NCBI GenBank assembly: GCA_001029295.1
Contig: LDXJ01000059.1
Span: 124,001 to 188,000 of the forward strand
From: Peptococcaceae bacterium CEB3
GTDB lineage: Bacteria > Bacillota > Desulfitobacteriia > Desulfitobacteriales > Desulfitobacteriaceae
Direction of reading: 5' to 3'
Length of the DNA: 64,000 nt
In this document: in pieces, positions 1 to 64,000 of the stretch
Layout of the letters: each line of letters opens with the position of its first letter
How positions within the stretch are numbered: position 1 is the first letter of the stretch
Notes under the pieces: generated by a model
What the model was told of the DNA's origin: nothing
Seen by the model: the letters and a program-made list of their open reading frames with translations, nothing else
The model's database searches: none
Translations under genes and position numbers: made by a program

Positions 1-1
1 C

Positions 2-184
2 ACCTCGAAAGAATTAAAGCGACGCTGGGAGCGCAAACAGAGGCTGGACAGACCCAATATTTTAAATCCGGGAAAGGCTTATAAGGCTCCTTTTTTCCTC
101 AGCCGATCGGTATTCAGATTAGGTATGGGATTTCTTGGAATGCTATGTCCGTTTGTAAGGGCGGGGAGGGAAAGTGATGCCTAA
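2..184 (+). CDS. FAD-linked oxidase (GlcD-type), C-terminal end only
   Basis: The open frame enters from the left edge and stops at TAA 182-184. Its last residues include the motif NILNPGKAYK, which resembles the ILNPGK tail of GlcD/lactate-dehydrogenase-type FAD oxidases (FAD_binding_4 plus FAD-oxidase C domain). After it comes a hydrophobic, Arg-containing tail. The stop overlaps the start of the Fe-S gene by 8 bases, so the two are translationally coupled. Known members of this pair oxidise glycolate, D-lactate or another 2-hydroxy acid and pass electrons to the Fe-S partner. Substrate cannot be judged from this fragment. Confidence 0.7.
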   Translation, partial: TSKELKRRWERKQRLDRPNILNPGKAYKAPFFLSRSVFRLGMGFLGMLCPFVRAGRESDA

Positions 185-1382
185 GACAAAAACTAATTTA
201 GAAGAGCGAATCGCTGAGGCCAGCTATGTGTGCGGGCGATGTGGGAGTTGCCGCAACGTTTGCCCGGTTTATCAGGAAATAAAGTGGGAGTCTTCTTCAC
301 CGCGCGGCAAGATAACGCTAGCTAAAGACGTATTTTTGAAACACAAGCACAATAAGATGACAGAGTTCTATACTCAGCGTCTGCTGGAATGCACGCTTTG
401 CGGAAAATGCGAGGAAATCTGTGCCGCAGGTATTCATACGCGGGGACTTTGGCTGGACCTGCGGGAAAGTTTGCGAGAAACGGGCAGGTTACATCCTAAT
501 TTCCGGCACCTAGGTGAGCAAATCGCCACGACCCATAATATCAGTGCTACGGCCAATGAATATAGGTTGGATTGGACAGATGATCTCGACGATTTTGAGG
601 TGCCGCAAAGTAAAGACGGCAGCGAAGTTGCTTATTTTGTTGGTTGCGTTTCTTCCTTTTACCCGCAATTGGCTGACATCCCTCAGAGTATTGTCAAAAT
701 CCTGGAACAGGCACCGGTAAAGTATACGGTCTTGGGTGGGGAGGAATGGTGTTGCGGGTTTCCCTTGATTTCTGCCGGGATGTCAGGCGAAGCTCAAGAA
801 TTAGCCAGGCACAACATCGAAAAAGTTCGCGCTCTGCGAGTGAAAACCTTAATCACTGGGTGTGCCTCTTGTTTTCATACCTGGAGTCAGGAATACCCGC
901 TTCTACTGGGCAAGAGTAAGCAGGACTTAGGTTTTGAAGTTCTTCATGTGACGGAATATTTTGCTCGCTTGCTCCAGGAGAAACGCTTAATGCCTGCAGG
1001 ATTGTCTGAAACAGTCACTTATCATGACCCTTGTGACTTAGGGCGCAATAGCGGGGTTTATGAGGATCCACGAGTTATTTTGCAGGCTATTCCCGGGCTG
1101 GATTATGTCGAAATGTTCCATAACAGAGAGCTTGCCGATTGCTGCGGGGGTGGAGGGAACCTGCAAATGGTTGACTCTGGATTGAGCCAAGCCATTGCAG
1201 GGCGGCGGGTCCGAGCGGCTGTGGAGACCGGAGCGTCAATCCTGGTTTCAGCCTGTCAACAGTGTGTCCAAACCCTGAGAGACGCGGCCAGGAAGGAGAA
1301 GTTAGCCCTGGAAGTTATGGATGTTACGGAGTTGCTTTGGCAGGTGTTGGATCATGAGACAGGTGGTGAACGAAATGAATGA
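177..1382 (+). CDS. (Fe-S)-binding oxidoreductase subunit with two CCG domains (GlcF/HdrD-like)
   Basis: 401-residue protein that would take electrons from the FAD oxidase encoded just upstream. Two 4Fe-4S ferredoxin motifs are visible at C19-x2-C22-x2-C25-x3-C29 and C72-x2-C75-x2-C78-x3-C82. They are followed by two cysteine-rich CCG domains (EEWCCGFPL in the first, LADCCGGGG in the second), as in glycolate oxidase subunit GlcF, LutA and heterodisulfide reductase HdrD. ATG at 177 is preferred to GTG at 174 because the GGGGAGGG ribosome site ends at 170. Both ends overlap neighbours, so it sits in one transcript with the FAD subunit and the methyltransferase. Physiological substrate is unknown; lactate or glycolate is the usual guess. 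Confidence 0.85.
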   Translation: MPKTKTNLEERIAEASYVCGRCGSCRNVCPVYQEIKWESSSPRGKITLAKDVFLKHKHNKMTEFYTQRLLECTLCGKCEEICAAGIHTRGLWLDLRESLRETGRLHPNFRHLGEQIATTHNISATANEYRLDWTDDLDDFEVPQSKDGSEVAYFVGCVSSFYPQLADIPQSIVKILEQAPVKYTVLGGEEWCCGFPLISAGMSGEAQELARHNIEKVRALRVKTLITGCASCFHTWSQEYPLLLGKSKQDLGFEVLHVTEYFARLLQEKRLMPAGLSETVTYHDPCDLGRNSGVYEDPRVILQAIPGLDYVEMFHNRELADCCGGGGNLQMVDSGLSQAIAGRRVRAAVETGASILVSACQQCVQTLRDAARKEKLALEVMDVTELLWQVLDHETGGERNE

Positions 1383-2049
1383 AGCGATCTTTGATCGAGT
1401 GGCAGCGGGTTATGATTCCTGGTATGAGACAGAGGTAGGGAAAGCGGCTGACCAGGTGGAACGGGTGTTAGCCCAGACTATGTTTCGGCCGTCGGGAACA
1501 CGGGTCATGGAGGTGGGTTGCGGTACCGGACAGTACACGGCCTGGCTGGTTCAAGAAGGGTACACTCTAACGGCTGTCGATGTTTCTGGAGAAATGATGG
1601 CTAAGGCCCAGGCCAGAATCGCTGCGGTGGGCGGGCAAGTGCATTGGTGGCAAGCTGATATATCAGAGATTCTGAACCAACTGGGGAAATTCCACGGAAT
1701 CTTTTCTATGACGGCTTTCGAGTTCGTACCCCAGTCCGAACAGGTTTTAGCCAAACTCTTTGACTGCCTGGTGCCCGGCGGATGCTTACTCATCGGAGTG
1801 ATTGCCGGTAATAGTCCCTGGAGTGACTATTACCAAGAAGTGGCAAGAAAAAAACCGACCTCAGTTTTTGCCCGAGCCAAACTCTATACTGAAGAAAATA
1901 TTCGCGACTGGCAAGTGGGGGGACGTTTGGAACTGGGACAATGTCTCTTTTTCCCGCCCGCTGTGGCCACAGCGGCGGAGGCCTTAGCCTTAGAAGAAAG
2001 AAGAGAGGGGAGAGCCGGATTTATCGTAGCGAAGTGGGTGAAAGAGTGA
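1375..2049 (+). CDS. Class I SAM-dependent methyltransferase
   Basis: 224-residue protein with the SAM-binding motif I VMEVGCGTG at about residues 44-52, followed by an acidic post-I position (AVDVS) as in UbiE/BioC-type small-molecule methyltransferases. The ATG at 1375 overlaps the stop of the Fe-S gene in an ATGAATGA arrangement and has AGGTGG upstream; longer in-frame starts would lie well inside the preceding gene. No substrate can be read from the sequence. Coupling with the 2-hydroxyacid oxidase genes suggests co-expression but not a shared reaction. Confidence 0.8.
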   Translation: MNEAIFDRVAAGYDSWYETEVGKAADQVERVLAQTMFRPSGTRVMEVGCGTGQYTAWLVQEGYTLTAVDVSGEMMAKAQARIAAVGGQVHWWQADISEILNQLGKFHGIFSMTAFEFVPQSEQVLAKLFDCLVPGGCLLIGVIAGNSPWSDYYQEVARKKPTSVFARAKLYTEENIRDWQVGGRLELGQCLFFPPAVATAAEALALEERREGRAGFIVAKWVKE

Positions 2050-2315
2050 GCGGGAGAATAGTCTCGACTCCATAATCTGAGTGCTAGGCAGTACAATCCC
2101 AGCCCGAGTGAAATGGATGGCTGTGCATGACTGTTACAGGAAGCTCATCCGACGAAGAGGCTGGAGGAGAAGAATGACGAAATATGGGAGGGAATATTCA
2201 GAATGTTATAGAATATAATTAATCTCAAGCAGAAAGCAAAGGCGGCGAGGTTGAATAATTAGTACATGGAATATATGCAGGTACTAAAAAATACAGTAAG
2301 TAGGAGTGAGGGTTA

Positions 2316-3674
2316 ATGGGCCAAGTATCTGTTGCCTCAAGGCTTAATCGCTTACCGGTTACACGAACACACAAAATGGTTACTTCAATAGTTGGTATTG
2401 GGATTTTCTTTGATCTTTTTGATATCTTTTTGGCTGGGATTTTGGGAACAACATTAACCAAACAATTTCATTTAAATGCTGTTATGCTGCCAATTGTAAT
2501 TGGTTCGGGGTTTATAGGCATGTTCTTCGGTGCCCTCTTACTAGGTAGGTTAGGAGATAAGTTTGGCCGACGCTCAGCCTATTTGATCAATTTAGGACTC
2601 TATTCACTGTTTACCTTTATTGGCGCTTTTAGTTTTAATGCTTCAATGCTGATTGTTTCGCGTTTCATTGCCGGGTTGGGGATCGGGGCTGAGCCACCAC
2701 TAAGCGACACTTATATGAGTGAGATGTATCCATCACATTCTCGTGGAAGGCTCTTGGCTTGGACATACACGATTAGTTTCCTGGGGATTCCAGCCGCAGG
2801 CTTTCTTTCGATGATTTTGGTACCAATGCATCCCTTTGGATGGGACGGCTGGCGTTGGGTTTTTGTCATAGGTTCGCTCGGAGCGGCAATTGTCTGGATT
2901 TTACGCAGCTTATTGCCTGAATCACCAAGATGGTTGGAGTCAGTGGGGCGTGTAGAAGAAGCAGAAGCCATCACCGCCAAAATGGAAACTGAAGCTATTG
3001 AAAAATACGGTAATGATTCTCTATCAACCCCTAAAGCTGAAGAAGTACCGACTTACGGAAAATTCCCCTTTCGAGCGCTATTTTCCAAACTGTATCTAAA
3101 AAGAACAATAATGTTGTGGATATTTCAGGTATTCCAATCGGTGGGATATTATGGATTTGGGACAATCGTGCCCATGGTTTTGGTAGCTAAAGGCTATTCG
3201 GTCGTACATTCACTTACTTATACGGCTTTATCGTTTATAGGGTATCCGATTGGTTCCGCTCTTTCCTTGCCGATAATGGAAAGACTGGATCGCAAATGGC
3301 TAATTACCGGTTCTGCATTTTTAATGGGCGTTTTAGGCATTTCCCTGGGCTATTCCAGTTCCGGCACGGCAATTGTTCTTTTTGGCTTCCTCTACACATT
3401 AGTTAGTAATATCTTTTCCAACGGGTATCATCTCCTTCAAGCTGAGATTTTTCCAACCTATGCAAGGTCAACCGCTACAGGTACTGCCTATAGTCTCAGT
3501 CGGTTATCAAGCGGACTACTCCCTTTCGTTCTTCTTCCTGTCCTAAAAAGTGCAGGGGCTGGGCCTATGTTTGGCCTAGTGGCGTTCGCAATGTTAATTG
3601 TAATAGTCGATGTAGGTTTTTTTGCGCCTCAGACTACCGGCTTGGCCTTGGAAATAGTAAATAGTGAAAAATGA
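2316..3674 (+). CDS. MFS transporter (metabolite:H+ symporter type)
   Basis: 452-residue, 12-segment carrier of the major facilitator superfamily. The loop 2-3 signature GRLGDKFGRR is at residues 77-86, and helix 1 carries FFDLFD, which resembles the acidic pair of the aromatic-acid/niacin (AAHS, NiaP/SV2-like) branch. The second conserved loop reads LPESPRWLE. ATG 2316 has GGAGTGAGG upstream. It stands alone between a 266-base and a 338-base gap, so it is probably its own transcription unit. The substrate is likely a small organic acid or sugar-like molecule; the sequence alone does not decide this. Confidence 0.8.
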   Translation: MGQVSVASRLNRLPVTRTHKMVTSIVGIGIFFDLFDIFLAGILGTTLTKQFHLNAVMLPIVIGSGFIGMFFGALLLGRLGDKFGRRSAYLINLGLYSLFTFIGAFSFNASMLIVSRFIAGLGIGAEPPLSDTYMSEMYPSHSRGRLLAWTYTISFLGIPAAGFLSMILVPMHPFGWDGWRWVFVIGSLGAAIVWILRSLLPESPRWLESVGRVEEAEAITAKMETEAIEKYGNDSLSTPKAEEVPTYGKFPFRALFSKLYLKRTIMLWIFQVFQSVGYYGFGTIVPMVLVAKGYSVVHSLTYTALSFIGYPIGSALSLPIMERLDRKWLITGSAFLMGVLGISLGYSSSGTAIVLFGFLYTLVSNIFSNGYHLLQAEIFPTYARSTATGTAYSLSRLSSGLLPFVLLPVLKSAGAGPMFGLVAFAMLIVIVDVGFFAPQTTGLALEIVNSEK

Positions 3675-3820
3675 ACTGAATAATACGAAGAGTCGCTTGA
3701 TTTGGATTGAGGTTTGATTACGTAATTACGCAAAAACTCTCGCACTCACGGGGATTCCCTTCGTTTACACGATCTGTTCCAGGCTCCAATCTCGGCTGGT
3801 TTCTGGAAGGGCAAAACTTA

Positions 3821-3866
3821 AGCAGCGCAACGACCCGTAGGGGCCTTCCGCTGCTTTTTCTTTTTT
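3821..3866 (+). terminator. Rho-independent terminator after the MFS gene
   Basis: AGCAGCG at 3821-3827 pairs with CGCTGCT at 3849-3855, followed by a T-rich run to 3866. It lies in the 338-base gap 3675-4012 between the MFS gene and mtlA; I found no convincing sigma-A promoter or other gene in the rest of that gap. Confidence 0.65.
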
Positions 3867-4012
3867 CTCCTATGTGCTCATAATCTAAACCTTAAACTCA
3901 ATATTAACTTTGTCATAAATCACACTGACAGGGTTGCTTTTATTTGAATTGTAAAAAAACTAGCAAGAGTTTACGATTAGATCAAGAAATAAAAACAAAG
4001 GAGGTAAGCTTA

Positions 4013-5473
4013 ATGGCGACAAACGTCAATGTCATGGAAAAGAACTTCAAGGGCAAAGCCGGGCTGCAGAAGTTCGGGGGATTCCTGGCCGGAATGGTTA
4101 TTCCGAACATAGGCGCTTTCATTGCCTGGGGCCTAATCACGGCGTTTTTCATCCCCACCGGTTGGCTTCCCAACGCTTACTTGGGCAAACTGGTCACTCC
4201 GATGATTTCTTATCTCTTGCCGATCCTGATTGGCTATACGGGCGGCAAGCTGGTGCATGATACCAGGGGAGGTGTTGTCGGAGCCATTGCTACGGCAGGT
4301 ATTGTGGTGGGAGCCTCCATCCCGATGTTTCTCGGTGCGATGATCATGGGTCCACTCGGCGGCTGGCTGATCAAGAAATTTGATGAGTTGGTGGACGGAA
4401 AAGTGCCGACTGGCTTTGAGATGCTGGTTAACAATTTCTCGGCGGGAATTTTGGGAGCGCTGCTCGCTCTTCTGGCCTTTTCCGGTGTCGAACCTGTGGT
4501 TCAAGGCTTCTCAATGGCGTTGGGAAACCTGGCAATCGCGGTCACCAATGCGAAATTGCTGCCGCTTATTGCAATCTTCATCGAACCCGGCAAGGTCTTA
4601 TTTTTGAATAATGCCATCAATCATGGTATTTTGGCTCCCCTTGGAATCCAGGAAGCGAAGGAAGCTGGTAAATCCATTTTCTTCCTTTTGGAAACCGATC
4701 CCGGCCCGGGTCTCGGAGTTCTGCTTGCTTATTGGCTTTACGGGAAAGGGGCAATTAAACAGTCTGCGCCCGGAGCGATCGTTATTCAATTTTTCGGTGG
4801 GATCCACGAAATTTACTTCCCATATATTCTCATGAAACCCCTACTCTTGCTGGCAGTGATCGGCGGGGGGATGGCAGCGGATTTCACGTTCGTAGTGACG
4901 AAAGCCGGACTTGTTGCCACACCTTCACCGGGCAGTATATTTGCAGAACTGGCTATGACACCCAAAGGCGGCTTTGTCCCGGTTATTCTCGGTATCACCG
5001 TCGGTGCTGCCGTATCCTTCCTCATCGCTTCTCTGATCATTAGGCGGGACAGGAGTGAAGGGGACCCGAATTCACTTGACGCGGCTAAAGAAATGATGTC
5101 GATGATGAAGGCGCAGAGCAAAGGAAAAAGCGTCAGCCGGAGCCAAGATCAGAGTCCGATTACAGATCAGGGTGCGAAAAGGGTGCTTGGCTTGCCGCGT
5201 TTGATCGTTTTCGCCTGCGAAGCTGGGATGGGTTCCTCCGCGATGGGAGAATCTATTCTGAAGAAGAAGTTCAAGGACGAAGGGCTGAATATTCAAGTGA
5301 AGCATGCTCCGGTCAATCAGATTCCGCCGGAAGCGGAAGTGGTCTTTACGCAGGAAAGTCTGGCGGCACGTGCGGCTCAGGTGGTGCCCGAAGCAGAGAT
5401 AGTTCCGATCAAGAACTTCTTGGACAAGACTGCTTACGAGGCCTTCGTGGACGAATTAAAAAACAGGTCGTGA
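4013..5473 (+). CDS. mtlA: PTS mannitol-type transporter subunit IICB
   Basis: 486-residue membrane permease that imports and phosphorylates a hexitol, normally D-mannitol to mannitol-1-phosphate. The N-terminal EIIC part is rich in hydrophobic segments and has the family motifs NHGIL and [10 protein letters not shown] hydrophilic linker leads to a C-terminal EIIB domain with the phosphocysteine in [10 protein letters not shown] at about residue 402. EIIA is not fused but encoded separately two genes downstream, as in many Firmicutes. ATG 4013 has AAAGGAGG at ideal spacing; the longer TTG start at 3944 lacks a ribosome site. First gene of the PTS operon, followed after 6 bases by mtlR. Confidence 0.93.
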
Positions 5474-5479
5474 TGCCAT

Positions 5480-7528
5480 GTGGAAAATCTGACTGTGCGG
5501 CAGAAGTTCATTCTGCATAATTTAATAGAGAAAGGCTGTTTAACATTAAAGGGCCTTTCTCAACAGCTCGATGTCAGCGAGAGGACAATTCTGCGGGAGA
5601 CGTCCTCGTTGAACGAATGGCTGAGGTCCTACAAACTGCGGATTTCTGACAGCGTGGGCTTGCTCCGCCTGAATGGGCCGGAACAAGAACAGCACAGGGT
5701 CCGGGAACGCCTGGAGGAGATTCCGCTTCTTTGGATGTTGAATCCGGAGCAGAGGCAGGCGCTGATCACAGCCCAGTTGCTCTTGGCCAGTGAACCGATC
5801 AAATCTGCCTATTTCAGTCATCAGTTCAATGTCGTTGAAGCTACGATTGTCTTCTACCTGGACAAAATTGAAACATGGTTGAAGAACGAAGATTTGGTGC
5901 TAATCCGGAAAAGAGGGTACGGTCTGGAAGTGGAAGGGTCGGAGTGGCACAAGAGAAATGCCTTTGTCGACCTTGTGTACAGTTACCGGCCAATGAGCGA
6001 ACTGTTGAGTTTTCTGTATGAGAACCAGCAGGACTACCCGTTGCTTGCGTTTTTCAAGGTGACTTTCGGAGAAGAATTGCTCCGGGCTGTCAAAGATTTG
6101 ATGGAGACGCTCAATCGGCACGCTCTTTTCCCTAACGACATCCGGTTTTTTGGCACATTGATACACGTTTTGCTCTCTATCCAAAGGACGCGCTGTCAGG
6201 CTCCCATTACTCTCCCCGAGGACGTTGTGGCTGAAATATTGGCCTCACAAGAGTACGATTTTGTGAAAGATATACGAGTTGCTTTGCAAGAGTGGGGATT
6301 CGAACTGCCTGCGAGTGAGCTTGCCTACCTCGCCATTCATTTGAAAGGAGATAGGAAATTTCGCGACAGTACCCCGGATTCTGAGGAAAACGGTTTTGAC
6401 CTGGAAGATCTGATCAAGGAAACCGTTTATATTGTGGAGAAAAAGCTGAATGTCTCGATCCACGTAGATCAACAGCTCTTAACAGGGCTCATCCAGCATA
6501 TTGATCCGGCTCTTTACCGCTTGAGCATGGGGCTGGAAGTAAGAAACCCCATCATTGATGAAATCAAACAGTATTACCCGAATCTGTACCAGGCGGTGGA
6601 GCAAGCTTGTAAACTAGTATTTTCAAAATACAACCTGGTCATACCCGAAAGCGAGGTCGGGTTTGTCACCATGCATATCGGAGCGGCGATCGAAAGACAA
6701 CATGGCGCCGAAAATACACTTAACGCTTTGATTATTTGTCCGAATGGCTTAAGTACAGCCAAGATGCTGAGCAGCAAAGTGAAGAGACATTTTACGGAGG
6801 TCGGCCGGATTGATGTCTGCTCTCTACGGGAGATGAACGACAGGCTGAAGGACGGGTATGATTTGGTGCTGTCTACTGTCAGGTTGGGCACAAAAGCGGC
6901 AGATGTCACAGTTGTTTCTCCCTTTCTGTCCCAAGATGATATAGAGGCCATTAACAGTTTGATCCAAAAAAAGAATAGAAAGACACACTGGAGAGAAAGC
7001 CCGGTGCCGATCGGAGAAGAGCAGCCGGGAATAGAGAAAAACCTGAATCTGGTCAACGAGATCTTGCAGAATTTCCAGGTTAAGTTGCTGGAGGGAGACA
7101 GCTACCCCGAAGTGCTCGATAAAATCGTACGGGAAATCTGCGCGGACGCACCTGGGATTAAACCTTCCAGCGGGAAGATACTCAAGCATCTGATCTGCCA
7201 AAGAGAAGAAAAAGGAAATGTTATCATTCCGGAAAGTCATGTAGCTCTGCTGCACGTGCGCAGTGACGAGATTAAGAAGCCTTTCGTCGGTGTCTACCGA
7301 CTCAAGGAATTTATTAAAATGAAAAGTTTCGGTTTCGGCCAAGAGAAAGTGGATACTTTTGTTGCCATGTTGGCGCGGAAAACTGAGAGCAACTATCTGC
7401 TGGAGCAGCTGGGAAAAATCAGTGTCGAACTTGTGGAAAACCAGGAGTTTTGCGAAATCCTTAGAATAGGCGATCAGCAGGATATTCGGGATGCTCTGAT
7501 CAAAATACTCAACCGGGAGGCAGAATGA
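5480..7528 (+). CDS. mtlR: MtlR-type PRD transcriptional activator
   Basis: 682-residue regulator of the BglG/MtlR class. Visible parts in order are an N-terminal HTH (about 10-65), two PTS regulation domains (PRD2 around 305-405, ending in MHIGAAIER), an EIIB-like domain with CPNGLSTAKML near residue 415, and a C-terminal EIIA-like domain containing ESHVALLHVRS. Known homologues activate the mannitol operon when phosphorylated by HPr and dephosphorylated by the transporter. GTG at 5480 follows mtlA by 6 bases. The gene's stop overlaps the mtlF start, so regulator and EIIA are co-translated. Gene order mtlA-mtlR-mtlF is the usual Firmicute order. Confidence 0.9.
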   Translation: MENLTVRQKFILHNLIEKGCLTLKGLSQQLDVSERTILRETSSLNEWLRSYKLRISDSVGLLRLNGPEQEQHRVRERLEEIPLLWMLNPEQRQALITAQLLLASEPIKSAYFSHQFNVVEATIVFYLDKIETWLKNEDLVLIRKRGYGLEVEGSEWHKRNAFVDLVYSYRPMSELLSFLYENQQDYPLLAFFKVTFGEELLRAVKDLMETLNRHALFPNDIRFFGTLIHVLLSIQRTRCQAPITLPEDVVAEILASQEYDFVKDIRVALQEWGFELPASELAYLAIHLKGDRKFRDSTPDSEENGFDLEDLIKETVYIVEKKLNVSIHVDQQLLTGLIQHIDPALYRLSMGLEVRNPIIDEIKQYYPNLYQAVEQACKLVFSKYNLVIPESEVGFVTMHIGAAIERQHGAENTLNALIICPNGLSTAKMLSSKVKRHFTEVGRIDVCSLREMNDRLKDGYDLVLSTVRLGTKAADVTVVSPFLSQDDIEAINSLIQKKNRKTHWRESPVPIGEEQPGIEKNLNLVNEILQNFQVKLLEGDSYPEVLDKIVREICADAPGIKPSSGKILKHLICQREEKGNVIIPESHVALLHVRSDEIKKPFVGVYRLKEFIKMKSFGFGQEKVDTFVAMLARKTESNYLLEQLGKISVELVENQEFCEILRIGDQQDIRDALIKILNREAE

Positions 7529-7974
7529 TGAATCAGGCCGTTTTAAACGAAAATAACGTTGTATTGAATGTGGCAAAAGAGAAAAAGCACGAGGCGATAG
7601 CCCGGGCGGGAAGACTTCTCGTGCACAACGGATACGTTAAGGAAGAATATATCGAAGGGATGCACAAGAGGGAAGAAAGCCTGACCACCTATGTAGGAAA
7701 CGGAGTGGCTATTCCCCACGGAATGCCGGAGTACGTGGGTTATATTGTAAAATCCGGTTTGGTTGTACTTCAGTATCCGGAGGGGATTGATTTTGGCGCC
7801 GGTAACCGGGCTTATCTCTTGATTGGAATAGCGGGCAAAGATGATGAGTATATGGAAATCCTGGCTGGAATCGCCGTGGTCTGCCAGGATGAAGACAATG
7901 TACAGAAGTTGAGGCAGGCAACCTCAAAAAAGGAAATTCTCAAAATCCTGACGGAAGGTGAACAAGATGATTAG
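7525..7974 (+). CDS. mtlF: PTS mannitol-type EIIA component
   Basis: 149-residue cytoplasmic phosphocarrier. The active-site histidine is H65 in the motif GVAIPHG, as in MtlF and the EIIA domain of MtlA. It takes phosphate from HPr and passes it to the EIIB cysteine of MtlA. Two adjacent ATGs (7525 and 7528) follow GGGAGG; either works. It overlaps mtlR by 4 bases and the kinase gene by 8 bases, showing tight coupling. Confidence 0.92.
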   Translation: MMNQAVLNENNVVLNVAKEKKHEAIARAGRLLVHNGYVKEEYIEGMHKREESLTTYVGNGVAIPHGMPEYVGYIVKSGLVVLQYPEGIDFGAGNRAYLLIGIAGKDDEYMEILAGIAVVCQDEDNVQKLRQATSKKEILKILTEGEQDD

Positions 7975-8995
7975 GACGGTCACCCTTAACCCAGCTGTAG
8001 ACAAAACGGTGCAAATTAACGACTTTGCCATAGGAACCGTCAACCGCATTTCTGCGCTTCGTATCGATGCCGGCGGCAAAGGTATCAATGTGGCTAAAGT
8101 GCTGAAAGTGCTGGGCGAAGACTGCCGGGCACTCGGAATTTTGGCCGGCCACAACGGGCATTTCATCAAGGAACAACTGGACAAATCGAATATCGACAAT
8201 GACTTCGTCTTTACAGGTGGGGAGACGAGGACGAACTTAAAAGTAGTGGACCCGATCGGCGCATCTTATACAGATCTTAATGAGCCGGGCGGGGAGGTTT
8301 TGGCTGTCGATCTGAAGCGGTTGGAAGAAAAGATCTTTTCCGATCTCAGGGAGGACGGCATTCTGGTTTTAGACGGCAGTGTTCCGGCCAGAGTGACTCC
8401 GGATATCTATGGACATTGGATCCGACGTGCGGAAGATGCAGGGGCGAAAACTATTCTTGACGCTGACGGCCAGCTCTTGCAAGAGGGAATCAAGGCCCGG
8501 CCCTACTTGGTCAAGCCAAACGTGCATGAGCTGGAATCTCTGTTCGGACGAAAGCTTTTGGGTCCGGAGGCGGTTGCTCAGGCCGCGCGGGAATTGTTAG
8601 CAGCCGGGGTCACCATGGTTGTTGTCTCCATGGGCGCTGAAGGGGCCGTCTTTGTTCAGAAGGCATACACCTATTATGCGGAAGCACCCCTTGTGGAAGT
8701 GCAAAGTACCGTGGGTGCCGGTGACGCAATGGTGGCCGCTTTGGCTTGTTCCGTGGCTAAGGGTTACTCTCCAGAGAAGATGGTTCGCCTGGCGATGGCA
8801 ACGAGCGCGGCTCAAGTGCTAACTCCCGGAACCCAACCGCCCGAAAAGGAAATGGTGCGGACGCTTGAGAACAGAGTCTCTTTTTGGCCCATCATCTTGT
8901 CGGGAACTCTATCTCGATACCGTAAGGACGGTCACAGCCGTCGGGAAAAAAGCAGTAAGGATTCGTCCGATAAGCGAGCCCAGATGCTCCTATAA
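7967..8995 (+). CDS. fruK: 1-phosphofructokinase-type PfkB kinase with odd C-terminal tail
   Basis: 342-residue kinase of the FruK/LacC branch. It begins MIRTVTLNPAVDKT, carries GGKGINVAKVL at about 37-47 and the anion-hole/base motif TVGAGDAM with D253. FruK converts fructose-1-phosphate to fructose-1,6-bisphosphate; tagatose-6-phosphate is the main alternative in this branch. Homologues usually end near residue 305. Here about 37 extra, very basic and serine-rich residues follow, which may be readthrough caused by a frameshift in the last helix or in the assembly. ATG 7967 is chosen over GTG 7958 from homology. Its place in a mannitol PTS operon without mtlD is unusual. Confidence 0.85.
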   Translation: MIRTVTLNPAVDKTVQINDFAIGTVNRISALRIDAGGKGINVAKVLKVLGEDCRALGILAGHNGHFIKEQLDKSNIDNDFVFTGGETRTNLKVVDPIGASYTDLNEPGGEVLAVDLKRLEEKIFSDLREDGILVLDGSVPARVTPDIYGHWIRRAEDAGAKTILDADGQLLQEGIKARPYLVKPNVHELESLFGRKLLGPEAVAQAARELLAAGVTMVVVSMGAEGAVFVQKAYTYYAEAPLVEVQSTVGAGDAMVAALACSVAKGYSPEKMVRLAMATSAAQVLTPGTQPPEKEMVRTLENRVSFWPIILSGTLSRYRKDGHSRREKSSKDSSDKRAQMLL

Positions 8996-9068
8996 TGGCC
9001 TCGCGGTATTTGGAAGCGCACATCAGGAATGACTACAAACCTTTGAACGAGAAATTGGAGGAAACATC

Positions 9069-10325
9069 ATGAAAACGAAAGCTGTCCGTTTATACGGTGC
9101 CAACGATTTACGAATGGAAGAGTTTGACCTGCCGGAAATCAAGGAGGACGAGATCCTGGTTGAGATCATTTCTGACTCTGTCTGTATGTCAACTTACAAA
9201 GCGGCCATTCTGGGCAAGCAGCATAAACGCGTGCCCCAGGATGTTGATCATAACCCCATCATTGTCGGGCATGAATTTTCCGGCAACATTGTTAAAGTCG
9301 GGGCAAAATTGCAGGAGGAATTTCAGGCGGGCAATAAGTTTGCCCTCCAGCCGGCACTGAATTATAAGGGAACGATGTGGTCTCCGGGGTACTCCTACAA
9401 ATATTTCGGCGGAGATGCCACGTACAATATCATTCCGAAAGAAGTCATGGAGATAAACTGCCTCTTGGATTATAGGGGGGATACCTATTACGAAGCTTCG
9501 TTAGCGGAGCCGATGTCCTGCATCATTGGGGCCTTTCATGCCAGCTACCACACGAGCATGGGCAGCTATGAGCATCGTATGGGCATCGCTGAAGGAGGAA
9601 AAATGGCTTTGCTCGCTGCTGCCGGTCCGATGGGGCTGGGCGCGGTTGATTACGCTCTGCACTGTGAACGCCGGCCGGAGCTCCTGGTCGTGACGGATAT
9701 CGACGAGGAGCGGATTGAACGGGCTAAACAGATTTTTGACGAGGATGAAGCACGCAAATGCGGCGTGAAATTGTTATTCGTCAACACCCAGGGTCTGCCG
9801 GATGTGGCCGGCTATCTGAGAGAGCTGACCGGTGGCAACGGTTATGATGACGTCTTTGCCTTTACTCCGGTCAAGGCGGTAGTTGAACTTGCAGACAAGA
9901 TCCTGGGGCGAGACGGCTGCCTCAATTTCTTCGCTGGGCCGACAGATAAACAGTTTTCAGCGGAACTCAATTTCTATAATGTGCACTATTCCTCGGCACA
10001 CGTGATGGGGACTACCGGGGGCAACACGGATGACATGATTGAATCTTTGACCATGACGAAGAATGGGCTTATCAACCCGGCGGTGATGGTGACGCATATC
10101 GGTGGTCTGGATGCTGTGGCGGAGACTGTTCTGAACCTGCCGCGCATTCCCGGGGGAAAGAAACTGATTTACACCCACATCAATATGGAACTCACGCCGT
10201 TGAGTGACCTAGCACGGAAAGGCGAGAAGGATCCCAGCTTGGCCAAATTGGCAGAAATCGTCCGGCAAAACAAAGGGTTATGGTGCGGCGAAGCGGAGAG
10301 ATACCTCTTGAAGAACTGGAAATAG
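9069..10325 (+). CDS. Zinc-type alcohol dehydrogenase, L-sorbose-1-phosphate reductase (SorE)-like
   Basis: 418-residue medium-chain dehydrogenase. Candidate catalytic zinc ligands are C39 and GHE at 67-69. A Rossmann region starts at ALLAAAGPMGLGA. The four-cysteine structural zinc loop of typical alcohol dehydrogenases is missing. Overall sequence and length resemble SorE-type sugar-phosphate dehydrogenases, which act on the hydroxyl next to the phosphorylated carbon. ATG 9069 has TTGGAGG upstream. It lies between fruK and ptsH where mtlD (a different protein family) would be expected, so the natural inference is that it oxidises the hexitol phosphate made by MtlAF. Exact substrate and regiochemistry are inferred. 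Confidence 0.75.
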   Translation: MKTKAVRLYGANDLRMEEFDLPEIKEDEILVEIISDSVCMSTYKAAILGKQHKRVPQDVDHNPIIVGHEFSGNIVKVGAKLQEEFQAGNKFALQPALNYKGTMWSPGYSYKYFGGDATYNIIPKEVMEINCLLDYRGDTYYEASLAEPMSCIIGAFHASYHTSMGSYEHRMGIAEGGKMALLAAAGPMGLGAVDYALHCERRPELLVVTDIDEERIERAKQIFDEDEARKCGVKLLFVNTQGLPDVAGYLRELTGGNGYDDVFAFTPVKAVVELADKILGRDGCLNFFAGPTDKQFSAELNFYNVHYSSAHVMGTTGGNTDDMIESLTMTKNGLINPAVMVTHIGGLDAVAETVLNLPRIPGGKKLIYTHINMELTPLSDLARKGEKDPSLAKLAEIVRQNKGLWCGEAERYLLKNWK

Positions 10326-10335
10326 GAGAGAGACT

Positions 10336-10611
10336 ATGCGTACAGAGACAGTGGAGATACTGAATAAAGCGGGCCTGCATGCCAGGCCTGCCTCCCTTTT
10401 TGTCCGAGCGGCATCCTCTTTCAAATCGGAGGTCAGTCTGGAGAAAGGCGGAAAGAAGGTCACCGCCAAATCGATTCTTGGAGTTCTGTCGTTAGGCATT
10501 AGGCTGGGCGATGAGGTTGTTTTAAGGTGTCAAGGCCCGGACGAAGAGGAGGCACTTACTCAGTTGACTGAACTGGTTTACTCGAAGTTTGGGGAAAAAG
10601 ACGAAGGTTAA
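10336..10611 (+). CDS. ptsH: HPr phosphocarrier protein
   Basis: 91-residue HPr. The PEP-dependent site is H15 in AGLHARPA and the regulatory serine is S46 in AKSILGVLSLG. Both are intact, so it can act in phosphotransfer and in HPr kinase/CcpA signalling, unlike Crh which lacks His15. ATG 10336 has AGGAGAG upstream and follows the dehydrogenase by 10 bases. A dedicated HPr as the last gene of a PTS operon suggests the operon brings its own phosphocarrier; whether it is the only HPr of the cell cannot be seen here. No EI gene is in the window. Confidence 0.93.
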   Translation: MRTETVEILNKAGLHARPASLFVRAASSFKSEVSLEKGGKKVTAKSILGVLSLGIRLGDEVVLRCQGPDEEEALTQLTELVYSKFGEKDEG

Positions 10612-10687
10612 CGACGCTTGCCCCGAACAGCCTTTGCTTAGCTGCGAGGCAAAACTTGGTCAGCCTATAAAGAATGAGCGAGAAGAG

Positions 10688-10717
10688 AAAGGGATCGGTT
10701 TCGATCGGTCCCTTTTC
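10688..10717 (+). terminator. Terminator of the PTS operon
   Basis: AAAGGGATCG and CGATCGGTCCCTTTT form a hairpin with a short loop and an interior bulge, ending in TTTTCCCC. It lies 77 bases after ptsH and before the gene debris. Confidence 0.6.
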
Positions 10718-10741
10718 CCCTAACTCGGTTTTCTCTCTTAA

Positions 10742-10855
10742 GGTTCACTAAAAAAGTTCGCACTCGAAATGGCTCCCTACGGTATCCTGGTTAATGCCAT
10801 CGCTCCCGGTGGGATTATTACCGCAGGGCCATCTAACCTTTACTTTTTGCCCTAG
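10742..10855 (+). pseudogene. Short-chain dehydrogenase (SDR) fragment
   Basis: In this frame the DNA reads ALEMAPYGILVNAIAPGG, the well-known stretch after the catalytic Tyr/Lys of SDR oxidoreductases. It starts right after a stop codon and homology ends abruptly near 10831, where a different protein sequence begins in another frame. There is no start, cofactor-binding or catalytic region, so it is a remnant of roughly 30 recognisable codons. Confidence 0.7.
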
Positions 10856-11456
10856 CTGCGGAGAAATTATCTACAAAAGAGACTTTTACGGTCCTATGGG
10901 CGCTAAACTACTCCTGCCGAAGTCCGACTCCGCAGGGAAAGTCTGCCCGCATTGTGGACAGGGAATCCCAGTTAAAGCCCCACCGGCGGAGACAAAGTAC
11001 CAGGAAGGAGATTTTGAAGGAGGCTACCCCTTTACCAGGGCGCTGGAAATGATCGAAGCCATCTTAATCGCCATGGGTGTCACGAATATTAAGAAAGTGG
11101 TGCAGGTCTGGAAAATTGTCTTGAGTCAAAAGGGACTGCCAAAATTGCATCGGGATATTCAAAATATCAGTTCGTATCTTGAGACCATCCGCTATTTTGG
11201 CCAGCTGATCGGGACGGAAGAGCAAGCCGCCAGGCTGGTTTCCTATATGGAGGACAAGGTTTCCTTGATTCAGCAATCCCTACCCCCTGCGGAAAAAAAA
11301 CCACAAGTATATTATATCGTGGGGAAACTTCTTTTTTGCCTGATGGGAGAACGCTTTGAAAATCAGTTAGTTGAAGCGGGACTTTGGCAGCCCCCGTTGG
11401 ATCCTGGGTCTAACGTATATGGCCAACAGACTACATCCGGGGGTATACCATTTTGA
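10832..11456 (+). pseudogene. Remnant of a zinc-ribbon/BtuF-like binding protein gene
   Basis: The frame (open from 10794) encodes two CxxC pairs (FCPSCGE and VCPHCGQ), then a region resembling the helical backbone and C-terminal lobe of BtuF/FecB-type cobalamin or siderophore binding proteins (YFGQLIGTEEQAARL). It has no signal peptide, no ribosome site, and its first codons come from the adjacent SDR remnant. It stops at 11456; weak coding character continues in another frame to about 11510. I read it as a truncated, frameshifted remnant joined to the SDR fragment by a deletion. A functional 220-residue protein is less likely. Confidence 0.5.
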
Positions 11457-11642
11457 TGTCCAGGCCTGCGTGGGGAAACTGCCCCAACTCGTTATTTGTG
11501 ACGTATAATTGCGCTCAAGCCTTTTACCGTCCGAAGGAGGTGGACGAAGAAGAGCACATTAAAGTCCACTGTGCACCCTAGAGCCATATTACCGGCAAGA
11601 AAATTTTGTAAAACGATGTCAGCCTTGCATGAACTTGTCAAA

Positions 11643-13640
11643 CTAAAGAAGTTTGAACTGATGCATTTTTCGATAAAGTGCGCTGCGGGAAATGCCCAAA
11701 GTGCGAGCAACGGCACTGACATTGCCTGCTTCCTTGGATAAAAGAGTCACTATTTCCAGCCTTTCATGTTCGGCGAAGCGTTGTCGAAATTGCTGCCGCA
11801 ACATTTTCATTTTCAGCGGCTGTTTGGGGTCCGAATAACTTTTCCGTTCAGCGGACGTAGCAGCTGTGCGAACTTCTTCCGGTAAGAGTTCTGCGGACAG
11901 AACACCATCAGGTGTTGAATAGATCATGCGTTCTACAACATTTTGGAGTTCGCGAATGTTCCCTGGCCATTCATATGTGCACATGTGTTCTAAAGTATTC
12001 GGATCAATGCTTTTCAGAGTAATACCAGATTTGCGGCAAACAGTGGTCTGAAATGTGCTGAAGAGCAAAGGGATATCGTCTTTTCTCTCCCGTAGGGGAG
12101 GCAGTTGCAAAAAGATAACATTGAGACGGTAGTATAGGTCCTGTCGAAAGGTGCCTTTTTTTACTTCTGCCTTGAGGTCCTTATTCGTTGCACAAAGGAT
12201 ACGCACATCGGTATCAATGACCTTGCCGGAACCGAGGCGCGTAAGCTTCTGATCTTGTAAAACCCGAAGAAGAGCGATCTGTTGTTCCAAAGGCATTTCT
12301 CCAATCTCGTCTAGAAAAAGAGTGCCGGCTGAAGCTAATTCGAATTTTCCGGGTCGTCCGCCGCGGCCAGCACCGGTAAAGGCACCCTCTTCATACCCGA
12401 AAAGTTCGCTAGCCAGAAGTTCGTGCGGGATAGCTCCGCAGTTTACAGCAACAAACGGCCCGTTGTGGCGTGAACTGTGATTGTGAATGGCTTGGGCAAA
12501 GACTTCTTTGCCAGTGCCACTTTCCCCTTGCAAAAGAACATTCGCGTCGTTTTTGGCTGCGAGCATAGCTAGTTTTATGGCTGCCTGCAGGTGTTCATTT
12601 TGGCCGATGATGTCGCTGAAATGAAAGGTGGCTCGGGCACGGGTAAAGCGGTTAGCCGGATTTTTAATCTCGACAATTGGCTTGAGAAAAAGTATGTTTC
12701 CCAATATATTCTCCTGTTCATCTTTAAGGGGTTTGGCTGAGAGAAGACAATAGGCGGGATCATGCTTTCCATAGAAAGCAGTTTCCACTGAGGCTAAAGG
12801 GCTGCCTTTATCTAATGCTTCTAGGGAGTGTGGTTTGAGTTCCAGGAATCTGGTGATTCTTTGACCGCAAATTTGAGCCGCAGAACTGCCAAGGATCCTT
12901 TCCGCGGCAGGATTGACTTCTTGAATTTCCGCTTGCTGATTCATGAGGAGGGCGCCGTCAGGGACGGAGAGGAAAATACTATGGAGATGATTATCTAGAA
13001 CCGTTAATGTATGGTTCTTCTCTTCAATGCGTAAATATCCTTGCATCGTTTCGACTGCGGCCACTACCATACCTAAGGTATGAAGGTGAGCACGGGAGCA
13101 AGGACCGGACAATTGTAAGGCCCCTATGGTGTAGCCGGTCAAATCGTGGATCGGAGCGGCCGCGCATGTCCAACTCCGAAGTTTTTGGCAATAATGCTCG
13201 GCTCCGGAAATCTGTACGGGGTGGTTTAAAGCCAAAGCTGTGCCTAAGCCGTTGGTGCCCACTTCTCTTTCCTGCCAGTTTCCACCTAAATAGAGATTTA
13301 AGCGAACAGCCCGGGTCAGAGTGGACTTATCTCCGGCGACGTCGATGACATATCCTTCGTCGTCGGCCAGAAGGACAATAAAACCCGACTCGGTGACAAG
13401 CTGATGAAATTTATCGATAAAGGGCTTGGCGGTTGATATTAAGTGATCTTTACGCAGGCGCAGTTCTGCCAGTTGTTGAGAGTTTAGGACGGCATGGCTT
13501 ACCCCGTCTTCAGGGTTAACTCCGGTCCGCTGCGAACGGTGCCAGGACGCGGCAATTTCCGGTCGTACTTTCGGGGAAATAATATTCCCTGTCTCAACAA
13601 ATTTCTGCCGGACTATTTCGAGATTTCCGGTGGCATTCAT
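11643..13640 (-). CDS. Sigma-54-dependent activator, AcoR type (GAF-PAS-AAA-HTH)
   Basis: 665-residue enhancer-binding activator. The N-terminal half is a GAF-like sensor (about 60-200) and a PAS-like segment (about 225-330). The AAA+ domain has Walker A GESGTGKE, the sigma-54 contact loop GAFTGA, and Walker B-like [10 protein letters not shown]. The C-terminus is a Fis-type HTH ([16 protein letters not shown]). This architecture matches AcoR, which senses acetoin or alcohol-type signals. It is divergent from the aldehyde/alcohol dehydrogenase operon, which has a -24/-12 promoter, so it very likely activates that operon. The effector is unknown. Confidence 0.9.
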
Positions 13641-13725
13641 CTTCTCACCCTCTTTTCTTCGAAACCTCTTATAGAGATTAAAAATGCTCTGACTCTGGCT
13701 TGCTGGTCATACTATTCTGTTAACT

Positions 13726-13754
13726 ATTATAGTGGACCTGATAAAAACCTTCAA
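13726..13754 (-). promoter_or_regulatory. Sigma-A promoter of the AcoR-type gene
   Basis: On the minus strand TTGAAG (13754-13749) and TATAAT (13731-13726) are 17 bases apart, about 85 bases before the activator's start codon. Confidence 0.55.
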
Positions 13755-14021
13755 GCTTAAAGTGTTAGCGGAAGATGACAATCCTCCGTGAAGCCAACGA
13801 AAGGCCAAGAGAAACAACGATCCCAGGCAAGTCCTACTTTGGGCTGTACATTCTATGTTACGGACGAAGAACACAAAGAGGACAGATGCGGGACACTCTG
13901 CAACAGCCTTCGTTAAAAACAGATTGAAAGTGTAAAGCAGTAAGCGTCAAGAATGTGGGTGCAAAGGGGGCTTCCCTATAGGGTAGCAAAAGGACAGCGA
14001 AGAATGCGTTAGCATCTGCGG

Positions 14022-14038
14022 TGGCATGAAATTTGCAT
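14022..14038 (+). promoter_or_regulatory. Sigma-54 (-24/-12) promoter
   Basis: TGGCAT-N5-TTGCAT, a close match to TGGCAC-N5-TTGCW with the GG and GC at the required spacing. It is 65 bases upstream of the aldehyde dehydrogenase start and faces the divergent AcoR-type activator. The 462-base gap 13641-14102 presumably also holds the activator's upstream sites; I could not define them with confidence. Confidence 0.8.
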
Positions 14039-14102
14039 CGTAAGCTTACTGACAATTCACCGAGTGATGAATTGATTAACAATTAAGGAGATGCTAACCG
14101 AC

Positions 14103-15578
14103 ATGCAAAAACCGATGGACGCTAGCTACAAGCTCTATATCGGGGGCCAATGGGTAGAGGGAGTGGAAGGGAAAACCTATAAAAGCTACTGTCCGGCAAA
14201 CGGCGAGTTTCTGGCAACCTGCGTCGATGCCGGCAAAGAAGACGTAGACCGCGCAGTAAAAGCCGCTTGGCAAGCCTTTCCGTCTTGGAAAGAAAAGAGC
14301 CCGCAGGACCGAGCCGCAGTTCTCCTAAGGGTTGCCGATTTGATTGACGCGAATGCGGAGAAATTGGCTATGGTTGAAACTTTGGATAACGGCAAGCCGA
14401 TTCGGGAAACCACCGGGATTGACGTTCCTCTAAGTTCTGATCATTTCCGCTATTTCGCATCAGCTGTTCGGACGGAAGAAGGCCGGGCCGTGATGATCGA
14501 CAAAGATACCTTGAGTCTTATTCTACGCGAACCACTTGGCGTCGTTGGGCAGATCATCCCTTGGAACTTCCCGTTGCTGATGGCGGCTTGGAAGATAGCT
14601 CCCGCTCTGGCGGCCGGGAATTGCGTCGTGATCAAGCCATCTTCAGCAACGCCTCTGAGCATTTTGGAATTAGCAAAAATCCTTGACCAAGTCTTGCCAC
14701 CTGGTGTCGTCAATGTGGTCACTGGTAGAGGATCTACGACAGGGAATCACATGTTGTCCCATCCGGATTTCAATAAGCTTGCCTTTACCGGTTCAACCGA
14801 AGTTGGATATACGATTGCAGATGCCGCGGCGAAGAAATTGATTCCGGCGACATTGGAACTTGGCGGAAAATCGGCAAACATTTATTTCGAAGACTGCCCA
14901 TGGGAGAAAGCGTTGGAAGGTGTACAGATGGGTATTTTGTTGAACCAAGGACAAGTTTGCTGTGCCGGTTCACGTGTTTTTGTGCAGGAAGCGATCTATG
15001 ATAAGTTCCTAGCGGCGGCGGTAGACGCTTTCGGTAAAGTCAAGGTGGGTCTCCCGTGGGAAAAAGATACGCTAATGGGGTCACAAATTAACCAAATGCA
15101 GTTGGAAAAAATCCTTGCCTACGTGGAAGTCGGAAAAAAGGAAGGGGCGAATGTTGCCTGTGGCGGTAACCGTCTGACTAACAACGGTCTTGACAAAGGG
15201 TTTTTTATGCAACCGACCATTCTTGCCGAGGTTGACAACAAAATGCGGGTGGCTCAGGAAGAAATCTTCGGACCGGTGGTTTGTTTCATTAAGTTTAAAG
15301 ATGAGGAAGACGTAATCAAGATGGCCAATGACAGTGAATACGGCTTAGGAGGAGCGGTTTGGACGAGGGATATTAACCGTGCCTTCCGGGTAGCTAGGGC
15401 TGTCGAAACCGGGCGGATGTGGGTCAACAATTACAACAATCTACCAGCGCACGCACCGTTCGGTGGTTACAAAAAATCCGGAATCGGACGGGAAACGCAT
15501 CTCATGATGCTTGAGCATTATAGCCAGAAGAAGAATATTTTCATCAGTCTTACAGAAGAGAAAGCAGGACTCTACTAA
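14103..15578 (+). CDS. NAD(P)-dependent aldehyde dehydrogenase
   Basis: 491-residue ALDH-superfamily enzyme that oxidises an aldehyde to the acid. Conserved residues are N157 (PWNFP), E252 (LELGGKS) and the nucleophile C286 in NQGQVCCAGSR; the cofactor loop FTGSTEVG is also present. ATG 14103 is chosen because AAGGAG at 14085-14090 abuts the alternative ATG at 14091. First gene after the sigma-54 promoter, followed by the DUF1858-like gene and the iron alcohol dehydrogenase. The pair could interconvert an alcohol, its aldehyde and its acid. Confidence 0.93.
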   Translation: MQKPMDASYKLYIGGQWVEGVEGKTYKSYCPANGEFLATCVDAGKEDVDRAVKAAWQAFPSWKEKSPQDRAAVLLRVADLIDANAEKLAMVETLDNGKPIRETTGIDVPLSSDHFRYFASAVRTEEGRAVMIDKDTLSLILREPLGVVGQIIPWNFPLLMAAWKIAPALAAGNCVVIKPSSATPLSILELAKILDQVLPPGVVNVVTGRGSTTGNHMLSHPDFNKLAFTGSTEVGYTIADAAAKKLIPATLELGGKSANIYFEDCPWEKALEGVQMGILLNQGQVCCAGSRVFVQEAIYDKFLAAAVDAFGKVKVGLPWEKDTLMGSQINQMQLEKILAYVEVGKKEGANVACGGNRLTNNGLDKGFFMQPTILAEVDNKMRVAQEEIFGPVVCFIKFKDEEDVIKMANDSEYGLGGAVWTRDINRAFRVARAVETGRMWVNNYNNLPAHAPFGGYKKSGIGRETHLMMLEHYSQKKNIFISLTEEKAGLY

Positions 15579-15634
15579 AGCGAGTCTGGCTAGGGAAAAA
15601 AGAGCAGAGTTGGTTGTTCAACGGAGGAGATGGA

Positions 15635-15838
15635 ATGATCAATCGAGATTCTCCGGTGGAAGAAATCATGGAGATACCGGGGGTGATGATGTTCTTTATT
15701 GAGAACGGTATTTCGCCGTTCTCCTGCGCTGGATCATTTCCGGGAAGTTTAGGTAAACTTTTGGAGTTAAAAAGGGTGTCGCCGGAAAAACAAGAGGCTT
15801 TTATTAAAGCGTTAAATGAATTTGCTGAGAAAGATTAA
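15635..15838 (+). CDS. DUF1858-like small protein
   Basis: 67-residue protein resembling the DUF1858 (ScdA_N-like) helical domain: an SPVEEIMEIPG start and an ENGISPFSCAGS turn. Typical members have a Cys-x-x-Cys type turn; here only one cysteine remains. ATG 15635 has GGAGGA upstream. It sits between the aldehyde and alcohol dehydrogenase genes and is probably co-transcribed. The function of the family is unclear; a redox or Fe-S related role is often suggested. Confidence 0.6.
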   Translation: MINRDSPVEEIMEIPGVMMFFIENGISPFSCAGSFPGSLGKLLELKRVSPEKQEAFIKALNEFAEKD

Positions 15839-15929
15839 GATATCCAGGCAATTAAAAGAAGATTGGTTAATTGGCACGCCTCTATTTAGTCCTACTATTC
15901 CGATTATAGAAAAAAGGAGTGAATTGTCA

Positions 15930-17093
15930 ATGGCTTTAGGTGAACAGGTTTTCGGTTATTTTATGCCCACTGTAAACCTCATGGGTATTGGATCGGCGAA
16001 GGAAACCCGAGCCCAAGTCAAAATCCTAGGTGGTTCCAAAATCCTCCTGGTCACAGATAAAGGTCTTGTTATGGCTGGAATTGCTGATCAAATCAAAAAA
16101 CAAGTGGAATCAGCTGGAATAGCAGTATTTCTGTACGACAAAGTGCAACCAAACCCGACGGATAAGAATGTGGAAGACGGCCTCAAGATGTTCAAAGACA
16201 ATGCCTGCAACATGATCATTTCTCTCGGTGGGGGGAGTTCCCATGACTGCGCTAAAGGAATAGGCATTTTGGCTTCCAATGGCGGCAATATTCGCGATTT
16301 CGAAGGGGTCGATAAATCTCAGAAAGCGATGCCCCCTTTCATTGCCATTAATACTACAGCCGGTACTGGCAGTGAAATGACCCGTTTCTGTATCATTACT
16401 GACACAAAACGGCATGTGAAAATGGCTATTGTGGACTGGCGAGTCACCCCTAATGTAGCTATCAATGATCCTTTACTCATGGTGGGAATGCCTCCGGCAT
16501 TGACGGCGGCTACGGGCATGGATGCCTTAACTCATGCAGTAGAAGCATATGTCTCGACAATAGCTACCCCAGTCACCGACTCTGCTGCCTTGATGGCGAT
16601 AAAGCTCATCTCCGAAAACTTAAGAAATGCGGTGGCCAACGGACAAAACGTTGAAGCACGGGACAAAATGGCTTATGCTGAGTTTCTGGCCGGTATGGCT
16701 TTTAATAATGCGAGCCTGGGATATGTCCATGCTATGGCACACCAGCTGGGCGGTTTTTATGATCTTCCTCATGGGGTTTGTAATGCGATTCTGCTTCCTC
16801 ACGTAGGAAATTATAATATCCTGGCCAATCCTCAACGTTTTGCCGATATAGCCGAGACTATGGGGAAAAACACCAAAGGGCTGTCAGTTCGCGACGCGGC
16901 AGACGTGGCAATTGAGTCCATCCGGTGTCTGTCTCAAGATGTCGGCATTCCATCGGGTCTTAAAGAACTTGGCGTTAAAGAGGAGGATTTTGCGACCATG
17001 GCACAAAACGCCATGAAAGACGCATGTTCCTTTACAAACCCACGTATCTTGACTTTGAAAGAAGTCATTGAACTCTATAAGCGAGCTCTATAG
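15930..17093 (+). CDS. Iron-containing (type III) alcohol dehydrogenase
   Basis: 387-residue enzyme of the Fe-ADH family. The nucleotide motif GGGSSHDCAKG, the signature MDALTHAVEAYVS and the metal-binding stretch MAHQLGGFYDLPHG with two histidines are all present, so the metal site is complete. ATG 15930 has AAAGGAG upstream; the long N-terminal extension starting at 15816 is rejected because it overlaps the previous gene and has no ribosome site. Last gene of the sigma-54 operon. It probably interconverts a primary alcohol or diol with its aldehyde. Induction by the alcohol through the AcoR-type activator would be typical. Confidence 0.92.
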   Translation: MALGEQVFGYFMPTVNLMGIGSAKETRAQVKILGGSKILLVTDKGLVMAGIADQIKKQVESAGIAVFLYDKVQPNPTDKNVEDGLKMFKDNACNMIISLGGGSSHDCAKGIGILASNGGNIRDFEGVDKSQKAMPPFIAINTTAGTGSEMTRFCIITDTKRHVKMAIVDWRVTPNVAINDPLLMVGMPPALTAATGMDALTHAVEAYVSTIATPVTDSAALMAIKLISENLRNAVANGQNVEARDKMAYAEFLAGMAFNNASLGYVHAMAHQLGGFYDLPHGVCNAILLPHVGNYNILANPQRFADIAETMGKNTKGLSVRDAADVAIESIRCLSQDVGIPSGLKELGVKEEDFATMAQNAMKDACSFTNPRILTLKEVIELYKRAL

Positions 17094-17231
17094 CGGGCAA
17101 TTAGCGGTTCTAACTTATTGAGAAAGGTGGAACCTTAAAAAACGAATTGGCAGTAATAAGGCAGCAACACGCGGATGATATTGAGAAACACAGGAGTACG
17201 TAGTCGTTCCTGACAAGAGTAAAGAGAAGCT

Positions 17232-17259
17232 AAAACCCCGTTCTCGACAGCGGGGTTTT
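17232..17259 (+). terminator. Terminator of the alcohol dehydrogenase operon
   Basis: A perfect 9-bp stem AAAACCCCG / CGGGGTTTT with a 10-base loop. The symmetric A/T ends could also stop transcription arriving on the minus strand. Confidence 0.8.
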
Positions 17260-17276
17260 CTTCATGCAACGTTTGT

Positions 17277-17504
17277 TCAGTTACACTTGGTGACCGCCCA
17301 ACCCCTATTCGACTTTTGCCATTCTTCCGTCCAGAACCATTGCTCATCGGCTGGGATAAGCTTTTTCGGTTGCAGCACGATCTTGCCGTCTTCCACAGAA
17401 ACATCCAGTATATCCCCTTCATCTAGGTTGAGTTCTTTGCGAACTTCTTGTCCCAACGTAATGACATGACGTTTCTTGATCTGGATGGGATTGACATACT
17501 GGCG
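17277..17504 (-). pseudogene. SpoVT/AbrB-type antitoxin remnant
   Basis: On the minus strand the frame reads QIKKRHVITLGQEVRKEL then LNLDEGDILDVSVEDGKIVL, the swapped-hairpin AbrB DNA-binding domain seen in many antitoxins, followed by a short acidic tail (WFWTEEWQKS). No ATG, GTG or TTG lies in frame before the domain; an ATG exists upstream but in a different frame, which suggests a frameshift near 17500. No toxin gene is beside it. Confidence 0.6.
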
Positions 17505-17626
17505 GCCTCAAGCATGTGCGCCTCAGAATGAAGGTTCGTTTGCTTTTTTGCTCGACAAAAGTGTCAGGAGGTGCGTCAGTCAGGATGGCACAAGTCTATG
17601 TGTTCGGAGGATATGGGGGACCTGAA

Positions 17627-17682
17627 ATGAAAAGATAACGGTTTTTGACGCGGCGAAGTATTTTCTGAGTCGTATCCACTAG
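17627..17682 (+). pseudogene. Possible Panacea/SocA-antitoxin N-terminal fragment
   Basis: The frame reads KITVFDAAKYFLSRI and then stops. This resembles the first helix of DUF4065/Panacea antitoxins (VxxVAKYFL). It is only about 17 codons and has no start codon, so the match is suggestive only. Confidence 0.25.
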
Positions 17683-17728
17683 GGTGCTGGCAGCGGCGAA
17701 GTGCAATGCCGCGGTTTAGGCATGAAAG

Positions 17729-17948
17729 CCCCTATACCGCGAAACCGAGGACTACATCTTCGTCCACGCCGGGCTTGATCCGGACCATCCCCGGCCTAAG
17801 ACAAGCGACCGCGACACACTCCTTTGGATCCCCGTGGAGTGGCTTCGCTGCCAATACGTCGGCAAGCCGGTGGTCTTTGGCCACACACCGGCGAGGACAG
17901 TGAACGCACGTGGCAGCAATTACTTTTTCACAATGACCTTTCCTCGTC
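17729..17948 (+). pseudogene. Calcineurin-like phosphoesterase / protein phosphatase fragment
   Basis: The frame carries YIFVHAGLDPDHP, then LLWIPVEWL and VVFGHTPA, the C-terminal half of bacterial PPP-type phosphatases (HAG and GHTP histidine motifs). The N-terminal metal motifs GDxHG and GDxxDRG are absent, and the frame runs on without homology to a stop at 18070. It is a remnant of a deleted gene. Confidence 0.65.
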
Positions 17949-18287
17949 CTATCCCATTGTGGCTGCACACCTGCGGTTCGTTGCACCAGGAGCACGGGAT
18001 ATGTTCCACATCTCCCCGAACTCTACCCAGTAGATCTGCTTGTCAACGATGCATATCTCCTGCTTTTTGACGCCATCTACCGTCTGCTTCCTGCCTACCT
18101 CAATGCGGTCGACGAGATCGTGATCATCGGCGCGGTCAGCTCCCGATTGAAGATTACATTACCGTGAAAATGCTAGGCGAAGCCGTCCGTCGGTCGATAT
18201 TGCAAGGGGGAAAAGACCTTCTTGTCGGCAGGGATCATAACGGTCGCAGGGTCGCAAAAGCTAACTGAAATTTCATGCATATACCTG
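17949..18287 (+). other. Gene debris without an intact gene
   Basis: Coding-like pieces occur in different frames, for example one reading LLLFDAIYRLLPAYLNAVDE followed by a stop, and another containing VKMLGEAVRRSILQGG. None has a start, a ribosome site or a family I recognise. I see nothing intact here. Confidence 0.4.
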
Positions 18288-18316
18288 TTGACATGGCCTA
18301 TGACATTAGGTACAAT
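18288..18316 (+). promoter_or_regulatory. Sigma-A promoter of the ROK/sugar ABC cluster
   Basis: TTGACA at 18288-18293 and TACAAT at 18311-18316 with 17-base spacing. It is the best promoter match I saw in the window and is followed immediately by a palindromic operator candidate. Confidence 0.75.
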
Positions 18317-18324
18317 TATCTCAA

Positions 18325-18345
18325 TTAATTTAATCAGTGTATTAA
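18325..18345 (+). promoter_or_regulatory. ROK-repressor operator candidate 1
   Basis: An AT-rich imperfect palindrome with half-sites TTAAT and ATTAA around a CAGTGT centre, just downstream of the -10 box where a repressor would block initiation. Its reverse complement closely matches the element at 18629-18649. Confidence 0.5.
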
Positions 18346-18628
18346 TCTAAAGGAGCCATTTGTGGATACTGGTCACAAACCAGGCACGGGGAAAGACGAG
18401 GGACCAAGGACCAAGGAAACAACATGGAATCACCCGTGCAGGGAGAAACCCTCGTTTTTCGCTAATCGATGCTGGAGAACTGCAAGGAAAATGTCTGAGG
18501 TCTTAAAAACCGCGGGGAGGTTCTGCGCACAGTTAACAGGTCCATCTTTAACACCGCTGGCGTATTGGGGGGGGGAATTCGCGAAAAACAGAACAAAGTA
18601 GATGAAGTTACAGATGAAGTTGGTCTAA
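18346..18628 (+). other. Long leader region, possible 79-codon reading frame
   Basis: An AAAGGAG site precedes a GTG at 18362 that opens a 79-codon frame to 18601. The predicted protein has no recognisable motif and looks non-coding (Gly, Arg, Lys and Thr rich, no hydrophobic core). The stretch also contains a short GGACCAAGGACCAAGG direct repeat. I see no other feature. Confidence 0.25.
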
Positions 18629-18649
18629 TTAATTTAAACACTGAATTAA
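18629..18649 (+). promoter_or_regulatory. ROK-repressor operator candidate 2
   Basis: Palindrome with half-sites TTAATT and AATTAA separated by 9 bases, 40 bases before the ROK gene. It is a near-copy of the 18325 site in inverted orientation, 304 bases away, which would allow a repression loop across the leader. Confidence 0.5.
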
Positions 18650-18688
18650 CTAATTGAGGCAGCTTCGACCTGCTAAGGGTGTGGATCT

Positions 18689-20053
18689 TTGGCAATATTC
18701 AGCTCTCAAGCGGTAGCCGGACAGGGGGGGAAGGTCATTAGAAAGATTGAACCAGGTTATAACCAGAAACTCAATAAGGAGTATAACTTGAGATTAATTC
18801 TCAACCTTATTCGGATGCGAGAGACAGTCACTCGCATTGAGTTAGCCGATCTCACCGGGCTGAGCACGGCCACGGTGTCCAATCAGACCAACGCTTTACT
18901 GGGGATGGAACTGATTCGCGAAGTCGGGCCCGGAGAAGGAGCGGCAGTCGGCCGCAAGCCTATTCTTCTCGAACTCAAGGAGGATGCCCGTTTTGCCCTT
19001 GGGGTAGATGTAGGGCGCACGGGGTTGACAGGTATCATCACTGACCTAAAGGGCCAGGCCAAGGTCAGAAAGAGGATTGAAAAGAAGGTTTTCTTGGGCG
19101 AAGACGACTTGCTGGCTACGGTAGAAGGGTTAGTCGAGTCCTTGATCCGGGAAGCACGGGTGGAGCGAAAAAAAATCGTCGGGCTTGGCATTGTGGCCCC
19201 CGGTCCGCTGGTGCGTTGGGAGGCGGAGAAGGATATATTGTCTGCGGGGATGGGCGACAAATCTTTTAGGTACAAGGCACCTTTCGACTGGTCCGAAATA
19301 CCCTTGGCAAAGACGATGGAAGAAAGAACGGGGTTGCGTGTCTTTGTCGATAACGATGCCAACGGTGCCGCTTTAGCCGAAAGGTGGTTCGGTGGAGCGA
19401 AAGACTGTGACAACTTTGTGAACGTCATTGTCGGTAGCGGTGTTGGCGCGGGTGTTCTGATTCAGGGACAGTTGTATCGCGGCGAAGACGGTTTGGCGGC
19501 GGAACTGGGACATACCACCGTCAATGTGGACGGACCGCACTGCCAGTGCGGGAACTATGGTTGTTTGGAATTATACGTTTCTAATGATGCCGTGTTGGAT
19601 TATGCCCGGGCGCGCCTGGCGGAGAATGGTGCCAACAGTTCCTCTTTAAGGCCTGCGTTGGAGTCAGGAAAATTAAGCGTGTACGGAATTTTTGAGTCCG
19701 CAGCCCAGGAAGATCCAATTGCCTGTGAAGTTGTGGAGAGGAGTTTAAAATATCTGGGGAGTGGAATGGTCAATATCGTTAACTTCTTTGACCCGAACTT
19801 CATCTTTCTCAGTACCCGCGAGATGCCGGTACCGGACATGAACCGGATGATAAGGCCCATCCAAAAAATGATTGAGGAGCGGGCATTTTCTGTCGCTGCC
19901 CGGCGGGTCAGGTTAATAGCCAGCTCCTTGGGAGAAGATGGACCTTTGCTCGGCGCCGTCACATTGGTCTTAAACTATTTCTTTACATCATCGGACAATC
20001 TTGATGTTAGCGAGGGGGAAAAGCAGAGTGCTCAAGGCAGAATCTCAGGTTAG
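18689..20053 (+). CDS. ROK-family transcriptional repressor
   Basis: 454-residue NagC/XylR-type regulator. The winged HTH is near residues 30-85 (TRIELADLTGLSTATVSNQ). The sugar-binding ROK fold shows VDNDANGAAL, the metal-site histidine in AAELGHTTV, and the zinc motif CQCGNYGC. The N-terminal HTH shows it is a regulator, not a glucokinase. TTG 18689 is the apparent start but has no good ribosome site, so the first 20 residues are uncertain. It overlaps the permease gene and is preceded by two matching palindromes. It probably represses this sugar cluster until the imported sugar or its phosphate binds. Confidence 0.88.
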   Translation: MAIFSSQAVAGQGGKVIRKIEPGYNQKLNKEYNLRLILNLIRMRETVTRIELADLTGLSTATVSNQTNALLGMELIREVGPGEGAAVGRKPILLELKEDARFALGVDVGRTGLTGIITDLKGQAKVRKRIEKKVFLGEDDLLATVEGLVESLIREARVERKKIVGLGIVAPGPLVRWEAEKDILSAGMGDKSFRYKAPFDWSEIPLAKTMEERTGLRVFVDNDANGAALAERWFGGAKDCDNFVNVIVGSGVGAGVLIQGQLYRGEDGLAAELGHTTVNVDGPHCQCGNYGCLELYVSNDAVLDYARARLAENGANSSSLRPALESGKLSVYGIFESAAQEDPIACEVVERSLKYLGSGMVNIVNFFDPNFIFLSTREMPVPDMNRMIRPIQKMIEERAFSVAARRVRLIASSLGEDGPLLGAVTLVLNYFFTSSDNLDVSEGEKQSAQGRISG

Positions 20054-21023
20054 GAAGAAAATCGATAAGGAAAAACGGACGGGAAGTCTGGGTGAAAGGC
20101 TGGGGTTACTGGTCGCGCTCATATTGCTGGTGGTGATCTTTGGTTATCTTTCGCCGAACTTTCTCACTCTTACCAATATTTCCGATACGCTGCTGTCCTC
20201 CTCATTGATTGGGATAGTGGCGGCCGGGATGACCATTGTCATTATCAGTGGTGGTTTTGACCTATCGGTCGGGAGTAATATGGCGTTGACTGGCGTGATT
20301 GTCGGCAGCATGTTGCATAATGGGCTGCCCCAGGGGTTGAGTATTATTGCCGGCCTGTGCGTGGGTGTTGTGGTGGGGTTGGTGAATGGGTTTTCCGTCG
20401 CCAAGCTCAAGATCAACCCCTTGATAACCACCCTGGCAACTATGACCATCGTGCGCGGATTGGCATACATTTATTCGAATGGCACATCTTACGGCATCTA
20501 TGGCACAAAACCGGTATTTCCTAATTTCGGGTTTCTGGGTGTGGGGCATTTGTTCTACATTCCCATGCCGGTGGTGCTGATGATTGTAGTGAGTGTTGTC
20601 ATTTACATCGTGCTGAACCATACGATCTTTGGCCGTGAAGTTTACGCGCTGGGCGGAAATCAAGAAGCCGCACGTGTTTGCGGTATCCAGGTGGAAAAAA
20701 TGCAGATAATTATTTATCTTCTCACGGGCATCTTGGCGGCTTTTGCCGGTATCGTTTTGGCCTCCCGGCTGAGTGCCGGAATACCGAGCGCCGGGAATGG
20801 GTATGAACTGAATGCCATTGCGGCAGTGGTGTTAGGTGGCGCCAGTCTCGCGGGGGGGAAAGGAAGGGTTGAGGATACTATCCTGGCGGTTTTGGTCTTG
20901 GGGGTGCTAGGTAATGGCTTTGTGTTGATGGGACTGTCCAGTTTCCTCCAAGATGTCGCCCGCGGTGCGGTGTTGTTGTTGGCCGTGGGCATTGACCAGA
21001 TGAGGCAGAGGAGGGCAGTATGA
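20028..21023 (+). CDS. Ribose-type ABC transporter permease (RbsC family)
   Basis: 331-residue inner-membrane permease with about 8-10 hydrophobic segments. It has the family stretch GGFDLSVGSNMALTG and the late motif NAIAAVVLGGASLAGG. GTG 20028 with GAGGGGG upstream is chosen; the in-frame ATG 20001 lies deeper inside the ROK gene. It overlaps the regulator by 26 bases and precedes the ATPase by 1 base. It forms the importer with the next two genes. Family substrates are pentoses, hexoses, inositol and similar compounds. Confidence 0.92.
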   Translation: MLKAESQVRKKIDKEKRTGSLGERLGLLVALILLVVIFGYLSPNFLTLTNISDTLLSSSLIGIVAAGMTIVIISGGFDLSVGSNMALTGVIVGSMLHNGLPQGLSIIAGLCVGVVVGLVNGFSVAKLKINPLITTLATMTIVRGLAYIYSNGTSYGIYGTKPVFPNFGFLGVGHLFYIPMPVVLMIVVSVVIYIVLNHTIFGREVYALGGNQEAARVCGIQVEKMQIIIYLLTGILAAFAGIVLASRLSAGIPSAGNGYELNAIAAVVLGGASLAGGKGRVEDTILAVLVLGVLGNGFVLMGLSSFLQDVARGAVLLLAVGIDQMRQRRAV

Positions 21024-21024
21024 G

Positions 21025-22527
21025 ATGGCCGATCAGGCGGTACTCAGACTTGAGGGAATCAGTAAAGCGTTTCCGGGTGTACAGGCCTTAGAATCTGTCT
21101 CCTTGGATGTAGGGAAAGGGGAAATCCTGGGTTTGGTCGGGGAAAACGGAGCCGGAAAGTCTACACTGATCAAGATGATATCCGGAATGTATGTCCCGGA
21201 TCAAGGTCAGATCTATTTTCAAGGTCAGGCTGTTAGAATTGAGTCGCCGCGCAGAGCCCGGGAGCTTGGCATTAGCACTGTCTACCAGGAACTCGCCTTA
21301 TCACCCTATTTATCGGTGGCGGAAAATATTTTCATGGGTAGGCTGCCGAAGCGATGGGGGGGCTGCGGAATCAATTGGCGTCAGCTCTACAGTCAAACCC
21401 GGGAACTCCTAGCGGAAATAGAGATTGATCTAGCCCCGCGCCTCCCGGTGGAAAAGCTGAGCGTTGCTTACCGCCAGCAAGTGGAGATCGCCAGGGCGCT
21501 GTCTGGCAACGCTAGAGTCATTATTTTCGATGAGCCTACGGCCGTACTGACGGAGGAGGAATCCGTTGTCCTCTTCAGGAATGTCCGCAGATTGGCGGCC
21601 AGAGGGGTGGCGATCATCTACGTTTCTCATCGCCTTGCTGAGGTACTGAACCTGTCAGATCGCATAACCTGTCTTCGGGACGGCAAGGCGGTAGGTGCGA
21701 TGACTAAAACGGAGGCCAGCTATGACGGTATTGTAAAGCTGATGGTGGGAAGGGAACTAGACAAAGATCTATTCACCAGGGACGCAGCCCCACAGAGGGA
21801 CGTGGTGTTGGAGGCAGAAAGGCTGTCACAGGGAACACTACTCAAGGAAATCAGTTTTGAGCTACGTCGAGGGGAAGTCCTCGGCTTGTACGGTCTTGTT
21901 GGCTCGGGACGCACTGAGTTGGCCCGGCTTCTATTTGGTCTTGCTCGCAAGTCCGGTGGCTCTGTCAAGATAAAAGGTCGTGTGGCCAATATTCAAACGC
22001 CGAGGACGGCCATTAAGTGTGGAATGGGTTTTTTGCCAGAGGAGCGGCGCAGCCAGGGCCTGGTGCTGGAATTGGATGTGGCCAAGAATATGAGCCTGGC
22101 TAACCATAGCTACTTAACACGTTGGGGATTCTTGCGCTCGGGTGAAGAGAAACGGATCGTTCAACGGGGCATCAAAGAGCTTACGATAAAGACTCCGGGT
22201 TTGCGTCAAAAAGTGGCCAACCTCAGCGGCGGAAATCAGCAAAAGGTCATCTTGGCCAGGTGGCTGACTAGAATGCCCAAACCGGACATTCTTATCCTTG
22301 ACGAGCCTACACGGGGCGTAGACGTCGGCGCCAAGGCGGAGATACACCGTTTGATCCGGGAACTGGCCGGCCAGGGCATGTCAGTGCTCATGATCTCGTC
22401 AGATTTGCCGGAAATCCTCAGCGTGAGCGACCGCATTTTGGTCATGCGGGAAGGGCGGCTCGCTGGCGAAATCAGTCAGCATGACGCCACAGAGGAGGTG
22501 GTGGTTACTTTGGCCACCGGTACGTAG
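21025..22527 (+). CDS. Sugar ABC transporter ATPase, double domain (RbsA family)
   Basis: 500-residue ATPase with two nucleotide-binding domains. Domain 1 has Walker A GENGAGKST and Walker B IIFDEPTAVL. Domain 2 has a degenerate P-loop (GLVGSGRTE), the strong signature LSGGNQQKVILA and LILDEPTRGVD. The degenerate second P-loop is normal for the RbsA/MglA family. It is cytoplasmic and energises the permease encoded directly upstream. Confidence 0.94.
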   Translation: MADQAVLRLEGISKAFPGVQALESVSLDVGKGEILGLVGENGAGKSTLIKMISGMYVPDQGQIYFQGQAVRIESPRRARELGISTVYQELALSPYLSVAENIFMGRLPKRWGGCGINWRQLYSQTRELLAEIEIDLAPRLPVEKLSVAYRQQVEIARALSGNARVIIFDEPTAVLTEEESVVLFRNVRRLAARGVAIIYVSHRLAEVLNLSDRITCLRDGKAVGAMTKTEASYDGIVKLMVGRELDKDLFTRDAAPQRDVVLEAERLSQGTLLKEISFELRRGEVLGLYGLVGSGRTELARLLFGLARKSGGSVKIKGRVANIQTPRTAIKCGMGFLPEERRSQGLVLELDVAKNMSLANHSYLTRWGFLRSGEEKRIVQRGIKELTIKTPGLRQKVANLSGGNQQKVILARWLTRMPKPDILILDEPTRGVDVGAKAEIHRLIRELAGQGMSVLMISSDLPEILSVSDRILVMREGRLAGEISQHDATEEVVVTLATGT

Positions 22528-22695
22528 AGGTCGTCAGCCTGGAGGGAACCCGAGGGTTTACCCTGTCCTTCCGGGACGGGCAGGCGAGAGGAATTCCTTT
22601 GCGAGGGGGGTGATGGAGGAATTCGACAAGAAGTAGTCCTGAGGAAACAAAACGCGGGGAGGGTCTCTTAAATCGAACGAGAAGGGGAGAAAAAG

Positions 22696-23715
22696 ATGGT
22701 TTGGAACAAGATGCTTAGGAACAAGATGCTTGCGAAAAAGCTGGTATCCGTTTTTGCCCTGTTAATGATTCCTCTGTTGCTTGTTGCCGGCTGCGGCCAA
22801 AATGCTGCCGGGGGGAGCAAGCCGCAAACCAAGACGATTGTCGGGTATGCCGTTATGCGCATGGTGGACGAGTACTGGGATAACCAAATTCAAGGCATGA
22901 AGCAAGCAATCAAAGATTCGGGTCTCCCAATTGAACTGAAGGTTGCCGACAACAACAATGACGGGCAGACGACCTTGCAGAATGTACAAAGTTTGCTGGG
23001 CATGGGAGCCAAGATACTTATTGTAAGCAGTCCGGATGCCAAGGTCGGAGGCGCCATTATGGACTTGGCCAAGGCGAAGAACGTACCTGTCATTGCCTCA
23101 GACGTACCTTTGCAAGGAGCTTATTTCCTGACGCATGACGACACGGAAGCCGGAAAAATCGCGGGTCAGTATGCCGGCAAGTATTTTAATGAGAAGTTCA
23201 AAGGGCGCAAGCCGGTGGTGGCTTTGCTTACCCAGCTTTCCTTGGAGCAAATCCTGGGGAAAAGAGTGCAGGGATTCGAAGAAGGATTCAAAAGTGAAGT
23301 CCCGAACGCCAAGTTCTTGCCCGAAGCTGATGCCCAGGGCTTACGGGAAAACGCAGCCAACGTGATGAACGACCTTCTCACGGCCCATCCGGACATCAAT
23401 GTTGTGTTTGCCATCAATGATGATGAGGCCATGGGTGCAGCCTCCACAGTTGAAGCTAGGGGGCTCACGGGCAAAGTCGCGGTGTTTGGCCAAGGCGGGA
23501 CGGGAGAATCCAGTTTTCAGGCTTTGTTGGATCCCAAGAGCCCGTTCATAGCTACTGTCGCTTTTCAACCTTTTGAACATGGCGTAACCGGCATTAACAA
23601 GTTGGTCATTCCTCTTTTGCACGGAAAAACGCCTCCCCAGACCGTTCTTTCACCGCTAAAACTTGCCACGAAGGAAAACGCCGCCGGTTTCTTGAAAGAA
23701 TTTAAGAAAAAATAA
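22696..23715 (+). CDS. Sugar ABC transporter substrate-binding lipoprotein (RbsB family)
   Basis: 339-residue lipoprotein. The signal peptide ends in LLVAGC, with the lipidated cysteine at residue 33. The mature part is the two-lobe type I periplasmic binding fold of ribose/galactose binding proteins. GAGAAGGGGAG precedes ATG 22696; in-frame ATGs at residues 6 and 11 come from a 12-base direct repeat in the first codons. It belongs with the permease and ATPase. The ligand is a monosaccharide or polyol; nothing in the sequence fixes which one. The 168-base gap before it shows only weak GC-rich hairpin potential. Confidence 0.93.
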   Translation: MVWNKMLRNKMLAKKLVSVFALLMIPLLLVAGCGQNAAGGSKPQTKTIVGYAVMRMVDEYWDNQIQGMKQAIKDSGLPIELKVADNNNDGQTTLQNVQSLLGMGAKILIVSSPDAKVGGAIMDLAKAKNVPVIASDVPLQGAYFLTHDDTEAGKIAGQYAGKYFNEKFKGRKPVVALLTQLSLEQILGKRVQGFEEGFKSEVPNAKFLPEADAQGLRENAANVMNDLLTAHPDINVVFAINDDEAMGAASTVEARGLTGKVAVFGQGGTGESSFQALLDPKSPFIATVAFQPFEHGVTGINKLVIPLLHGKTPPQTVLSPLKLATKENAAGFLKEFKKK

Positions 23716-23732
23716 GCAAGAATAGAAATGTT

Positions 23733-23770
23733 GGGTTCCGGAAAGGGATGTAGCTTCCCTTTCGGAACCC
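23733..23770 (+). terminator. Strong intra-operon hairpin after the binding protein gene
   Basis: About 15 bp of near-perfect stem (GGGTTCC...GGAACCC with one bulged G) and a 6-base loop, without a following T-run. At this place it more likely acts as an attenuator or mRNA 3'-end stabiliser, giving higher binding-protein levels than the downstream enzymes. Confidence 0.6.
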
Positions 23771-23792
23771 ATCCGGAAAGGGGATTTGTCAA

Positions 23793-24203
23793 GTGCCACT
23801 CTTGGAGCGTTTAAGGTCAAAAGACGCAGGTTATCAGCCGTTGGTTTTAGCCGGGAGCTGGCAGGTCGCCGTCTTGAACTTCGCGGAAGAGCAGGCCCCT
23901 GAAAACTTGCGCAAGGTTGATTCCCATACGCTGACAGATGAGGTCTTTGTTTTACTGTCCGGAAAGGCGGTCTTAATTGTCGCGGAGGACGAGGGGGAAG
24001 GGTTGAGGTTTTACGGTAAGAGCATGGAACCGCGCCTGGTCTACAATGTTCCGGTTAAGACATGGCACAATATCGCCTTGGCTCAAGATGCCGAAGTCTT
24101 AATCGTTGAGGACAGGGACTCGCACTTGGGCAACTATGAATTTCGTGAACTTACGGCTGCCGAATACGCCGCGCTTCAAGGTGAGCTGAAGAAATACTTT
24201 TAA
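23793..24203 (+). CDS. Cupin-like protein
   Basis: 136-residue protein with an inferred cupin beta-barrel: HTLTDEVFVLLSGKAVLIV resembles cupin motif 1 and YNVPVKTWHNIAL motif 2, with H, E and H as possible metal ligands. GTG 23793 follows GGAAAGGGG. It lies between the binding protein and the kinase in the same operon. Small cupins in sugar operons can be isomerases, epimerases or sugar-binding accessory proteins; I cannot choose. Confidence 0.65.
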   Translation: MPLLERLRSKDAGYQPLVLAGSWQVAVLNFAEEQAPENLRKVDSHTLTDEVFVLLSGKAVLIVAEDEGEGLRFYGKSMEPRLVYNVPVKTWHNIALAQDAEVLIVEDRDSHLGNYEFRELTAAEYAALQGELKKYF

Positions 24204-24222
24204 TCGAGTCAGGAGAAATCAT

Positions 24223-25215
24223 ATGCTAGCGGTAATTGGCAATACTGTCTTGGATCTACACTTAAAGAACGTTGATTTGCCCCAAGCTGCCGGAGATGAG
24301 TTCACAGGCGGGAATTTGATTATGTCCTCGGGGCCGGTGATGCCGGCTATGGGCGGCAATGGAGCGGATGCCGCTTACGTTTTTGCTGCCCTGGGGGGCG
24401 AGGTGACTCTGTTCAGTGCCATCGGAGCGGATTGGGCTGGCCGGTTTGTCGAGGAGCGCCTGGAAAATGAGGGGGTTTGCCTGGACGGACTTTACAAAGA
24501 CACAAGGGCTTCTACTTCCACCAATGTAATCCTCACCGACGCAGCCCACAACCGTGTGTCTTTCTTTTACGGGGGGGCGGACGCCCAGTATGGTTTGGAA
24601 AAAATCAACTTAAACCTGCTCAGCCGCCACGAGGTCGTGCTGGTTTGTGGTATACCTCTCATGCCGGCGTTACGGGGCTCCTTGGGTGAGTTGCTGCGAT
24701 GGATTAAAGAAAAAGGACTCAAAATCGCACTTGACATTGGTCCTGCCATCGACGGTCGGGCGATGGGTCTCGGTGAACTGCGGTCCTGTCTCTCCAGTGT
24801 GGATTACTTGATCGGGAACATGGCGGAATTAGGAGCGCTTACAGGTGAGAGGGGGAAAGAGGAAATTGTCTCTCAGCTGGCAGACAGCGCTTTCAGAAAG
24901 TGGGTGGTGATGAAGCAAGGGCGTGATGGTGTTAGTTTGTACCATCTGGCTGCGAGGCAGGAATTCTACTTGCCCGCGTACCCTGTGGAGGTGAAAGGGA
25001 CGGTTGGAGCGGGGGATACCTTTAATGCTGTCTTTCTCTGGGCTCTCGCCCACGGGCTTGGGGAAAGAGAAGCGGCCGATCGCGCCTGTGCCGGCTCAGC
25101 CGGGGTGGTGGCCCGCGGTGGCCTTACCGAACCGCCGCGGTTAGAGGAAATAAAAGACTTGATGCACGCTCGCGAGAAGGCAAATCGGGATAATCAACGA
25201 CTTAGTGTGAGCTAA
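24223..25215 (+). CDS. PfkB-family sugar kinase
   Basis: 330-residue kinase of the ribokinase family. It has the N-terminal GNGADAAYVFAALGG glycine-rich stretch and the anion-hole/base motif TVGAGDTFNAVF. ATG 24223 has AGGAG upstream. It would phosphorylate the sugar brought in by the neighbouring ABC importer. The unusual first strand (MLAVIGNTVLDLHL) and MSSGPVMPAMGGNG do not match a characterised subgroup that I can name. Confidence 0.88.
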   Translation: MLAVIGNTVLDLHLKNVDLPQAAGDEFTGGNLIMSSGPVMPAMGGNGADAAYVFAALGGEVTLFSAIGADWAGRFVEERLENEGVCLDGLYKDTRASTSTNVILTDAAHNRVSFFYGGADAQYGLEKINLNLLSRHEVVLVCGIPLMPALRGSLGELLRWIKEKGLKIALDIGPAIDGRAMGLGELRSCLSSVDYLIGNMAELGALTGERGKEEIVSQLADSAFRKWVVMKQGRDGVSLYHLAARQEFYLPAYPVEVKGTVGAGDTFNAVFLWALAHGLGEREAADRACAGSAGVVARGGLTEPPRLEEIKDLMHAREKANRDNQRLSVS

Positions 25216-25232
25216 ACACGGGGGTGAGGAAA

Positions 25233-26291
25233 ATGTCTGAAATGACTTCATATCAAAGGTGTATGGCCGCCATTAGTTGGCAGAGACCGGATCGGGTGCC
25301 TGTGATACCGCAAAACTCGGATATGGCAGTCGCACTGTCAGGTTATGATATGGTTGAGTGCTCCAAAGACGGCCGCAAGCTAGCCCTGGCCATGATTGAG
25401 TGCCAGGAAAGGTTTGGCTATGACGGGCACATGATGGGCCCGGATGCCGCAATCCTGGCGGAGGCCCTGGGCTGTCCGACTGAGTACCGCCCACAAGATC
25501 CGCCCGCGGTTTCCGGGCCTGCCCTGGAGAAACTGGAAGATGTCGACAAACTTAAACCAATTAATCCATATAAGGATGGGCGGTTACCGCAATGGCTTAG
25601 AGCTATCCAAACTTTGGTCGAAAAGAGCGGGGAGAAGGTGTTCATTATTGGCCGGGCGGATCAGGCCGGATTCACACTTGCCGCTCTCCTGCGCGGGCTG
25701 GAACCCTTTTTGTTGGACATTGCCATGGGGGAGAAATTGGATCTTGTGCACAAACTGATCCGATTCACTAACGAATGCCATATAAATTTAGCGAAAGCGA
25801 TGAAAGAGGTGGGGGCCCATTTGACGACTTGTGGCGATGCTTTTGGCGGTCCCTCCATTGTCGGCCCCGACGTTTTCCGGGATTATGTGTTTCCCTATGA
25901 AAAAGAGGCTAGCCGAATAATCCGTAAGGACATCGGGATTCCTTACTCTATTCATATCTGCGGCAAAACCGACGCCATTCAGGAACAGTGGGTCGAGACC
26001 GGGGCTGACGTATTTGAAGTGGACCATCTAACAGATATTCGCCAGCTCAGGCGCCTGTCCCTTGGGAGGACGTCTATCTTGGGTAATCTGAACACTGACA
26101 TGTTGGCTGCCGGTACCCCGCAAGAGGTAGAAACGGCTTGCCGGGAGTTATTTGACGTGATGCTTCCAGACAGCGGATTCATCCTTAGTTCCGGATGCAG
26201 TATGTTGGCCGATAGTAAACCGGAGAATCTTGAGGCCATGGTTGAGGCTGCCCGCCGGTACGGAGCGTACGGAAACGGGGGGGTTAGATGA
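25233..26291 (+). CDS. URO-D-superfamily corrinoid methyltransferase-like protein 1
   Basis: 352-residue TIM-barrel protein of the uroporphyrinogen decarboxylase superfamily. It carries H241-x-C243 (IHICGK) and C322 (SSGCSM), the His-x-Cys...Cys zinc motif that activates thiols or other nucleophiles in MtaA, MtbA and related methyltransferases. HemE-type decarboxylases lack this motif. The position in a sugar operon, one gene before a second paralogue and three before a corrinoid protein, suggests methyl transfer to or from cobalamin. ATG 25233 is preferred over GTG 25224, with GGGGTGAGG upstream. Substrate is unknown. Confidence 0.8.
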   Translation: MSEMTSYQRCMAAISWQRPDRVPVIPQNSDMAVALSGYDMVECSKDGRKLALAMIECQERFGYDGHMMGPDAAILAEALGCPTEYRPQDPPAVSGPALEKLEDVDKLKPINPYKDGRLPQWLRAIQTLVEKSGEKVFIIGRADQAGFTLAALLRGLEPFLLDIAMGEKLDLVHKLIRFTNECHINLAKAMKEVGAHLTTCGDAFGGPSIVGPDVFRDYVFPYEKEASRIIRKDIGIPYSIHICGKTDAIQEQWVETGADVFEVDHLTDIRQLRRLSLGRTSILGNLNTDMLAAGTPQEVETACRELFDVMLPDSGFILSSGCSMLADSKPENLEAMVEAARRYGAYGNGGVR

Positions 26292-26292
26292 A

Positions 26293-27423
26293 ATGTACAC
26301 GGCAAGAGAGCGGGTTTTGGCAGCCCTGAACCACAGCCAAGCTGATCGTGTCCCTTTGGCTTTAGGGGGTAGTTGGTATGGGGTGACAGATAACTTATAT
26401 TTTAATGTGTTGAAGAAAGTTGGGCTTGAGCCTAGTGTCCCGCCGTTCAGACCGAAGTTGAGCCACACAGTCAACTACTACGACGATCGGTTGTTGAGTG
26501 CATTGGATGTTGACATCCGGCATATCTGGCTGGGATTTTCGGAAAATGGGGCTCCGCCGTCCGGCGGCGGCACGGACAACTGGGGGATCGAATGGGTCGA
26601 GACAGAAGGATACCGGGGAGCCAAGAGCCATCCCTTGGCGAACGCGACGATTGACGACTTGGATAAATACAATTGGCCCGGGATGGAAGGGCTCGACCGG
26701 GGGCAGATCCGGGCAAGGATTCAGGAAATTCGCAGGAGCGGTGAGTATGCGATTGCGGGGCGTGCCGTTAATTCCTATGGGCTGTTCGAACTTTGTTGTC
26801 TATTGCGCGGGCATGAGCAATTCAATGTGGACCTGTTGATCGAACCGGATTTTGCCCGGGCTTTGGTGGAGAAGGTAGCCGATGTTTTCTATCGGCTCAC
26901 GGACTGTTACTTGGACGCAGCCGGTCAAGACATCGATATATTGGAACTTCCGGGTGACGATTACGCGGACAACCGCGGGCTTATGATCTCACCGCAACTG
27001 TTCCGAGAGTTTTTTGCTCCGCATTGGCAACGTCTGATCGCGCTCATTAAGAGCCGTTCCCCCGAAATAAAGGTGGTTTTTCACAGTGACGGGGCCATCT
27101 CCGCTTTATTGGAAGACCTCATTGCCATCGGAGTTGATGTGGTGCACCCTTTGGAACCACTGCCGGTTACGGACCAGGCCGCGGTCAAACAGGCTGTTCA
27201 AGGGCGCTTGGTCATTCTAGGCGGGGTCGATATTAAGGAGGCGTTAAGCGGGAGCCGGGATGCTATTGCTGTGGAGGTCCGGCAGCGGTTGGCAAATTTG
27301 GCGCAGGGGGGCGGCTACATTTTCGCTCCTTCCAATCACCTGCAGCACGATATTCCACCGGAGAATTTGATAACTTTATATAGAGAAGCGTCTGAACTGG
27401 GTCGATATCCCTTGACGTTTTGA
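26293..27423 (+). CDS. URO-D-superfamily protein 2, variant zinc site
   Basis: 376-residue URO-D-fold protein. At the zinc position it has H264-S-D266 (FHSDGA) instead of His-x-Cys, and the C-terminal Cys position reads APSNHLQHD, so the metal or nucleophile site differs from paralogue 1. The motif HPLEPLP resembles members found near methylotrophic and O-demethylation genes. ATG 26293 follows the previous stop at once, so the two are co-translated and may act as a pair, for example substrate- and acceptor-side methyltransferases. Haem synthesis is unlikely here. Confidence 0.75.
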   Translation: MYTARERVLAALNHSQADRVPLALGGSWYGVTDNLYFNVLKKVGLEPSVPPFRPKLSHTVNYYDDRLLSALDVDIRHIWLGFSENGAPPSGGGTDNWGIEWVETEGYRGAKSHPLANATIDDLDKYNWPGMEGLDRGQIRARIQEIRRSGEYAIAGRAVNSYGLFELCCLLRGHEQFNVDLLIEPDFARALVEKVADVFYRLTDCYLDAAGQDIDILELPGDDYADNRGLMISPQLFREFFAPHWQRLIALIKSRSPEIKVVFHSDGAISALLEDLIAIGVDVVHPLEPLPVTDQAAVKQAVQGRLVILGGVDIKEALSGSRDAIAVEVRQRLANLAQGGGYIFAPSNHLQHDIPPENLITLYREASELGRYPLTF

Positions 27424-27517
27424 GAGTGACCCAGGCATGCCTGGGTGGTTGAAAAGCGGTAAAGGGCCTTGTGAAGGATTGCAAGGGTCGAGTGAAGGAC
27501 AGAGGAGTGATGCTGTA

Positions 27518-28309
27518 ATGTATCAAAAGGTTAACGCAGGCCAAAGTTTCCTAACCAAAATGAAAGATATTGCCGGACAACTGCAGGAAACGCAAACGGG
27601 GGCTTTGACCAAAGCAGCCGAGATTTGTGCCGAAGCTATTGTTCACGACAGATTGGCTTTCATTTTTGGAGCGGGCCATTCGGCCATCCCGGTGATGGAA
27701 ATTTTCCCCCGCATCGGGAGCTTCGTCGGTTTCTACCCGATGCTGGAATTAAACCTGTCATATAATTCCCGGGTCGTCGGGGATATGGCGATGCGCCAAG
27801 CTTCTTTCCTGGAGAAACAAGAAGGATACGGAGAAGCGATTTTGCAAAACTACGATTTCTGCCCGCCCGACTGTATGGTGCTCTTTTCCCACTCGGGGAT
27901 TAACGAACTGATAGTCGAGATGGCTCTCGGCGCACGAAAACGGGGGCTCAAAGTAATTGCAGTCACTTCGCTCAGCCACTCCATGGCCCATGCGCCCCGT
28001 CACAGCAGCGGCTTGCGGCTCAGTGAGGCGGCGGATGTGGTACTTGATACCTGTGTGCCCGAGGGTGACGCTTTACTGGAGTTGCAGGGTTTATCCTGGA
28101 GGGTGGCTTCGGCGTCGACCATTGCGGCCTGCTTATTGGCGGATTCCTTAGTGGCAGAAACAGCGGCTGCTTTATTAAGCCGTGGGATGACGCCCTTGGT
28201 GTATCCTAGCCATAATGTGAACAGCTCGCCGGAAGAGATACAGAAGGCTATGGCGCAAGAGGAGCTCGTTCTTCAGGAATTTCGCCGGCGCAGGGCGAGA
28301 GTGGTATAA
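27518..28309 (+). CDS. SIS-domain protein (UPF0309-like)
   Basis: 263-residue sugar isomerase (SIS) fold protein. IFGAGHSA and LFSHSGINELIVE are the two phosphosugar-binding loops; the serine-rich second loop is conserved. SIS proteins either isomerise sugar phosphates or sense them. GAGGAG precedes ATG 27518; the 27-codon extension from 27437 is rejected. The operon context with a PfkB kinase suggests isomerisation of the phosphorylated sugar after demethylation or phosphorylation. The N-terminal helical region is typical for the UPF0309 subgroup. Confidence 0.8.
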   Translation: MYQKVNAGQSFLTKMKDIAGQLQETQTGALTKAAEICAEAIVHDRLAFIFGAGHSAIPVMEIFPRIGSFVGFYPMLELNLSYNSRVVGDMAMRQASFLEKQEGYGEAILQNYDFCPPDCMVLFSHSGINELIVEMALGARKRGLKVIAVTSLSHSMAHAPRHSSGLRLSEAADVVLDTCVPEGDALLELQGLSWRVASASTIAACLLADSLVAETAAALLSRGMTPLVYPSHNVNSSPEEIQKAMAQEELVLQEFRRRRARVV

Positions 28310-28393
28310 AGATCCTTCGTAGGAATTAGTTTGACAAAGCGAGAAAATCACTTGAATTAGTATAAGTGTAGTTAGCCCTTAGGAGGTACAAAA

Positions 28394-29023
28394 ATGTCTG
28401 ACATGCAAGTGATTAAAGAAGCGGTAATCGGCGGCAATGCCGCGAAAGTGAAAGAGAATACAGAAAAGGCCGTGGCCGAAGGGGTAGATGTGGGAATTAT
28501 CCTCAATGACGGCCTCATTGCCGGTATGAATGTGATTGGCGTCCGCTTTAAAAATAACGAAATTTACGTTCCTGAGGTCCTTATCGCCGCCAGGGCTATG
28601 CATGCCGGGATGGCTGTGATCAAGCCCCTGATTGCCAATTCCGGGGTGCGGGAAAAAGGGGTCGTCGTTTTGGGCACGGTCAAAGGGGACCTGCATGACA
28701 TCGGCAAGAATTTGGTAGGGATGATGCTGGAAGGCGCCGGCTATCGGGTTATCGACATCGGGGTCGATAATGCGCCGGATAAGTTCCTGAAGGCGGTGCA
28801 GGAGCACAACCCCCAAATCGTCGGCATGTCGGCGCTCCTGACGACGACCATGAGCCACATGAAAGCCACCATCGAACACCTCGGAGCCTACAGGGACAGC
28901 GTCAAGGTTATGATCGGCGGGGCACCGGTCACGCAGAAGTTTGCCGACGAGATCGGGGCCGACGCATATGCTCCTGACGCGGCCACGGCCGTTGAAAAGG
29001 CGAATCAACTGGTGGCCTCCTAG
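28394..29023 (+). CDS. Methyltransferase cognate corrinoid protein (MtaC/MtbC-like)
   Basis: 209-residue cobalamin-binding protein. An N-terminal helical cap (about 1-88) leads to the Rossmann B12 domain with D99-L-H101-D-I-G (cobalt-ligating His101), followed by MSALLTTTM and IGGAPVT. It would carry the methyl group between a substrate methyltransferase and an acceptor methyltransferase. TTAGGAGG precedes ATG 28394. The preceding 84-base gap holds a TTGACA at 28331 but no good -10 at normal spacing. It is the only corrinoid protein in the window, while five URO-D proteins are present. Confidence 0.93.
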   Translation: MSDMQVIKEAVIGGNAAKVKENTEKAVAEGVDVGIILNDGLIAGMNVIGVRFKNNEIYVPEVLIAARAMHAGMAVIKPLIANSGVREKGVVVLGTVKGDLHDIGKNLVGMMLEGAGYRVIDIGVDNAPDKFLKAVQEHNPQIVGMSALLTTTMSHMKATIEHLGAYRDSVKVMIGGAPVTQKFADEIGADAYAPDAATAVEKANQLVAS

Positions 29024-29275
29024 TTGCTACGTCGTACCTTTCTTCGCGTGTTTCTCAGGCCCTCCATGGCGGTTTGTGCTATGCAAAAAAGATTTCTCCT
29101 GTCAAGCAAAGGAGTATTCCGTTCATAATGATAAAGTGGGGCTCGACGGCTAAAGCAGCGTGGTTTTGACCCTGGGGTTCACGCTGGTCTTAACCGGAGT
29201 TGCCTGTGCAGTGTTGCAAAAAACGAACTGGACGCAAACAAGGAAAAGTAAAACACTAGAGTTGTAAGCCCTGTG

Positions 29276-29640
29276 GTGCCCGGGCAGCAGAAGGGTGGGA
29301 ACCCGATAGCTTCCTGAAGGGAATGCGGGCGGATTTAGGGGTGGATAGCGGGCGATTCGCAGTCCCCTGTCCTCTCGTTCCAGTCCTTACACTGGGACGA
29401 AGCCAAGTTTCGAGGATACTCTGGAATCTAACAAGAGAGTCGAATCCTCAAACTGCCCAGTCCGGAGCCAGGTCATCTTGCGCGCCGTGAGGCGGTTAGA
29501 AAAGGGCCTGAGACCATGGAGCAGACCTGGCTTCGAATACCCAAACGATGGTCGGTGTGGGATTAGACCGAGGTAGTCAGACGAGACTGCGCTAGAGGTT
29601 GCAGCCTGATCGGAAACGGTTGAGTCGGGGCTAGGTAAGG
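29276..29640 (+). other. Possibly structured non-coding stretch
   Basis: Between the corrinoid gene and the next gene lie 1042 bases without a plausible protein gene. The part from GTGCCCGGGCAGCAG onward is rich in local GC stems and short repeated motifs (GGGTGGGAACCCG, GGAATGCGGGCGG, GGTTGCAGCC), resembling the first domain of a group II intron. I find no domain V-like end or reverse transcriptase. An ORF-less or 5'-only intron fragment is possible; another structured RNA or decayed DNA is equally open. I see nothing in 29024-29275. Confidence 0.25.
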
Positions 29641-29672
29641 AATCCCTGGGGAGATGCACATACGTGATTAAG

Positions 29673-29710
29673 CAAGCTGGGATCGCTGCATTCCCAGCTT
29701 GTTTCGGTTT
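29673..29710 (+). terminator. Terminator-like hairpin
   Basis: CAAGCTGGGA at 29673-29682 pairs with TCCCAGCTTG at 29692-29701 over a 9-base loop, followed by TTTCGGTTT. It probably closes the transcript coming from the corrinoid gene and the stretch after it. Confidence 0.65.
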
Positions 29711-29973
29711 CCATCATCTCTTGGGATGCGTTTTCACCGGCTTCTTCGCTAAGACCCCTTTCACTGCCCGATCCGGCAGATACCGGTGCGATGTGACCTA
29801 TGGCAAATACGTGACAGGACAGGTAGTAATAAGCTGACTCCCGCGCCACCTATAGCGTCATGCCAGGGAAAACTACTTACAATGGTGGGAAATTCCAACT
29901 GAAAAGAATATATAAAAAAAATGCCCGACGACTAAAACCAAGCAGGAAATCCGGAATAGATGGCGAATACATA

Positions 29974-29999
29974 TACAAACGTTGCCACAAACGATTGCA
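29974..29999 (+). promoter_or_regulatory. Tandem LacI/CRE-like operator candidates
   Basis: Two overlapping 14-base elements, TACAAACGTTGCCA and CACAAACGATTGCA, each match most of the LacI-family/CRE pattern with a central CG (five or six of seven fixed positions), their centres 12 bases apart. They precede the flavoprotein gene whose neighbour is a LacI regulator. They could bind that regulator or CcpA. The rest of 29711-30065 shows no gene. Confidence 0.35.
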
Positions 30000-30065
30000 C
30001 AAACCTTGTCGTAAAAGCCGACCAAGCAGGACTGACCCCGAAGAGGGTGAAAGGAATTTTGCAAT

Positions 30066-31421
30066 ATGCCAGGATTTGAAAAGTTTAATTTCCGAACGCG
30101 AGATGAGTTGGAGGCAAAGATTCAGGAATTGAAGCTCGATCTGCCTATGAGTGCGGATTTTACTCCTCTTTCCCGGAAAGTGGCCGTCGGCGAACGGGAG
30201 ATCCCCAATGCTCTGGCCATTCAGCCCATGGAGGGGTGCGATGGGCAGGAAGACGGCACTCCTTCCGAACTCACGTTTAGGCGCTACCGGCGCTTCGCCG
30301 CAGGGGGAGCGGGGCTGATTTGGCTGGAAGCCACGGCCGTTGTTCCGGAAGGACGAGCGAATCCCCGCCAATTAGCCATTCACTCTGGCAACCTTCCGGT
30401 CTTTCGCCAACTGGCGGATTCCATACGTGAAGAAGCCCGTCACAGCATGGGTGTGAACCATCGGCCCCTGTTAATCTTGCAGTTGACGCATTCTGGGCGT
30501 TACAGCAAGCCGGGGGGCAAGGCCGAACCTATTATCGCACAGCATGATCCCTATCTTGATCCGGCAGTGGGAGTACAAGCTGAACACGAGCCTATTACTG
30601 ACGACGATTTGGAACGTTTGCAGGAAAGGTACGTCGAAGCTGCGAAACTAGCCGAGGAAGCCGGTTTTGACGGGGTTGACATCAAATCCTGCCACCGTTA
30701 TCTGCTTTCGGAACTCCTGGCGGCCCATACCCGTCCGGGACGATTTGGCGGAAGCTTCGGCAATCGAACCCGCTTCTTGCTGGAGACGGTAGCGAAAGTA
30801 AAAAAAGTGACCGGCTCGGAATTCATTCTGGCCGTCCGTCTGAATGTTTTTGACGGGCATCCTTATCCCTACGGCTGGGGTGTCGACAAGCACGAGAGCA
30901 TGCGTCCGGATCTCAGCGAGCCGAGAGAACTCGTTCGTCTGTTGCGTGAGCAAGGGGTGTCCCTCTTGAACGTGACGGCCGGGAATCCCTATTTTCGGAA
31001 TCCGGAGATCAATCGTCCTCTGGATGTACCGCTGGTCGGTGCGCCGTGGCCGGAAGAACATCCGCTGCAGAGTGTGGCCCGTCTAGTGAGTTTAGCCGCG
31101 GAAATGCAGCGGGCCGAGCCCGACCTGACGGTGGTGGGCAGTGGCTATAGTTGGCTGCGCCAGTTTGCCATGCCGGTAGGGGCGGCCAACATTGCGAGAG
31201 GCGCCGTTAGCATTGTTGGCTTGGGCAGACAGAGTTTTGCCGATCCGGGGGTTATCAAGGAGGCTCTGACAGAGGGGCGTGTCAGCACGGACAGAGTCTG
31301 CCTTGCCTGCAGCCGTTGCACGCAGATCATGCGTGACGGCGGCAGGACCGGCTGTGTGGTTCGTGATTCGGAAGTGTATTTGCCGATCTATCGGGCCGGA
31401 CGGGCCAAAGAGCGCTGCTAA
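30066..31421 (+). CDS. Old-yellow-enzyme-like FMN/Fe-S oxidoreductase without NAD domain
   Basis: 451-residue protein with the TIM barrel of NADH:flavin oxidoreductases (NALAIQPMEG, LQLTHSGRYSKP, GFDGVDIKSCHRYL). The C-terminal iron-sulfur motif is C412-x2-C415-x2-C418-x11-C430, as in 2,4-dienoyl-CoA reductase, BaiCD and trimethylamine dehydrogenase. The FAD/NAD(P)H domain that follows in those enzymes is absent, so electrons must come from a separate partner. The residue before the usual catalytic Tyr/His pair is altered (KSCHRY). Neighbours are a LacI regulator, URO-D protein 3 and a zinc dehydrogenase. It may reduce an enone formed from an oxidised sugar, but that is inference. Confidence 0.82.
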   Translation: MPGFEKFNFRTRDELEAKIQELKLDLPMSADFTPLSRKVAVGEREIPNALAIQPMEGCDGQEDGTPSELTFRRYRRFAAGGAGLIWLEATAVVPEGRANPRQLAIHSGNLPVFRQLADSIREEARHSMGVNHRPLLILQLTHSGRYSKPGGKAEPIIAQHDPYLDPAVGVQAEHEPITDDDLERLQERYVEAAKLAEEAGFDGVDIKSCHRYLLSELLAAHTRPGRFGGSFGNRTRFLLETVAKVKKVTGSEFILAVRLNVFDGHPYPYGWGVDKHESMRPDLSEPRELVRLLREQGVSLLNVTAGNPYFRNPEINRPLDVPLVGAPWPEEHPLQSVARLVSLAAEMQRAEPDLTVVGSGYSWLRQFAMPVGAANIARGAVSIVGLGRQSFADPGVIKEALTEGRVSTDRVCLACSRCTQIMRDGGRTGCVVRDSEVYLPIYRAGRAKERC

Positions 31422-31842
31422 GCCGAACGTGAAGGGTCGAAGAACGAGAACGAATAACAAGCTGGGCGGAGACGCAAAAACGCCAGAGACCAAAAACAAT
31501 GGAGATACAAAAACGACAGAGGCGAAAACGACAGAGACAGAGAGACAACAAACGGACCCCCATGCCAGGTGATGTGGACCGGTTCAAAAGGCGCCTCAAA
31601 GATGACCTAACTGGGGAAGATCCTGACCGGGGAAACTCCCAAGTGAGAATTAAACTAGGAAACTGAGCCAAGCAATAAGACCAGAAAAGAGGGTCAAAGC
31701 CAATAAAAAGGTAGAATGGGCAGGAAGACAGTGCAACAAAATGGAGCGCTGGGGATCGGGAACCGATGTAGGGACCTTGGGAGATGACGGAACTCAAATG
31801 ACAGGATCGCCATCGATAGTTCAAATGGGAGGAGCCTGGCGA
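31422..31842 (+). other. Low-complexity intergenic region
   Basis: 421 bases without a gene. Between about 31430 and 31560 the DNA is built of short imperfect repeats of the type AAAACGACAGAGRC, rich in A and G. No promoter is clear. Two in-frame ATGs before the LacI gene (31741 and 31798) lack ribosome sites. Confidence 0.5.
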
Positions 31843-32868
31843 ATGGCCAATATCAAAGATGTTGCTTTGAGGGCGGGGGTGTCCCCGAGTACGGTGTCGC
31901 GGACTTTGAGCGGCAAGATCCCGGTTGATAAAGAGACAAAGGAAAAGGTGATGCAGGCAGTTCAGGAGTTGAATTATCAACCTAATGTGTTCGCCCAAGG
32001 GTTAAAGGACGGCAAATCGAAAACCATCGGCCTTATCATTCCGAATGTCCGGAATCTGGTCTTTCCGGCGGCAATCCGGGGTATCACCGACGTGGCCAAA
32101 CATTATGGTTATACCATGGTTCTTTGCAACACGGATGAGGATCAGGAGACGGAAAGCTTTTACGTGCAAAGTTTGCGTCAGCGTTTGGTGGATGGGCTCA
32201 TTTTCTCTACGGCTACCGAGAAGAGCGAACATATCTTGAAATTGCGAGAAGAAGGTTTTCCTATCGTTCTTATGATCAGGCATTTGGGTGGCACGATAGA
32301 TGCTGTGATTGCCGACAACTTCTCCGGCGGTTATGAGGGCGCCAAGTTTCTGCTGAGCAGGGGATTTCGCCGGATTGCTCTCATCAACGGGACCATGGGT
32401 CTGGATCTGTACCGGCAGCGCTACGCCGGATACAAGGAGGCTTTGCTGGAAGCCGGAGTGGTTTTGGACGATAGACTGGTGGTGCACGAAACGGGAGATT
32501 GGGAGACCGCCTATGAAGCCACGGGGCGTTTGCTGACGAGTGGGGCTAAGCCCGACGCTATCTTTGCCACGAGCGACACCAAGGCCCTGGGTGTGATGAA
32601 GGCGCTTAAGGAACGAAAACTGAAAGTGCCTGAGGATATTTCCGTGCTCGGTTATGACGATATTGAGACTGCATCGTTAATGGATCCGCCTTTGTCCACG
32701 GTGGCTCAGCCCTTTTACGAAATCGGACAAAGGGCGGCCGAACGCTTGATGAAACTCATTCGCAGCAAACGCCGGCCCAAACCGGTTCTGGAGAAGCTGC
32801 CGGTCCGACTGGTTGTACGGGATTCAGTGGGGGGCGAGAGCTACATCGGCGGGGAGGGTAGTTCTTGA
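31843..32868 (+). CDS. LacI-family transcriptional regulator
   Basis: 341-residue repressor. The HTH and hinge are clear: ANIKDVALRAGVSPSTVSRT at residues 2-21 and LNYQPNVFAQGL before a type I periplasmic-binding-fold effector domain. GGGAGGAG precedes ATG 31843. It follows the flavoprotein and precedes URO-D protein 3, so it probably controls this cluster. Two CRE/LacI-like sites at 29974-29999 are candidates for its operator. The effector is presumably the sugar or a pathway intermediate. Confidence 0.92.
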   Translation: MANIKDVALRAGVSPSTVSRTLSGKIPVDKETKEKVMQAVQELNYQPNVFAQGLKDGKSKTIGLIIPNVRNLVFPAAIRGITDVAKHYGYTMVLCNTDEDQETESFYVQSLRQRLVDGLIFSTATEKSEHILKLREEGFPIVLMIRHLGGTIDAVIADNFSGGYEGAKFLLSRGFRRIALINGTMGLDLYRQRYAGYKEALLEAGVVLDDRLVVHETGDWETAYEATGRLLTSGAKPDAIFATSDTKALGVMKALKERKLKVPEDISVLGYDDIETASLMDPPLSTVAQPFYEIGQRAAERLMKLIRSKRRPKPVLEKLPVRLVVRDSVGGESYIGGEGSS

Positions 32869-32971
32869 AACATTTGTGGGCAAGGGTGCGAACGGTAGCG
32901 GGGCCCGTTCCGATTGACTCCGGTTGCCTGGGGCGACAACGTCTCAACGTCCAAAGGAAAGGAGAAATGGT

Positions 32972-34003
32972 ATGGCATTGCCAAAAGAAAGGATGGAGCG
33001 GGTTTTTGCCGGGTTGCGGCCGGACAGGATACCGTTCGTCCCTACGATTTATGAGCATGCGGCAGCACTTTTGGGCAAAACCCCCTCGGACCTAGCCCGT
33101 AACGAAGAACTGCTGGTGGACGGTCAACTCGCTGCGTACGAGCGCTACCGGCATGATTTGGTTGTAGTCGGGCTCGACATCTATAACGTTGAAGCGGAGG
33201 CGTTGGGTTGTCAAGTGGACTTTTATACGTCGACGGACATTCCGGGTGTTGTCAAACATGTTTTGGCGGAGGATTCCGGCAAATTGCTGAAATTAACGCC
33301 GCCTGACCCGGAGGTTTCCGCGAGAATGCCGCTGATCATCGGAGCGGCTATGAAGGTTCGGGAAAAGATTGGGACGGAGGTTAACGTCGGCGGTGCCATG
33401 GTGGGACCATTTACCTTGGCTGCTATGTTACGGGGTTTCGAACAGTTCATTTTTGATTTGGTTTTGGAACCGGATTTTGCCGGGTCGTTGCTGGATTTTA
33501 CCACGGCTGTGGGAATCCGGTTCGGGGGAGCGTTAGTCAGAGAGGGATTGGGAGCAGCCATCAACGAGTCTTGGATTGCGCAGCCTCTGCTTTCCCCAGA
33601 TCTTTACCGGGAGTTTGTCTTGCCACGCCATAAAAAGCTAATAGAAGAGATCAAGGACCAGGGCCCCGGGTTTGTTAGTCTGATCAGCGGCGGTGACACG
33701 ACCGCCATTGCCGATGATTTGGTACGAACCGGTTCCGCTATTCTCATGGCAGATTACAACACGGACCAACTCTTGTTTAAACAAAAGGCCCAGGAAGCGA
33801 GGGTGGTTCTGCGTGCTTCGCTCGACTCAAAGCTAATGGAATTGGGTACGGAAGAACAGATTGAGGAGCAGGCCTTGCGAGTGCTTCGCACCTGTGCTCC
33901 CGGCGGGCGCTTTATCATGGGCTGTGGGGTGGTCAGCTATCAGACGGATCCGGCCAGAATTTTGCGGCTAAAAAAAGTCGTTCAGGAATTTCAAGAATTT
34001 TGA
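32972..34003 (+). CDS. URO-D-superfamily protein 3, zinc ligands replaced
   Basis: 343-residue URO-D-fold protein. The His-x-Cys pair of the methyltransferase zinc motif is replaced: the aligned stretch reads L237-I-S239 (SLISGGDTTA), although the C-terminal cysteine C318 (MGCGVV) remains. A canonical MtaA-type zinc thiolate site is therefore unlikely. The gene lies between a LacI regulator and a zinc dehydrogenase, with no corrinoid gene nearby. AAAGGAG precedes ATG 32972. It could have a different chemistry (C-C or C-O bond cleavage or lyase activity) or bind another metal. Confidence 0.75.
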   Translation: MALPKERMERVFAGLRPDRIPFVPTIYEHAAALLGKTPSDLARNEELLVDGQLAAYERYRHDLVVVGLDIYNVEAEALGCQVDFYTSTDIPGVVKHVLAEDSGKLLKLTPPDPEVSARMPLIIGAAMKVREKIGTEVNVGGAMVGPFTLAAMLRGFEQFIFDLVLEPDFAGSLLDFTTAVGIRFGGALVREGLGAAINESWIAQPLLSPDLYREFVLPRHKKLIEEIKDQGPGFVSLISGGDTTAIADDLVRTGSAILMADYNTDQLLFKQKAQEARVVLRASLDSKLMELGTEEQIEEQALRVLRTCAPGGRFIMGCGVVSYQTDPARILRLKKVVQEFQEF

Positions 34004-34018
34004 CAGGAGTTGTGACAG

Positions 34019-35107
34019 TTGAAAGCAAGCGCCATGGTTTTGGAAAAGTTTGGCGGTCCCTTGATTGAACGGGAGATCGAAATACCGACCTTGCAGCGGG
34101 GCGAGATCCTGGTGCGGATCAAAGCCTCCGGGGTCTGCGGTTCGGACGTGCACATGTGGCGGGGAGAGGATCCCCGGATACCGTTGCCGTTGATTTTGGG
34201 GCATGAAGGGGTCGGAGAAGTGGTTGAGATGTCCGGTCCGGCTGCGACAGTCCAAGGAGAGAGATTGGCCGCCGGGGATATGATCCTATGGAACCGGGGA
34301 GTCAGCTGTGGGCACTGTTACTACTGTAGCGTGCTGAAGGAACCCTCCCTCTGTAAAACCAGAAAAGTGTACGGGATCCATCGTTCCTTAACGGAGCCCC
34401 CGTTCCTAAACGGCTGCTACAGTGAGTTCATCGTTCTCTCAGCCGGTACCGACATTTTCAAGGTTGGTCAGGCGGTTGATCCGGCGGTTTTGGTGGCGAC
34501 CTCTTGTTCCGGAGCAACGATGGCCCACGCTTTTGATCTGGGTGCGCCCCGTCCGGGGGATACGGTGGTGATTCAAGGACCCGGTCCGCTCGGGCTTTTT
34601 GCGGTGGCTTTTGCCCAGGCCCACGGGGCAGGTCAAATCATTGTCATCGGGGGGTCACCCGAACGCATGGCCTTGTGCGGGGAATTTGGGGCGAGCTTGC
34701 TTCTCGACCGGAAAAAGACGACGGGGGCTGAACGACGGGAAGCGGTGCTCTCTTTAACCCAGGGACGCGGTGCCGATCTGGTCATTGAAGCGGTGGGGTA
34801 TCCCGAAGCGTTGAGCGAAGGCTTGGAACTGGTTCGCACAGGGGGAACCTATCTCTCGACCGGCTATGCCCAACCGATGGGAAAGGTTGAATTGGACCCT
34901 TATCGTCATCTGGTGAGCAAGAATCTCAAACTGCAGGGGGTATGGGTCAGCGACACAGCCCATACTTACCGGGCGATGGAATTGGTTTTAGGCAGGCAGG
35001 CTTTATTTAGCCGGATGATAACACATCGCTTTCCCTTGAGGGAAGCTAATAAGGCCCTGGAAGCCATGGCTGACAAAACGGCCGTCAAGGCAGTGCTGCT
35101 GCCCTGA
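34019..35107 (+). CDS. Zinc-dependent alcohol dehydrogenase (polyol/threonine dehydrogenase type)
   Basis: 362-residue medium-chain dehydrogenase. Catalytic zinc ligands are GVCGSD (C40) and GHEG, the structural zinc loop is CGHCYYCSVLKEPSLC, and the NAD Rossmann motif is GPGPLG. TTG 34019 starts the gene with AGGAG nine bases upstream. It follows URO-D protein 3 by 15 bases and so shares its transcript. Relatives oxidise polyols, L-threonine or galactonate-type compounds. Substrate is not decided by the sequence. Confidence 0.9.
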   Translation: MKASAMVLEKFGGPLIEREIEIPTLQRGEILVRIKASGVCGSDVHMWRGEDPRIPLPLILGHEGVGEVVEMSGPAATVQGERLAAGDMILWNRGVSCGHCYYCSVLKEPSLCKTRKVYGIHRSLTEPPFLNGCYSEFIVLSAGTDIFKVGQAVDPAVLVATSCSGATMAHAFDLGAPRPGDTVVIQGPGPLGLFAVAFAQAHGAGQIIVIGGSPERMALCGEFGASLLLDRKKTTGAERREAVLSLTQGRGADLVIEAVGYPEALSEGLELVRTGGTYLSTGYAQPMGKVELDPYRHLVSKNLKLQGVWVSDTAHTYRAMELVLGRQALFSRMITHRFPLREANKALEAMADKTAVKAVLLP

Positions 35108-35428
35108 CGGGTGTTTCCCGGCAGAAAATCAAATCGCCGCAATGGTTCGCATGAGTCAGGGGATCATCGGGGCGAAGTGATATAACCTTGGAGGGAGGGA
35201 GGACGATGACCGATCAAGCAGCAGGGGAGAGAACAAACTTACGCTCGAGGTCACCCTAGTTGGATGGAGACTTAATAATGTAGTGAGTGTCAGAGAATGG
35301 CAGACGAGAAACCCTTTCATACTATGGCTTGAACAAAGCCCGTTCAGTGACTCTTGTCTTCCAATTGCGATGGATGCGTTGAAGTGTTATTGGGAAAAAC
35401 ATCAACACAAGGGGGTAGCAAAAACGTG
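35108..35428 (+). other. Intergenic region before the ABC cluster
   Basis: 321 bases with no gene. A weak GC-rich hairpin lies directly after the dehydrogenase stop (around 35110-35130). I could not find a convincing sigma-A promoter or a palindrome. Confidence 0.4.
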
Positions 35429-36829
35429 ATGAAAAAGAAATGGATCACATGGGTGGCGTTGACAACGATGTCTTTGTCCCTGCTGGTCGGGTGTGGCACA
35501 GGTGCCGGCGGGAACAACCCGTCCGGCGTCAGCCAAAGCAAGAGCAGCAGCCTTGCGACGGGAACAGCCACGAATAGCGATTATCCGACTTTGATCAAAT
35601 ATAATAAGAAGACGACTATAACTTGGTGGACATGGCAGCCCAAACCGTTCAGCGAGGCGGAACTGAAGCTGTTCGAGAGTCAATATCCCAATATAACTGT
35701 CAAAGTCACGGTCTTCGGCAACGGACTGGCCGCGATGAGTAAATTAGCGACTGCTTTAAAAGCTGGTTCTGGGGCTCCGGATGTCGTTATGTTACCGTAT
35801 GAGAATCTGCCGCAATACATTAATACCGGCGGTATCGCGGATATATCTGCCTATGACGGATATCTGAAGCCCTATTTTCTTCCCTTCGCGTGGACTCAGG
35901 TGAATCAAAATAGTAAGTTGTACGGTGTCCCGATGGATATGGAACCGATGGGCCTATACTATGATTCAACAGCCTTTGTGGGCGCGAAGCTTTCCGTACC
36001 GGTGACTTGGAGTCAGTTTGCCAGTGAAGCCGCAAAATACCACAAGGCGACAGGAAAATATATGGGCTTTTTTGCGGTTAACGATGGTGACTGGATGAAT
36101 GCCTTGCTGTGGGACTCCGGAGCAACGCCGTTCTCCGGGAGCGGAAACAACTGGAAGATAAACATCAACAGTCCCCAAGCTAAGAAGATGTTTGAATTTT
36201 GGGGAAACATGGTAAAGAATGGGTCGGTGAAAGCGGTTTCTGATTTTACCCCTGAATTCGAGAGCGAGCTCTCCAAAGGGGACTTTGCGGCTATGCTAGG
36301 TGCGCCATGGTATATGCATGCAATCCTCGTTCCATATGCAGGCAGCGGCTCTCAAACTTGGAGATTAGCACAAATCCCCCAATGGGGTTCAAGCGACCCA
36401 GCGGTTAATGGCGCAATAGGTGGTTCATGTCAGGTTGTAACGACCCAGGCTAAGGACAAACAAGCTGCCGCTCTGTTTGTGGCATGGTATAGCGCCACTC
36501 AAACGTCCTTAGCTCAGATTCTTAAGGCTCCAACGGATAATGGTGGCGGGTGGCTCCCTGCGGCTCAGGCGAGTCAAAAGTTACCGGCATTTAACGCAGC
36601 TGCCCCGATCCTGAACGGTCAAAAGCCCTACCCTATGTTTACGCAGTTTGCCAAGAGTGTCAACACATCATTTCAATTCAGTCCGTGGACCACGTACTTT
36701 TTCAACCAAATGCAGATAGAAGCAGCCAAAGCGGTCCAGGGTAGTATTACATGGAGCCAAGCATTGGATAATGTACAAAAATCCGTGGTGAACTACGCCC
36801 AGTCGCAAGGATATTCAGTGACGCAATAA
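35429..36829 (+). CDS. Extracellular solute-binding lipoprotein (ABC family 1, sugar type)
   Basis: 466-residue lipoprotein. The signal peptide has lipobox SLLVGC with the lipid cysteine at residue 22, followed by a Ser/Gly/Asn-rich linker. The mature protein has the TITWWTWQP start typical of oligosaccharide-binding proteins of the MalE/UgpB class. ATG 35429 follows GGGGGT; the 25-codon extension from 35354 is rejected because it would disrupt the signal peptide. It works with the two permeases encoded next. The ligand is probably an oligosaccharide, given the lyase and glycosidase-like genes that follow. Confidence 0.92.
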   Translation: MKKKWITWVALTTMSLSLLVGCGTGAGGNNPSGVSQSKSSSLATGTATNSDYPTLIKYNKKTTITWWTWQPKPFSEAELKLFESQYPNITVKVTVFGNGLAAMSKLATALKAGSGAPDVVMLPYENLPQYINTGGIADISAYDGYLKPYFLPFAWTQVNQNSKLYGVPMDMEPMGLYYDSTAFVGAKLSVPVTWSQFASEAAKYHKATGKYMGFFAVNDGDWMNALLWDSGATPFSGSGNNWKININSPQAKKMFEFWGNMVKNGSVKAVSDFTPEFESELSKGDFAAMLGAPWYMHAILVPYAGSGSQTWRLAQIPQWGSSDPAVNGAIGGSCQVVTTQAKDKQAAALFVAWYSATQTSLAQILKAPTDNGGGWLPAAQASQKLPAFNAAAPILNGQKPYPMFTQFAKSVNTSFQFSPWTTYFFNQMQIEAAKAVQGSITWSQALDNVQKSVVNYAQSQGYSVTQ

Positions 36830-36849
36830 GGAACCCATGGGGTCGGTCG

Positions 36850-37785
36850 ATGCGGCTCAATTCATCACCCCGAGTCGCACCTGGACCGCCCCTCTCAAAC
36901 AATATGAAAGGCGCGTGTTATCCCGTGATTAAAGGCCGTATTGCACCATATGTATTCTTGGCACCGTTTCTTTTGCTATTCCTGCTTTTCTTTATCTTTC
37001 CTTTTTTTTATGCTCTGTATCTAAGTTTGTTTGTAACGCGAATGGGGCAACCTCTCTATGTCGGTCTACTCAACTACGTGCACTTGTTCCAGGATAGTGC
37101 ATATTGGGCATCTTTGGTAACCGTCTTCAGGTTCTCCTTGGTTCAAGTTCTCATATTGCTCACTGTGTCTATGGCTATCGCGCTTTTCCTCGATACTCCC
37201 TACGTCAAAAGCAAAGGGTTGTTCCGACTCGTTTATTTTCTTCCTTACGCTGTACCTGGGGTAATAGCGGCTGTCATTTGGGGATTCTTGTATTCACCTG
37301 AGCTCAATCCTGCCCTACATTGGTTGGGCATTAATCCGCTTTCCGGGAAAGGCCTTTTCTGGGCCATCGTTAACATGACAATCTGGCAATTGACTGGTTA
37401 CAACATGACCCTCCTGTTTGCCAATTTGACCTCAATTCCGGTGGACATTTACGAGGCGGCGCACCTGGATGGGTGTTCAGAGGCCCGTTTGGCATGGAGC
37501 ATAAAGCTGCCCTTGCTGCGCCCGACGATCATTCTGATTACGGTATTAAGCATTATTGGCACATTGCAGTTGTTCAACCAGCCGTTCATCCTGATGAGCT
37601 TAACCACGGTTCCGGCCAACTTCACACCGAATTTAGACATTTATACGACTGCATTTAGTTACGGGAACTTCAACTATTCAGCAGCGATGGCGGTCGTCTT
37701 GGCTCTAATTACAGTGTTAGCGTCGTTCCTTTTTATTTACGGTACGTCCGCAAACCGACGGAGCGAACGCCACCCTCGTGGTTAA
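36850..37785 (+). CDS. Sugar ABC transporter permease 1 (MalF-like)
   Basis: 311-residue permease with six predicted membrane segments and the cytoplasmic EAA loop YEAAHLDGCSEARLAWSIKLP, which contacts the ATPase. ATG 36850 has only a weak ribosome site; the ATG at 36904 is an alternative. It pairs with the next gene. No ATPase gene is in this cluster. Confidence 0.9.
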   Translation: MRLNSSPRVAPGPPLSNNMKGACYPVIKGRIAPYVFLAPFLLLFLLFFIFPFFYALYLSLFVTRMGQPLYVGLLNYVHLFQDSAYWASLVTVFRFSLVQVLILLTVSMAIALFLDTPYVKSKGLFRLVYFLPYAVPGVIAAVIWGFLYSPELNPALHWLGINPLSGKGLFWAIVNMTIWQLTGYNMTLLFANLTSIPVDIYEAAHLDGCSEARLAWSIKLPLLRPTIILITVLSIIGTLQLFNQPFILMSLTTVPANFTPNLDIYTTAFSYGNFNYSAAMAVVLALITVLASFLFIYGTSANRRSERHPRG

Positions 37786-37828
37786 AGAACGGTACGATTC
37801 CGGTGAGTGGAGAATGGAGATGGATTAG

Positions 37829-38722
37829 ATGACAGTATCGCGGATGCAGAAGGAAAACCATTATAGGGGTGTCACTCGCGTTGGAAAGTCGACGTTGACA
37901 ATGATTCTCTTTATCACAATGGCAATGTATTTTTTGCTTCCGATCATGTGGTTGATGATCGCTAGCACGAAAACGACCCAAGAGTTATTTCATACACCTA
38001 CCTTCGCCCTGCATTTACCGTTGGCATGGATTAAGAACCTGAGCGAGCTCAGCGTCTATGATGGTGGAATCTATTGGAGATGGTTTCTTAATTCAGTGGT
38101 ATACTCCGGCGTGGTGGGAATCGTCAGCACTTTCATCAGTGCCATGGCAGGCTACGCACTGGCTAAGTACCGTTTTCGGTTTAAAGGAGTGTTTGAGAAT
38201 TTGGTAGTGGCGGCGCTTGCCATTCCCTTGGCAGCAATGGTGATGCCGATATTCCTGTTGGTAAAAGCCATGGGACTCATGGACACCTATACCGGAGTTA
38301 TCCTACCCATGCTGGCTAACCCGTTCGGGGTGTATTTCTTGACAACCTATTTACGAGAAGCGATGCCGGTTGAACTCATTGAATCAGCACGCATCGACGG
38401 AGCTAGCGACATGAGAATCTTTACCCGTATTGCTCTCCCCATTACCAGACCCGGGCTGGTGAGTTTGTTCTTGATTATTTTCATAGGAACATGGAACAAC
38501 TTTTTCTTGCCCCTCGTCCTTTTGACGAAAGAATCGCTGTTGCCGGTTACGGTTGGGCTCAACAGCTGGATGGGTACGTTGATCAGCATGAGCGAGGGGC
38601 CGCCTTTATATCCTTTAATCTTGCAGGGGGCACTGCTCTCTATCCTACCGATGCTCGTATTGTTTCCCTTCTTGAGAAAGCACATTGCTTCCGGACTTAC
38701 CATGGGGGGAGTGAAGATGTAG
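37829..38722 (+). CDS. Sugar ABC transporter permease 2 (MalG-like)
   Basis: 297-residue permease with six predicted membrane segments and the EAA loop ESARIDGASDMRIFTRIALP. GGAGATGG precedes ATG 37829. It forms the channel with permease 1. The energy is probably supplied by a shared MsiK/MalK-type ATPase elsewhere, since the cluster moves straight to enzymes. Confidence 0.92.
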   Translation: MTVSRMQKENHYRGVTRVGKSTLTMILFITMAMYFLLPIMWLMIASTKTTQELFHTPTFALHLPLAWIKNLSELSVYDGGIYWRWFLNSVVYSGVVGIVSTFISAMAGYALAKYRFRFKGVFENLVVAALAIPLAAMVMPIFLLVKAMGLMDTYTGVILPMLANPFGVYFLTTYLREAMPVELIESARIDGASDMRIFTRIALPITRPGLVSLFLIIFIGTWNNFFLPLVLLTKESLLPVTVGLNSWMGTLISMSEGPPLYPLILQGALLSILPMLVLFPFLRKHIASGLTMGGVKM

Positions 38723-38847
38723 GTCGGAGCATGCACGTTTCTTACACGGGAGGTGGTAAGGTGATTGTCTAGCCTTGAGAGTACACCTTGATCGACTCAA
38801 TCCCGTGGCCGATCTGCTTAGCCTTCTATGGAACATGTAGCAAACTA

Positions 38848-40749
38848 ATGATATTGCGGTATATGGGGGTGACAGGATTGCAAGATGCTTATCCACTGAA
38901 TGACGCGGTTCGGGATTATTTTGGCTCGGATGTCTCGGGAGAGCTGTGGACGGATATTGGAAGGCTTCAGCGACAGGACTACTTGACTGTAATGTTTGGC
39001 ATCGTTGAGTATTTTTCTAAACACATGGACTCCGGCGGAAGGATCATTGATCCGTACGCGCAACGGGAGATACAGTATGCCACACCAGGCTACGCTGCAG
39101 CCGCTGCATTGCTGTTTGACGTGCTGGGCGGCGCCCGGATGTTGGAAACGGCCGCGAAAGCTTTAACGACTTCCCTGCGGGAACTCGTGACCAAGACCTG
39201 CCCCGTTGGAACCAGCAACTTTTTCATAACGATGGTCGTTTTTGCTTTTGAACACCTGCGTGAGCACGTCAGCGATGAGCAGGTCAGGTTTTGGAAGTCT
39301 GAGTTCGCGCAATTGCATTGGCCCCATGTTCATCTACCCACCATTAACAACTGGCATATTATTGCCCTCTCAGGGGAGCAACTGCGCGCCCGAATCGGGT
39401 TGGGCCCAGCCCTTACAGCTACGGAGGTGGACCGATATCTAGCGCCACATTTGGAGCTGTTGACGGATTACGGCATGTACGTGGATCCGAACGGTCCCAT
39501 GGCCTATGACTTATTTACCCGAAAGTACTTGAAGTTAATGTTATTGAATGGTTACGACGGACAGTTTAAGGAACACTTGACCGAGTTTTTGCGTAGGGGG
39601 GATCTTACCTCATTGTTTCTGCAAGGACCGACCGGGGAAATGCCGGCAGGTGGTAGGAGTTCACACCATCAGTGGAACGAAGCGCTACAGTGTTTTCACT
39701 TTGAGACGGCGGCGACGCAGTATGCACTGGCGGGTGATCTGCGTGCGGCGGGAGCGTTTAGGCGGGCTGCCCATTTGTCCCTAGCAGCAGTTCGGCGCTG
39801 GGTCAGGCAGTCCGGTGAGCTGAGTATAGTGAAAAACTGGGCGGACCCGGCGGCTCGCACCGGCTACGAAGTGTACTCGCATCATTCCCAATACAATCTA
39901 TTCACGGCTTATCTGTTGGGCGTAGCGTACGTTCATGTGGACGACACCATTGAGGAAAGGGCTTGCCCCGCGGAAACCGGAAACCACGCAATATGGATTG
40001 AACCGTACTTTCATAAATTGTTTGTCAATGTTCGAGGAAACTACGTGCAGGTTCAGACAAGAGGAGAACCGAGCTATGATCCGACCGGTATTGTGCGTAT
40101 CCAACATAAAGGCGTGTTTGCTCCCCTAGGACCATCGAACGGGGTTCCGACCAAACATGGAAGTGGGATAGCATTCGCTCCCGCGTGGCGCAACCCTCAT
40201 CGCTATATCAACGACAACAACCCACGAAGGTTTACAAGCGAAAGAGATATAGTGAGTGGCGGCACGGTTCGCATGGCAGATCTGACCGACTTTCATTCTG
40301 TGTCAATCGATGCGCATGTAGAGCAACGAAAGGCTGACAAGATCGTTGTTCAAGTTGAGTACCGTGGTACCATGGGTGGTGTTTTCCTCTTGAAAAGGGT
40401 TCTCACGGTTACGCCAGAGGCGGTCATCGTCACGGATGAAGCGGTGGGGCATGTTGACTCCTTTACGGAGGAAATACCGCTATTGGTGTTTGACGGGGAG
40501 CACCGCGTGGACGTGCATTTTGCGGAAAAGCGCCTGGATGCCGCGCTGGGGCAGGACCGATTGGCGGTTTATGTCTTAGATTCAGCGCCCGTACAGTGGT
40601 CGAAACATGATCCGGTTGCTTTCCGTAACGGGATGCTCAGCTTCGCTTCGTATGACACGGTCGGCAGAACAAGCAGTTACTTGGTTTATCTCTACCGGGC
40701 CGCTGAACCGGTTACTGACCAACGTTTGATAGAACTGGGCAAGGAGTAA
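38848..40749 (+). CDS. Large carbohydrate-active enzyme (alpha/alpha-barrel plus beta-sandwich)
   Basis: About 633 residues. The N-terminal two thirds look like an (alpha/alpha) toroid (repeated amphipathic helices, NNWHIIALSGEQLRAR), with a conserved-looking GGRSSHHQWNEA patch and YEVYSHHSQYN as possible catalytic elements. The C-terminal third is beta-rich, like the sandwich domains of heparinase II/III and chondroitin-AC-type polysaccharide lyases. No signal peptide is visible, so it acts in the cytoplasm on imported oligosaccharides. I cannot assign a CAZy family. The start is uncertain: 38848, 38863 and 38788 are all in frame without a good ribosome site. Confidence 0.6.
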   Translation: MILRYMGVTGLQDAYPLNDAVRDYFGSDVSGELWTDIGRLQRQDYLTVMFGIVEYFSKHMDSGGRIIDPYAQREIQYATPGYAAAAALLFDVLGGARMLETAAKALTTSLRELVTKTCPVGTSNFFITMVVFAFEHLREHVSDEQVRFWKSEFAQLHWPHVHLPTINNWHIIALSGEQLRARIGLGPALTATEVDRYLAPHLELLTDYGMYVDPNGPMAYDLFTRKYLKLMLLNGYDGQFKEHLTEFLRRGDLTSLFLQGPTGEMPAGGRSSHHQWNEALQCFHFETAATQYALAGDLRAAGAFRRAAHLSLAAVRRWVRQSGELSIVKNWADPAARTGYEVYSHHSQYNLFTAYLLGVAYVHVDDTIEERACPAETGNHAIWIEPYFHKLFVNVRGNYVQVQTRGEPSYDPTGIVRIQHKGVFAPLGPSNGVPTKHGSGIAFAPAWRNPHRYINDNNPRRFTSERDIVSGGTVRMADLTDFHSVSIDAHVEQRKADKIVVQVEYRGTMGGVFLLKRVLTVTPEAVIVTDEAVGHVDSFTEEIPLLVFDGEHRVDVHFAEKRLDAALGQDRLAVYVLDSAPVQWSKHDPVAFRNGMLSFASYDTVGRTSSYLVYLYRAAEPVTDQRLIELGKE

Positions 40750-41024
40750 ACGGCCCATGAAGCTTTTTGTTATCGGCAAGTGCAAATTACAGTACGGCGC
40801 AACAAGGAGATATCCCGGTCAAAAAAGTAATGGCCGAACTGCCATAGATAAAAGGAAGGGCGAACTGCCATAGATACAGAAATAATCTCGTTCGATTTCG
40901 TAACCTCGATAAATGGATACGGAAACGTGTTCGAGTGTATATACGCCGCAGATGGCGGGACCGCGGAATATAGAAGCTCTACTCTGCGGAGGAACTGGAC
41001 CAGATATTTAAGGGAGGCTATGCT

Positions 41025-42035
41025 GTGCTGAACATGCTTCACTTGTCCCAAAAGGAAACGGATGTCTTGATTTTTACTCCTGCATATCGGGAAAGGTTAG
41101 CGACACTGGGCAATCTTCAGATTGTCTCCCACGCTAATAAGTTGTCGCTTGCGGAACGTCTTAAGCTGATAGGAAGCTGTGACGTTCTCATAACCTCTTG
41201 GGGATCTTCCCCGGTCCCGGCAGAGATAGCTTCGCAATCAGGAAAACTTCGCTATATTTGCCACGTGACGGGTACCTTGAGAGAATTTATTCCTCTGGAA
41301 GTGATTGAGTCGGACATTCCCGTGACGAATTGGGGGAACGCCCCTGCCGATTTTATTGCGGAAGGCGCGATGACTTTGCTCCTGGCCACCCTAAAGGATC
41401 TTCACGCGGTGATTCACAGCGTTCGCGCAGGCGGATGGAAGAGGGAGCAAGAGCAGTTCGTCGGTGGCACGTTGCGAGGGTTGAGGGTCGGCCTGTACGG
41501 TCTCGGTTTCATTGGGCAGCGTTTCGTGGAGCTAATCCGTCCTTTCGGTTGTGAGATGAACGTCTATGATCCATTTGTGAAAGAACTGCCGAACGGGTGT
41601 CGTCCCGTTCATTCGCTAACGAAGCTGTTTCAGAGTTCCGACGCAGTAGTGATTAACGCTGCTCTCAATTCTGAGACAGAGAAATCCGTGAACAGAGATA
41701 TGCTCGCATTGCTTCCGGATCAAGGGATCGTGGTCAACACGGCAAGAGGAGACATCATTGACCAGGGTGCTTTGTTTGACGAACTAAGGTCAGGTCGATT
41801 GCGTGCGGGGTTGGACGTCCTAGCCAATGACGATTGTCTCCTGCCCGATGACGAAGCTAGGAAGTGGTCAAACTGCATCTTAACGGCCCATCAGATCGAG
41901 CGATCCGCCTGGCCTGAAGAGGACGCGCTAATTCGAGAAGCTCACGAGATAAGCTTGGACAACATCGCCCGTTTTAGTAGGGGAGAGCCCTTGCGTTTCA
42001 GGATGGATGTCCGGCGATACGGGCTTAGTACGTGA
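41025..42035 (+). CDS. D-2-hydroxyacid dehydrogenase family protein
   Basis: 336-residue NAD-dependent dehydrogenase. The Rossmann motif GLYGLGFIGQRF, the catalytic arginine in NTARGDIID and the catalytic histidine in LTAHQIE are present. The glutamate that usually follows in GLDVFEEEP is replaced (GLDVLANDD), a notable change in the catalytic triad. GGGAGG precedes GTG 41025. It may reduce or oxidise a 2-keto acid or uronate-derived acid in the cluster. The 275-base gap before it contains no recognisable gene. Confidence 0.85.
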   Translation: MLNMLHLSQKETDVLIFTPAYRERLATLGNLQIVSHANKLSLAERLKLIGSCDVLITSWGSSPVPAEIASQSGKLRYICHVTGTLREFIPLEVIESDIPVTNWGNAPADFIAEGAMTLLLATLKDLHAVIHSVRAGGWKREQEQFVGGTLRGLRVGLYGLGFIGQRFVELIRPFGCEMNVYDPFVKELPNGCRPVHSLTKLFQSSDAVVINAALNSETEKSVNRDMLALLPDQGIVVNTARGDIIDQGALFDELRSGRLRAGLDVLANDDCLLPDDEARKWSNCILTAHQIERSAWPEEDALIREAHEISLDNIARFSRGEPLRFRMDVRRYGLST

Positions 42036-42125
42036 ATGTAGGAGGGGAGGTTTGAGTGAAATGGGGGGAGCGCTAACGTCGTGCGCAACCAGGGAGGTCA
42101 GATCGATCCGTGAGGGGGAACGAGA

Positions 42126-42911
42126 ATGCTGAAGGCGGGGTTGGTCTCCGTTACTTTCCGTCAACTGTCTCCCCAGCAGATCATCTCCCTGTGCGTCGAA
42201 GCGGGGTTGAGCGGAATAGAGTGGGGGGGCGATATCCACGTTCCCCATGGGGACATGGCGCGAGCCGTGAAAGTAGCCGAGTATACGCAAGGGGCCGGAC
42301 TGGAGGTTGTCTCATATGGATCCTATTATCGGGCTGATTCCGATGAGGCTGTTCCGAACACGTTTACTAAAGTTTTGGAAACCGCCCTGGCGCTTGGTGC
42401 TCCTTCTATCCGCATATGGGCGGGCAACAAAGGCTCAGGACAAGCGAGCGTAGCCTATTGGAATGGAGTTGTCGAAACGATCAGACGTGACGCGGACCAA
42501 GCGGGGCAGGTGGGGATCTCCTTATGCCTGGAACATCACGGAAATACTTTGACCGACACGGCGGGAAGCACACTGGCTCTACTTGATGCGATTCATCATC
42601 CCAACGTACGCACCTATTGGCAACCGTCTTTCAATCAAACGCCTGCTGATCGTTTGGAGGAACTCTCCAGCCTTCTGCCTTGGCTGCGTCATCTGCATGT
42701 TTTCCAGTGGAATGGCGTGGAGAGAAAACCGCTGGAGGAAGGGCAAGAGGAATGGATTCCATACCTGCGTACGGCAAGTGCGAAGGGAGAGCATCTGGGT
42801 CGATATGCTTTGTTAGAGTTCGTTCAAGAGGATGAGCCAGAATATCTCTTGAGAGATGCGAAGGTTTTGCGAGGGTGGATTGGAAAGATCTCAGAGTCAA
42901 ACAACACTTGA
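42126..42911 (+). CDS. Sugar phosphate isomerase/epimerase (TIM barrel, AP-endonuclease-2 family)
   Basis: 261-residue TIM-barrel protein. GLSGIEWGGDIHVPHGD and SLCLEHHGNTLTDT contain the Glu and His residues that bind the metal in this xylose-isomerase-like family. GGGGAACG precedes ATG 42126. Members include IolE/IolI, hydroxypyruvate isomerase and ketose epimerases. It is embedded with a 2-hydroxyacid dehydrogenase and oligosaccharide enzymes, so it probably acts on a keto sugar or keto acid. The exact reaction is open. Confidence 0.85.
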   Translation: MLKAGLVSVTFRQLSPQQIISLCVEAGLSGIEWGGDIHVPHGDMARAVKVAEYTQGAGLEVVSYGSYYRADSDEAVPNTFTKVLETALALGAPSIRIWAGNKGSGQASVAYWNGVVETIRRDADQAGQVGISLCLEHHGNTLTDTAGSTLALLDAIHHPNVRTYWQPSFNQTPADRLEELSSLLPWLRHLHVFQWNGVERKPLEEGQEEWIPYLRTASAKGEHLGRYALLEFVQEDEPEYLLRDAKVLRGWIGKISESNNT

Positions 42912-43211
42912 ATCCCTGACCTAAGTATTTCTGAGATTTGCAATGTGCTTGCGGGTGATTCTACCCCTGAACAAGCTGGATATGTCAATGAAGAATCAAA
43001 AGGAAGAACAGGGGTGTCTTTGCAGAGAACGGCGCCGGGTCTAGTTTCGGAAAGATGCCGATCTTTTGCCAGTTGGGACCAGGGTGGTATCCGGAAATTA
43101 GAAAGTAGTCAAGAGGATACCTGTTTTATCGGATTCTCAAATGTTATGAATCGTTACGACCAGATTTGTTTTGGCACAGTAAGAACGGATGTGGAAAGAC
43201 AAGGAGAAGCC

Positions 43212-44735
43212 ATGGACGATTTGGACAAATATTTTAAGGATGAAGTTGAGTACTGTCCCTGGATTGACAAGTCTCCCGAAATTATAGCGCAACAGAAAAT
43301 CTGGCAAAGCGAGCTAAAAGAGAAATATGGCGCGGAATTCGGTGAAGGTGTGTTTGTGTCGAGGCAGGCCCGAATTTTCAGGATAGAGAGGCTGAGGCTC
43401 GGTGAACGTTCCTTCATCTGCGCGGACGCACTGCTCCGTGAACTTGATCTCACAACAGGTGCAAATTGTAGTTTCAACAGTGACTGTTACATTCAGGGAA
43501 AAATAGTCTTAGGCAACGATGTTCGCATTGCACCGAAGGCATGCATCATTGGCATGAACCATATTTTCACTGATCCTGACCGTAGGATGACCAACCAAGG
43601 GCTGAGTTCTAAAGGTATTGAGATCGGCGACGACATTTGGATCGGGGCGGGCAGTGTCGTGTTAGACGGCGTCAAAATCGGTAGTCATTCTATTATCGGT
43701 GCAGGCTCGATCGTTACCAAGGAGGTACCCCCTTATTCTGTCGTTGGTGGCAATCCGGCAAGGGTCATCCGCAATCGAGAAAGCCCCTCCGTCTTAGATA
43801 ATCGTTCACTTTCCGACCGGCTGGCTAAGTTTGATGGCAGATTGCGTGGCGAATGGGAAGCCGTGCTTGCATTCTATGAGCGGGAGGACAAGGGGCGGGT
43901 AATATATGCCGACAGCCCAAAAAAACAGCCAACAATACGGGCCTGGTGCGACGCCGTTGAAATTGCCGCGATGTTTGGTGACATCCCATCACTCATGCCG
44001 CGCGAAGAATTGATCACAACCCTGCAGAAATTGCAGAAAACGACGGTTGATTACGATGTTCTTACTGTTGGCTATGCTCTCGAAGTGTTGGGAAGTCGTC
44101 CTGCAATGCCCTTTTCACAAGCCGATGAAATTGCCACAAGGCTGTCGGAGTATCTCAATTCCCGCGACTGGGGCGGTGATGTCTGGGGCTCCGGTGCCGA
44201 CATCGATCATTTCGGAACCGCGGTTTACTTTAACCATCGGTACTTTAATCATCCGCACTACTTGGAACCGCTTTTTGGCTGGCTGAGCCTGCATGTCAAT
44301 CCGGTAACAGGTATGTGGGGGCGCAACCAAAGGGGCGATTTGCGGCTTGTGGTAAACGGTTTCTACCGACTCACCAGGGGAACCTATGCACAATTCGGTG
44401 TCAATCTTCCATACCCCGAGCAGTCCATTGATACACTGTTGTGTCACGGCGCAAGTCAGAAATATTTCAGTGATGGCATTGGGAATGCATGCGACGTGCT
44501 TGACGTCATTCACCCGCTTTGGCTGTGCGGTCGTCAGACGGATTACCGCAAAAACGAGGGCATCGAGTGGGCAGTACGTCAGATCAACCGCATCCTACGC
44601 TGCTGGCAGCCGGGGCGTGGCTTTAGCTTTGACCTTGAAGATGGTTGTGAACCGAGCCTTCAGGGAACGGAGATGTGGTTGTCAATCCTTTATTTGCTTT
44701 GTGACTATGTCGGCTTGAGAGGATCTCTCAGTTAG
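43212..44735 (+). CDS. Hexapeptide acyltransferase fused to a helical-barrel domain
   Basis: 507-residue protein. Residues about 45-187 form a left-handed beta-helix acyltransferase of the maltose/galactoside O-acetyltransferase type, with the catalytic-type histidine in GMNHIF (H117) and IGDDIWIGAGSVV, EVPPYSVVGGNPAR. Residues about 200-507 form an all-helical region with Trp-rich patches (NSRDWGGDVWGSGADIDHF), like an (alpha/alpha) toroid. The AAGGAG five bases before ATG 43212 decides the start; the frame open from 42945 has no ribosome site. The gap 42912-43211 holds nothing else. A deacylase, lyase or hydrolase role for the second domain is possible. Confidence 0.7.
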   Translation: MDDLDKYFKDEVEYCPWIDKSPEIIAQQKIWQSELKEKYGAEFGEGVFVSRQARIFRIERLRLGERSFICADALLRELDLTTGANCSFNSDCYIQGKIVLGNDVRIAPKACIIGMNHIFTDPDRRMTNQGLSSKGIEIGDDIWIGAGSVVLDGVKIGSHSIIGAGSIVTKEVPPYSVVGGNPARVIRNRESPSVLDNRSLSDRLAKFDGRLRGEWEAVLAFYEREDKGRVIYADSPKKQPTIRAWCDAVEIAAMFGDIPSLMPREELITTLQKLQKTTVDYDVLTVGYALEVLGSRPAMPFSQADEIATRLSEYLNSRDWGGDVWGSGADIDHFGTAVYFNHRYFNHPHYLEPLFGWLSLHVNPVTGMWGRNQRGDLRLVVNGFYRLTRGTYAQFGVNLPYPEQSIDTLLCHGASQKYFSDGIGNACDVLDVIHPLWLCGRQTDYRKNEGIEWAVRQINRILRCWQPGRGFSFDLEDGCEPSLQGTEMWLSILYLLCDYVGLRGSLS

Positions 44736-44856
44736 CGTCCCCAAGGTGTACACAGGCTTGAGCCGGCTATGAGTATGGTTACACCGGTGTAATGTTCTAC
44801 TTTTCTACTTGGCAGAAGAACCAAATGATACTTTGAAAGTTGGAGTGACGACTAAA

Positions 44857-46041
44857 ATGAATATTTCCGGTAGTTTTATAAAGACGCAAGATCCGGAGAC
44901 CGGCCGCAACATAGTTAAACTTACTTCGGGACAAGCGTTCTGCTACCCGTTGTACTACTTCATACCCACAATTAGCAAAGACATGAAGTATCTGATATAC
45001 CACCGCGCTGAAAATGGGGAGGTACAGTTACACAGGCTTGACTTGGAAACAGGGGAAAATAAACGGATTAGCAACGCTACATGTGACGACACGTGGTGGA
45101 GGCCTTGGTGCAGTAATTCAGGGAAAGGTGTGCTTGACCATAGAAGCGTGCTAAACGTGGAAACTAATAAGGTTATCTATTTTGATGGAAATACGGTTCG
45201 AATGGCCGATGTGGAAACGCTGGAAGATAAAATCCTCTTCGAGTTGCCAAAGGAAAGAACTTTTATTGGTCAAAATTGCGTCACTCCGAATGGAAAATTG
45301 CTGATCTTTATACACGCGGATAAAAAGCTTTATGAGACGATGTTTGATGGTGATGGTTCAGATTACTGGCAAAGGAGAAGCACTTGTAAAGGAACCTCTC
45401 TATGCTCTTATGACTTTTCGTCAGGGGAAATACACACCATCTTGAATATCAACAGCCCTATACACCACGTGATGCCTTATGACGACCATTATCTTGTGTT
45501 CTGCCACCCTGCGTCAGAGAACGGCATGTTATTTACCGATATCAATGGAGGCTGGTATACGCATTTAAGGACACAAGATAACCTCGGTGGCACCGTGTGC
45601 CATTTTTTGGTGACCGAAAAAGGGATTTCATACGAGATAATGAAGAAGGACAGTGCTCAAGTATCAAATGCTGGGATGTACAATCCTTTTACGCACAAAA
45701 AGTATGAAATAAGGCTTCCTGAAGATTTTGGTTATACTCACACCGGACGTGACTCAGAAGGACGCGCGTGGTTCTTTGAAGAGCAGGCAAACATCGACGG
45801 CAATCCTTCCCACAATCTGCACTATTTAGTTAAACATGACGGGGAAAACGATGTGTGGCTCAAATTAATAGGGGGGTTAGACACATATGGCGTCGGGCAA
45901 AAGGCGCATTTTCATCCTGTCATGTTACCTGGGCGCGAATGGATCCTAATGACCGGTGGCGACAGGGACACCCAAACGAACCAAATATATTTGGTGGACG
46001 TTTCGGATTTGAAAGATACCGAAGGTATGCCTGAGGTCTAA
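44857..46041 (+). CDS. Oligogalacturonate lyase-like protein (PL22-like beta-propeller)
   Basis: About 394 residues. The N-terminal DPETGRNIVKLTSG and the repeated LYRLDLETGE-type blades resemble oligogalacturonate lyase, a 7-bladed cytoplasmic beta-propeller that cleaves unsaturated digalacturonate with Mn2+. Histidines in INSPIHHVMP, in the VFCHPAS turn and in the C-terminal KAHFHPVML are candidates for the metal and base residues. ATG 44857 is chosen from homology; TTG 44809 is the longer alternative. Product would be a 5-keto-4-deoxyuronate (DKI), which KduI/KduD then convert to KDG. Specificity is inferred. Confidence 0.72.
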   Translation: MNISGSFIKTQDPETGRNIVKLTSGQAFCYPLYYFIPTISKDMKYLIYHRAENGEVQLHRLDLETGENKRISNATCDDTWWRPWCSNSGKGVLDHRSVLNVETNKVIYFDGNTVRMADVETLEDKILFELPKERTFIGQNCVTPNGKLLIFIHADKKLYETMFDGDGSDYWQRRSTCKGTSLCSYDFSSGEIHTILNINSPIHHVMPYDDHYLVFCHPASENGMLFTDINGGWYTHLRTQDNLGGTVCHFLVTEKGISYEIMKKDSAQVSNAGMYNPFTHKKYEIRLPEDFGYTHTGRDSEGRAWFFEEQANIDGNPSHNLHYLVKHDGENDVWLKLIGGLDTYGVGQKAHFHPVMLPGREWILMTGGDRDTQTNQIYLVDVSDLKDTEGMPEV

Positions 46042-46172
46042 TGTCTGTCTTCGATCACCGTCTCAACCGGCCTTTTTCGGCGGGCCAAGTACAGAAAAAA
46101 GTAGAGACGTATGAGTATCATGATTATCCGCATTATCTGCGAATCCGGTGTTCAGGGATGGAGGTACTAGCC

Positions 46173-48041
46173 GTGGCACAGTTTTCATGCGATGTTTTGA
46201 TCGTTGGCGGAGGTGGGGGCGCTTTACGGGCGGCGATTGCCGCTAAAGAACGCTGCCCGGAGAGTGATGTCTTGTTGGTAAGCAAGGGGGTTCTGGGCCA
46301 AAGCGGCGTGACGGCGACAGCCTGTTCGGATCGCATGGCCTTTCATGCCACTCTCCCGCACACTCCGCCGGGGAAAGCGGACAACTGGCGCTTTCACGCG
46401 GAAGACATATACCGGATCGGCGGACAGGTGTCTGATTGGGATCTAGCCGAGATTCTGGCCAAAGAATCGGCGGCAGCCTATGACTATTTGGACGAACTGG
46501 GCGTTCCATTTGTTAAAGAGGGTCTCGTCCCGAAACAGTTTGCTACGGACGGGTCGGAATACCCTAGGGCCTGCTATACGGGCCCGCGAACGGCTGTGGA
46601 GATCGAGAGGCATTTACTGAAGCGTTTTCGCGCTTTGGGGATTCGGGTGTTAGAGCACGTGATGGTTGCCGAGTTGATACGTGAGGGCAGCAAGATCATC
46701 GGCGCCCTGGCTATCGACGAAAGGGTGAGAGAGGATAGTGCCGGCGAGGAAGACGGGTTTATCGTGCCGATTGCCGCCAAAACCGTTATCTTGGCGACCG
46801 GTGGCGCCGGCCTTATCTATAAGAACAACGTATTTCCGGCCGGGATGAGCGGGGACGGTTATGTGCTGGCTTACGAAGCGGGCGCGGAGCTGGTCAACCT
46901 GGAATTCATCCAGATTGGTGTAGCTTCTCTGAAAACCAAGCTTAACCTTTCCGGAAGCCTCCTAAGGGCTGTTCCGCGCTTGGTCGACGAGACGGGGACG
47001 GAGTTTCTCGCTTCCTACTTTCCGCCTGGTACCAATCCCGCCGTCTTACATGACTACATCTTCCGCAAAGGAGCCAGTTGGCCTGTTTCTTTTGAGCATG
47101 ACACACGTCTTATTGATCTTGCGATCTCCCGGAGGATGCGGGAAGGCCACCGGGTTTTCCTCGACTATTCCCACAACCCGGAGCAATTCGACTTTGGCCA
47201 CTTGCCGGAAAGGGACCGGGCCGGATACGCGGAGGAAATGGTGGCTGATTTCGGAGCTGAAGCCAGGCAGGCCAGCCCCTTGGCACGTTTGCAAGAGATC
47301 AATCCTGCCTCTGTCAGTTGGTTGAAAGAACACGGAATCAACTTGATGGCCGGGGACAAGGTGGAAGTGGCGGCCTGTGGGCAGCACTTCCAGGGCGGTG
47401 TGAAGATTGGTCCGAACGGGGAGAGTACGCTGCCGGGCCTTTATGCGGTCGGCGAAGCGGCCGGAGGCCAGCACGGCGCCAATAGGCCCGGAGGCAACGC
47501 TCTCTTGGATAGCCAGGTGTTTGGCAAAATAGCGGGGGAAGCGGCCGCTCGGGAGAGTCGGGGGATTATCCGGGCGAGTATTCCGGCGGAGGTGGTGACG
47601 AGCTTCAGGCACGAGATGGAACGGCTCTCTCGCAATCAGGGGGAAAGGCCCGATTCCCGTTTGTCAGTTCGTGACGCCAGGAAAGGACTTCAGGAGATAG
47701 TCGACGCTAGTGTCGGGGTCGTTCGCACGGAAGCCGGGTTGCGCCGCGGTTTGGCTGAGCTTGAGAAGCTGCGAAATAAGGGGATGACCTTAGCCGGTTT
47801 ACCGTACACTTTGGGACTCGAGACCCGCAATATGTTTACTGTGGCTGAGATGGTAATGCGCGCGGCCTTGGAGCGCAACGAAAGCCGCGGGCCGCACCTG
47901 CGTTTTAGCGACGAGGATTCTGATGTACCCCTGCCCCGGCTCGACCCGGAGTGGCAGCGATACCTTGTGCTGTACAGGAAAGAGGGGGAGATGGTGGTGG
48001 AGGGGAGAGCACCTATCAAAAGTGGGTGCGACCGGGATTAA
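46173..48041 (+). CDS. FAD-dependent dehydrogenase/fumarate reductase-type flavoprotein
   Basis: About 622 residues from GTG 46173. The FAD-binding motif VLIVGGGGGALRAAIAA is at the N-terminus. The C-terminal part has the FAD-contact stretch LYAVGEAAGG and the covalent/active-site region HFQGGVKIGP and HGANRPGGNALL typical of the SdhA/FrdA/NadB family. GGAGGT seven bases before GTG 46173 decides the start; ATG 46041 gives an unlikely 44-residue extension. No Fe-S or membrane subunit is next to it, so its electron partner is unknown. It may oxidise or reduce a sugar-acid intermediate. Confidence 0.82.
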   Translation: MAQFSCDVLIVGGGGGALRAAIAAKERCPESDVLLVSKGVLGQSGVTATACSDRMAFHATLPHTPPGKADNWRFHAEDIYRIGGQVSDWDLAEILAKESAAAYDYLDELGVPFVKEGLVPKQFATDGSEYPRACYTGPRTAVEIERHLLKRFRALGIRVLEHVMVAELIREGSKIIGALAIDERVREDSAGEEDGFIVPIAAKTVILATGGAGLIYKNNVFPAGMSGDGYVLAYEAGAELVNLEFIQIGVASLKTKLNLSGSLLRAVPRLVDETGTEFLASYFPPGTNPAVLHDYIFRKGASWPVSFEHDTRLIDLAISRRMREGHRVFLDYSHNPEQFDFGHLPERDRAGYAEEMVADFGAEARQASPLARLQEINPASVSWLKEHGINLMAGDKVEVAACGQHFQGGVKIGPNGESTLPGLYAVGEAAGGQHGANRPGGNALLDSQVFGKIAGEAAARESRGIIRASIPAEVVTSFRHEMERLSRNQGERPDSRLSVRDARKGLQEIVDASVGVVRTEAGLRRGLAELEKLRNKGMTLAGLPYTLGLETRNMFTVAEMVMRAALERNESRGPHLRFSDEDSDVPLPRLDPEWQRYLVLYRKEGEMVVEGRAPIKSGCDRD

Positions 48042-48273
48042 CTGCCGGATTGGCTAAGATGAACCGCAACGCCTCGCCGGAAAGGAGTCGACTGGGGGTA
48101 GTCGCCGGCGGGTGATAAGGGACCGTGCTAGACCCCCATGTCGCTCGGGCGGCGCCATCAGAGCATGAAAATGGCCGTCACACTGCACAGGCTAGGCGAA
48201 GCGCTCGAGCGAAGGGCTGTTTCCAGGATCGAGTTGCTGGAAAAAATGGCAAAAGGATGTTTAAGAGGTGAAG

Positions 48274-48335
48274 CGGGAGACATTTAGAGATAAACCGGGA
48301 GACATTTAGAGATAAACCGGGAGATAGAGATGAAC
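48274..48335 (+). repeat. 22-bp tandem repeat (2 full units plus a shortened third)
   Basis: Units at 48274-48295 and 48296-48317 are identical (CGGGAGACATTTAGAGATAAAC) in the first two copies, followed by an 18-base deleted copy at 48318-48335 that reaches the eda ribosome site. The surrounding 312-base gap 48042-48353 otherwise shows no gene. Confidence 0.85.
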
Positions 48336-48353
48336 CAAGAGAGGATGGTTTTT

Positions 48354-49004
48354 ATGGCACGAAAAGAAGAAGTTATTTCGCGGATAAAAGAAGGCGGCCT
48401 GGTAGCGGTCGTCCGGGCCGAGAATACGGAAGAAGCAGTGAAAATTGCCGAAGCCTGCATCGCCGGTGGGGTGGCGGCGCTCGAAATCACGTTCACCGTA
48501 CCTGGGGCGGCGGACCTCATCAGGGATCTGGCTAAGAACTATCAGGCCTCAGGTTCCTTGATTATAGGTGCTGGGACCGTGCTTGACCCTGAGACGGCCA
48601 GAGCGGCCGTCCTGGCCGGGGCGGAGTATATTGTCAGTCCGTGCCTGAACGTTGAAACGGTCAGGCTCTGCAATCGATACAGGGTTCCCTGTCTGCCCGG
48701 GGCCATGACTGCAAAGGAAGTGGTTGAGTGCCTGGAGGCCGGGGCGGATATTATCAAGATCTTCCCAGGGGAACTATTTGGCCCCGCGATTATTAAAGCC
48801 ATCAAAGGTCCCCTTCCGCAGGCCGATCTGATGCCGACCGGAGGGGTCAGCCCAGAGAATGTGAGTGAGTGGATCAAGGCGGGTGCGGTCGCCGTCGGTG
48901 TCGGCGGAAGTTTGACGGCGGGCGCCAAGACGGGTGATTATGAATCGATCACCAAGACGGCCAAACTGTTTATTGAGAAAATCAAGGCAGCCCGAGCGCG
49001 CTAG
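48354..49004 (+). CDS. eda: 2-keto-3-deoxy-6-phosphogluconate (KDPG) aldolase
   Basis: 216-residue class I aldolase. The conserved AVVRAENTEEA start, EITFTVP (active-site Glu), IGAGTVLDPE, VSPCLN, and the Schiff-base lysine in IIKIFPGELFG are all present. It splits KDPG to pyruvate and glyceraldehyde-3-phosphate, the last step of hexuronate and Entner-Doudoroff catabolism. AGAGAGG precedes ATG 48354, chosen over the ATG at 48330 which follows the tandem repeat. KdgK, its partner, lies downstream. Confidence 0.94.
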   Translation: MARKEEVISRIKEGGLVAVVRAENTEEAVKIAEACIAGGVAALEITFTVPGAADLIRDLAKNYQASGSLIIGAGTVLDPETARAAVLAGAEYIVSPCLNVETVRLCNRYRVPCLPGAMTAKEVVECLEAGADIIKIFPGELFGPAIIKAIKGPLPQADLMPTGGVSPENVSEWIKAGAVAVGVGGSLTAGAKTGDYESITKTAKLFIEKIKAARAR

Positions 49005-49148
49005 GGCCGCCCGGATACGACGTGGCCGGGTAAGATAGGGTCGGGCACGAGATGGTCGGGTATGGTTTGGTGGCGTGCAATCTTGCTGGGCAAGACGCGG
49101 TCATTACGAAGGAGATAAAAAGAGAAAGAGACGAAGGAGCTGAAGAAA

Positions 49149-50249
49149 ATGTCCATCATTGATATTAAACCGAAAGAGAGTTGCCGCTATGATTGTCTTT
49201 CTCTGGGTGAAGTGATGTTGCGCCTTGATCCTGGGGATGGACGAATTAAAAATGCCAGAGAGTTCAAGGTCTGGGAAGGGGGCGGAGAGTATAACGTCTC
49301 ACGGGGTTTGAGGAAGTGTTTCGGCCTGAATACCGCTGTCGTCACCGCCTTGGCTGACAATGAAATCGGCCGGCTGGTGGAGGACCTAATCCTGCAAGGG
49401 GGTGTTGACGCCTCTTTGATTAAATGGGTGCCTTATGATGGCATCGGCCGGACGGTCCGCAACGGCATGAACTTTACGGAACGCGGCTTCGGTGTCCGCG
49501 GCGCCCTGGGGGTATCTGACCGGGGCCATACCGCAGCCTCCCAGCTCAAAAAAGGGGATATCGACTGGGAATACATCTTTGGCCAACTCGGCTCCGGGTG
49601 GTTCCATACCGGAGGAATTTTTGCCGCTTTGTCCGATACGACCCCGGAGGTGGTTTTGGAAGCCGTGCAGACGGCCAAAAAATACGGGACGATTGTCTCT
49701 TATGATCTTAACTATCGGCCCTCGCTCTGGAAAAGTATCGGCGGTCAGGAGAGGGCTCAGGCCGTCAACAAGGAACTGGCTAAATACGTTGATGTCATGA
49801 TCGGAAATGAAGAGGACTTCACGGCTTGTTTAGGTTTCGAGGTTGAAGGAAACGATGCCACCCTCAAGGAGCTGAATCTTGAGGGATACAAAAAGATGAT
49901 CGACGAGGTGGTCAAAGCGTACCCGAATTTTAAGGCCGTCGCGACCACTTTACGGACCGTCAGGACCGCCACGATCAACGACTGGAGCGCTATCTGCTGG
50001 GCGGGCGGCCGAATATACAAGGCCGAGGATTATGACCGTCTGGAGATCTTCGATCGCGTCGGCGGGGGAGACAGTTTTGCTTCGGGCCTTATCCATGGCT
50101 TGATGACCACGGGCGATCCGGCCAAGGCAGTCAATTATGGAGCCGCGCATGGCGCTTTGGCCATGACCACACCCGGGGATACCTCCATGGCAAGTCTCAA
50201 GGAAGTGGAGAACTTGATGAAAGGCGGCGGCGCCAGGGTACAAAGATAA
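49149..50249 (+). CDS. kdgK: 2-keto-3-deoxygluconate kinase
   Basis: 366-residue PfkB kinase of the long Firmicute KdgK type. It carries SLGEVMLRLDPGDGRI, WEGGGEYNVSRGLRKCFG and the DRVGGGDSFASGL motif. It phosphorylates KDG to KDPG, the substrate of the aldolase encoded just upstream. ATG 49149 follows GAAGGAG. The 144-base gap before it contains short GGTCGGG-type repeats. Eda and KdgK form the core of uronate catabolism. Confidence 0.9.
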   Translation: MSIIDIKPKESCRYDCLSLGEVMLRLDPGDGRIKNAREFKVWEGGGEYNVSRGLRKCFGLNTAVVTALADNEIGRLVEDLILQGGVDASLIKWVPYDGIGRTVRNGMNFTERGFGVRGALGVSDRGHTAASQLKKGDIDWEYIFGQLGSGWFHTGGIFAALSDTTPEVVLEAVQTAKKYGTIVSYDLNYRPSLWKSIGGQERAQAVNKELAKYVDVMIGNEEDFTACLGFEVEGNDATLKELNLEGYKKMIDEVVKAYPNFKAVATTLRTVRTATINDWSAICWAGGRIYKAEDYDRLEIFDRVGGGDSFASGLIHGLMTTGDPAKAVNYGAAHGALAMTTPGDTSMASLKEVENLMKGGGARVQR

Positions 50250-50347
50250 GTCCTATTTTCTGGGTGAACTGGAAACGCGTCTAATAGCTGGATGTTGGAT
50301 CCTCTAAATCCAAGGACGAGGATGGACAATTAGGAGTATGATCAAGA

Positions 50348-51397
50348 TTGAGTGTTAAAGAAGACAGTGAAAAGAGTTTACCGACGATCAAGGATGTAGC
50401 CGAGGCTGCCAATGTATCTCTGAAAACTGTCTCCAGGGTTATTAACAAAAATGAGAAAGTCCGCGCCGAAACCAGGGACAGGGTCCTTCTCGCCGCCAAA
50501 GCGTTGGGTTACCAACCCAATGCTATTGCCCGCAGCTTGCGCAGCAAGAAGACGTACACCATTGGGGTCTTGATTGCGGATATCACCAACGGTTTTTTCA
50601 GTGCTATGGTACGCGGGATCGAGGAAGTAGCGGTCGCGCGGGACTACAGCGTGATTATCGCGGACACAAATGAAATGTTAAAAAAGGAGAGACGCTATTC
50701 TAGGATTTTCGCGGAAAAACAGGTAGAGGGATTGATTGTCGTGCCCGCCCTCGGTTCGCAGAAATACCTGGAGAATTTGGCCAAGCGCTTTCCTATCGTC
50801 TTTTTGGATCGCTGCGGGGAAGGAATAAATACTTCCGTGGTCAAAGTTGAAAATGAGCGGGGGGCTTATGAGCTGACGAAACATCTTTTGGAGCACGGTT
50901 ATCGTGAGGTTGCCTATGTTGGAGATTCAGAAAGCCTGTCCACGGCTCAAGGGCGTTTTGCCGGCTTTGCCAGGGCCTTGAAAGAAAGCGGGGTGCATCT
51001 TTCACCGGCGTTTATTAAGGCGGGGAACCGCACTGTGCAGGACGCCTACAGTGCGGCCCAAGAACTGCTTCGGTGTCTGCCCAGACCGCAGGCCGTCTTT
51101 GCCGGGAACAATCTGATGGTGCAGGGGACGTTGCGTGCCTTGAGCCGGGCCGGGCTGGAAGTGCCGCGCGACCTGGCCCTGGTCGGGTTCGACGATTTTG
51201 AGATGGCCGATACGCTAAGGCCCCGTCTTACAGTTGTTTCCCAGCCCGTTTACGAAATGGGCCGGCAAGCGGCCAACATCCTGTTTGGACAGATGGAAAA
51301 CGCTTCGCGGGAGAGACAAGAGGTGGTTTTTCCGGTCGAACTGATTATCCGGGAATCTTGCGGTTGCCTAGGCAGAAGTTTGAACGTTCACCCCTAA
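50348..51397 (+). CDS. LacI-family regulator (KdgR-like)
   Basis: 349-residue repressor. The N-terminal HTH TIKDVAEAANVSLKTVSRV and hinge LGYQPNAIARSL are followed by the periplasmic-binding-type effector domain. TTG 50348 with AGGAG upstream is the apparent start. It follows kdgK and precedes the sugar isomerase, so it may control this uronate/fructose-phosphate set. A KDG or KDPG effector is inference. The half-site-like GGAAACGCG near 50270 could be part of its operator. Confidence 0.9.
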   Translation: MSVKEDSEKSLPTIKDVAEAANVSLKTVSRVINKNEKVRAETRDRVLLAAKALGYQPNAIARSLRSKKTYTIGVLIADITNGFFSAMVRGIEEVAVARDYSVIIADTNEMLKKERRYSRIFAEKQVEGLIVVPALGSQKYLENLAKRFPIVFLDRCGEGINTSVVKVENERGAYELTKHLLEHGYREVAYVGDSESLSTAQGRFAGFARALKESGVHLSPAFIKAGNRTVQDAYSAAQELLRCLPRPQAVFAGNNLMVQGTLRALSRAGLEVPRDLALVGFDDFEMADTLRPRLTVVSQPVYEMGRQAANILFGQMENASRERQEVVFPVELIIRESCGCLGRSLNVHP

Positions 51398-51581
51398 GAT
51401 GGAAGAAAGCGACGGATATCCTAAGCCGTTATCCGCTTGCCAGTGACAACGTTGGACTGACGGGATTCGAAGGAGGTCAGGAAGCGCTGGACAAATCTCG
51501 GAAAGATGCGAGGAAAGTTTGGGTGGCTGGTGCGGTTCCGGCTCAGGATTTTTTGAAATTTTTGCGTAAGGAGATAGGTCA

Positions 51582-52676
51582 ATGCTTTATCCACTTAAAT
51601 TTCACCCTCATTTGCGGTTTTATCCCTACGGCGGGTACAACATTGCGAAGAAGTTCGCCAAAGAAGATATTCCCAGGGACAGAACGGTCGCCGAAAGTTG
51701 GGAAATCAGCGCCTGCCCGGATGCGGAAGGAGTGATCAAGAACGGCGCTTTGGCGGGCCTGAACCTGCAGCAGGCACTGGAGAAACTAGGGGCCTCGCTC
51801 GTGGGGGATGCGGTCTGGGACTTATACGGTAACTATTTTCCGCTGCTGATCAAGTTTCTCGATTGTGCCAAAGATTTGCCTCCCCAGGTTCACCCGACGG
51901 ACGAATACGCGGCTCAGGCGGGCCTGCCTTTCCGGGGCAAGACAGAAGCCTGGTACATCCTGGACGCGGCCGCGGGGGCCGGGCTCTGGTGCGGCAGCAG
52001 GCCGGGGCTGACGATAGAAAAGTTCCGTGAGGATGTTGCAAGAAAAGAGACCTTTGCTCCCATGAAGAGGGTGCCGAGCAAAATCGGAGCCACTTACTTC
52101 ATTCCCGGGGGACACCTGCACGCAATCGGCGCCGGCAACTTCATTGTCGAAGTCCAACAAAACAGCGATGCTATTTTTGCCTGGGACTGGCTGGATTGGG
52201 AGTTTGGCGAAGAACGGCGCCGGAGCGACATCGAAGAGAGTTTTAAGGCCGCTATCCTTCAGGAGGGCGACCCTGAGGATATCACGCCTATCCCTGTAGA
52301 GAAGGGAGAAAACCTGCAAGAGTATCTCTGTGCTTGTCACTATTTCACGATGGAGCGCTTGCGCCTGAGGGAGCGTTGGCAGGAAGCTGGGGACACGAGA
52401 CGTTTCACGGTGCTGATTCCCTTATCCGGTGAGGGTGTACTCCATTATGACTCCGGTTCCGAGCCTGTCAAGGCCGGAGAATCCGTCCTCATACCGGCCA
52501 AGATGGGTTCTTGGCGACTTGAACCGGAGAACGAACTGGTGCTCATCCGGGCGCTTGTGCCGATGGACCTCAAGGAGGAGATCATCCTACCCCTGCGGGC
52601 GGCAGGTGTGAGCGACGAAAGGATTCTCGCTTTAGGCGGGTACGGGATCCAGAATGACCTGCGCAAGTTCACCTGA
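51582..52676 (+). CDS. Class I phosphomannose isomerase-like protein
   Basis: 364-residue cupin-fold isomerase. Zinc-binding features of class I phosphomannose isomerase are seen: PPQVHPTDE (Gln and His), KTEAWYIL (Glu) and PGGHLHAIG (His). The C-terminal domain is shortened but resembles a second cupin. AAGGAG precedes ATG 51582. It interconverts mannose-6-phosphate and fructose-6-phosphate, or may act on a related phosphosugar. It sits directly before a fructokinase, consistent with mannose or fructose entry. Confidence 0.85.
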   Translation: MLYPLKFHPHLRFYPYGGYNIAKKFAKEDIPRDRTVAESWEISACPDAEGVIKNGALAGLNLQQALEKLGASLVGDAVWDLYGNYFPLLIKFLDCAKDLPPQVHPTDEYAAQAGLPFRGKTEAWYILDAAAGAGLWCGSRPGLTIEKFREDVARKETFAPMKRVPSKIGATYFIPGGHLHAIGAGNFIVEVQQNSDAIFAWDWLDWEFGEERRRSDIEESFKAAILQEGDPEDITPIPVEKGENLQEYLCACHYFTMERLRLRERWQEAGDTRRFTVLIPLSGEGVLHYDSGSEPVKAGESVLIPAKMGSWRLEPENELVLIRALVPMDLKEEIILPLRAAGVSDERILALGGYGIQNDLRKFT

Positions 52677-52829
52677 TTGCTGTTCTGATTAAGACTTTTC
52701 AGACCCGCAACAAGGAACAGCATCATGCGGAAAGAGTGAAGGGGCCGCATGATCAGGAAGGGGTGGGGGTGTGCAATGCGACCGAGGGCAGGAGAGCGAA
52801 GAAGCGATGATCGGGGGAAGGAGCGGAAG

Positions 52830-53834
52830 ATGACTGAGAAAAGCCTGGATGTCGTCTCCCTGGGAGAAATGCTTATCGACTTTATCAGCAACGAAGGCGG
52901 GATTCCTTTGGCAGATGTAGGTAGTTTCAGCAGGGCTGCCGGCGGGGGACCGGCTAATGTGGCCGTGGGAGCGGCCCGCTTGGGTGCTCGAACCGGCTTC
53001 ATCGGCAAAGTGGGCCGGGATGCTTTCGGAGTTCACCTAGCCAGTATTCTGGAAGAAAACGGAGTCGATACCCGTGGTTTGGTGCAGGATGATGAAGCAA
53101 ACACGACGTTGGCTTTTGTTGCCCTGACGGCCGAGGCCAAACCGGAGTATGTGTTTTTCCGTCATGGAACGGCAGATACCAGGCTCTCGCCGGAGGACCT
53201 GCCCCTGGATATGCTGGGGGAAACGCGTATTCTGCACTTCAGTTCTGTATCGTTGACTGCGGAACCGGCCCGTACAGCCACTGTGGAGGCTGTGAGGCTG
53301 GCTCGGAAAGCCGGTGCCTTTGTCTCATTTGATCCGAACGTGCGGCTTTCCCTGTGGCAGGATGAGGGTTCGGCCCGGGAGGTTATTACCAAAGCGGTAG
53401 GGCAATCGCAGCTTGTGAAACTGAATGAGGAGGAGCTTTCCTTCCTCACAGGGTGTGAAGAGATCGAGGAGGGCCTAACCACGCTTTTGCAGTTCGGGCC
53501 AAGGTTGGCGGCGGTGACAAGGGGAGCCCAGGGTGCGGTTCTGGCCCGGCCCGGTTTGACTGTTAATATCCCTTCCATGCCGGTGGATGTGGTGGATACG
53601 ACCGGCGCCGGGGATGCTTTTATGGCGGGATTGCTCGCATCCCTGGCTGGCGTGCTCAGGGACACAGGTGATGTTGCCGACTTGCCGGAACGCACACTGC
53701 GAGAATTTGGTAGGCGTGCCAGTATCGCGGCGGGGCTTACCTGCACGCACTTGGGAGTCATCCCAGCCCTACCGCGGCAAGGGGAAGTGGAGAAGCAGTT
53801 CATTTTCTATCAAGTTAGGCAGCGTGGAAATTGA
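52830..53834 (+). CDS. PfkB-family fructokinase-like kinase
   Basis: 334-residue kinase. SLGEMLIDFIS at the N-terminus, GGGPANVAVGAARLG and DTTGAGDAFMAG are typical of bacterial fructokinases (ScrK type). GGAAGGAG precedes ATG 52830; the 27-codon extension from 52749 is rejected. It probably phosphorylates fructose or mannose before the isomerase. It ends the transcript with a clear terminator. Confidence 0.88.
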   Translation: MTEKSLDVVSLGEMLIDFISNEGGIPLADVGSFSRAAGGGPANVAVGAARLGARTGFIGKVGRDAFGVHLASILEENGVDTRGLVQDDEANTTLAFVALTAEAKPEYVFFRHGTADTRLSPEDLPLDMLGETRILHFSSVSLTAEPARTATVEAVRLARKAGAFVSFDPNVRLSLWQDEGSAREVITKAVGQSQLVKLNEEELSFLTGCEEIEEGLTTLLQFGPRLAAVTRGAQGAVLARPGLTVNIPSMPVDVVDTTGAGDAFMAGLLASLAGVLRDTGDVADLPERTLREFGRRASIAAGLTCTHLGVIPALPRQGEVEKQFIFYQVRQRGN

Positions 53835-53883
53835 TTGCCTCGGGGAATTGCTCGAAGCGTAGAGTCCCACGTTAACAGGTTAG

Positions 53884-53918
53884 AACCCCGTTTGCTTACT
53901 CAGCAACGGGGTTTTGTT
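53884..53918 (+). terminator. Rho-independent terminator after the fructokinase gene
   Basis: AACCCCGTT and AACGGGGTT form a stem extended by TGCT/AGC, followed by TTGTT. The core is similar to the terminator at 17232-17259. Confidence 0.85.
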
Positions 53919-54185
53919 AATAACGCGCACGCTGTCCGCCACGCAAGCCAGCCACTATAACGTCGGTTCGAGATAGGGTGCGTGGAGAGTGTGAAGGAAG
54001 AAAAAAAAGTTTAGAAATTGCTGGGCGAAAGAAGGAATTACAGAAACAGATGGCGAATAGATTACTTAGTTAACACAATTACACAAGATAAGGAGTTACG
54101 AGATGAATAGTGAACAAAACCTGCGTTAAATTCGGATCCTATATTATGACTGTTAATTATCTAAAGAATCGGGGTTTTTACAATA
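53919..54185 (+). other. Intergenic region before the second ROK gene
   Basis: 267 bases without a gene. TTAGTTAAC around 54067 recalls the TTAGTTAA core of the ROK operator candidates at 18325 and 18629, so an operator here is possible, but no complete palindrome can be traced. Confidence 0.3.
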
Positions 54186-55409
54186 ATGGACAATGCCGGG
54201 AATTTGGAACATATGCGCATGTACAATCGATTGAGCATTTTAAATATTATTCGGGAAAACTCCGGTTTGTCTCGCCAGGAACTTGCGAAACGGACCGGAC
54301 TGACTCCGGCCGCCATGTCGGGGATCGTTCGAGAGTTGGTGCAAAACGGTTACGTTATGGAAGTTGGTTTAGGCAAGTCAAGCGGTGGCCGGCGGCCCAT
54401 TCAGCTTCAATTCAATCCGCAGGCAGGTTATGTCGTTGGCGCAGAAATAACCCGTAGCCGGACCATACTTGGCATGATCAATCTGTCGGCAGGAGTGGTA
54501 CTGATTGAAGAAAAGCTGATTGATATGACTGACCCGGAGGTCGGCCTGAGTGTTCTGTTGGCAGACATTGAGACGATTATTGCCAGGAGCGGGATTCCAA
54601 AGGACAAAGTCATGGGCATGGGATTCGCTTTCCCCGGCCTAATTGAACAACGCACCAAGGTCATAAAACGCTCTCCTAATCTAGGGGATAAATGGACCGA
54701 CTTCCCTGTGAAAGACTGGCTTGAACAGCGCATGGATATTCCTCTGTTTGTTGAGCACAATGCCAATGCTGCGGCCGCTGCAGAAGTTACTCTTGGCAAG
54801 GGTCACGGTGTGCAGCATTTGGTGTATGTCAATCTGGGGGAAGGGATCAGCGCTGGGGTTATCATTGACGGTAAGCCGTTCTACGGCTCTTTCGGGTATG
54901 CCGGCGAAGTCGGGCATACTGTAATTGTCGAGAACGGTCCGCTGTGCAATTGCGGCAACAAGGGCTGTTTAGAAAGCCTCTATGCGGCTCCGGCCCTTGT
55001 GAGGAAAGCCAATCAGGAGTTGCCGCTCTATCGTGACGATGCGTTGAAAAGGATTTGGCTCGCTCACGGTACGGTGGCAATCGAGGACATCATCAAGGCG
55101 GCCCGAGTCCCCAACTCATATGCTTGGGAGTTGGTCAGGCAGGCAGGCTGGTATATTGGGGCGGCCATCTCCAATATCGTGAATTTGTTTAACCCAGAGG
55201 TCGTCTGCTTAGGAGGCATACTTTCCGGCGCCTGGCCTATTATGAAAGAGACCTTTCAGCAAAGTATGGAGACGCACTCATTTCCGGAAACAGCGAGAAA
55301 CTGTGTTTTGGAGGTCTCGGATCTCGGGCGGGACGCAGGCTTTTTTGGAGCCTGCTTGGGAGCAATAGATCAGCTTTTCAACGTGGATGAACTGTCGCTC
55401 TTAGATTAG
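54186..55409 (+). CDS. ROK-family transcriptional regulator 2
   Basis: 407-residue NagC/XylR-type regulator. The HTH is SRQELAKRTGLTPAAMSGIV near residues 30-49. The ROK domain has FVEHNANAAAAAE, the metal-site histidine in AGEVGHTVI, and the zinc motif CNCGNKGC. ATG 54186 has no clear ribosome site; an internal ATG at the eleventh codon is an alternative. It precedes the TRAP transporter genes and probably represses them until the sugar acid appears. Confidence 0.88.
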   Translation: MDNAGNLEHMRMYNRLSILNIIRENSGLSRQELAKRTGLTPAAMSGIVRELVQNGYVMEVGLGKSSGGRRPIQLQFNPQAGYVVGAEITRSRTILGMINLSAGVVLIEEKLIDMTDPEVGLSVLLADIETIIARSGIPKDKVMGMGFAFPGLIEQRTKVIKRSPNLGDKWTDFPVKDWLEQRMDIPLFVEHNANAAAAAEVTLGKGHGVQHLVYVNLGEGISAGVIIDGKPFYGSFGYAGEVGHTVIVENGPLCNCGNKGCLESLYAAPALVRKANQELPLYRDDALKRIWLAHGTVAIEDIIKAARVPNSYAWELVRQAGWYIGAAISNIVNLFNPEVVCLGGILSGAWPIMKETFQQSMETHSFPETARNCVLEVSDLGRDAGFFGACLGAIDQLFNVDELSLLD

Positions 55410-55536
55410 ACGGGAACGTGTCTGCCCGCTGGGGAGGAGGAATGGTCGGCAAGGGTGTACTGACTGATTCAAAAGTGTCGGCAAGGCAGGGGTTAAAGTG
55501 ATCTGCAAATTTGACAAAGAGGGGGAAAGGATAGTA

Positions 55537-56580
55537 ATGAGGTCAAAAAACATCAAGACGTTGGCGTTAACCGGGGGCATGATCCTGATGTCAGGTCTTC
55601 TACTGATAACGGGGTGTGGTCAGCAGAGCAGCCCAAAATCCAGTAGTACCGGACAGAACCAGAGTGGCCCAAGCATGGTCCTGAAATTTGGTGAGCTCAA
55701 TCCTAAAGGACATCCGATAGTCCAGGGCATGCAAAAATTCGCGGATCTTGTCAAAGAGAAGACGAATGGACGCATTACGGTGCAGCTTTATCCCGGCGGT
55801 ACGTTGGGGAACGAAAACACAGAAATGCAGTCCCTGCAAATGGGAGCTTTGGACTTGTACAGAGCCAACTCCATGACCCTGGCCGACTTCGGGGTCAAGC
55901 AGATGGCAGTGTTCAGTCTACCCTATATCTTCAGTTCGAATGAGCAAATGTGGAAAGTGCTTGACGGTTCTATCGGCCAGCAGCTTTTGCAGGATGTGAA
56001 TCACGCGAACTTGAAGATGAGGGCCCTGGCTTATTATGGAATCGGTTCACGGGACCTTTTCTCCTCCAAAAAACCGATCCGTACCGTGGGTGACCTGAAG
56101 GGCTTGAAGGTTCGTGTTCCTCAGGATGAGGTCATGATGGCCATGGTGAAGGACCTTGGAGCTTCACCGACACCGACCGATTATAACGAGCTGTACAGCG
56201 CATTGCAGTCCGGCGTAGTCGATGCCGCCGAAAACGATCCGGCGAGCTACATGAGTATGTCTTTCTACGAAGTTGGGAAATACCTGACTTTGGACCAACA
56301 TACAGACGCTCCGGGCGTGGTGCTCATGTCCCAGAAGACCTGGAACAAACTCAGCGCTTCCGATAGGAAGATTATTCAGGAATCTGCTTTGGAGTCATCA
56401 CAATATGAGAGGAATGTGGATCACAAAGCAGAACAAGCCGCTCTGACCGCGGCCCAAGCGAAGGGCGTGACGGTCATTCCCGTTCCGGACAAAACGCCGT
56501 GGCAAAAAGCTATGGCTCCACTTTATGTCAAGTATGCCCAGTACCAAACCCTGATCGATCAAATCCGAAATACCAAATAG
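55537..56580 (+). CDS. TRAP transporter substrate-binding lipoprotein (DctP family)
   Basis: 348-residue lipoprotein. The signal peptide ends in LLITGC, then a Ser-rich linker. The mature part has the DctP fold hallmark: GHPIVQGMQKFADLV, then VRVPQDEVMMAMVKDLG with the arginine that binds the substrate carboxylate. GGGGGAAAGG precedes ATG 55537. TRAP proteins take organic acids, often uronates or aldonates, into the cell with a sodium gradient. Together with the Q and M subunits and uxaB this suggests a hexuronate importer. Confidence 0.92.
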   Translation: MRSKNIKTLALTGGMILMSGLLLITGCGQQSSPKSSSTGQNQSGPSMVLKFGELNPKGHPIVQGMQKFADLVKEKTNGRITVQLYPGGTLGNENTEMQSLQMGALDLYRANSMTLADFGVKQMAVFSLPYIFSSNEQMWKVLDGSIGQQLLQDVNHANLKMRALAYYGIGSRDLFSSKKPIRTVGDLKGLKVRVPQDEVMMAMVKDLGASPTPTDYNELYSALQSGVVDAAENDPASYMSMSFYEVGKYLTLDQHTDAPGVVLMSQKTWNKLSASDRKIIQESALESSQYERNVDHKAEQAALTAAQAKGVTVIPVPDKTPWQKAMAPLYVKYAQYQTLIDQIRNTK

Positions 56581-56637
56581 CCGAGACAAGGCTATTCCCT
56601 AGCTGGGTAAGTCCCCTGGAGCCAGCACTCAGCTCAC

Positions 56638-56674
56638 CAACGGGCTGGTAGTTTGGGTTATTACCAGCCCGTTG
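56638..56674 (+). terminator. Intra-operon hairpin between binding protein and Q subunit
   Basis: CAACGGGCTGGTA at 56638-56650 pairs with TACCAGCCCGTTG at 56662-56674 as a 13-bp stem with an 11-base loop, without a T-run. As with the hairpin at 23733, it probably sets the ratio of binding protein to membrane subunits. Confidence 0.65.
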
Positions 56675-56689
56675 TAAATTTCCTGGGAG

Positions 56690-57157
56690 GTGATTGCTCT
56701 GGATAAAGTGATGAGATATTTGGATGTCATAGTTGAGGACCTAGGCATAGCAGCTTTGATCCTGATGATAGTTATCGTCAGTTTTTCCGTATTTTCACGG
56801 TACGTACTGAAAAGCACGCCGCCTTGGGTCGAAGATTCGGCACTGTCCGCTATGGTCTGGTTCGGTTTTTTGAGTATTAGCTACGGGATGCGAACTGACG
56901 CCCATATCCGGGTTACGGTGATTGATAAGTTGATTCCTAATGCGGTTTTCGCGAAAATACTTGATTGGTTTGTCTGGCTTATGCTGCTGGCATTTGGGAT
57001 ATTCCTAATCGTTGATGGCTCCGAAGTCTGCCAATTGACTGCGACCACTATTATGCCCGGACTTATGGTATCTTCAAGTTGGATGTTTGCCGCAGTGCCT
57101 GTTTCCGGGATAGCCATAGTGTTGCAATTGCTGCAGAAAGTGAGGAAAATGGTATGA
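56690..57157 (+). CDS. TRAP transporter small membrane subunit (DctQ family)
   Basis: About 155 residues with four predicted membrane helices and the DctQ motif VFSRYVLKSTPPWVED. The GTG at 56690 overlaps the GGGAGG ribosome site, so the true start may be the CTG at 56699, which has ideal spacing, or the GTG/ATG at 56708/56711. It overlaps the M subunit by 4 bases (ATGA). Confidence 0.88.
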   Translation: MIALDKVMRYLDVIVEDLGIAALILMIVIVSFSVFSRYVLKSTPPWVEDSALSAMVWFGFLSISYGMRTDAHIRVTVIDKLIPNAVFAKILDWFVWLMLLAFGIFLIVDGSEVCQLTATTIMPGLMVSSSWMFAAVPVSGIAIVLQLLQKVRKMV

Positions 57158-58458
57158 TTACCAACATTCCGGCGGTTTGGTTGCTCATCGGCGGCTTTTT
57201 TCTCCTAATCATCCTTAGGGTTCCGAGCGCCTTCGCTATGGCTTTGGCCTGCGTCATTACCACTTTATACCTGGGTTTGCCATTGGCGACGGTGGCGCAG
57301 AACATGGTGGCCGGGATGAACAGTTTCGTTTTGCTGACCATTCCCTTTTTTATCATCACCGGAGAAATCATGAGTGCCGGGGGTATCTCCGATAGGTTGA
57401 TCGACTTTGCCAACGCTTTGGTAGGGCGGTTTCGCGGCGGTTTGGCCATGGTCAATGTCCTGGCCTGCATGTTCTTCGGGGGAATCACCGGTTCCTCAGC
57501 CGCAGATGCGTCTTCAATTGGCAGCATCATGATTCCGATGATGCGCAAGAAGGGCTATGAAGACGACTTCTCAACATCCGTGACTATGGCGGGTTCCGTT
57601 CAGGGAGTGTTGGTACCGCCCAGCCATAACATGATCATCTTTTCGGTGGCGGCGGGCGGGCTCTCTGTCGGACGTTTATTCCTGTCCGGAATTGTTCCGG
57701 GCGTTGTCCTAATGATTGCTTTGATGGTATTCAGCTACGCTTTAGCCGTGGTTCGCAAATATCCTGCGGGGGAGCCGATATCCCTGCGCAATGGGCTCAA
57801 GGCTTTTAAAGAATCTATTCTTGCCTTGCTGACCGTTGTGATTATCATGGTGGGGATTATCAGCGGAGTGTTTACAGCGACGGAGTCGGGCGCGATTGCG
57901 GCAATTTATGCGTTTATTATCACGTTTTTTGTTTACCGAAATATCCCGATGAGGGAGATCTTCCCCATTCTGAGAAGGACGCTTAAAACTCTCTCTATCA
58001 TCATGATTCTCATTGGCAGTTCAGCGGCCTTCGGTTGGCTCATGTCTTACCTTCAGCTTCCAACCGTTGTGGCCGAGGCGGTTTTACGTATTTCGCACAA
58101 TAGGTACATGGTTTTGCTGATCGTTGATGCCATTCTCCTGCCAATGAGCATGGTTCTAGACGGAGCTCCGCTGATTCTGCTCTGTACCCCGGTTCTTTTG
58201 CCTCTGATGACCCAGGTCGGCGTGGATCCGGTTCAGTTCGGGGTTATCATGATGCTTAACCTGGGGATTGGGCTGTTGACTCCTCCGGTCGGGGCGACCA
58301 TGTTTGTGGGGTGCGCCTTGAGCGGTATCTCCATGGAGAAGCTTACCAAGGCTTTATTGCCGTTTTATGCGGTCTTGGTCGTCATTCTGCTGGTGATCAC
58401 ATTCGTACCTGCTTTATCAATGTTCCTGCCCAACAAGATTATGCCGATTATACCGTAA
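57154..58458 (+). CDS. TRAP transporter large membrane subunit (DctM family)
   Basis: 434-residue permease with about 12 membrane segments and the DctM features PFFIITGEIM, GGITGSSAADASSIGS and NLGIGLLTPPVG. ATG 57154 overlaps the Q-subunit stop as ATGA, so the two are co-translated; the 25-codon extension from 57079 lies inside the Q gene. It is the transport channel of the system, in the inner membrane. Confidence 0.94.
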   Translation: MITNIPAVWLLIGGFFLLIILRVPSAFAMALACVITTLYLGLPLATVAQNMVAGMNSFVLLTIPFFIITGEIMSAGGISDRLIDFANALVGRFRGGLAMVNVLACMFFGGITGSSAADASSIGSIMIPMMRKKGYEDDFSTSVTMAGSVQGVLVPPSHNMIIFSVAAGGLSVGRLFLSGIVPGVVLMIALMVFSYALAVVRKYPAGEPISLRNGLKAFKESILALLTVVIIMVGIISGVFTATESGAIAAIYAFIITFFVYRNIPMREIFPILRRTLKTLSIIMILIGSSAAFGWLMSYLQLPTVVAEAVLRISHNRYMVLLIVDAILLPMSMVLDGAPLILLCTPVLLPLMTQVGVDPVQFGVIMMLNLGIGLLTPPVGATMFVGCALSGISMEKLTKALLPFYAVLVVILLVITFVPALSMFLPNKIMPIIP

Positions 58459-58647
58459 GATGTAGAGGGGGGTGATGACAGAACTCGGGGAATGCAAACC
58501 GGTCATCCTGAATTGAGCCAGTGCCGATATGCATGTGCCGCGGGTGGGCCGGAAGTATTTCTTTTATCAGGAGACCGGGGAAAGGAGATCGGCGAAGGAA
58601 CCCTGTGGAACAGCATAGCGGTTTTAAACTGAAACGGAGGGAAAAAC

Positions 58648-59787
58648 TTGGACGGCAGAGAGAGATTGATTCTTACTTTAAAGGGTGAGACACCCGACAG
58701 GGTTCCCGTAAGTTTATTTGTGCAAGAAGAATTTCTGAGCTATATGTATCCCGGAAAAGCCGTGGACAGGGTGACTGATGCGGTGGCCTGTGCGGAGCAC
58801 TTTGACTTCGACCTTATGGCCCGCAGCAGGAAGTTCGAATACCCGCATTTTATGCGGAAGAGCTTTCCCAACTGGGAATTGAGCCTTCATACCGTCCGGG
58901 AAGCCGGCAATTTCTACAAGACGTTTGAAATTCAAACACCCTTGAAAAAACTAAAACAGGTGGAAGCCGGACCAGATCTCGGGGACCAGACCGGAGGCGT
59001 ACACCTCACGACGATTGAATACCTTATCAAAGACGAATCGGATCTGGAAGCGTTCATCAAATACGCCCCCGCGCTCGATCAGGGAACGGTCGCGGAGATG
59101 GTTGAGTACTGCGCTTGGGCAAAACAGCAGATTGGCAGTTTAGGCCTGTCGGTGCCCTGGACGTGGGGGGGCATATTCAATCAAGCCTCCACCTATCGGG
59201 ATGTCGCTGAATTAATGATGGACCCCTACATCAACCCGGGATTCTATGTTCGGTATATGGATAAACTTACGGAGTTGTCGATGGAGTATAGTAGGGCCCT
59301 GGCCAGAGCTAACGGGGATGCTGTCGGTATCCAGGGAAACATTGCCAATTCCGCAATCATTGGGGAGAAGTTCTTTGATCAGTTTATTCTTCCCTATGAA
59401 AAGAGGTTGGTTGAGGCGATCCATCAGGAGGGTAGTTACACCGTCTATCACAACTGCGGTAGAGCCGAGGTTTTACAAACCAGTTATGTAGACATGGGCT
59501 TAACAGCGTGGGAAACGATTGCCGCTTATCCCCAGGGAGACAACGATCTTCAACGGGCAAAAGAAAATGTCGGAAAAAAACTTACCCTAATCGGAAATCT
59601 TGATCAGATCCATTTCTTAAAAACCGCATCCGAGGCCGAGTTGGTAAAAAAGGTGGAAGAAATGCTCGGTATCGGAAAGCCGGGCGGCCGGTACATTTTT
59701 GCCTGTTCCGATTTTCTGGAGGTCGGCACACCGTTCGACAATGTCATCACTATTGTCCAAGCGGCGAAGCGGTTCGGTAACTACTAG
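58648..59787 (+). CDS. URO-D-superfamily corrinoid methyltransferase-like protein 4
   Basis: 379-residue URO-D-fold protein. The complete zinc motif is H268-N-C270 (VYHNCGR) and C353 (FACSDF), the pattern of MtaA/MtbA and related methyltransferases. TTG 58648 follows CGGAGGG. It lies after the TRAP transporter and 47 bases before paralogue 5, so the pair repeats the arrangement seen at 25233-27423. In a uronate context a methylated uronate (for example a 4-O-methyl form) is an attractive substrate. No corrinoid gene is in this cluster. Confidence 0.8.
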   Translation: MDGRERLILTLKGETPDRVPVSLFVQEEFLSYMYPGKAVDRVTDAVACAEHFDFDLMARSRKFEYPHFMRKSFPNWELSLHTVREAGNFYKTFEIQTPLKKLKQVEAGPDLGDQTGGVHLTTIEYLIKDESDLEAFIKYAPALDQGTVAEMVEYCAWAKQQIGSLGLSVPWTWGGIFNQASTYRDVAELMMDPYINPGFYVRYMDKLTELSMEYSRALARANGDAVGIQGNIANSAIIGEKFFDQFILPYEKRLVEAIHQEGSYTVYHNCGRAEVLQTSYVDMGLTAWETIAAYPQGDNDLQRAKENVGKKLTLIGNLDQIHFLKTASEAELVKKVEEMLGIGKPGGRYIFACSDFLEVGTPFDNVITIVQAAKRFGNY

Positions 59788-59834
59788 GTCCGGGGACTAC
59801 TAATTGTAGAAAGTGTTTGCGGAGGTATGGACAA

Positions 59835-60869
59835 ATGAGTGTTCCGGTGGATATTACATTCCATGCTAGTTGGTGGGCCAAGCATGCGGGCATAGATTTT
59901 AGTCAAGAATTCTTCAATGATCCTGATTATAGGCTTCAATGCGATGTGAAAATGAGAAGGACCTTATATGACAGGTTCGGTCATCTCGGTCTGGGTGAAA
60001 AGGACCCACGCCCCAGACCGATTGTGGGTTCTGATTTGTTGGCTTCGGGGTATTTGTATTCCGGAATTTTAGGGTGTGAAATAAGATATTTTCCCGACGC
60101 CCCGCCGGAGGTCATATGCGCCAACCTTTCCGGGCCAGAGGTCGATTCTCTGGTAGGTTTTAATATCGCTAAAAGCGGACTGTGGCTTGACACCGTCCGT
60201 CAATTCGAGTATCTACGGAATAAATTCGGTTATGTGGACTCCCATATTAATCTGCAGGGTATTCAGAACCTAGCGCTGGATTTGAGAGGGAGTGAGCTTC
60301 TAATCGATTATTCCGTGGTCCCTGAATTAGCTCACAAACTTATCAACATCTGTACAAAGATTACCGTCGACATCGGAAAATACCTTACATCTGTGTCTAA
60401 AGTTATGTCACACGGGGTGACCGCCATCACACGCCAAACTATGCCGGGCGTCTATGTGACCTCAAATTGTACGGTTGAAATGGTATCACAAAAGATCTAC
60501 GAGGATTTTCTCCTTGAGCCGGATATTTTACTTTCCAGCTACTTCAGGCCCTTTGGGATACACCATTGTGGGCAAACGATGGAGCATGTCGTAGAAGGCT
60601 ACGCTAAGGTAAAGAATTTGGAGTTTGCCGAGGTAGGCGCAGGCTCGGATGTAGCCAAAGTGAGACAGGCTCTGCCCAATACGTTGCTCAACCTGCGCTA
60701 TAGCCCGGTCAAGCTGAAGACGGCAAGCGCCGACGCGATTGCGAGGGATATCGCGGCGATGGCCGTCGGCGCCGGAAGGTTGTATTCGATCTCGTGCGTG
60801 GGAATCGACTCGGAGACTGAGGACCACAGGATAGAGGCTTTTATCAACTGTGTCAGGGATTTGAGGTGA
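59835..60869 (+). CDS. URO-D-superfamily corrinoid methyltransferase-like protein 5
   Basis: 344-residue protein with H243-H-C245 (GIHHCGQ) and C321 (SISCVG) in a URO-D-type barrel. Its N-terminal region (VDITFHASWWAKHAGIDFSQ) differs from paralogues 1-4, so it belongs to another subgroup. GGAGGT precedes ATG 59835. It probably partners paralogue 4 in the same transcript. Catalytic role is inferred from the zinc motif. Confidence 0.75.
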   Translation: MSVPVDITFHASWWAKHAGIDFSQEFFNDPDYRLQCDVKMRRTLYDRFGHLGLGEKDPRPRPIVGSDLLASGYLYSGILGCEIRYFPDAPPEVICANLSGPEVDSLVGFNIAKSGLWLDTVRQFEYLRNKFGYVDSHINLQGIQNLALDLRGSELLIDYSVVPELAHKLINICTKITVDIGKYLTSVSKVMSHGVTAITRQTMPGVYVTSNCTVEMVSQKIYEDFLLEPDILLSSYFRPFGIHHCGQTMEHVVEGYAKVKNLEFAEVGAGSDVAKVRQALPNTLLNLRYSPVKLKTASADAIARDIAAMAVGAGRLYSISCVGIDSETEDHRIEAFINCVRDLR

Positions 60870-61000
60870 AACGGAGAAAAATCAATGGCAAAGAGCTTTG
60901 TTGCAAAATAACAGTCATAGCTGTTGCCTTGCTGACATTTGTGCCGGTTGCTTCCATGCGATTCGCCCGGGTGAAGATAGTTTTGGAAAGGGGCTGCTAA

Positions 61001-62080
61001 ATGTCACCGGAAACTTCAGCAAAAGTCGAACTTATCCGCTCTATGATAGCAGAAAAGGGCCTGGAAGGAATTGTTGTCAATGAGCAAGTCAATTTAGCCT
61101 GGTTGACGGGCGGCCGTTTTTTTGTCAATTCTGCCAGCACGACGGGTGTGGGCAGCATATGGATTGGTCTGGAACGCACGGAACTGATCGTGAACAACAT
61201 TGAAGGCGAGCGCCTTTGGCAGGAAGAAGGTGCGGGGGACGTCTGTGATGCCTTTCAAACCTATCCCTGGTATGAAGAAGAACAGAGAAACAGGCTGATC
61301 AAAGAACGGATTAATGGATTAACAGTGTCTACGGATCAATCATGGTCTGAGGAGTTCCTGGCTTTGCGGCTCAACCTTACTCTGCGCGAACAACAACGTT
61401 ACCGTGAATTGGGCCGCTCCGCAGGCGAGGCGGTGGAATCCGCCGCTCGGGAATTCGTGCCGGGCGAGAGCGAGTACCAAGTCGCGGCGCGCCTGGCCCG
61501 GGCCGCGATGGAAAGGGGAATGGAGCCGATCGTCTGTCTCGTCGGCGGGGATGAGAGGACAAAATTGCGGCGCCATCCGCTTCCGACCACACACAAAATC
61601 GACAAGTACGCGCTTCTCGTCCTAAGCGGCAGGCGTTGGGGCCTCGTGGCTTCGGTCTCGCGCGCCGTGTACTTCGGCCGGATTCCGGCGGAGCTCACTC
61701 TAAAGCAACAGGCAGTCAATCAGGTGGATGCCGCGTATCTGGCCGCTTCGCGCCCTGGGGCGACCCTGGGAGAGGTTTTCAGAGCGGGGCAGGAAGCCTA
61801 TGCCCGTCTTGGTTATAAGGGTGAGTGGCAATACCACCATCAGGGGGGCTTGGCAGGCTACCAAACCCGCGAAGTTAAAGCGACTGCGCAAACGGGACGA
61901 ATTTTGGCCGTCGGTCAGGCCTTGGCTTGGAATCCCACCTTGCAGGGAACGAAAGCTGAGGACACTGTGCTTGTAGGCGAAAACGGCCTGGAGGTCTTGA
62001 CAGCGACTGGCCTTTTCCCTACGGAAAAGATCGATATAAGCGGACAAAGTTTTTACCGCCCGCTTATACTGGAACGCTGA
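61001..62080 (+). CDS. M24 (creatinase/aminopeptidase P)-fold protein, metal ligands lost
   Basis: 359-residue protein with an N-terminal creatinase-like domain and a C-terminal pita-bread (M24) fold. In active M24 peptidases two aspartates, a histidine and two glutamates bind metals. Here the Asp positions read LVLSGRRWGLVASVSRA, the His stretch is QYHHQGGLAGYQTRE, and only the last GTKAEDTVLV glutamate is clear. A metallopeptidase function is therefore unlikely. AAAGGGG precedes ATG 61001. Its place between URO-D and iolB suggests a sugar-acid or non-peptide substrate. Confidence 0.75.
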   Translation: MSPETSAKVELIRSMIAEKGLEGIVVNEQVNLAWLTGGRFFVNSASTTGVGSIWIGLERTELIVNNIEGERLWQEEGAGDVCDAFQTYPWYEEEQRNRLIKERINGLTVSTDQSWSEEFLALRLNLTLREQQRYRELGRSAGEAVESAAREFVPGESEYQVAARLARAAMERGMEPIVCLVGGDERTKLRRHPLPTTHKIDKYALLVLSGRRWGLVASVSRAVYFGRIPAELTLKQQAVNQVDAAYLAASRPGATLGEVFRAGQEAYARLGYKGEWQYHHQGGLAGYQTREVKATAQTGRILAVGQALAWNPTLQGTKAEDTVLVGENGLEVLTATGLFPTEKIDISGQSFYRPLILER

Positions 62081-62096
62081 TTTAAGGAGGGGCAGG

Positions 62097-62423
62097 ATGC
62101 TTTCAAAGAATGAAGTGGTTAGGGTCGGCTTGGTGGGCTACGGCATGTCCGGGCAGGCTTTTCACGCGCCGACTATTTCCTGCGTGCCCGAACTGACTCT
62201 GGCTAAAGTCGTGGAACGGCACGCCAAGAAGTCCAAAGAACGCTACCCCCAAGTTGAGGTTGTCGACAGCCCGGAGAAGCTGCCTTACCGCAACATCTAT
62301 GGAGCGATTACCGGTCGGGAAGAGCTGATTGTGAAGCCGGAGGAAGCCCGCAATGCCATTCGCATGATCGAAGCGGCAAAACAGAGCGCTCGGGGAAAGA
62401 AGGCCGTCGCGTTTTCTCTCTAG
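62097..62423 (+). pseudogene. Gfo/Idh/MocA oxidoreductase gene with a large internal deletion
   Basis: 108 codons. The first 60 are the N-terminal Rossmann domain (VRVGLVGYGMSGQAFHAP) of Gfo/Idh/MocA dehydrogenases. They run directly into the C-terminal end (IVKPEEARNAIRMIEAAKQS). A normal member has about 340 residues, so roughly 230 codons, including the catalytic EKP motif and the substrate domain, are missing in frame. It keeps a good ribosome site (AAGGAGG) and follows the M24 gene by 16 bases, so a short protein may still be made, but it cannot be an active dehydrogenase. Confidence 0.7.
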
Positions 62424-62480
62424 CTAGGCAAGGGAAAAATGGAAACAGACTAGATTAACATGGAATCGGAGGTAAGAATT

Positions 62481-63284
62481 ATGCAGTTGTTTTACAAGGG
62501 ACAGGCCTATCAAGGAAGACGCGATGTCATCGACCCGGCCGAACAAGGTTTGATGGGGCTCTCCACTCTCAAGTTGGCAAGCGGAGAAATTTACGAAGGC
62601 CAATCCGGAGCCTATGAGATCGGCCTTGTCATTTTAAGTGGCAGCGCGGATGTCGCTGTTGACGGTCAAACTTTTGCCGGACTGGGAAAACGAGCAAACG
62701 TCTTTGCCGGTCCTGCCGCAACCGTTTATATCTCGCGGGATAGTTCCTACCGGGTTCAAGGACAGAGTGCTGATTTTGAAGCGGCCCTTTGTCTGGTCAA
62801 GGCGGACAAGAAATTTGCTCCTTTCGTCGTCAGACCGGAAGAAGTGGACATAAACCACCGGGGCGGCCAATCTTGGAAGCGGGATGTCCACGATATCATT
62901 GTTGACGACGGGGAAGGAAAAGTGGACAAGATCGTTCTAGGCGAGACTTACGGCGCTCCCGGCAACTGGTCAAGTTTTCCTTCGCACAAGCATGATCGGT
63001 ATATTCCCGGCGTGGAAACCGAACTCACAGAGATCTACTATTTCCGGGTCAAGCCGGAAAACGGATTCGGCGTGCAGATTCTCTATACCGAAGACCGTGA
63101 ACTCGACGAAGCCTTTGTGATTAGGGACGACGATAGTGTGCTCATTCCTAAAGGGTATCACCCGGTCGTGACTCCCCCGTCGGTACAAGTTTACTATCTT
63201 TGGTTCTTGGCCGGAAACAAAGGACGGAAGATGCAGCCCAATGACGATCCCCAATACAAAGGCCTGCATGCTCTGGTAAAATAA
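62481..63284 (+). CDS. iolB: 5-deoxy-glucuronate isomerase (IolB family)
   Basis: 267-residue double-cupin protein. The IolB signature GNWSSFPSHKHD and the ETELTEIYYF strand supply the metal-binding histidines and glutamate. IolB isomerises 5-deoxy-glucuronate in inositol breakdown; the related KduI isomerises the 5-keto-4-deoxyuronate product of pectin. No other iol gene is in view here, and uxaB follows, so a uronate-isomerase role like KduI is an alternative. GGAGG precedes ATG 62481. Confidence 0.85.
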   Translation: MQLFYKGQAYQGRRDVIDPAEQGLMGLSTLKLASGEIYEGQSGAYEIGLVILSGSADVAVDGQTFAGLGKRANVFAGPAATVYISRDSSYRVQGQSADFEAALCLVKADKKFAPFVVRPEEVDINHRGGQSWKRDVHDIIVDDGEGKVDKIVLGETYGAPGNWSSFPSHKHDRYIPGVETELTEIYYFRVKPENGFGVQILYTEDRELDEAFVIRDDDSVLIPKGYHPVVTPPSVQVYYLWFLAGNKGRKMQPNDDPQYKGLHALVK

Positions 63285-63311
63285 ACGCCCGTTGACAGGG
63301 CAAGCGGAAAA

Positions 63312-63328
63312 CTCCCTAGGGTAGGGAG
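63312..63328 (+). other. Short hairpin between iolB and uxaB
   Basis: CTCCCTA / TAGGGAG with a 3-base loop. It is weak and has no T-run; it may be a chance stem or a small mRNA processing element. Confidence 0.3.
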
Positions 63329-63343
63329 ATCGGAGGTAAAAAA

Positions 63344-64000
63344 ATGACTCAGAGATTAACGAGAGCCTTATTAGAGAGAGGTGGCTCCCTCCCTAACGGC
63401 CTGAAGGTTCCGGAATATCCGGCGGGTCTCCCCGAGAGGGTAATACAGTTTGGCGAAGGCAACTTCTTGCGCGCCTTCGTGGATTGGATGTTTGACGTGA
63501 TGAACCGCAAGGGTCTGTTTAACGGCAAAATAGTTATCATCCAACCCCTAAACGAGGGTATGGTGGAGAGGCTGAGTCAACAGGATGGCCTGTACACCTT
63601 ATTGTTGCGCGGAATTCGCGACGGGCAGCCGGAGACTGACGAGACGATTATCGGTTCAATCGGCCGGGGAATCAACATCTTCACCGACTGGGAGAAATAT
63701 CTAAAGTGCGCGGAAAACCCCGACATCGAGTACGTGGTGTCCAACACCACCGAGGCGGGTATTGCCTATAACCCATTAGATCGCCCGACGGACTGCCCGC
63801 CCGCTTCGTTCCCGGGCAAGCTTGCGGTTTACCTTTATCATCGTTTTGAGTATTTCAAAGGAGACACTGCGAAAGGAATGGTGATTATTCCCTGCGAGCT
63901 CATTGATCGCAACGGGGACAACCTGAAGAAGATCGTCCTGCGCTTAGCGGTGGAGTGGAAACTACCGGCGGAGTTCTCGACCTGGCTCGAAGAGTACAAT
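63344..64000 (+). CDS. uxaB: Tagaturonate/fructuronate reductase (UxaB type), 5' part
   Basis: 219 codons to the right edge, open at the end. GEGNFLRAFVDWM, VVSNTTEAGIAY and PCELIDRNGDNL are typical of UxaB-type altronate oxidoreductases of the mannitol-dehydrogenase family. It reduces tagaturonate to altronate with NADH, the second step of galacturonate catabolism; related enzymes act on fructuronate. GGAGGT precedes ATG 63344. It follows iolB by 59 bases and is probably in the same transcript as the TRAP genes. Confidence 0.92.
   Translation, partial: MTQRLTRALLERGGSLPNGLKVPEYPAGLPERVIQFGEGNFLRAFVDWMFDVMNRKGLFNGKIVIIQPLNEGMVERLSQQDGLYTLLLRGIRDGQPETDETIIGSIGRGINIFTDWEKYLKCAENPDIEYVVSNTTEAGIAYNPLDRPTDCPPASFPGKLAVYLYHRFEYFKGDTAKGMVIIPCELIDRNGDNLKKIVLRLAVEWKLPAEFSTWLEEYN

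Follow-up and report, generated by a model that had tools for sequence, protein, structure and literature searches.

What does a corrinoid-dependent methyl-transfer module do in an operon that also carries genes for a sugar importer and a sugar kinase? This question was raised by a co-directional, close-packed run of genes at positions 18689 to 29023 (plus strand) of the window, the 64,000-nucleotide stretch of DNA that we analyzed. The run consists of genes for a ROK regulator, a ribose-type ABC importer, a cupin, a PfkB kinase, two URO-D proteins, a SIS protein and a corrinoid protein (Table 1). A first-pass annotation had listed the same gene set and had proposed that it functions in sugar O-demethylation. 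All of the listed genes were present on the same strand, the cupin being recognized by a weak match.

Table 1. Genes of the operon and the matches on which their assignments are based
Feature	Position	Strand	Evidence
ROK-family regulator, N-terminal extension (HTH by resemblance)	18689..20053	+	Pfam ROK 2.7e-61; NagC/Mlc models below cut-off
Ribose-type ABC permease (RbsC-like)	20001..21023	+	Pfam BPD_transp_2 5.2e-44
Ribose-type ABC ATPase (RbsA-like, two ATPase halves)	21025..22527	+	Sequence; 40-45% identity to RbsA-type ATPases at other loci
Lipoprotein sugar-binding protein (Peripla_BP_4)	22696..23715	+	Pfam 1.4e-35; best NCBIfam RbsB 1.7e-24, below its cut-off
Small cupin-like protein	23793..24203	+	Weak WbuC-type cupin match 1.2e-4, no other
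PfkB-family sugar kinase	24223..25215	+	Pfam 1.8e-41; IolC/ribokinase models nearest, all below cut-off; PDB YdjH-type 3h49
URO-D1, MtaA/CmuA-like methyltransferase, candidate second methyltransferase	25224 (GTG) or 25233 (ATG) to 26291	+	Pfam URO-D 1.3e-61; TIGR01463 5.5e-50
URO-D2, candidate O-methyl-sugar:corrinoid methyltransferase	26293..27423	+	Pfam URO-D 2.5e-23
SIS_2 sugar-phosphate protein, NagS/UPF0309 family	27518..28309	+	Pfam 2.3e-39; PRK02947 above cut-off; PDB 3cvj, 9eol
Corrinoid protein (methyl carrier), MtgC/MtaC-like, complete	28394..29023	+	Pfam B12-binding and B12-binding_2; MtgC-like 5.7e-69

The import genes did not name the sugar. None of the substrate-specific Pfam or NCBIfam models matched the binding protein or the PfkB kinase, and the ligand of the binding protein was left unassigned because its RbsB match fell below the cut-off. 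Profiles from the same two collections recognized no glycoside hydrolase in the operon. The operon also contained no folate-type second methyltransferase gene and no activase gene, the nearest genomic copies being about 75 kb away. In the window, no Rfam family, and thus no known riboswitch, was matched, and promoter and terminator patterns were no commoner than expected by chance.

The two URO-D genes are separated by a single base. Neither product was identified as the uroporphyrinogen decarboxylase HemE: the cut-off of the HemE model is 303 bits, and the scores were 59 (URO-D1) and 25 (URO-D2). Alignment with MtaA (PDB 4ay7) and a motif table placed H244, C246 and C325 of URO-D1 at the positions of thiol-type zinc ligands (His-Cys-Cys). 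In the family alignment, the metal-site positions of URO-D2 were occupied by H264, D266 and N348/H349, with no Cys, and D223 and E175 were invariant. The AlphaFold model of URO-D2 had a pLDDT of 89, and its best Foldseek fold match was MtaA 4ay7. According to a published rule, S/Se-methyltransferases have His-Cys-Cys sites and one or both Cys residues are replaced in O-type enzymes (PMC10418091). The predicted metal site of URO-D2 (His-Asp-Asn) fits the O-demethylase pattern, and that of URO-D1 fits the S-type pattern. Because most sugar-locus URO-Ds elsewhere in the genome retain one Cys (His-Cys-His), the O-type rule suits the URO-D2 of the window better than its relatives.

In the case of the SIS gene, position 27518 is a likelier start than 27437. 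The residues of the NagS site (serines, Arg, Glu and Asn; from PMC12680351) align in the SIS protein, which is the single strong copy of this type in the genome; the other sugar loci have no strong SIS copy. The corrinoid protein has intact DLHDIG (at residue 99), S and GG motifs. Assignment to the glycine-betaine MtgC system was rejected, as the corrinoid protein scored 231.8 bits against a cut-off of 370 and no MttB-type gene was recognized in the operon.

The operon is one locus of a family, with the same pairing at a dozen further sugar loci in the genome, and the finding is larger than the stretch on which the first-pass annotation had focused. The 5.3-Mb genome, which encodes CODH/ACS, has 41 URO-D matches, 35 corrinoid-protein domains, 7 pterin-binding (PF00809) proteins and 8 activases. 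At least two sugar genes were found in 12 of 18 URO-D regions and in none of 20 control regions (Fisher p=6.9e-6). Eight of the 13 FGGY kinases were located within 10 kb of a URO-D gene (expected 1.1, p=2.6e-6), as were 13 of the 30 ribose-type permeases (expected 2.6, p=4e-7) and 29 of the 35 corrinoid domains (expected 3.0). Thus, the pairing of URO-D and sugar genes in this genome is not due to chance; the scores and controls ruled out both chance and annotation artefact as explanations.

The partners at the sugar loci, identified by model matches, were RhaB, RhaI, GalT, GalK, AraB, AraD, FucI, DeoD and a PsuK-like kinase, and a Bmp nucleoside-type importer was also found. These partners belong to textbook pathways for rhamnose, fucose, arabinose, galactose and nucleosides. 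A corrinoid protein was encoded at nearly all of the URO-D sugar loci, with none found near the nucleoside locus. Certain corrinoid proteins were about 90% identical between loci, and the URO-Ds at the same loci were about 30% alike, a pattern as expected if donor-specific enzymes share one carrier. The URO-D2 class alone was seen at the rhamnose, galactose and nucleoside loci; the URO-D1/URO-D2 pair recurred at C64 and in G001. Other loci of the genome are canonical: they combine PF00809, corrinoid protein and URO-D genes and lack sugar genes.

Relatives in other bacteria were sought with a profile search of genome collections, in which the query was an alignment of three sequences. URO-D2 was sister to a URO-D of Thermanaerothrix daxensis (Chloroflexota; SH-aLRT 99), whose operon includes an ABC importer, a ROK gene, a SIS gene (40%), a corrinoid activase gene and a corrinoid protein gene (55%). 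A Paradesulfitobacterium ferrireducens URO-D that was 79% identical to the rhamnose-locus URO-D of this genome is encoded in a row with a sugar ABC system, a corrinoid protein, a PF00809-like methyltransferase and an activase. A Saprospiraceae (Bacteroidota) operon contains URO-D, corrinoid protein, MTHFR, PF00809 and activase genes. Close relatives of URO-D2 were found in just 5 of 398 Bacillota genomes, its own included; the exact operon is therefore rare, unlike the wider clade. In Planctomycetota and Armatimonadota, many URO-Ds of the wider group had no corrinoid gene in the stretch examined. The canonical-locus URO-Ds, which served as in-genome proxies for MtvB, OdmB and VdmB, fell outside the sugar-locus subclade, but on long branches.

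Taken together, these results make it probable that the operon functions in corrinoid-dependent O-demethylation of an imported O-methyl sugar or polyol and that it is one of a set of loci tied to different sugar pathways. Recurrence at many sugar loci of the genome, conservation in another phylum, the full methyl-transfer operons around relatives and the predicted O-type metal site of URO-D2 support this as the best reading, and they strengthen the function proposed in the first-pass annotation. One part of that proposal needs to be narrowed: because URO-D1 carries a thiol-type His-Cys-Cys site, URO-D1 and URO-D2 are probably not two sugar demethylases. In the mechanism that we propose, the ribose-type ABC system would import the O-methylated sugar or polyol, and URO-D2 would hold it over the corrinoid protein, so that the methyl group could pass to Co(I). 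A second methyltransferase would then empty the methyl-corrinoid protein, and the methyl group could enter the Wood-Ljungdahl pathway, whose genes are present; the candidates for this second enzyme are the thiol-type URO-D1 and the seven pterin-binding proteins that have their genes outside the operon. An activase encoded elsewhere in the genome would keep the cobalt reduced. The freed sugar would be phosphorylated by PfkB, and the SIS protein may rearrange or dehydrate the sugar phosphate.

Other functions for the module were considered. The imported compound might be a glycoside (for example, a methoxylated phenolic glucoside) that the module demethylates on its non-sugar part, while the sugar genes process the sugar half. 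Methoxyarene O-demethylases of the URO-D type are known (PMC13222342), and the canonical loci without sugar genes would fit such a role. However, we consider this unlikely: the operon has no recognized glycoside hydrolase, the partners at other loci are isomerases and kinases of monosaccharides (rhamnose, fucose, arabinose, galactose), and the canonical-locus URO-Ds lie outside the sugar-locus subclade, long branches notwithstanding. It is also improbable that the substrate is a methylthio or N-methyl sugar, with URO-D1 as the donor enzyme acting on a sulfur-bound methyl group. The ligands of URO-D1 do match those of S/Se-methyltransferases, and the URO-D1/URO-D2 pair was found more than once, but URO-D2 lacks Cys ligands, its class occurs alone at three sugar loci, and no methylthioribose or methionine-salvage genes were recognized near the operon.

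The relatives in other phyla with no corrinoid gene in view could indicate that the URO-Ds are sugar-catabolic enzymes that do not transfer methyl groups, the corrinoid genes being close by because both kinds of gene are so numerous in the genome. This idea is unlikely given the excess of corrinoid domains near URO-D genes (29 of 35, expected 3.0), and given that the Thermanaerothrix sister gene and the Bacteroidota and Paradesulfitobacterium relatives lie in operons with an activase and/or a folate methyltransferase. Finally, the SIS protein might cleave the ether: in a beta-elimination like that of lactate by MurQ, it would release methanol from a phosphorylated 3-O-methyl sugar, and the methanol would pass to an MtaB system. 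The SIS family, which includes NagS, has kinship with MurQ, the site residues align, and MtaB is encoded elsewhere in the genome. Nevertheless, this is highly improbable, as it leaves the linked corrinoid protein and URO-D2 without an explanation, and the other sugar loci manage without a strong SIS copy.

The proposed set of loci, in which related URO-Ds would each be paired with a different known sugar pathway and the corrinoid proteins are far more alike, points to a broader possibility. There is about an even chance that a large URO-D clade in Bacillota, Chloroflexota and Bacteroidota consists of corrinoid O-demethylases that are each specific for one sugar and linked to the pathway for that sugar. 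The substrates would be O-methyl rhamnose, fucose, galactose and arabinose-type sugars, sugar acids and 2'-O-methyl nucleosides, and their methyl groups would enter folate C1 metabolism with no need for oxygen.

Sugars with O-methyl groups are common: they occur in the cell walls of plants, in the polysaccharides of algae, in surface glycans of bacteria and in modified RNA. To our knowledge, the known sugar-demethylating enzymes all require oxygen (P450, Rieske type). We found no precedent for corrinoid sugar demethylation in a search of the open-access literature other than preprints. The recurrence of the URO-D/corrinoid/sugar pairing in an acetate-forming anaerobe and in unrelated bacteria suggests an undescribed, oxygen-free demethylation of methylated sugars. 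If so, the removal of methyl groups from O-methyl sugars by anaerobes would be explained by a corrinoid route, cobalamin methyl transfer would extend to carbohydrate substrates, and many proteins annotated merely as uroporphyrinogen decarboxylase would gain a function. Because the gene neighbourhoods point to candidate substrates, sugar demethylation is directly testable.

Several known systems resemble the operon in part. MtaA, a methylcobalamin:CoM methyltransferase, was the top solved sequence match of URO-D1; however, identity was about 25%, and no acceptor was evident for URO-D1 that would correspond to the coenzyme M of MtaA. The SIS protein matched NagS, a GlcNAc-6P dehydratase (9eol), at the family level, but no GlcNAc pathway genes were recognized around the SIS gene. 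The Type 1 mlp gene clusters of Kountz and Balskus share several URO-D genes, a corrinoid protein and the absence of a nearby folate methyltransferase. Assignment to this type was rejected because the operon has no Ram/activase gene and because URO-D2, unlike URO-D1, does not have the His-Cys-Cys site of the Mlps; furthermore, sugar genes take the place of sulfur genes. The CdmBCA chloromethane dehalogenase of Acetobacterium likewise combines a URO-D-fold donor enzyme with a corrinoid protein, but the sequence match was remote (family profile E=1.6e-4), and CdmB has an aromatic cavity and no zinc, whereas URO-D2 keeps conserved polar and His residues.

The acetogen methoxyarene O-demethylases (MtvABC, OdmABC and VdmB) and the archaeal MtoABCD system have a URO-D-fold donor methyltransferase, a DxHxxG corrinoid protein, an activase and transfer of the methyl group to a folate-type carrier and on into the Wood-Ljungdahl pathway in common with what we propose here. 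The operon encodes a URO-D-fold donor protein (Pfam, AlphaFold/Foldseek) with a predicted O-type metal site and a corrinoid protein with an intact DxHxxG motif. It differs from these systems in having sugar importer and pathway genes instead of an aromatic context, and in having the folate methyltransferase and activase genes outside the cluster; the Paradesulfitobacterium and Saprospiraceae operons carry both.

The gene set that the first-pass annotation had claimed was present in full, with all ten genes on one strand (see the table). URO-D1 and URO-D2 were separated by a single base, and the corrinoid gene was followed by about 1 kb of empty sequence before the next genes. Elsewhere in the window, URO-D3 lacked the metal-site His that was near-universal in other URO-Ds and carried LISGG at that place. 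Two more URO-D-type genes were located downstream of a TRAP transporter and upstream of an M24 peptidase-like gene and a KduI gene; the second of the pair was too divergent for Pfam. A 653-residue protein in a sugar cluster had no Pfam match.

Features of the operon, the window and other URO-D loci (C, contig; L, compared locus; G001, another genome)
Feature	Location	Strand
ROK regulator, ribose-type permease, ribose-type ATPase, Peripla_BP_4 binding protein, cupin, PfkB kinase	18689-29023, first six genes	+
URO-D1, URO-D2, SIS_2 protein, corrinoid protein	18689-29023, last four genes	+
URO-D2, more likely start	26293	+
SIS, more likely start	27518	+
URO-D3, adjoining LacI regulator, alcohol dehydrogenase, MalEFG-type importer	32924-34003	
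653-residue protein	38788-40746	
TRAP transporter DctPQM	55498-58458	
URO-D-type pair (second gene, 59817)	58648-60869	
ABC importer, rhamnulokinase, L-rhamnose isomerase, URO-D, corrinoid protein	C36 (rhamnose locus)	
L-fucose isomerase, FGGY kinase, three URO-Ds, corrinoid protein	C30	
Ribulokinase, ribulose-phosphate epimerase, FGGY kinase, URO-Ds, corrinoid protein	C38	
Galactokinase, GalT, URO-D, corrinoid protein (C44:6017)	C44 (galactose locus)	
URO-D between Bmp nucleoside-type importer with purine-nucleoside phosphorylase DeoD and PsuK-like kinase	C42, L032 (nucleoside locus)	
URO-D1-like, ribose-type importer, URO-D2-like, LacI, corrinoid protein	C64 and G001	
ASRT (sensory-rhodopsin-transducer family, PF07100) protein upstream of rhamnose locus	L027:539-961	

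The surroundings (13 to 20 kb) of 18 URO-D regions were compared with 20 control regions of 20 kb from the same 5.3-Mb genome. At least two sugar genes were found in 12 of the 18 URO-D regions and in none of the 20 controls (P = 6.9e-6). Because the sugar marker set had been drawn from URO-D loci and was biased in their favor, the test was repeated with Pfam families across the whole genome. Within 10 kb of a URO-D gene were 8 of the 13 FGGY kinases (1.1 expected), 13 of the 30 ribose-type permeases (2.6 expected), and 29 of the genome's 35 corrinoid domains (3.0 expected). The P values of both tests assume independence of neighboring genes, which is not quite true. The link between URO-D and sugar genes was genome-wide and not a one-locus coincidence.

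The partner pathways at the tabulated URO-D loci were specific ones, and the simplest factor common to all these gene sets would be a methylated form of each locus's sugar. In the case of the nucleoside locus, one further gene was read as PsuG by eye; it matched no NCBIfam model at the applied cut-off. No corrinoid gene was found nearby; the locus suggests 2'-O-methyl nucleosides as candidate substrates of its URO-D.

In the tree, URO-D2 was sister to a Thermanaerothrix daxensis URO-D (50% identity, SH-aLRT 99). The same subclade held the galactose-, FGGY-, ribose-type- and nucleoside-locus URO-Ds, and a neighboring subclade held the rhamnose-locus URO-D with its Paradesulfitobacterium and Saprospiraceae relatives. 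The Thermanaerothrix operon encoded an ABC importer, a DeoC-type aldolase, ROK, SIS (40% to the window SIS), SDR, an FAD oxidoreductase, URO-D2, a phosphotriesterase-like protein, a KDPG-type aldolase, an activase (opposite strand), and a corrinoid protein. In genome G315, the URO-D2 relative was accompanied by a SIS protein and FGGY kinases. Near URO-D2 relatives at L145 and L146 (genomes G117 and G228) adjoined an apparent PTS operon of the mannose type that included a sigma-54 activator.

In Paradesulfitobacterium ferrireducens (Bacillota), which belongs to the same family as the window genome, a rhamnose-type URO-D (79%) was located downstream of a ribose-type importer and upstream of genes for a corrinoid protein, a PF00809-like methyltransferase and an activase. 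A small protein similar to the L027 ASRT protein was also encoded upstream of this operon. The Saprospiraceae relatives (about 50% identity) were followed by a corrinoid protein, methylene-tetrahydrofolate reductase (MTHFR), a PF00809 methyltransferase and an activase, and in two genomes the operon adjoined TRAP transporter, KDPG-type aldolase and KDG-type kinase genes. The gene content of these operons covered every step from URO-D to folate. Five Bacteroidota loci (L042, L044, L050, L051, L057) had a compact operon of URO-D, corrinoid protein, MTHFR, PF00809 and activase.

The AlphaFold model of URO-D2 was confident (pLDDT 89, pTM 0.90), and its fold matched MtaA best, then HemE and MetE. 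URO-D2 and its closest orthologues had His-Asp and Asn-His at the metal-site positions, whereas URO-D1 had His-Cys-Cys (H244, C246, C325); most other sugar-locus URO-Ds had His-Cys and His. Of the two, URO-D2 is therefore the better candidate for an O-methyl donor, whereas a thiol-linked or second transfer would suit URO-D1 better. Some O-demethylases lack the metal (PMC13222342). The SIS protein was a NagS family member in which the NagS site residues aligned. NagS is a GlcNAc-6P dehydratase and kin of the ether-splitting MurQ (PMC12680351). Once demethylated, the sugar phosphate may be rearranged or dehydrated by the SIS protein. It is possible that the SIS protein itself cleaves the ether, but this would leave the corrinoid genes unexplained. 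In this scheme the genes, their motifs, the association statistics and the conservation are observed, and we infer the methyl donor, the direction of transfer, the second acceptor and the sugar's identity.

The methyl-transfer components of the operon were sound: the two B12 domains of the corrinoid protein were present, as were its DLHDIG, Ser and Gly-Gly motifs. No PF00809 protein or activase was found among the genes of the operon, so both would need to act in trans. The genome encoded seven PF00809 proteins, eight activases, methanol MtaB, and CODH/ACS with an adjoining activase and pterin-type methyltransferase. Sharing of MTII and corrinoid proteins between systems is possible (PMC13391211). 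Corrinoid proteins at three other loci of this genome (L021, L022, L023; contigs C26 and C33) were about 90% identical to that of the window while their linked URO-Ds were about 30% alike, which points to recent copying or gene conversion of the carrier. Several corrinoid proteins (L149, L150, L151, L154) adjoined proteins that looked MttB-like by eye, so the genome probably also draws on several further methyl donors.

Compared with the described acetogen O-demethylase cluster type, the window operon lacked the PF00809 methyltransferase and the activase, which leaves its membership in that type incomplete. The locus would work like a corrinoid O-demethylase system, for which sugars would be a new substrate class as far as the open-access literature shows.
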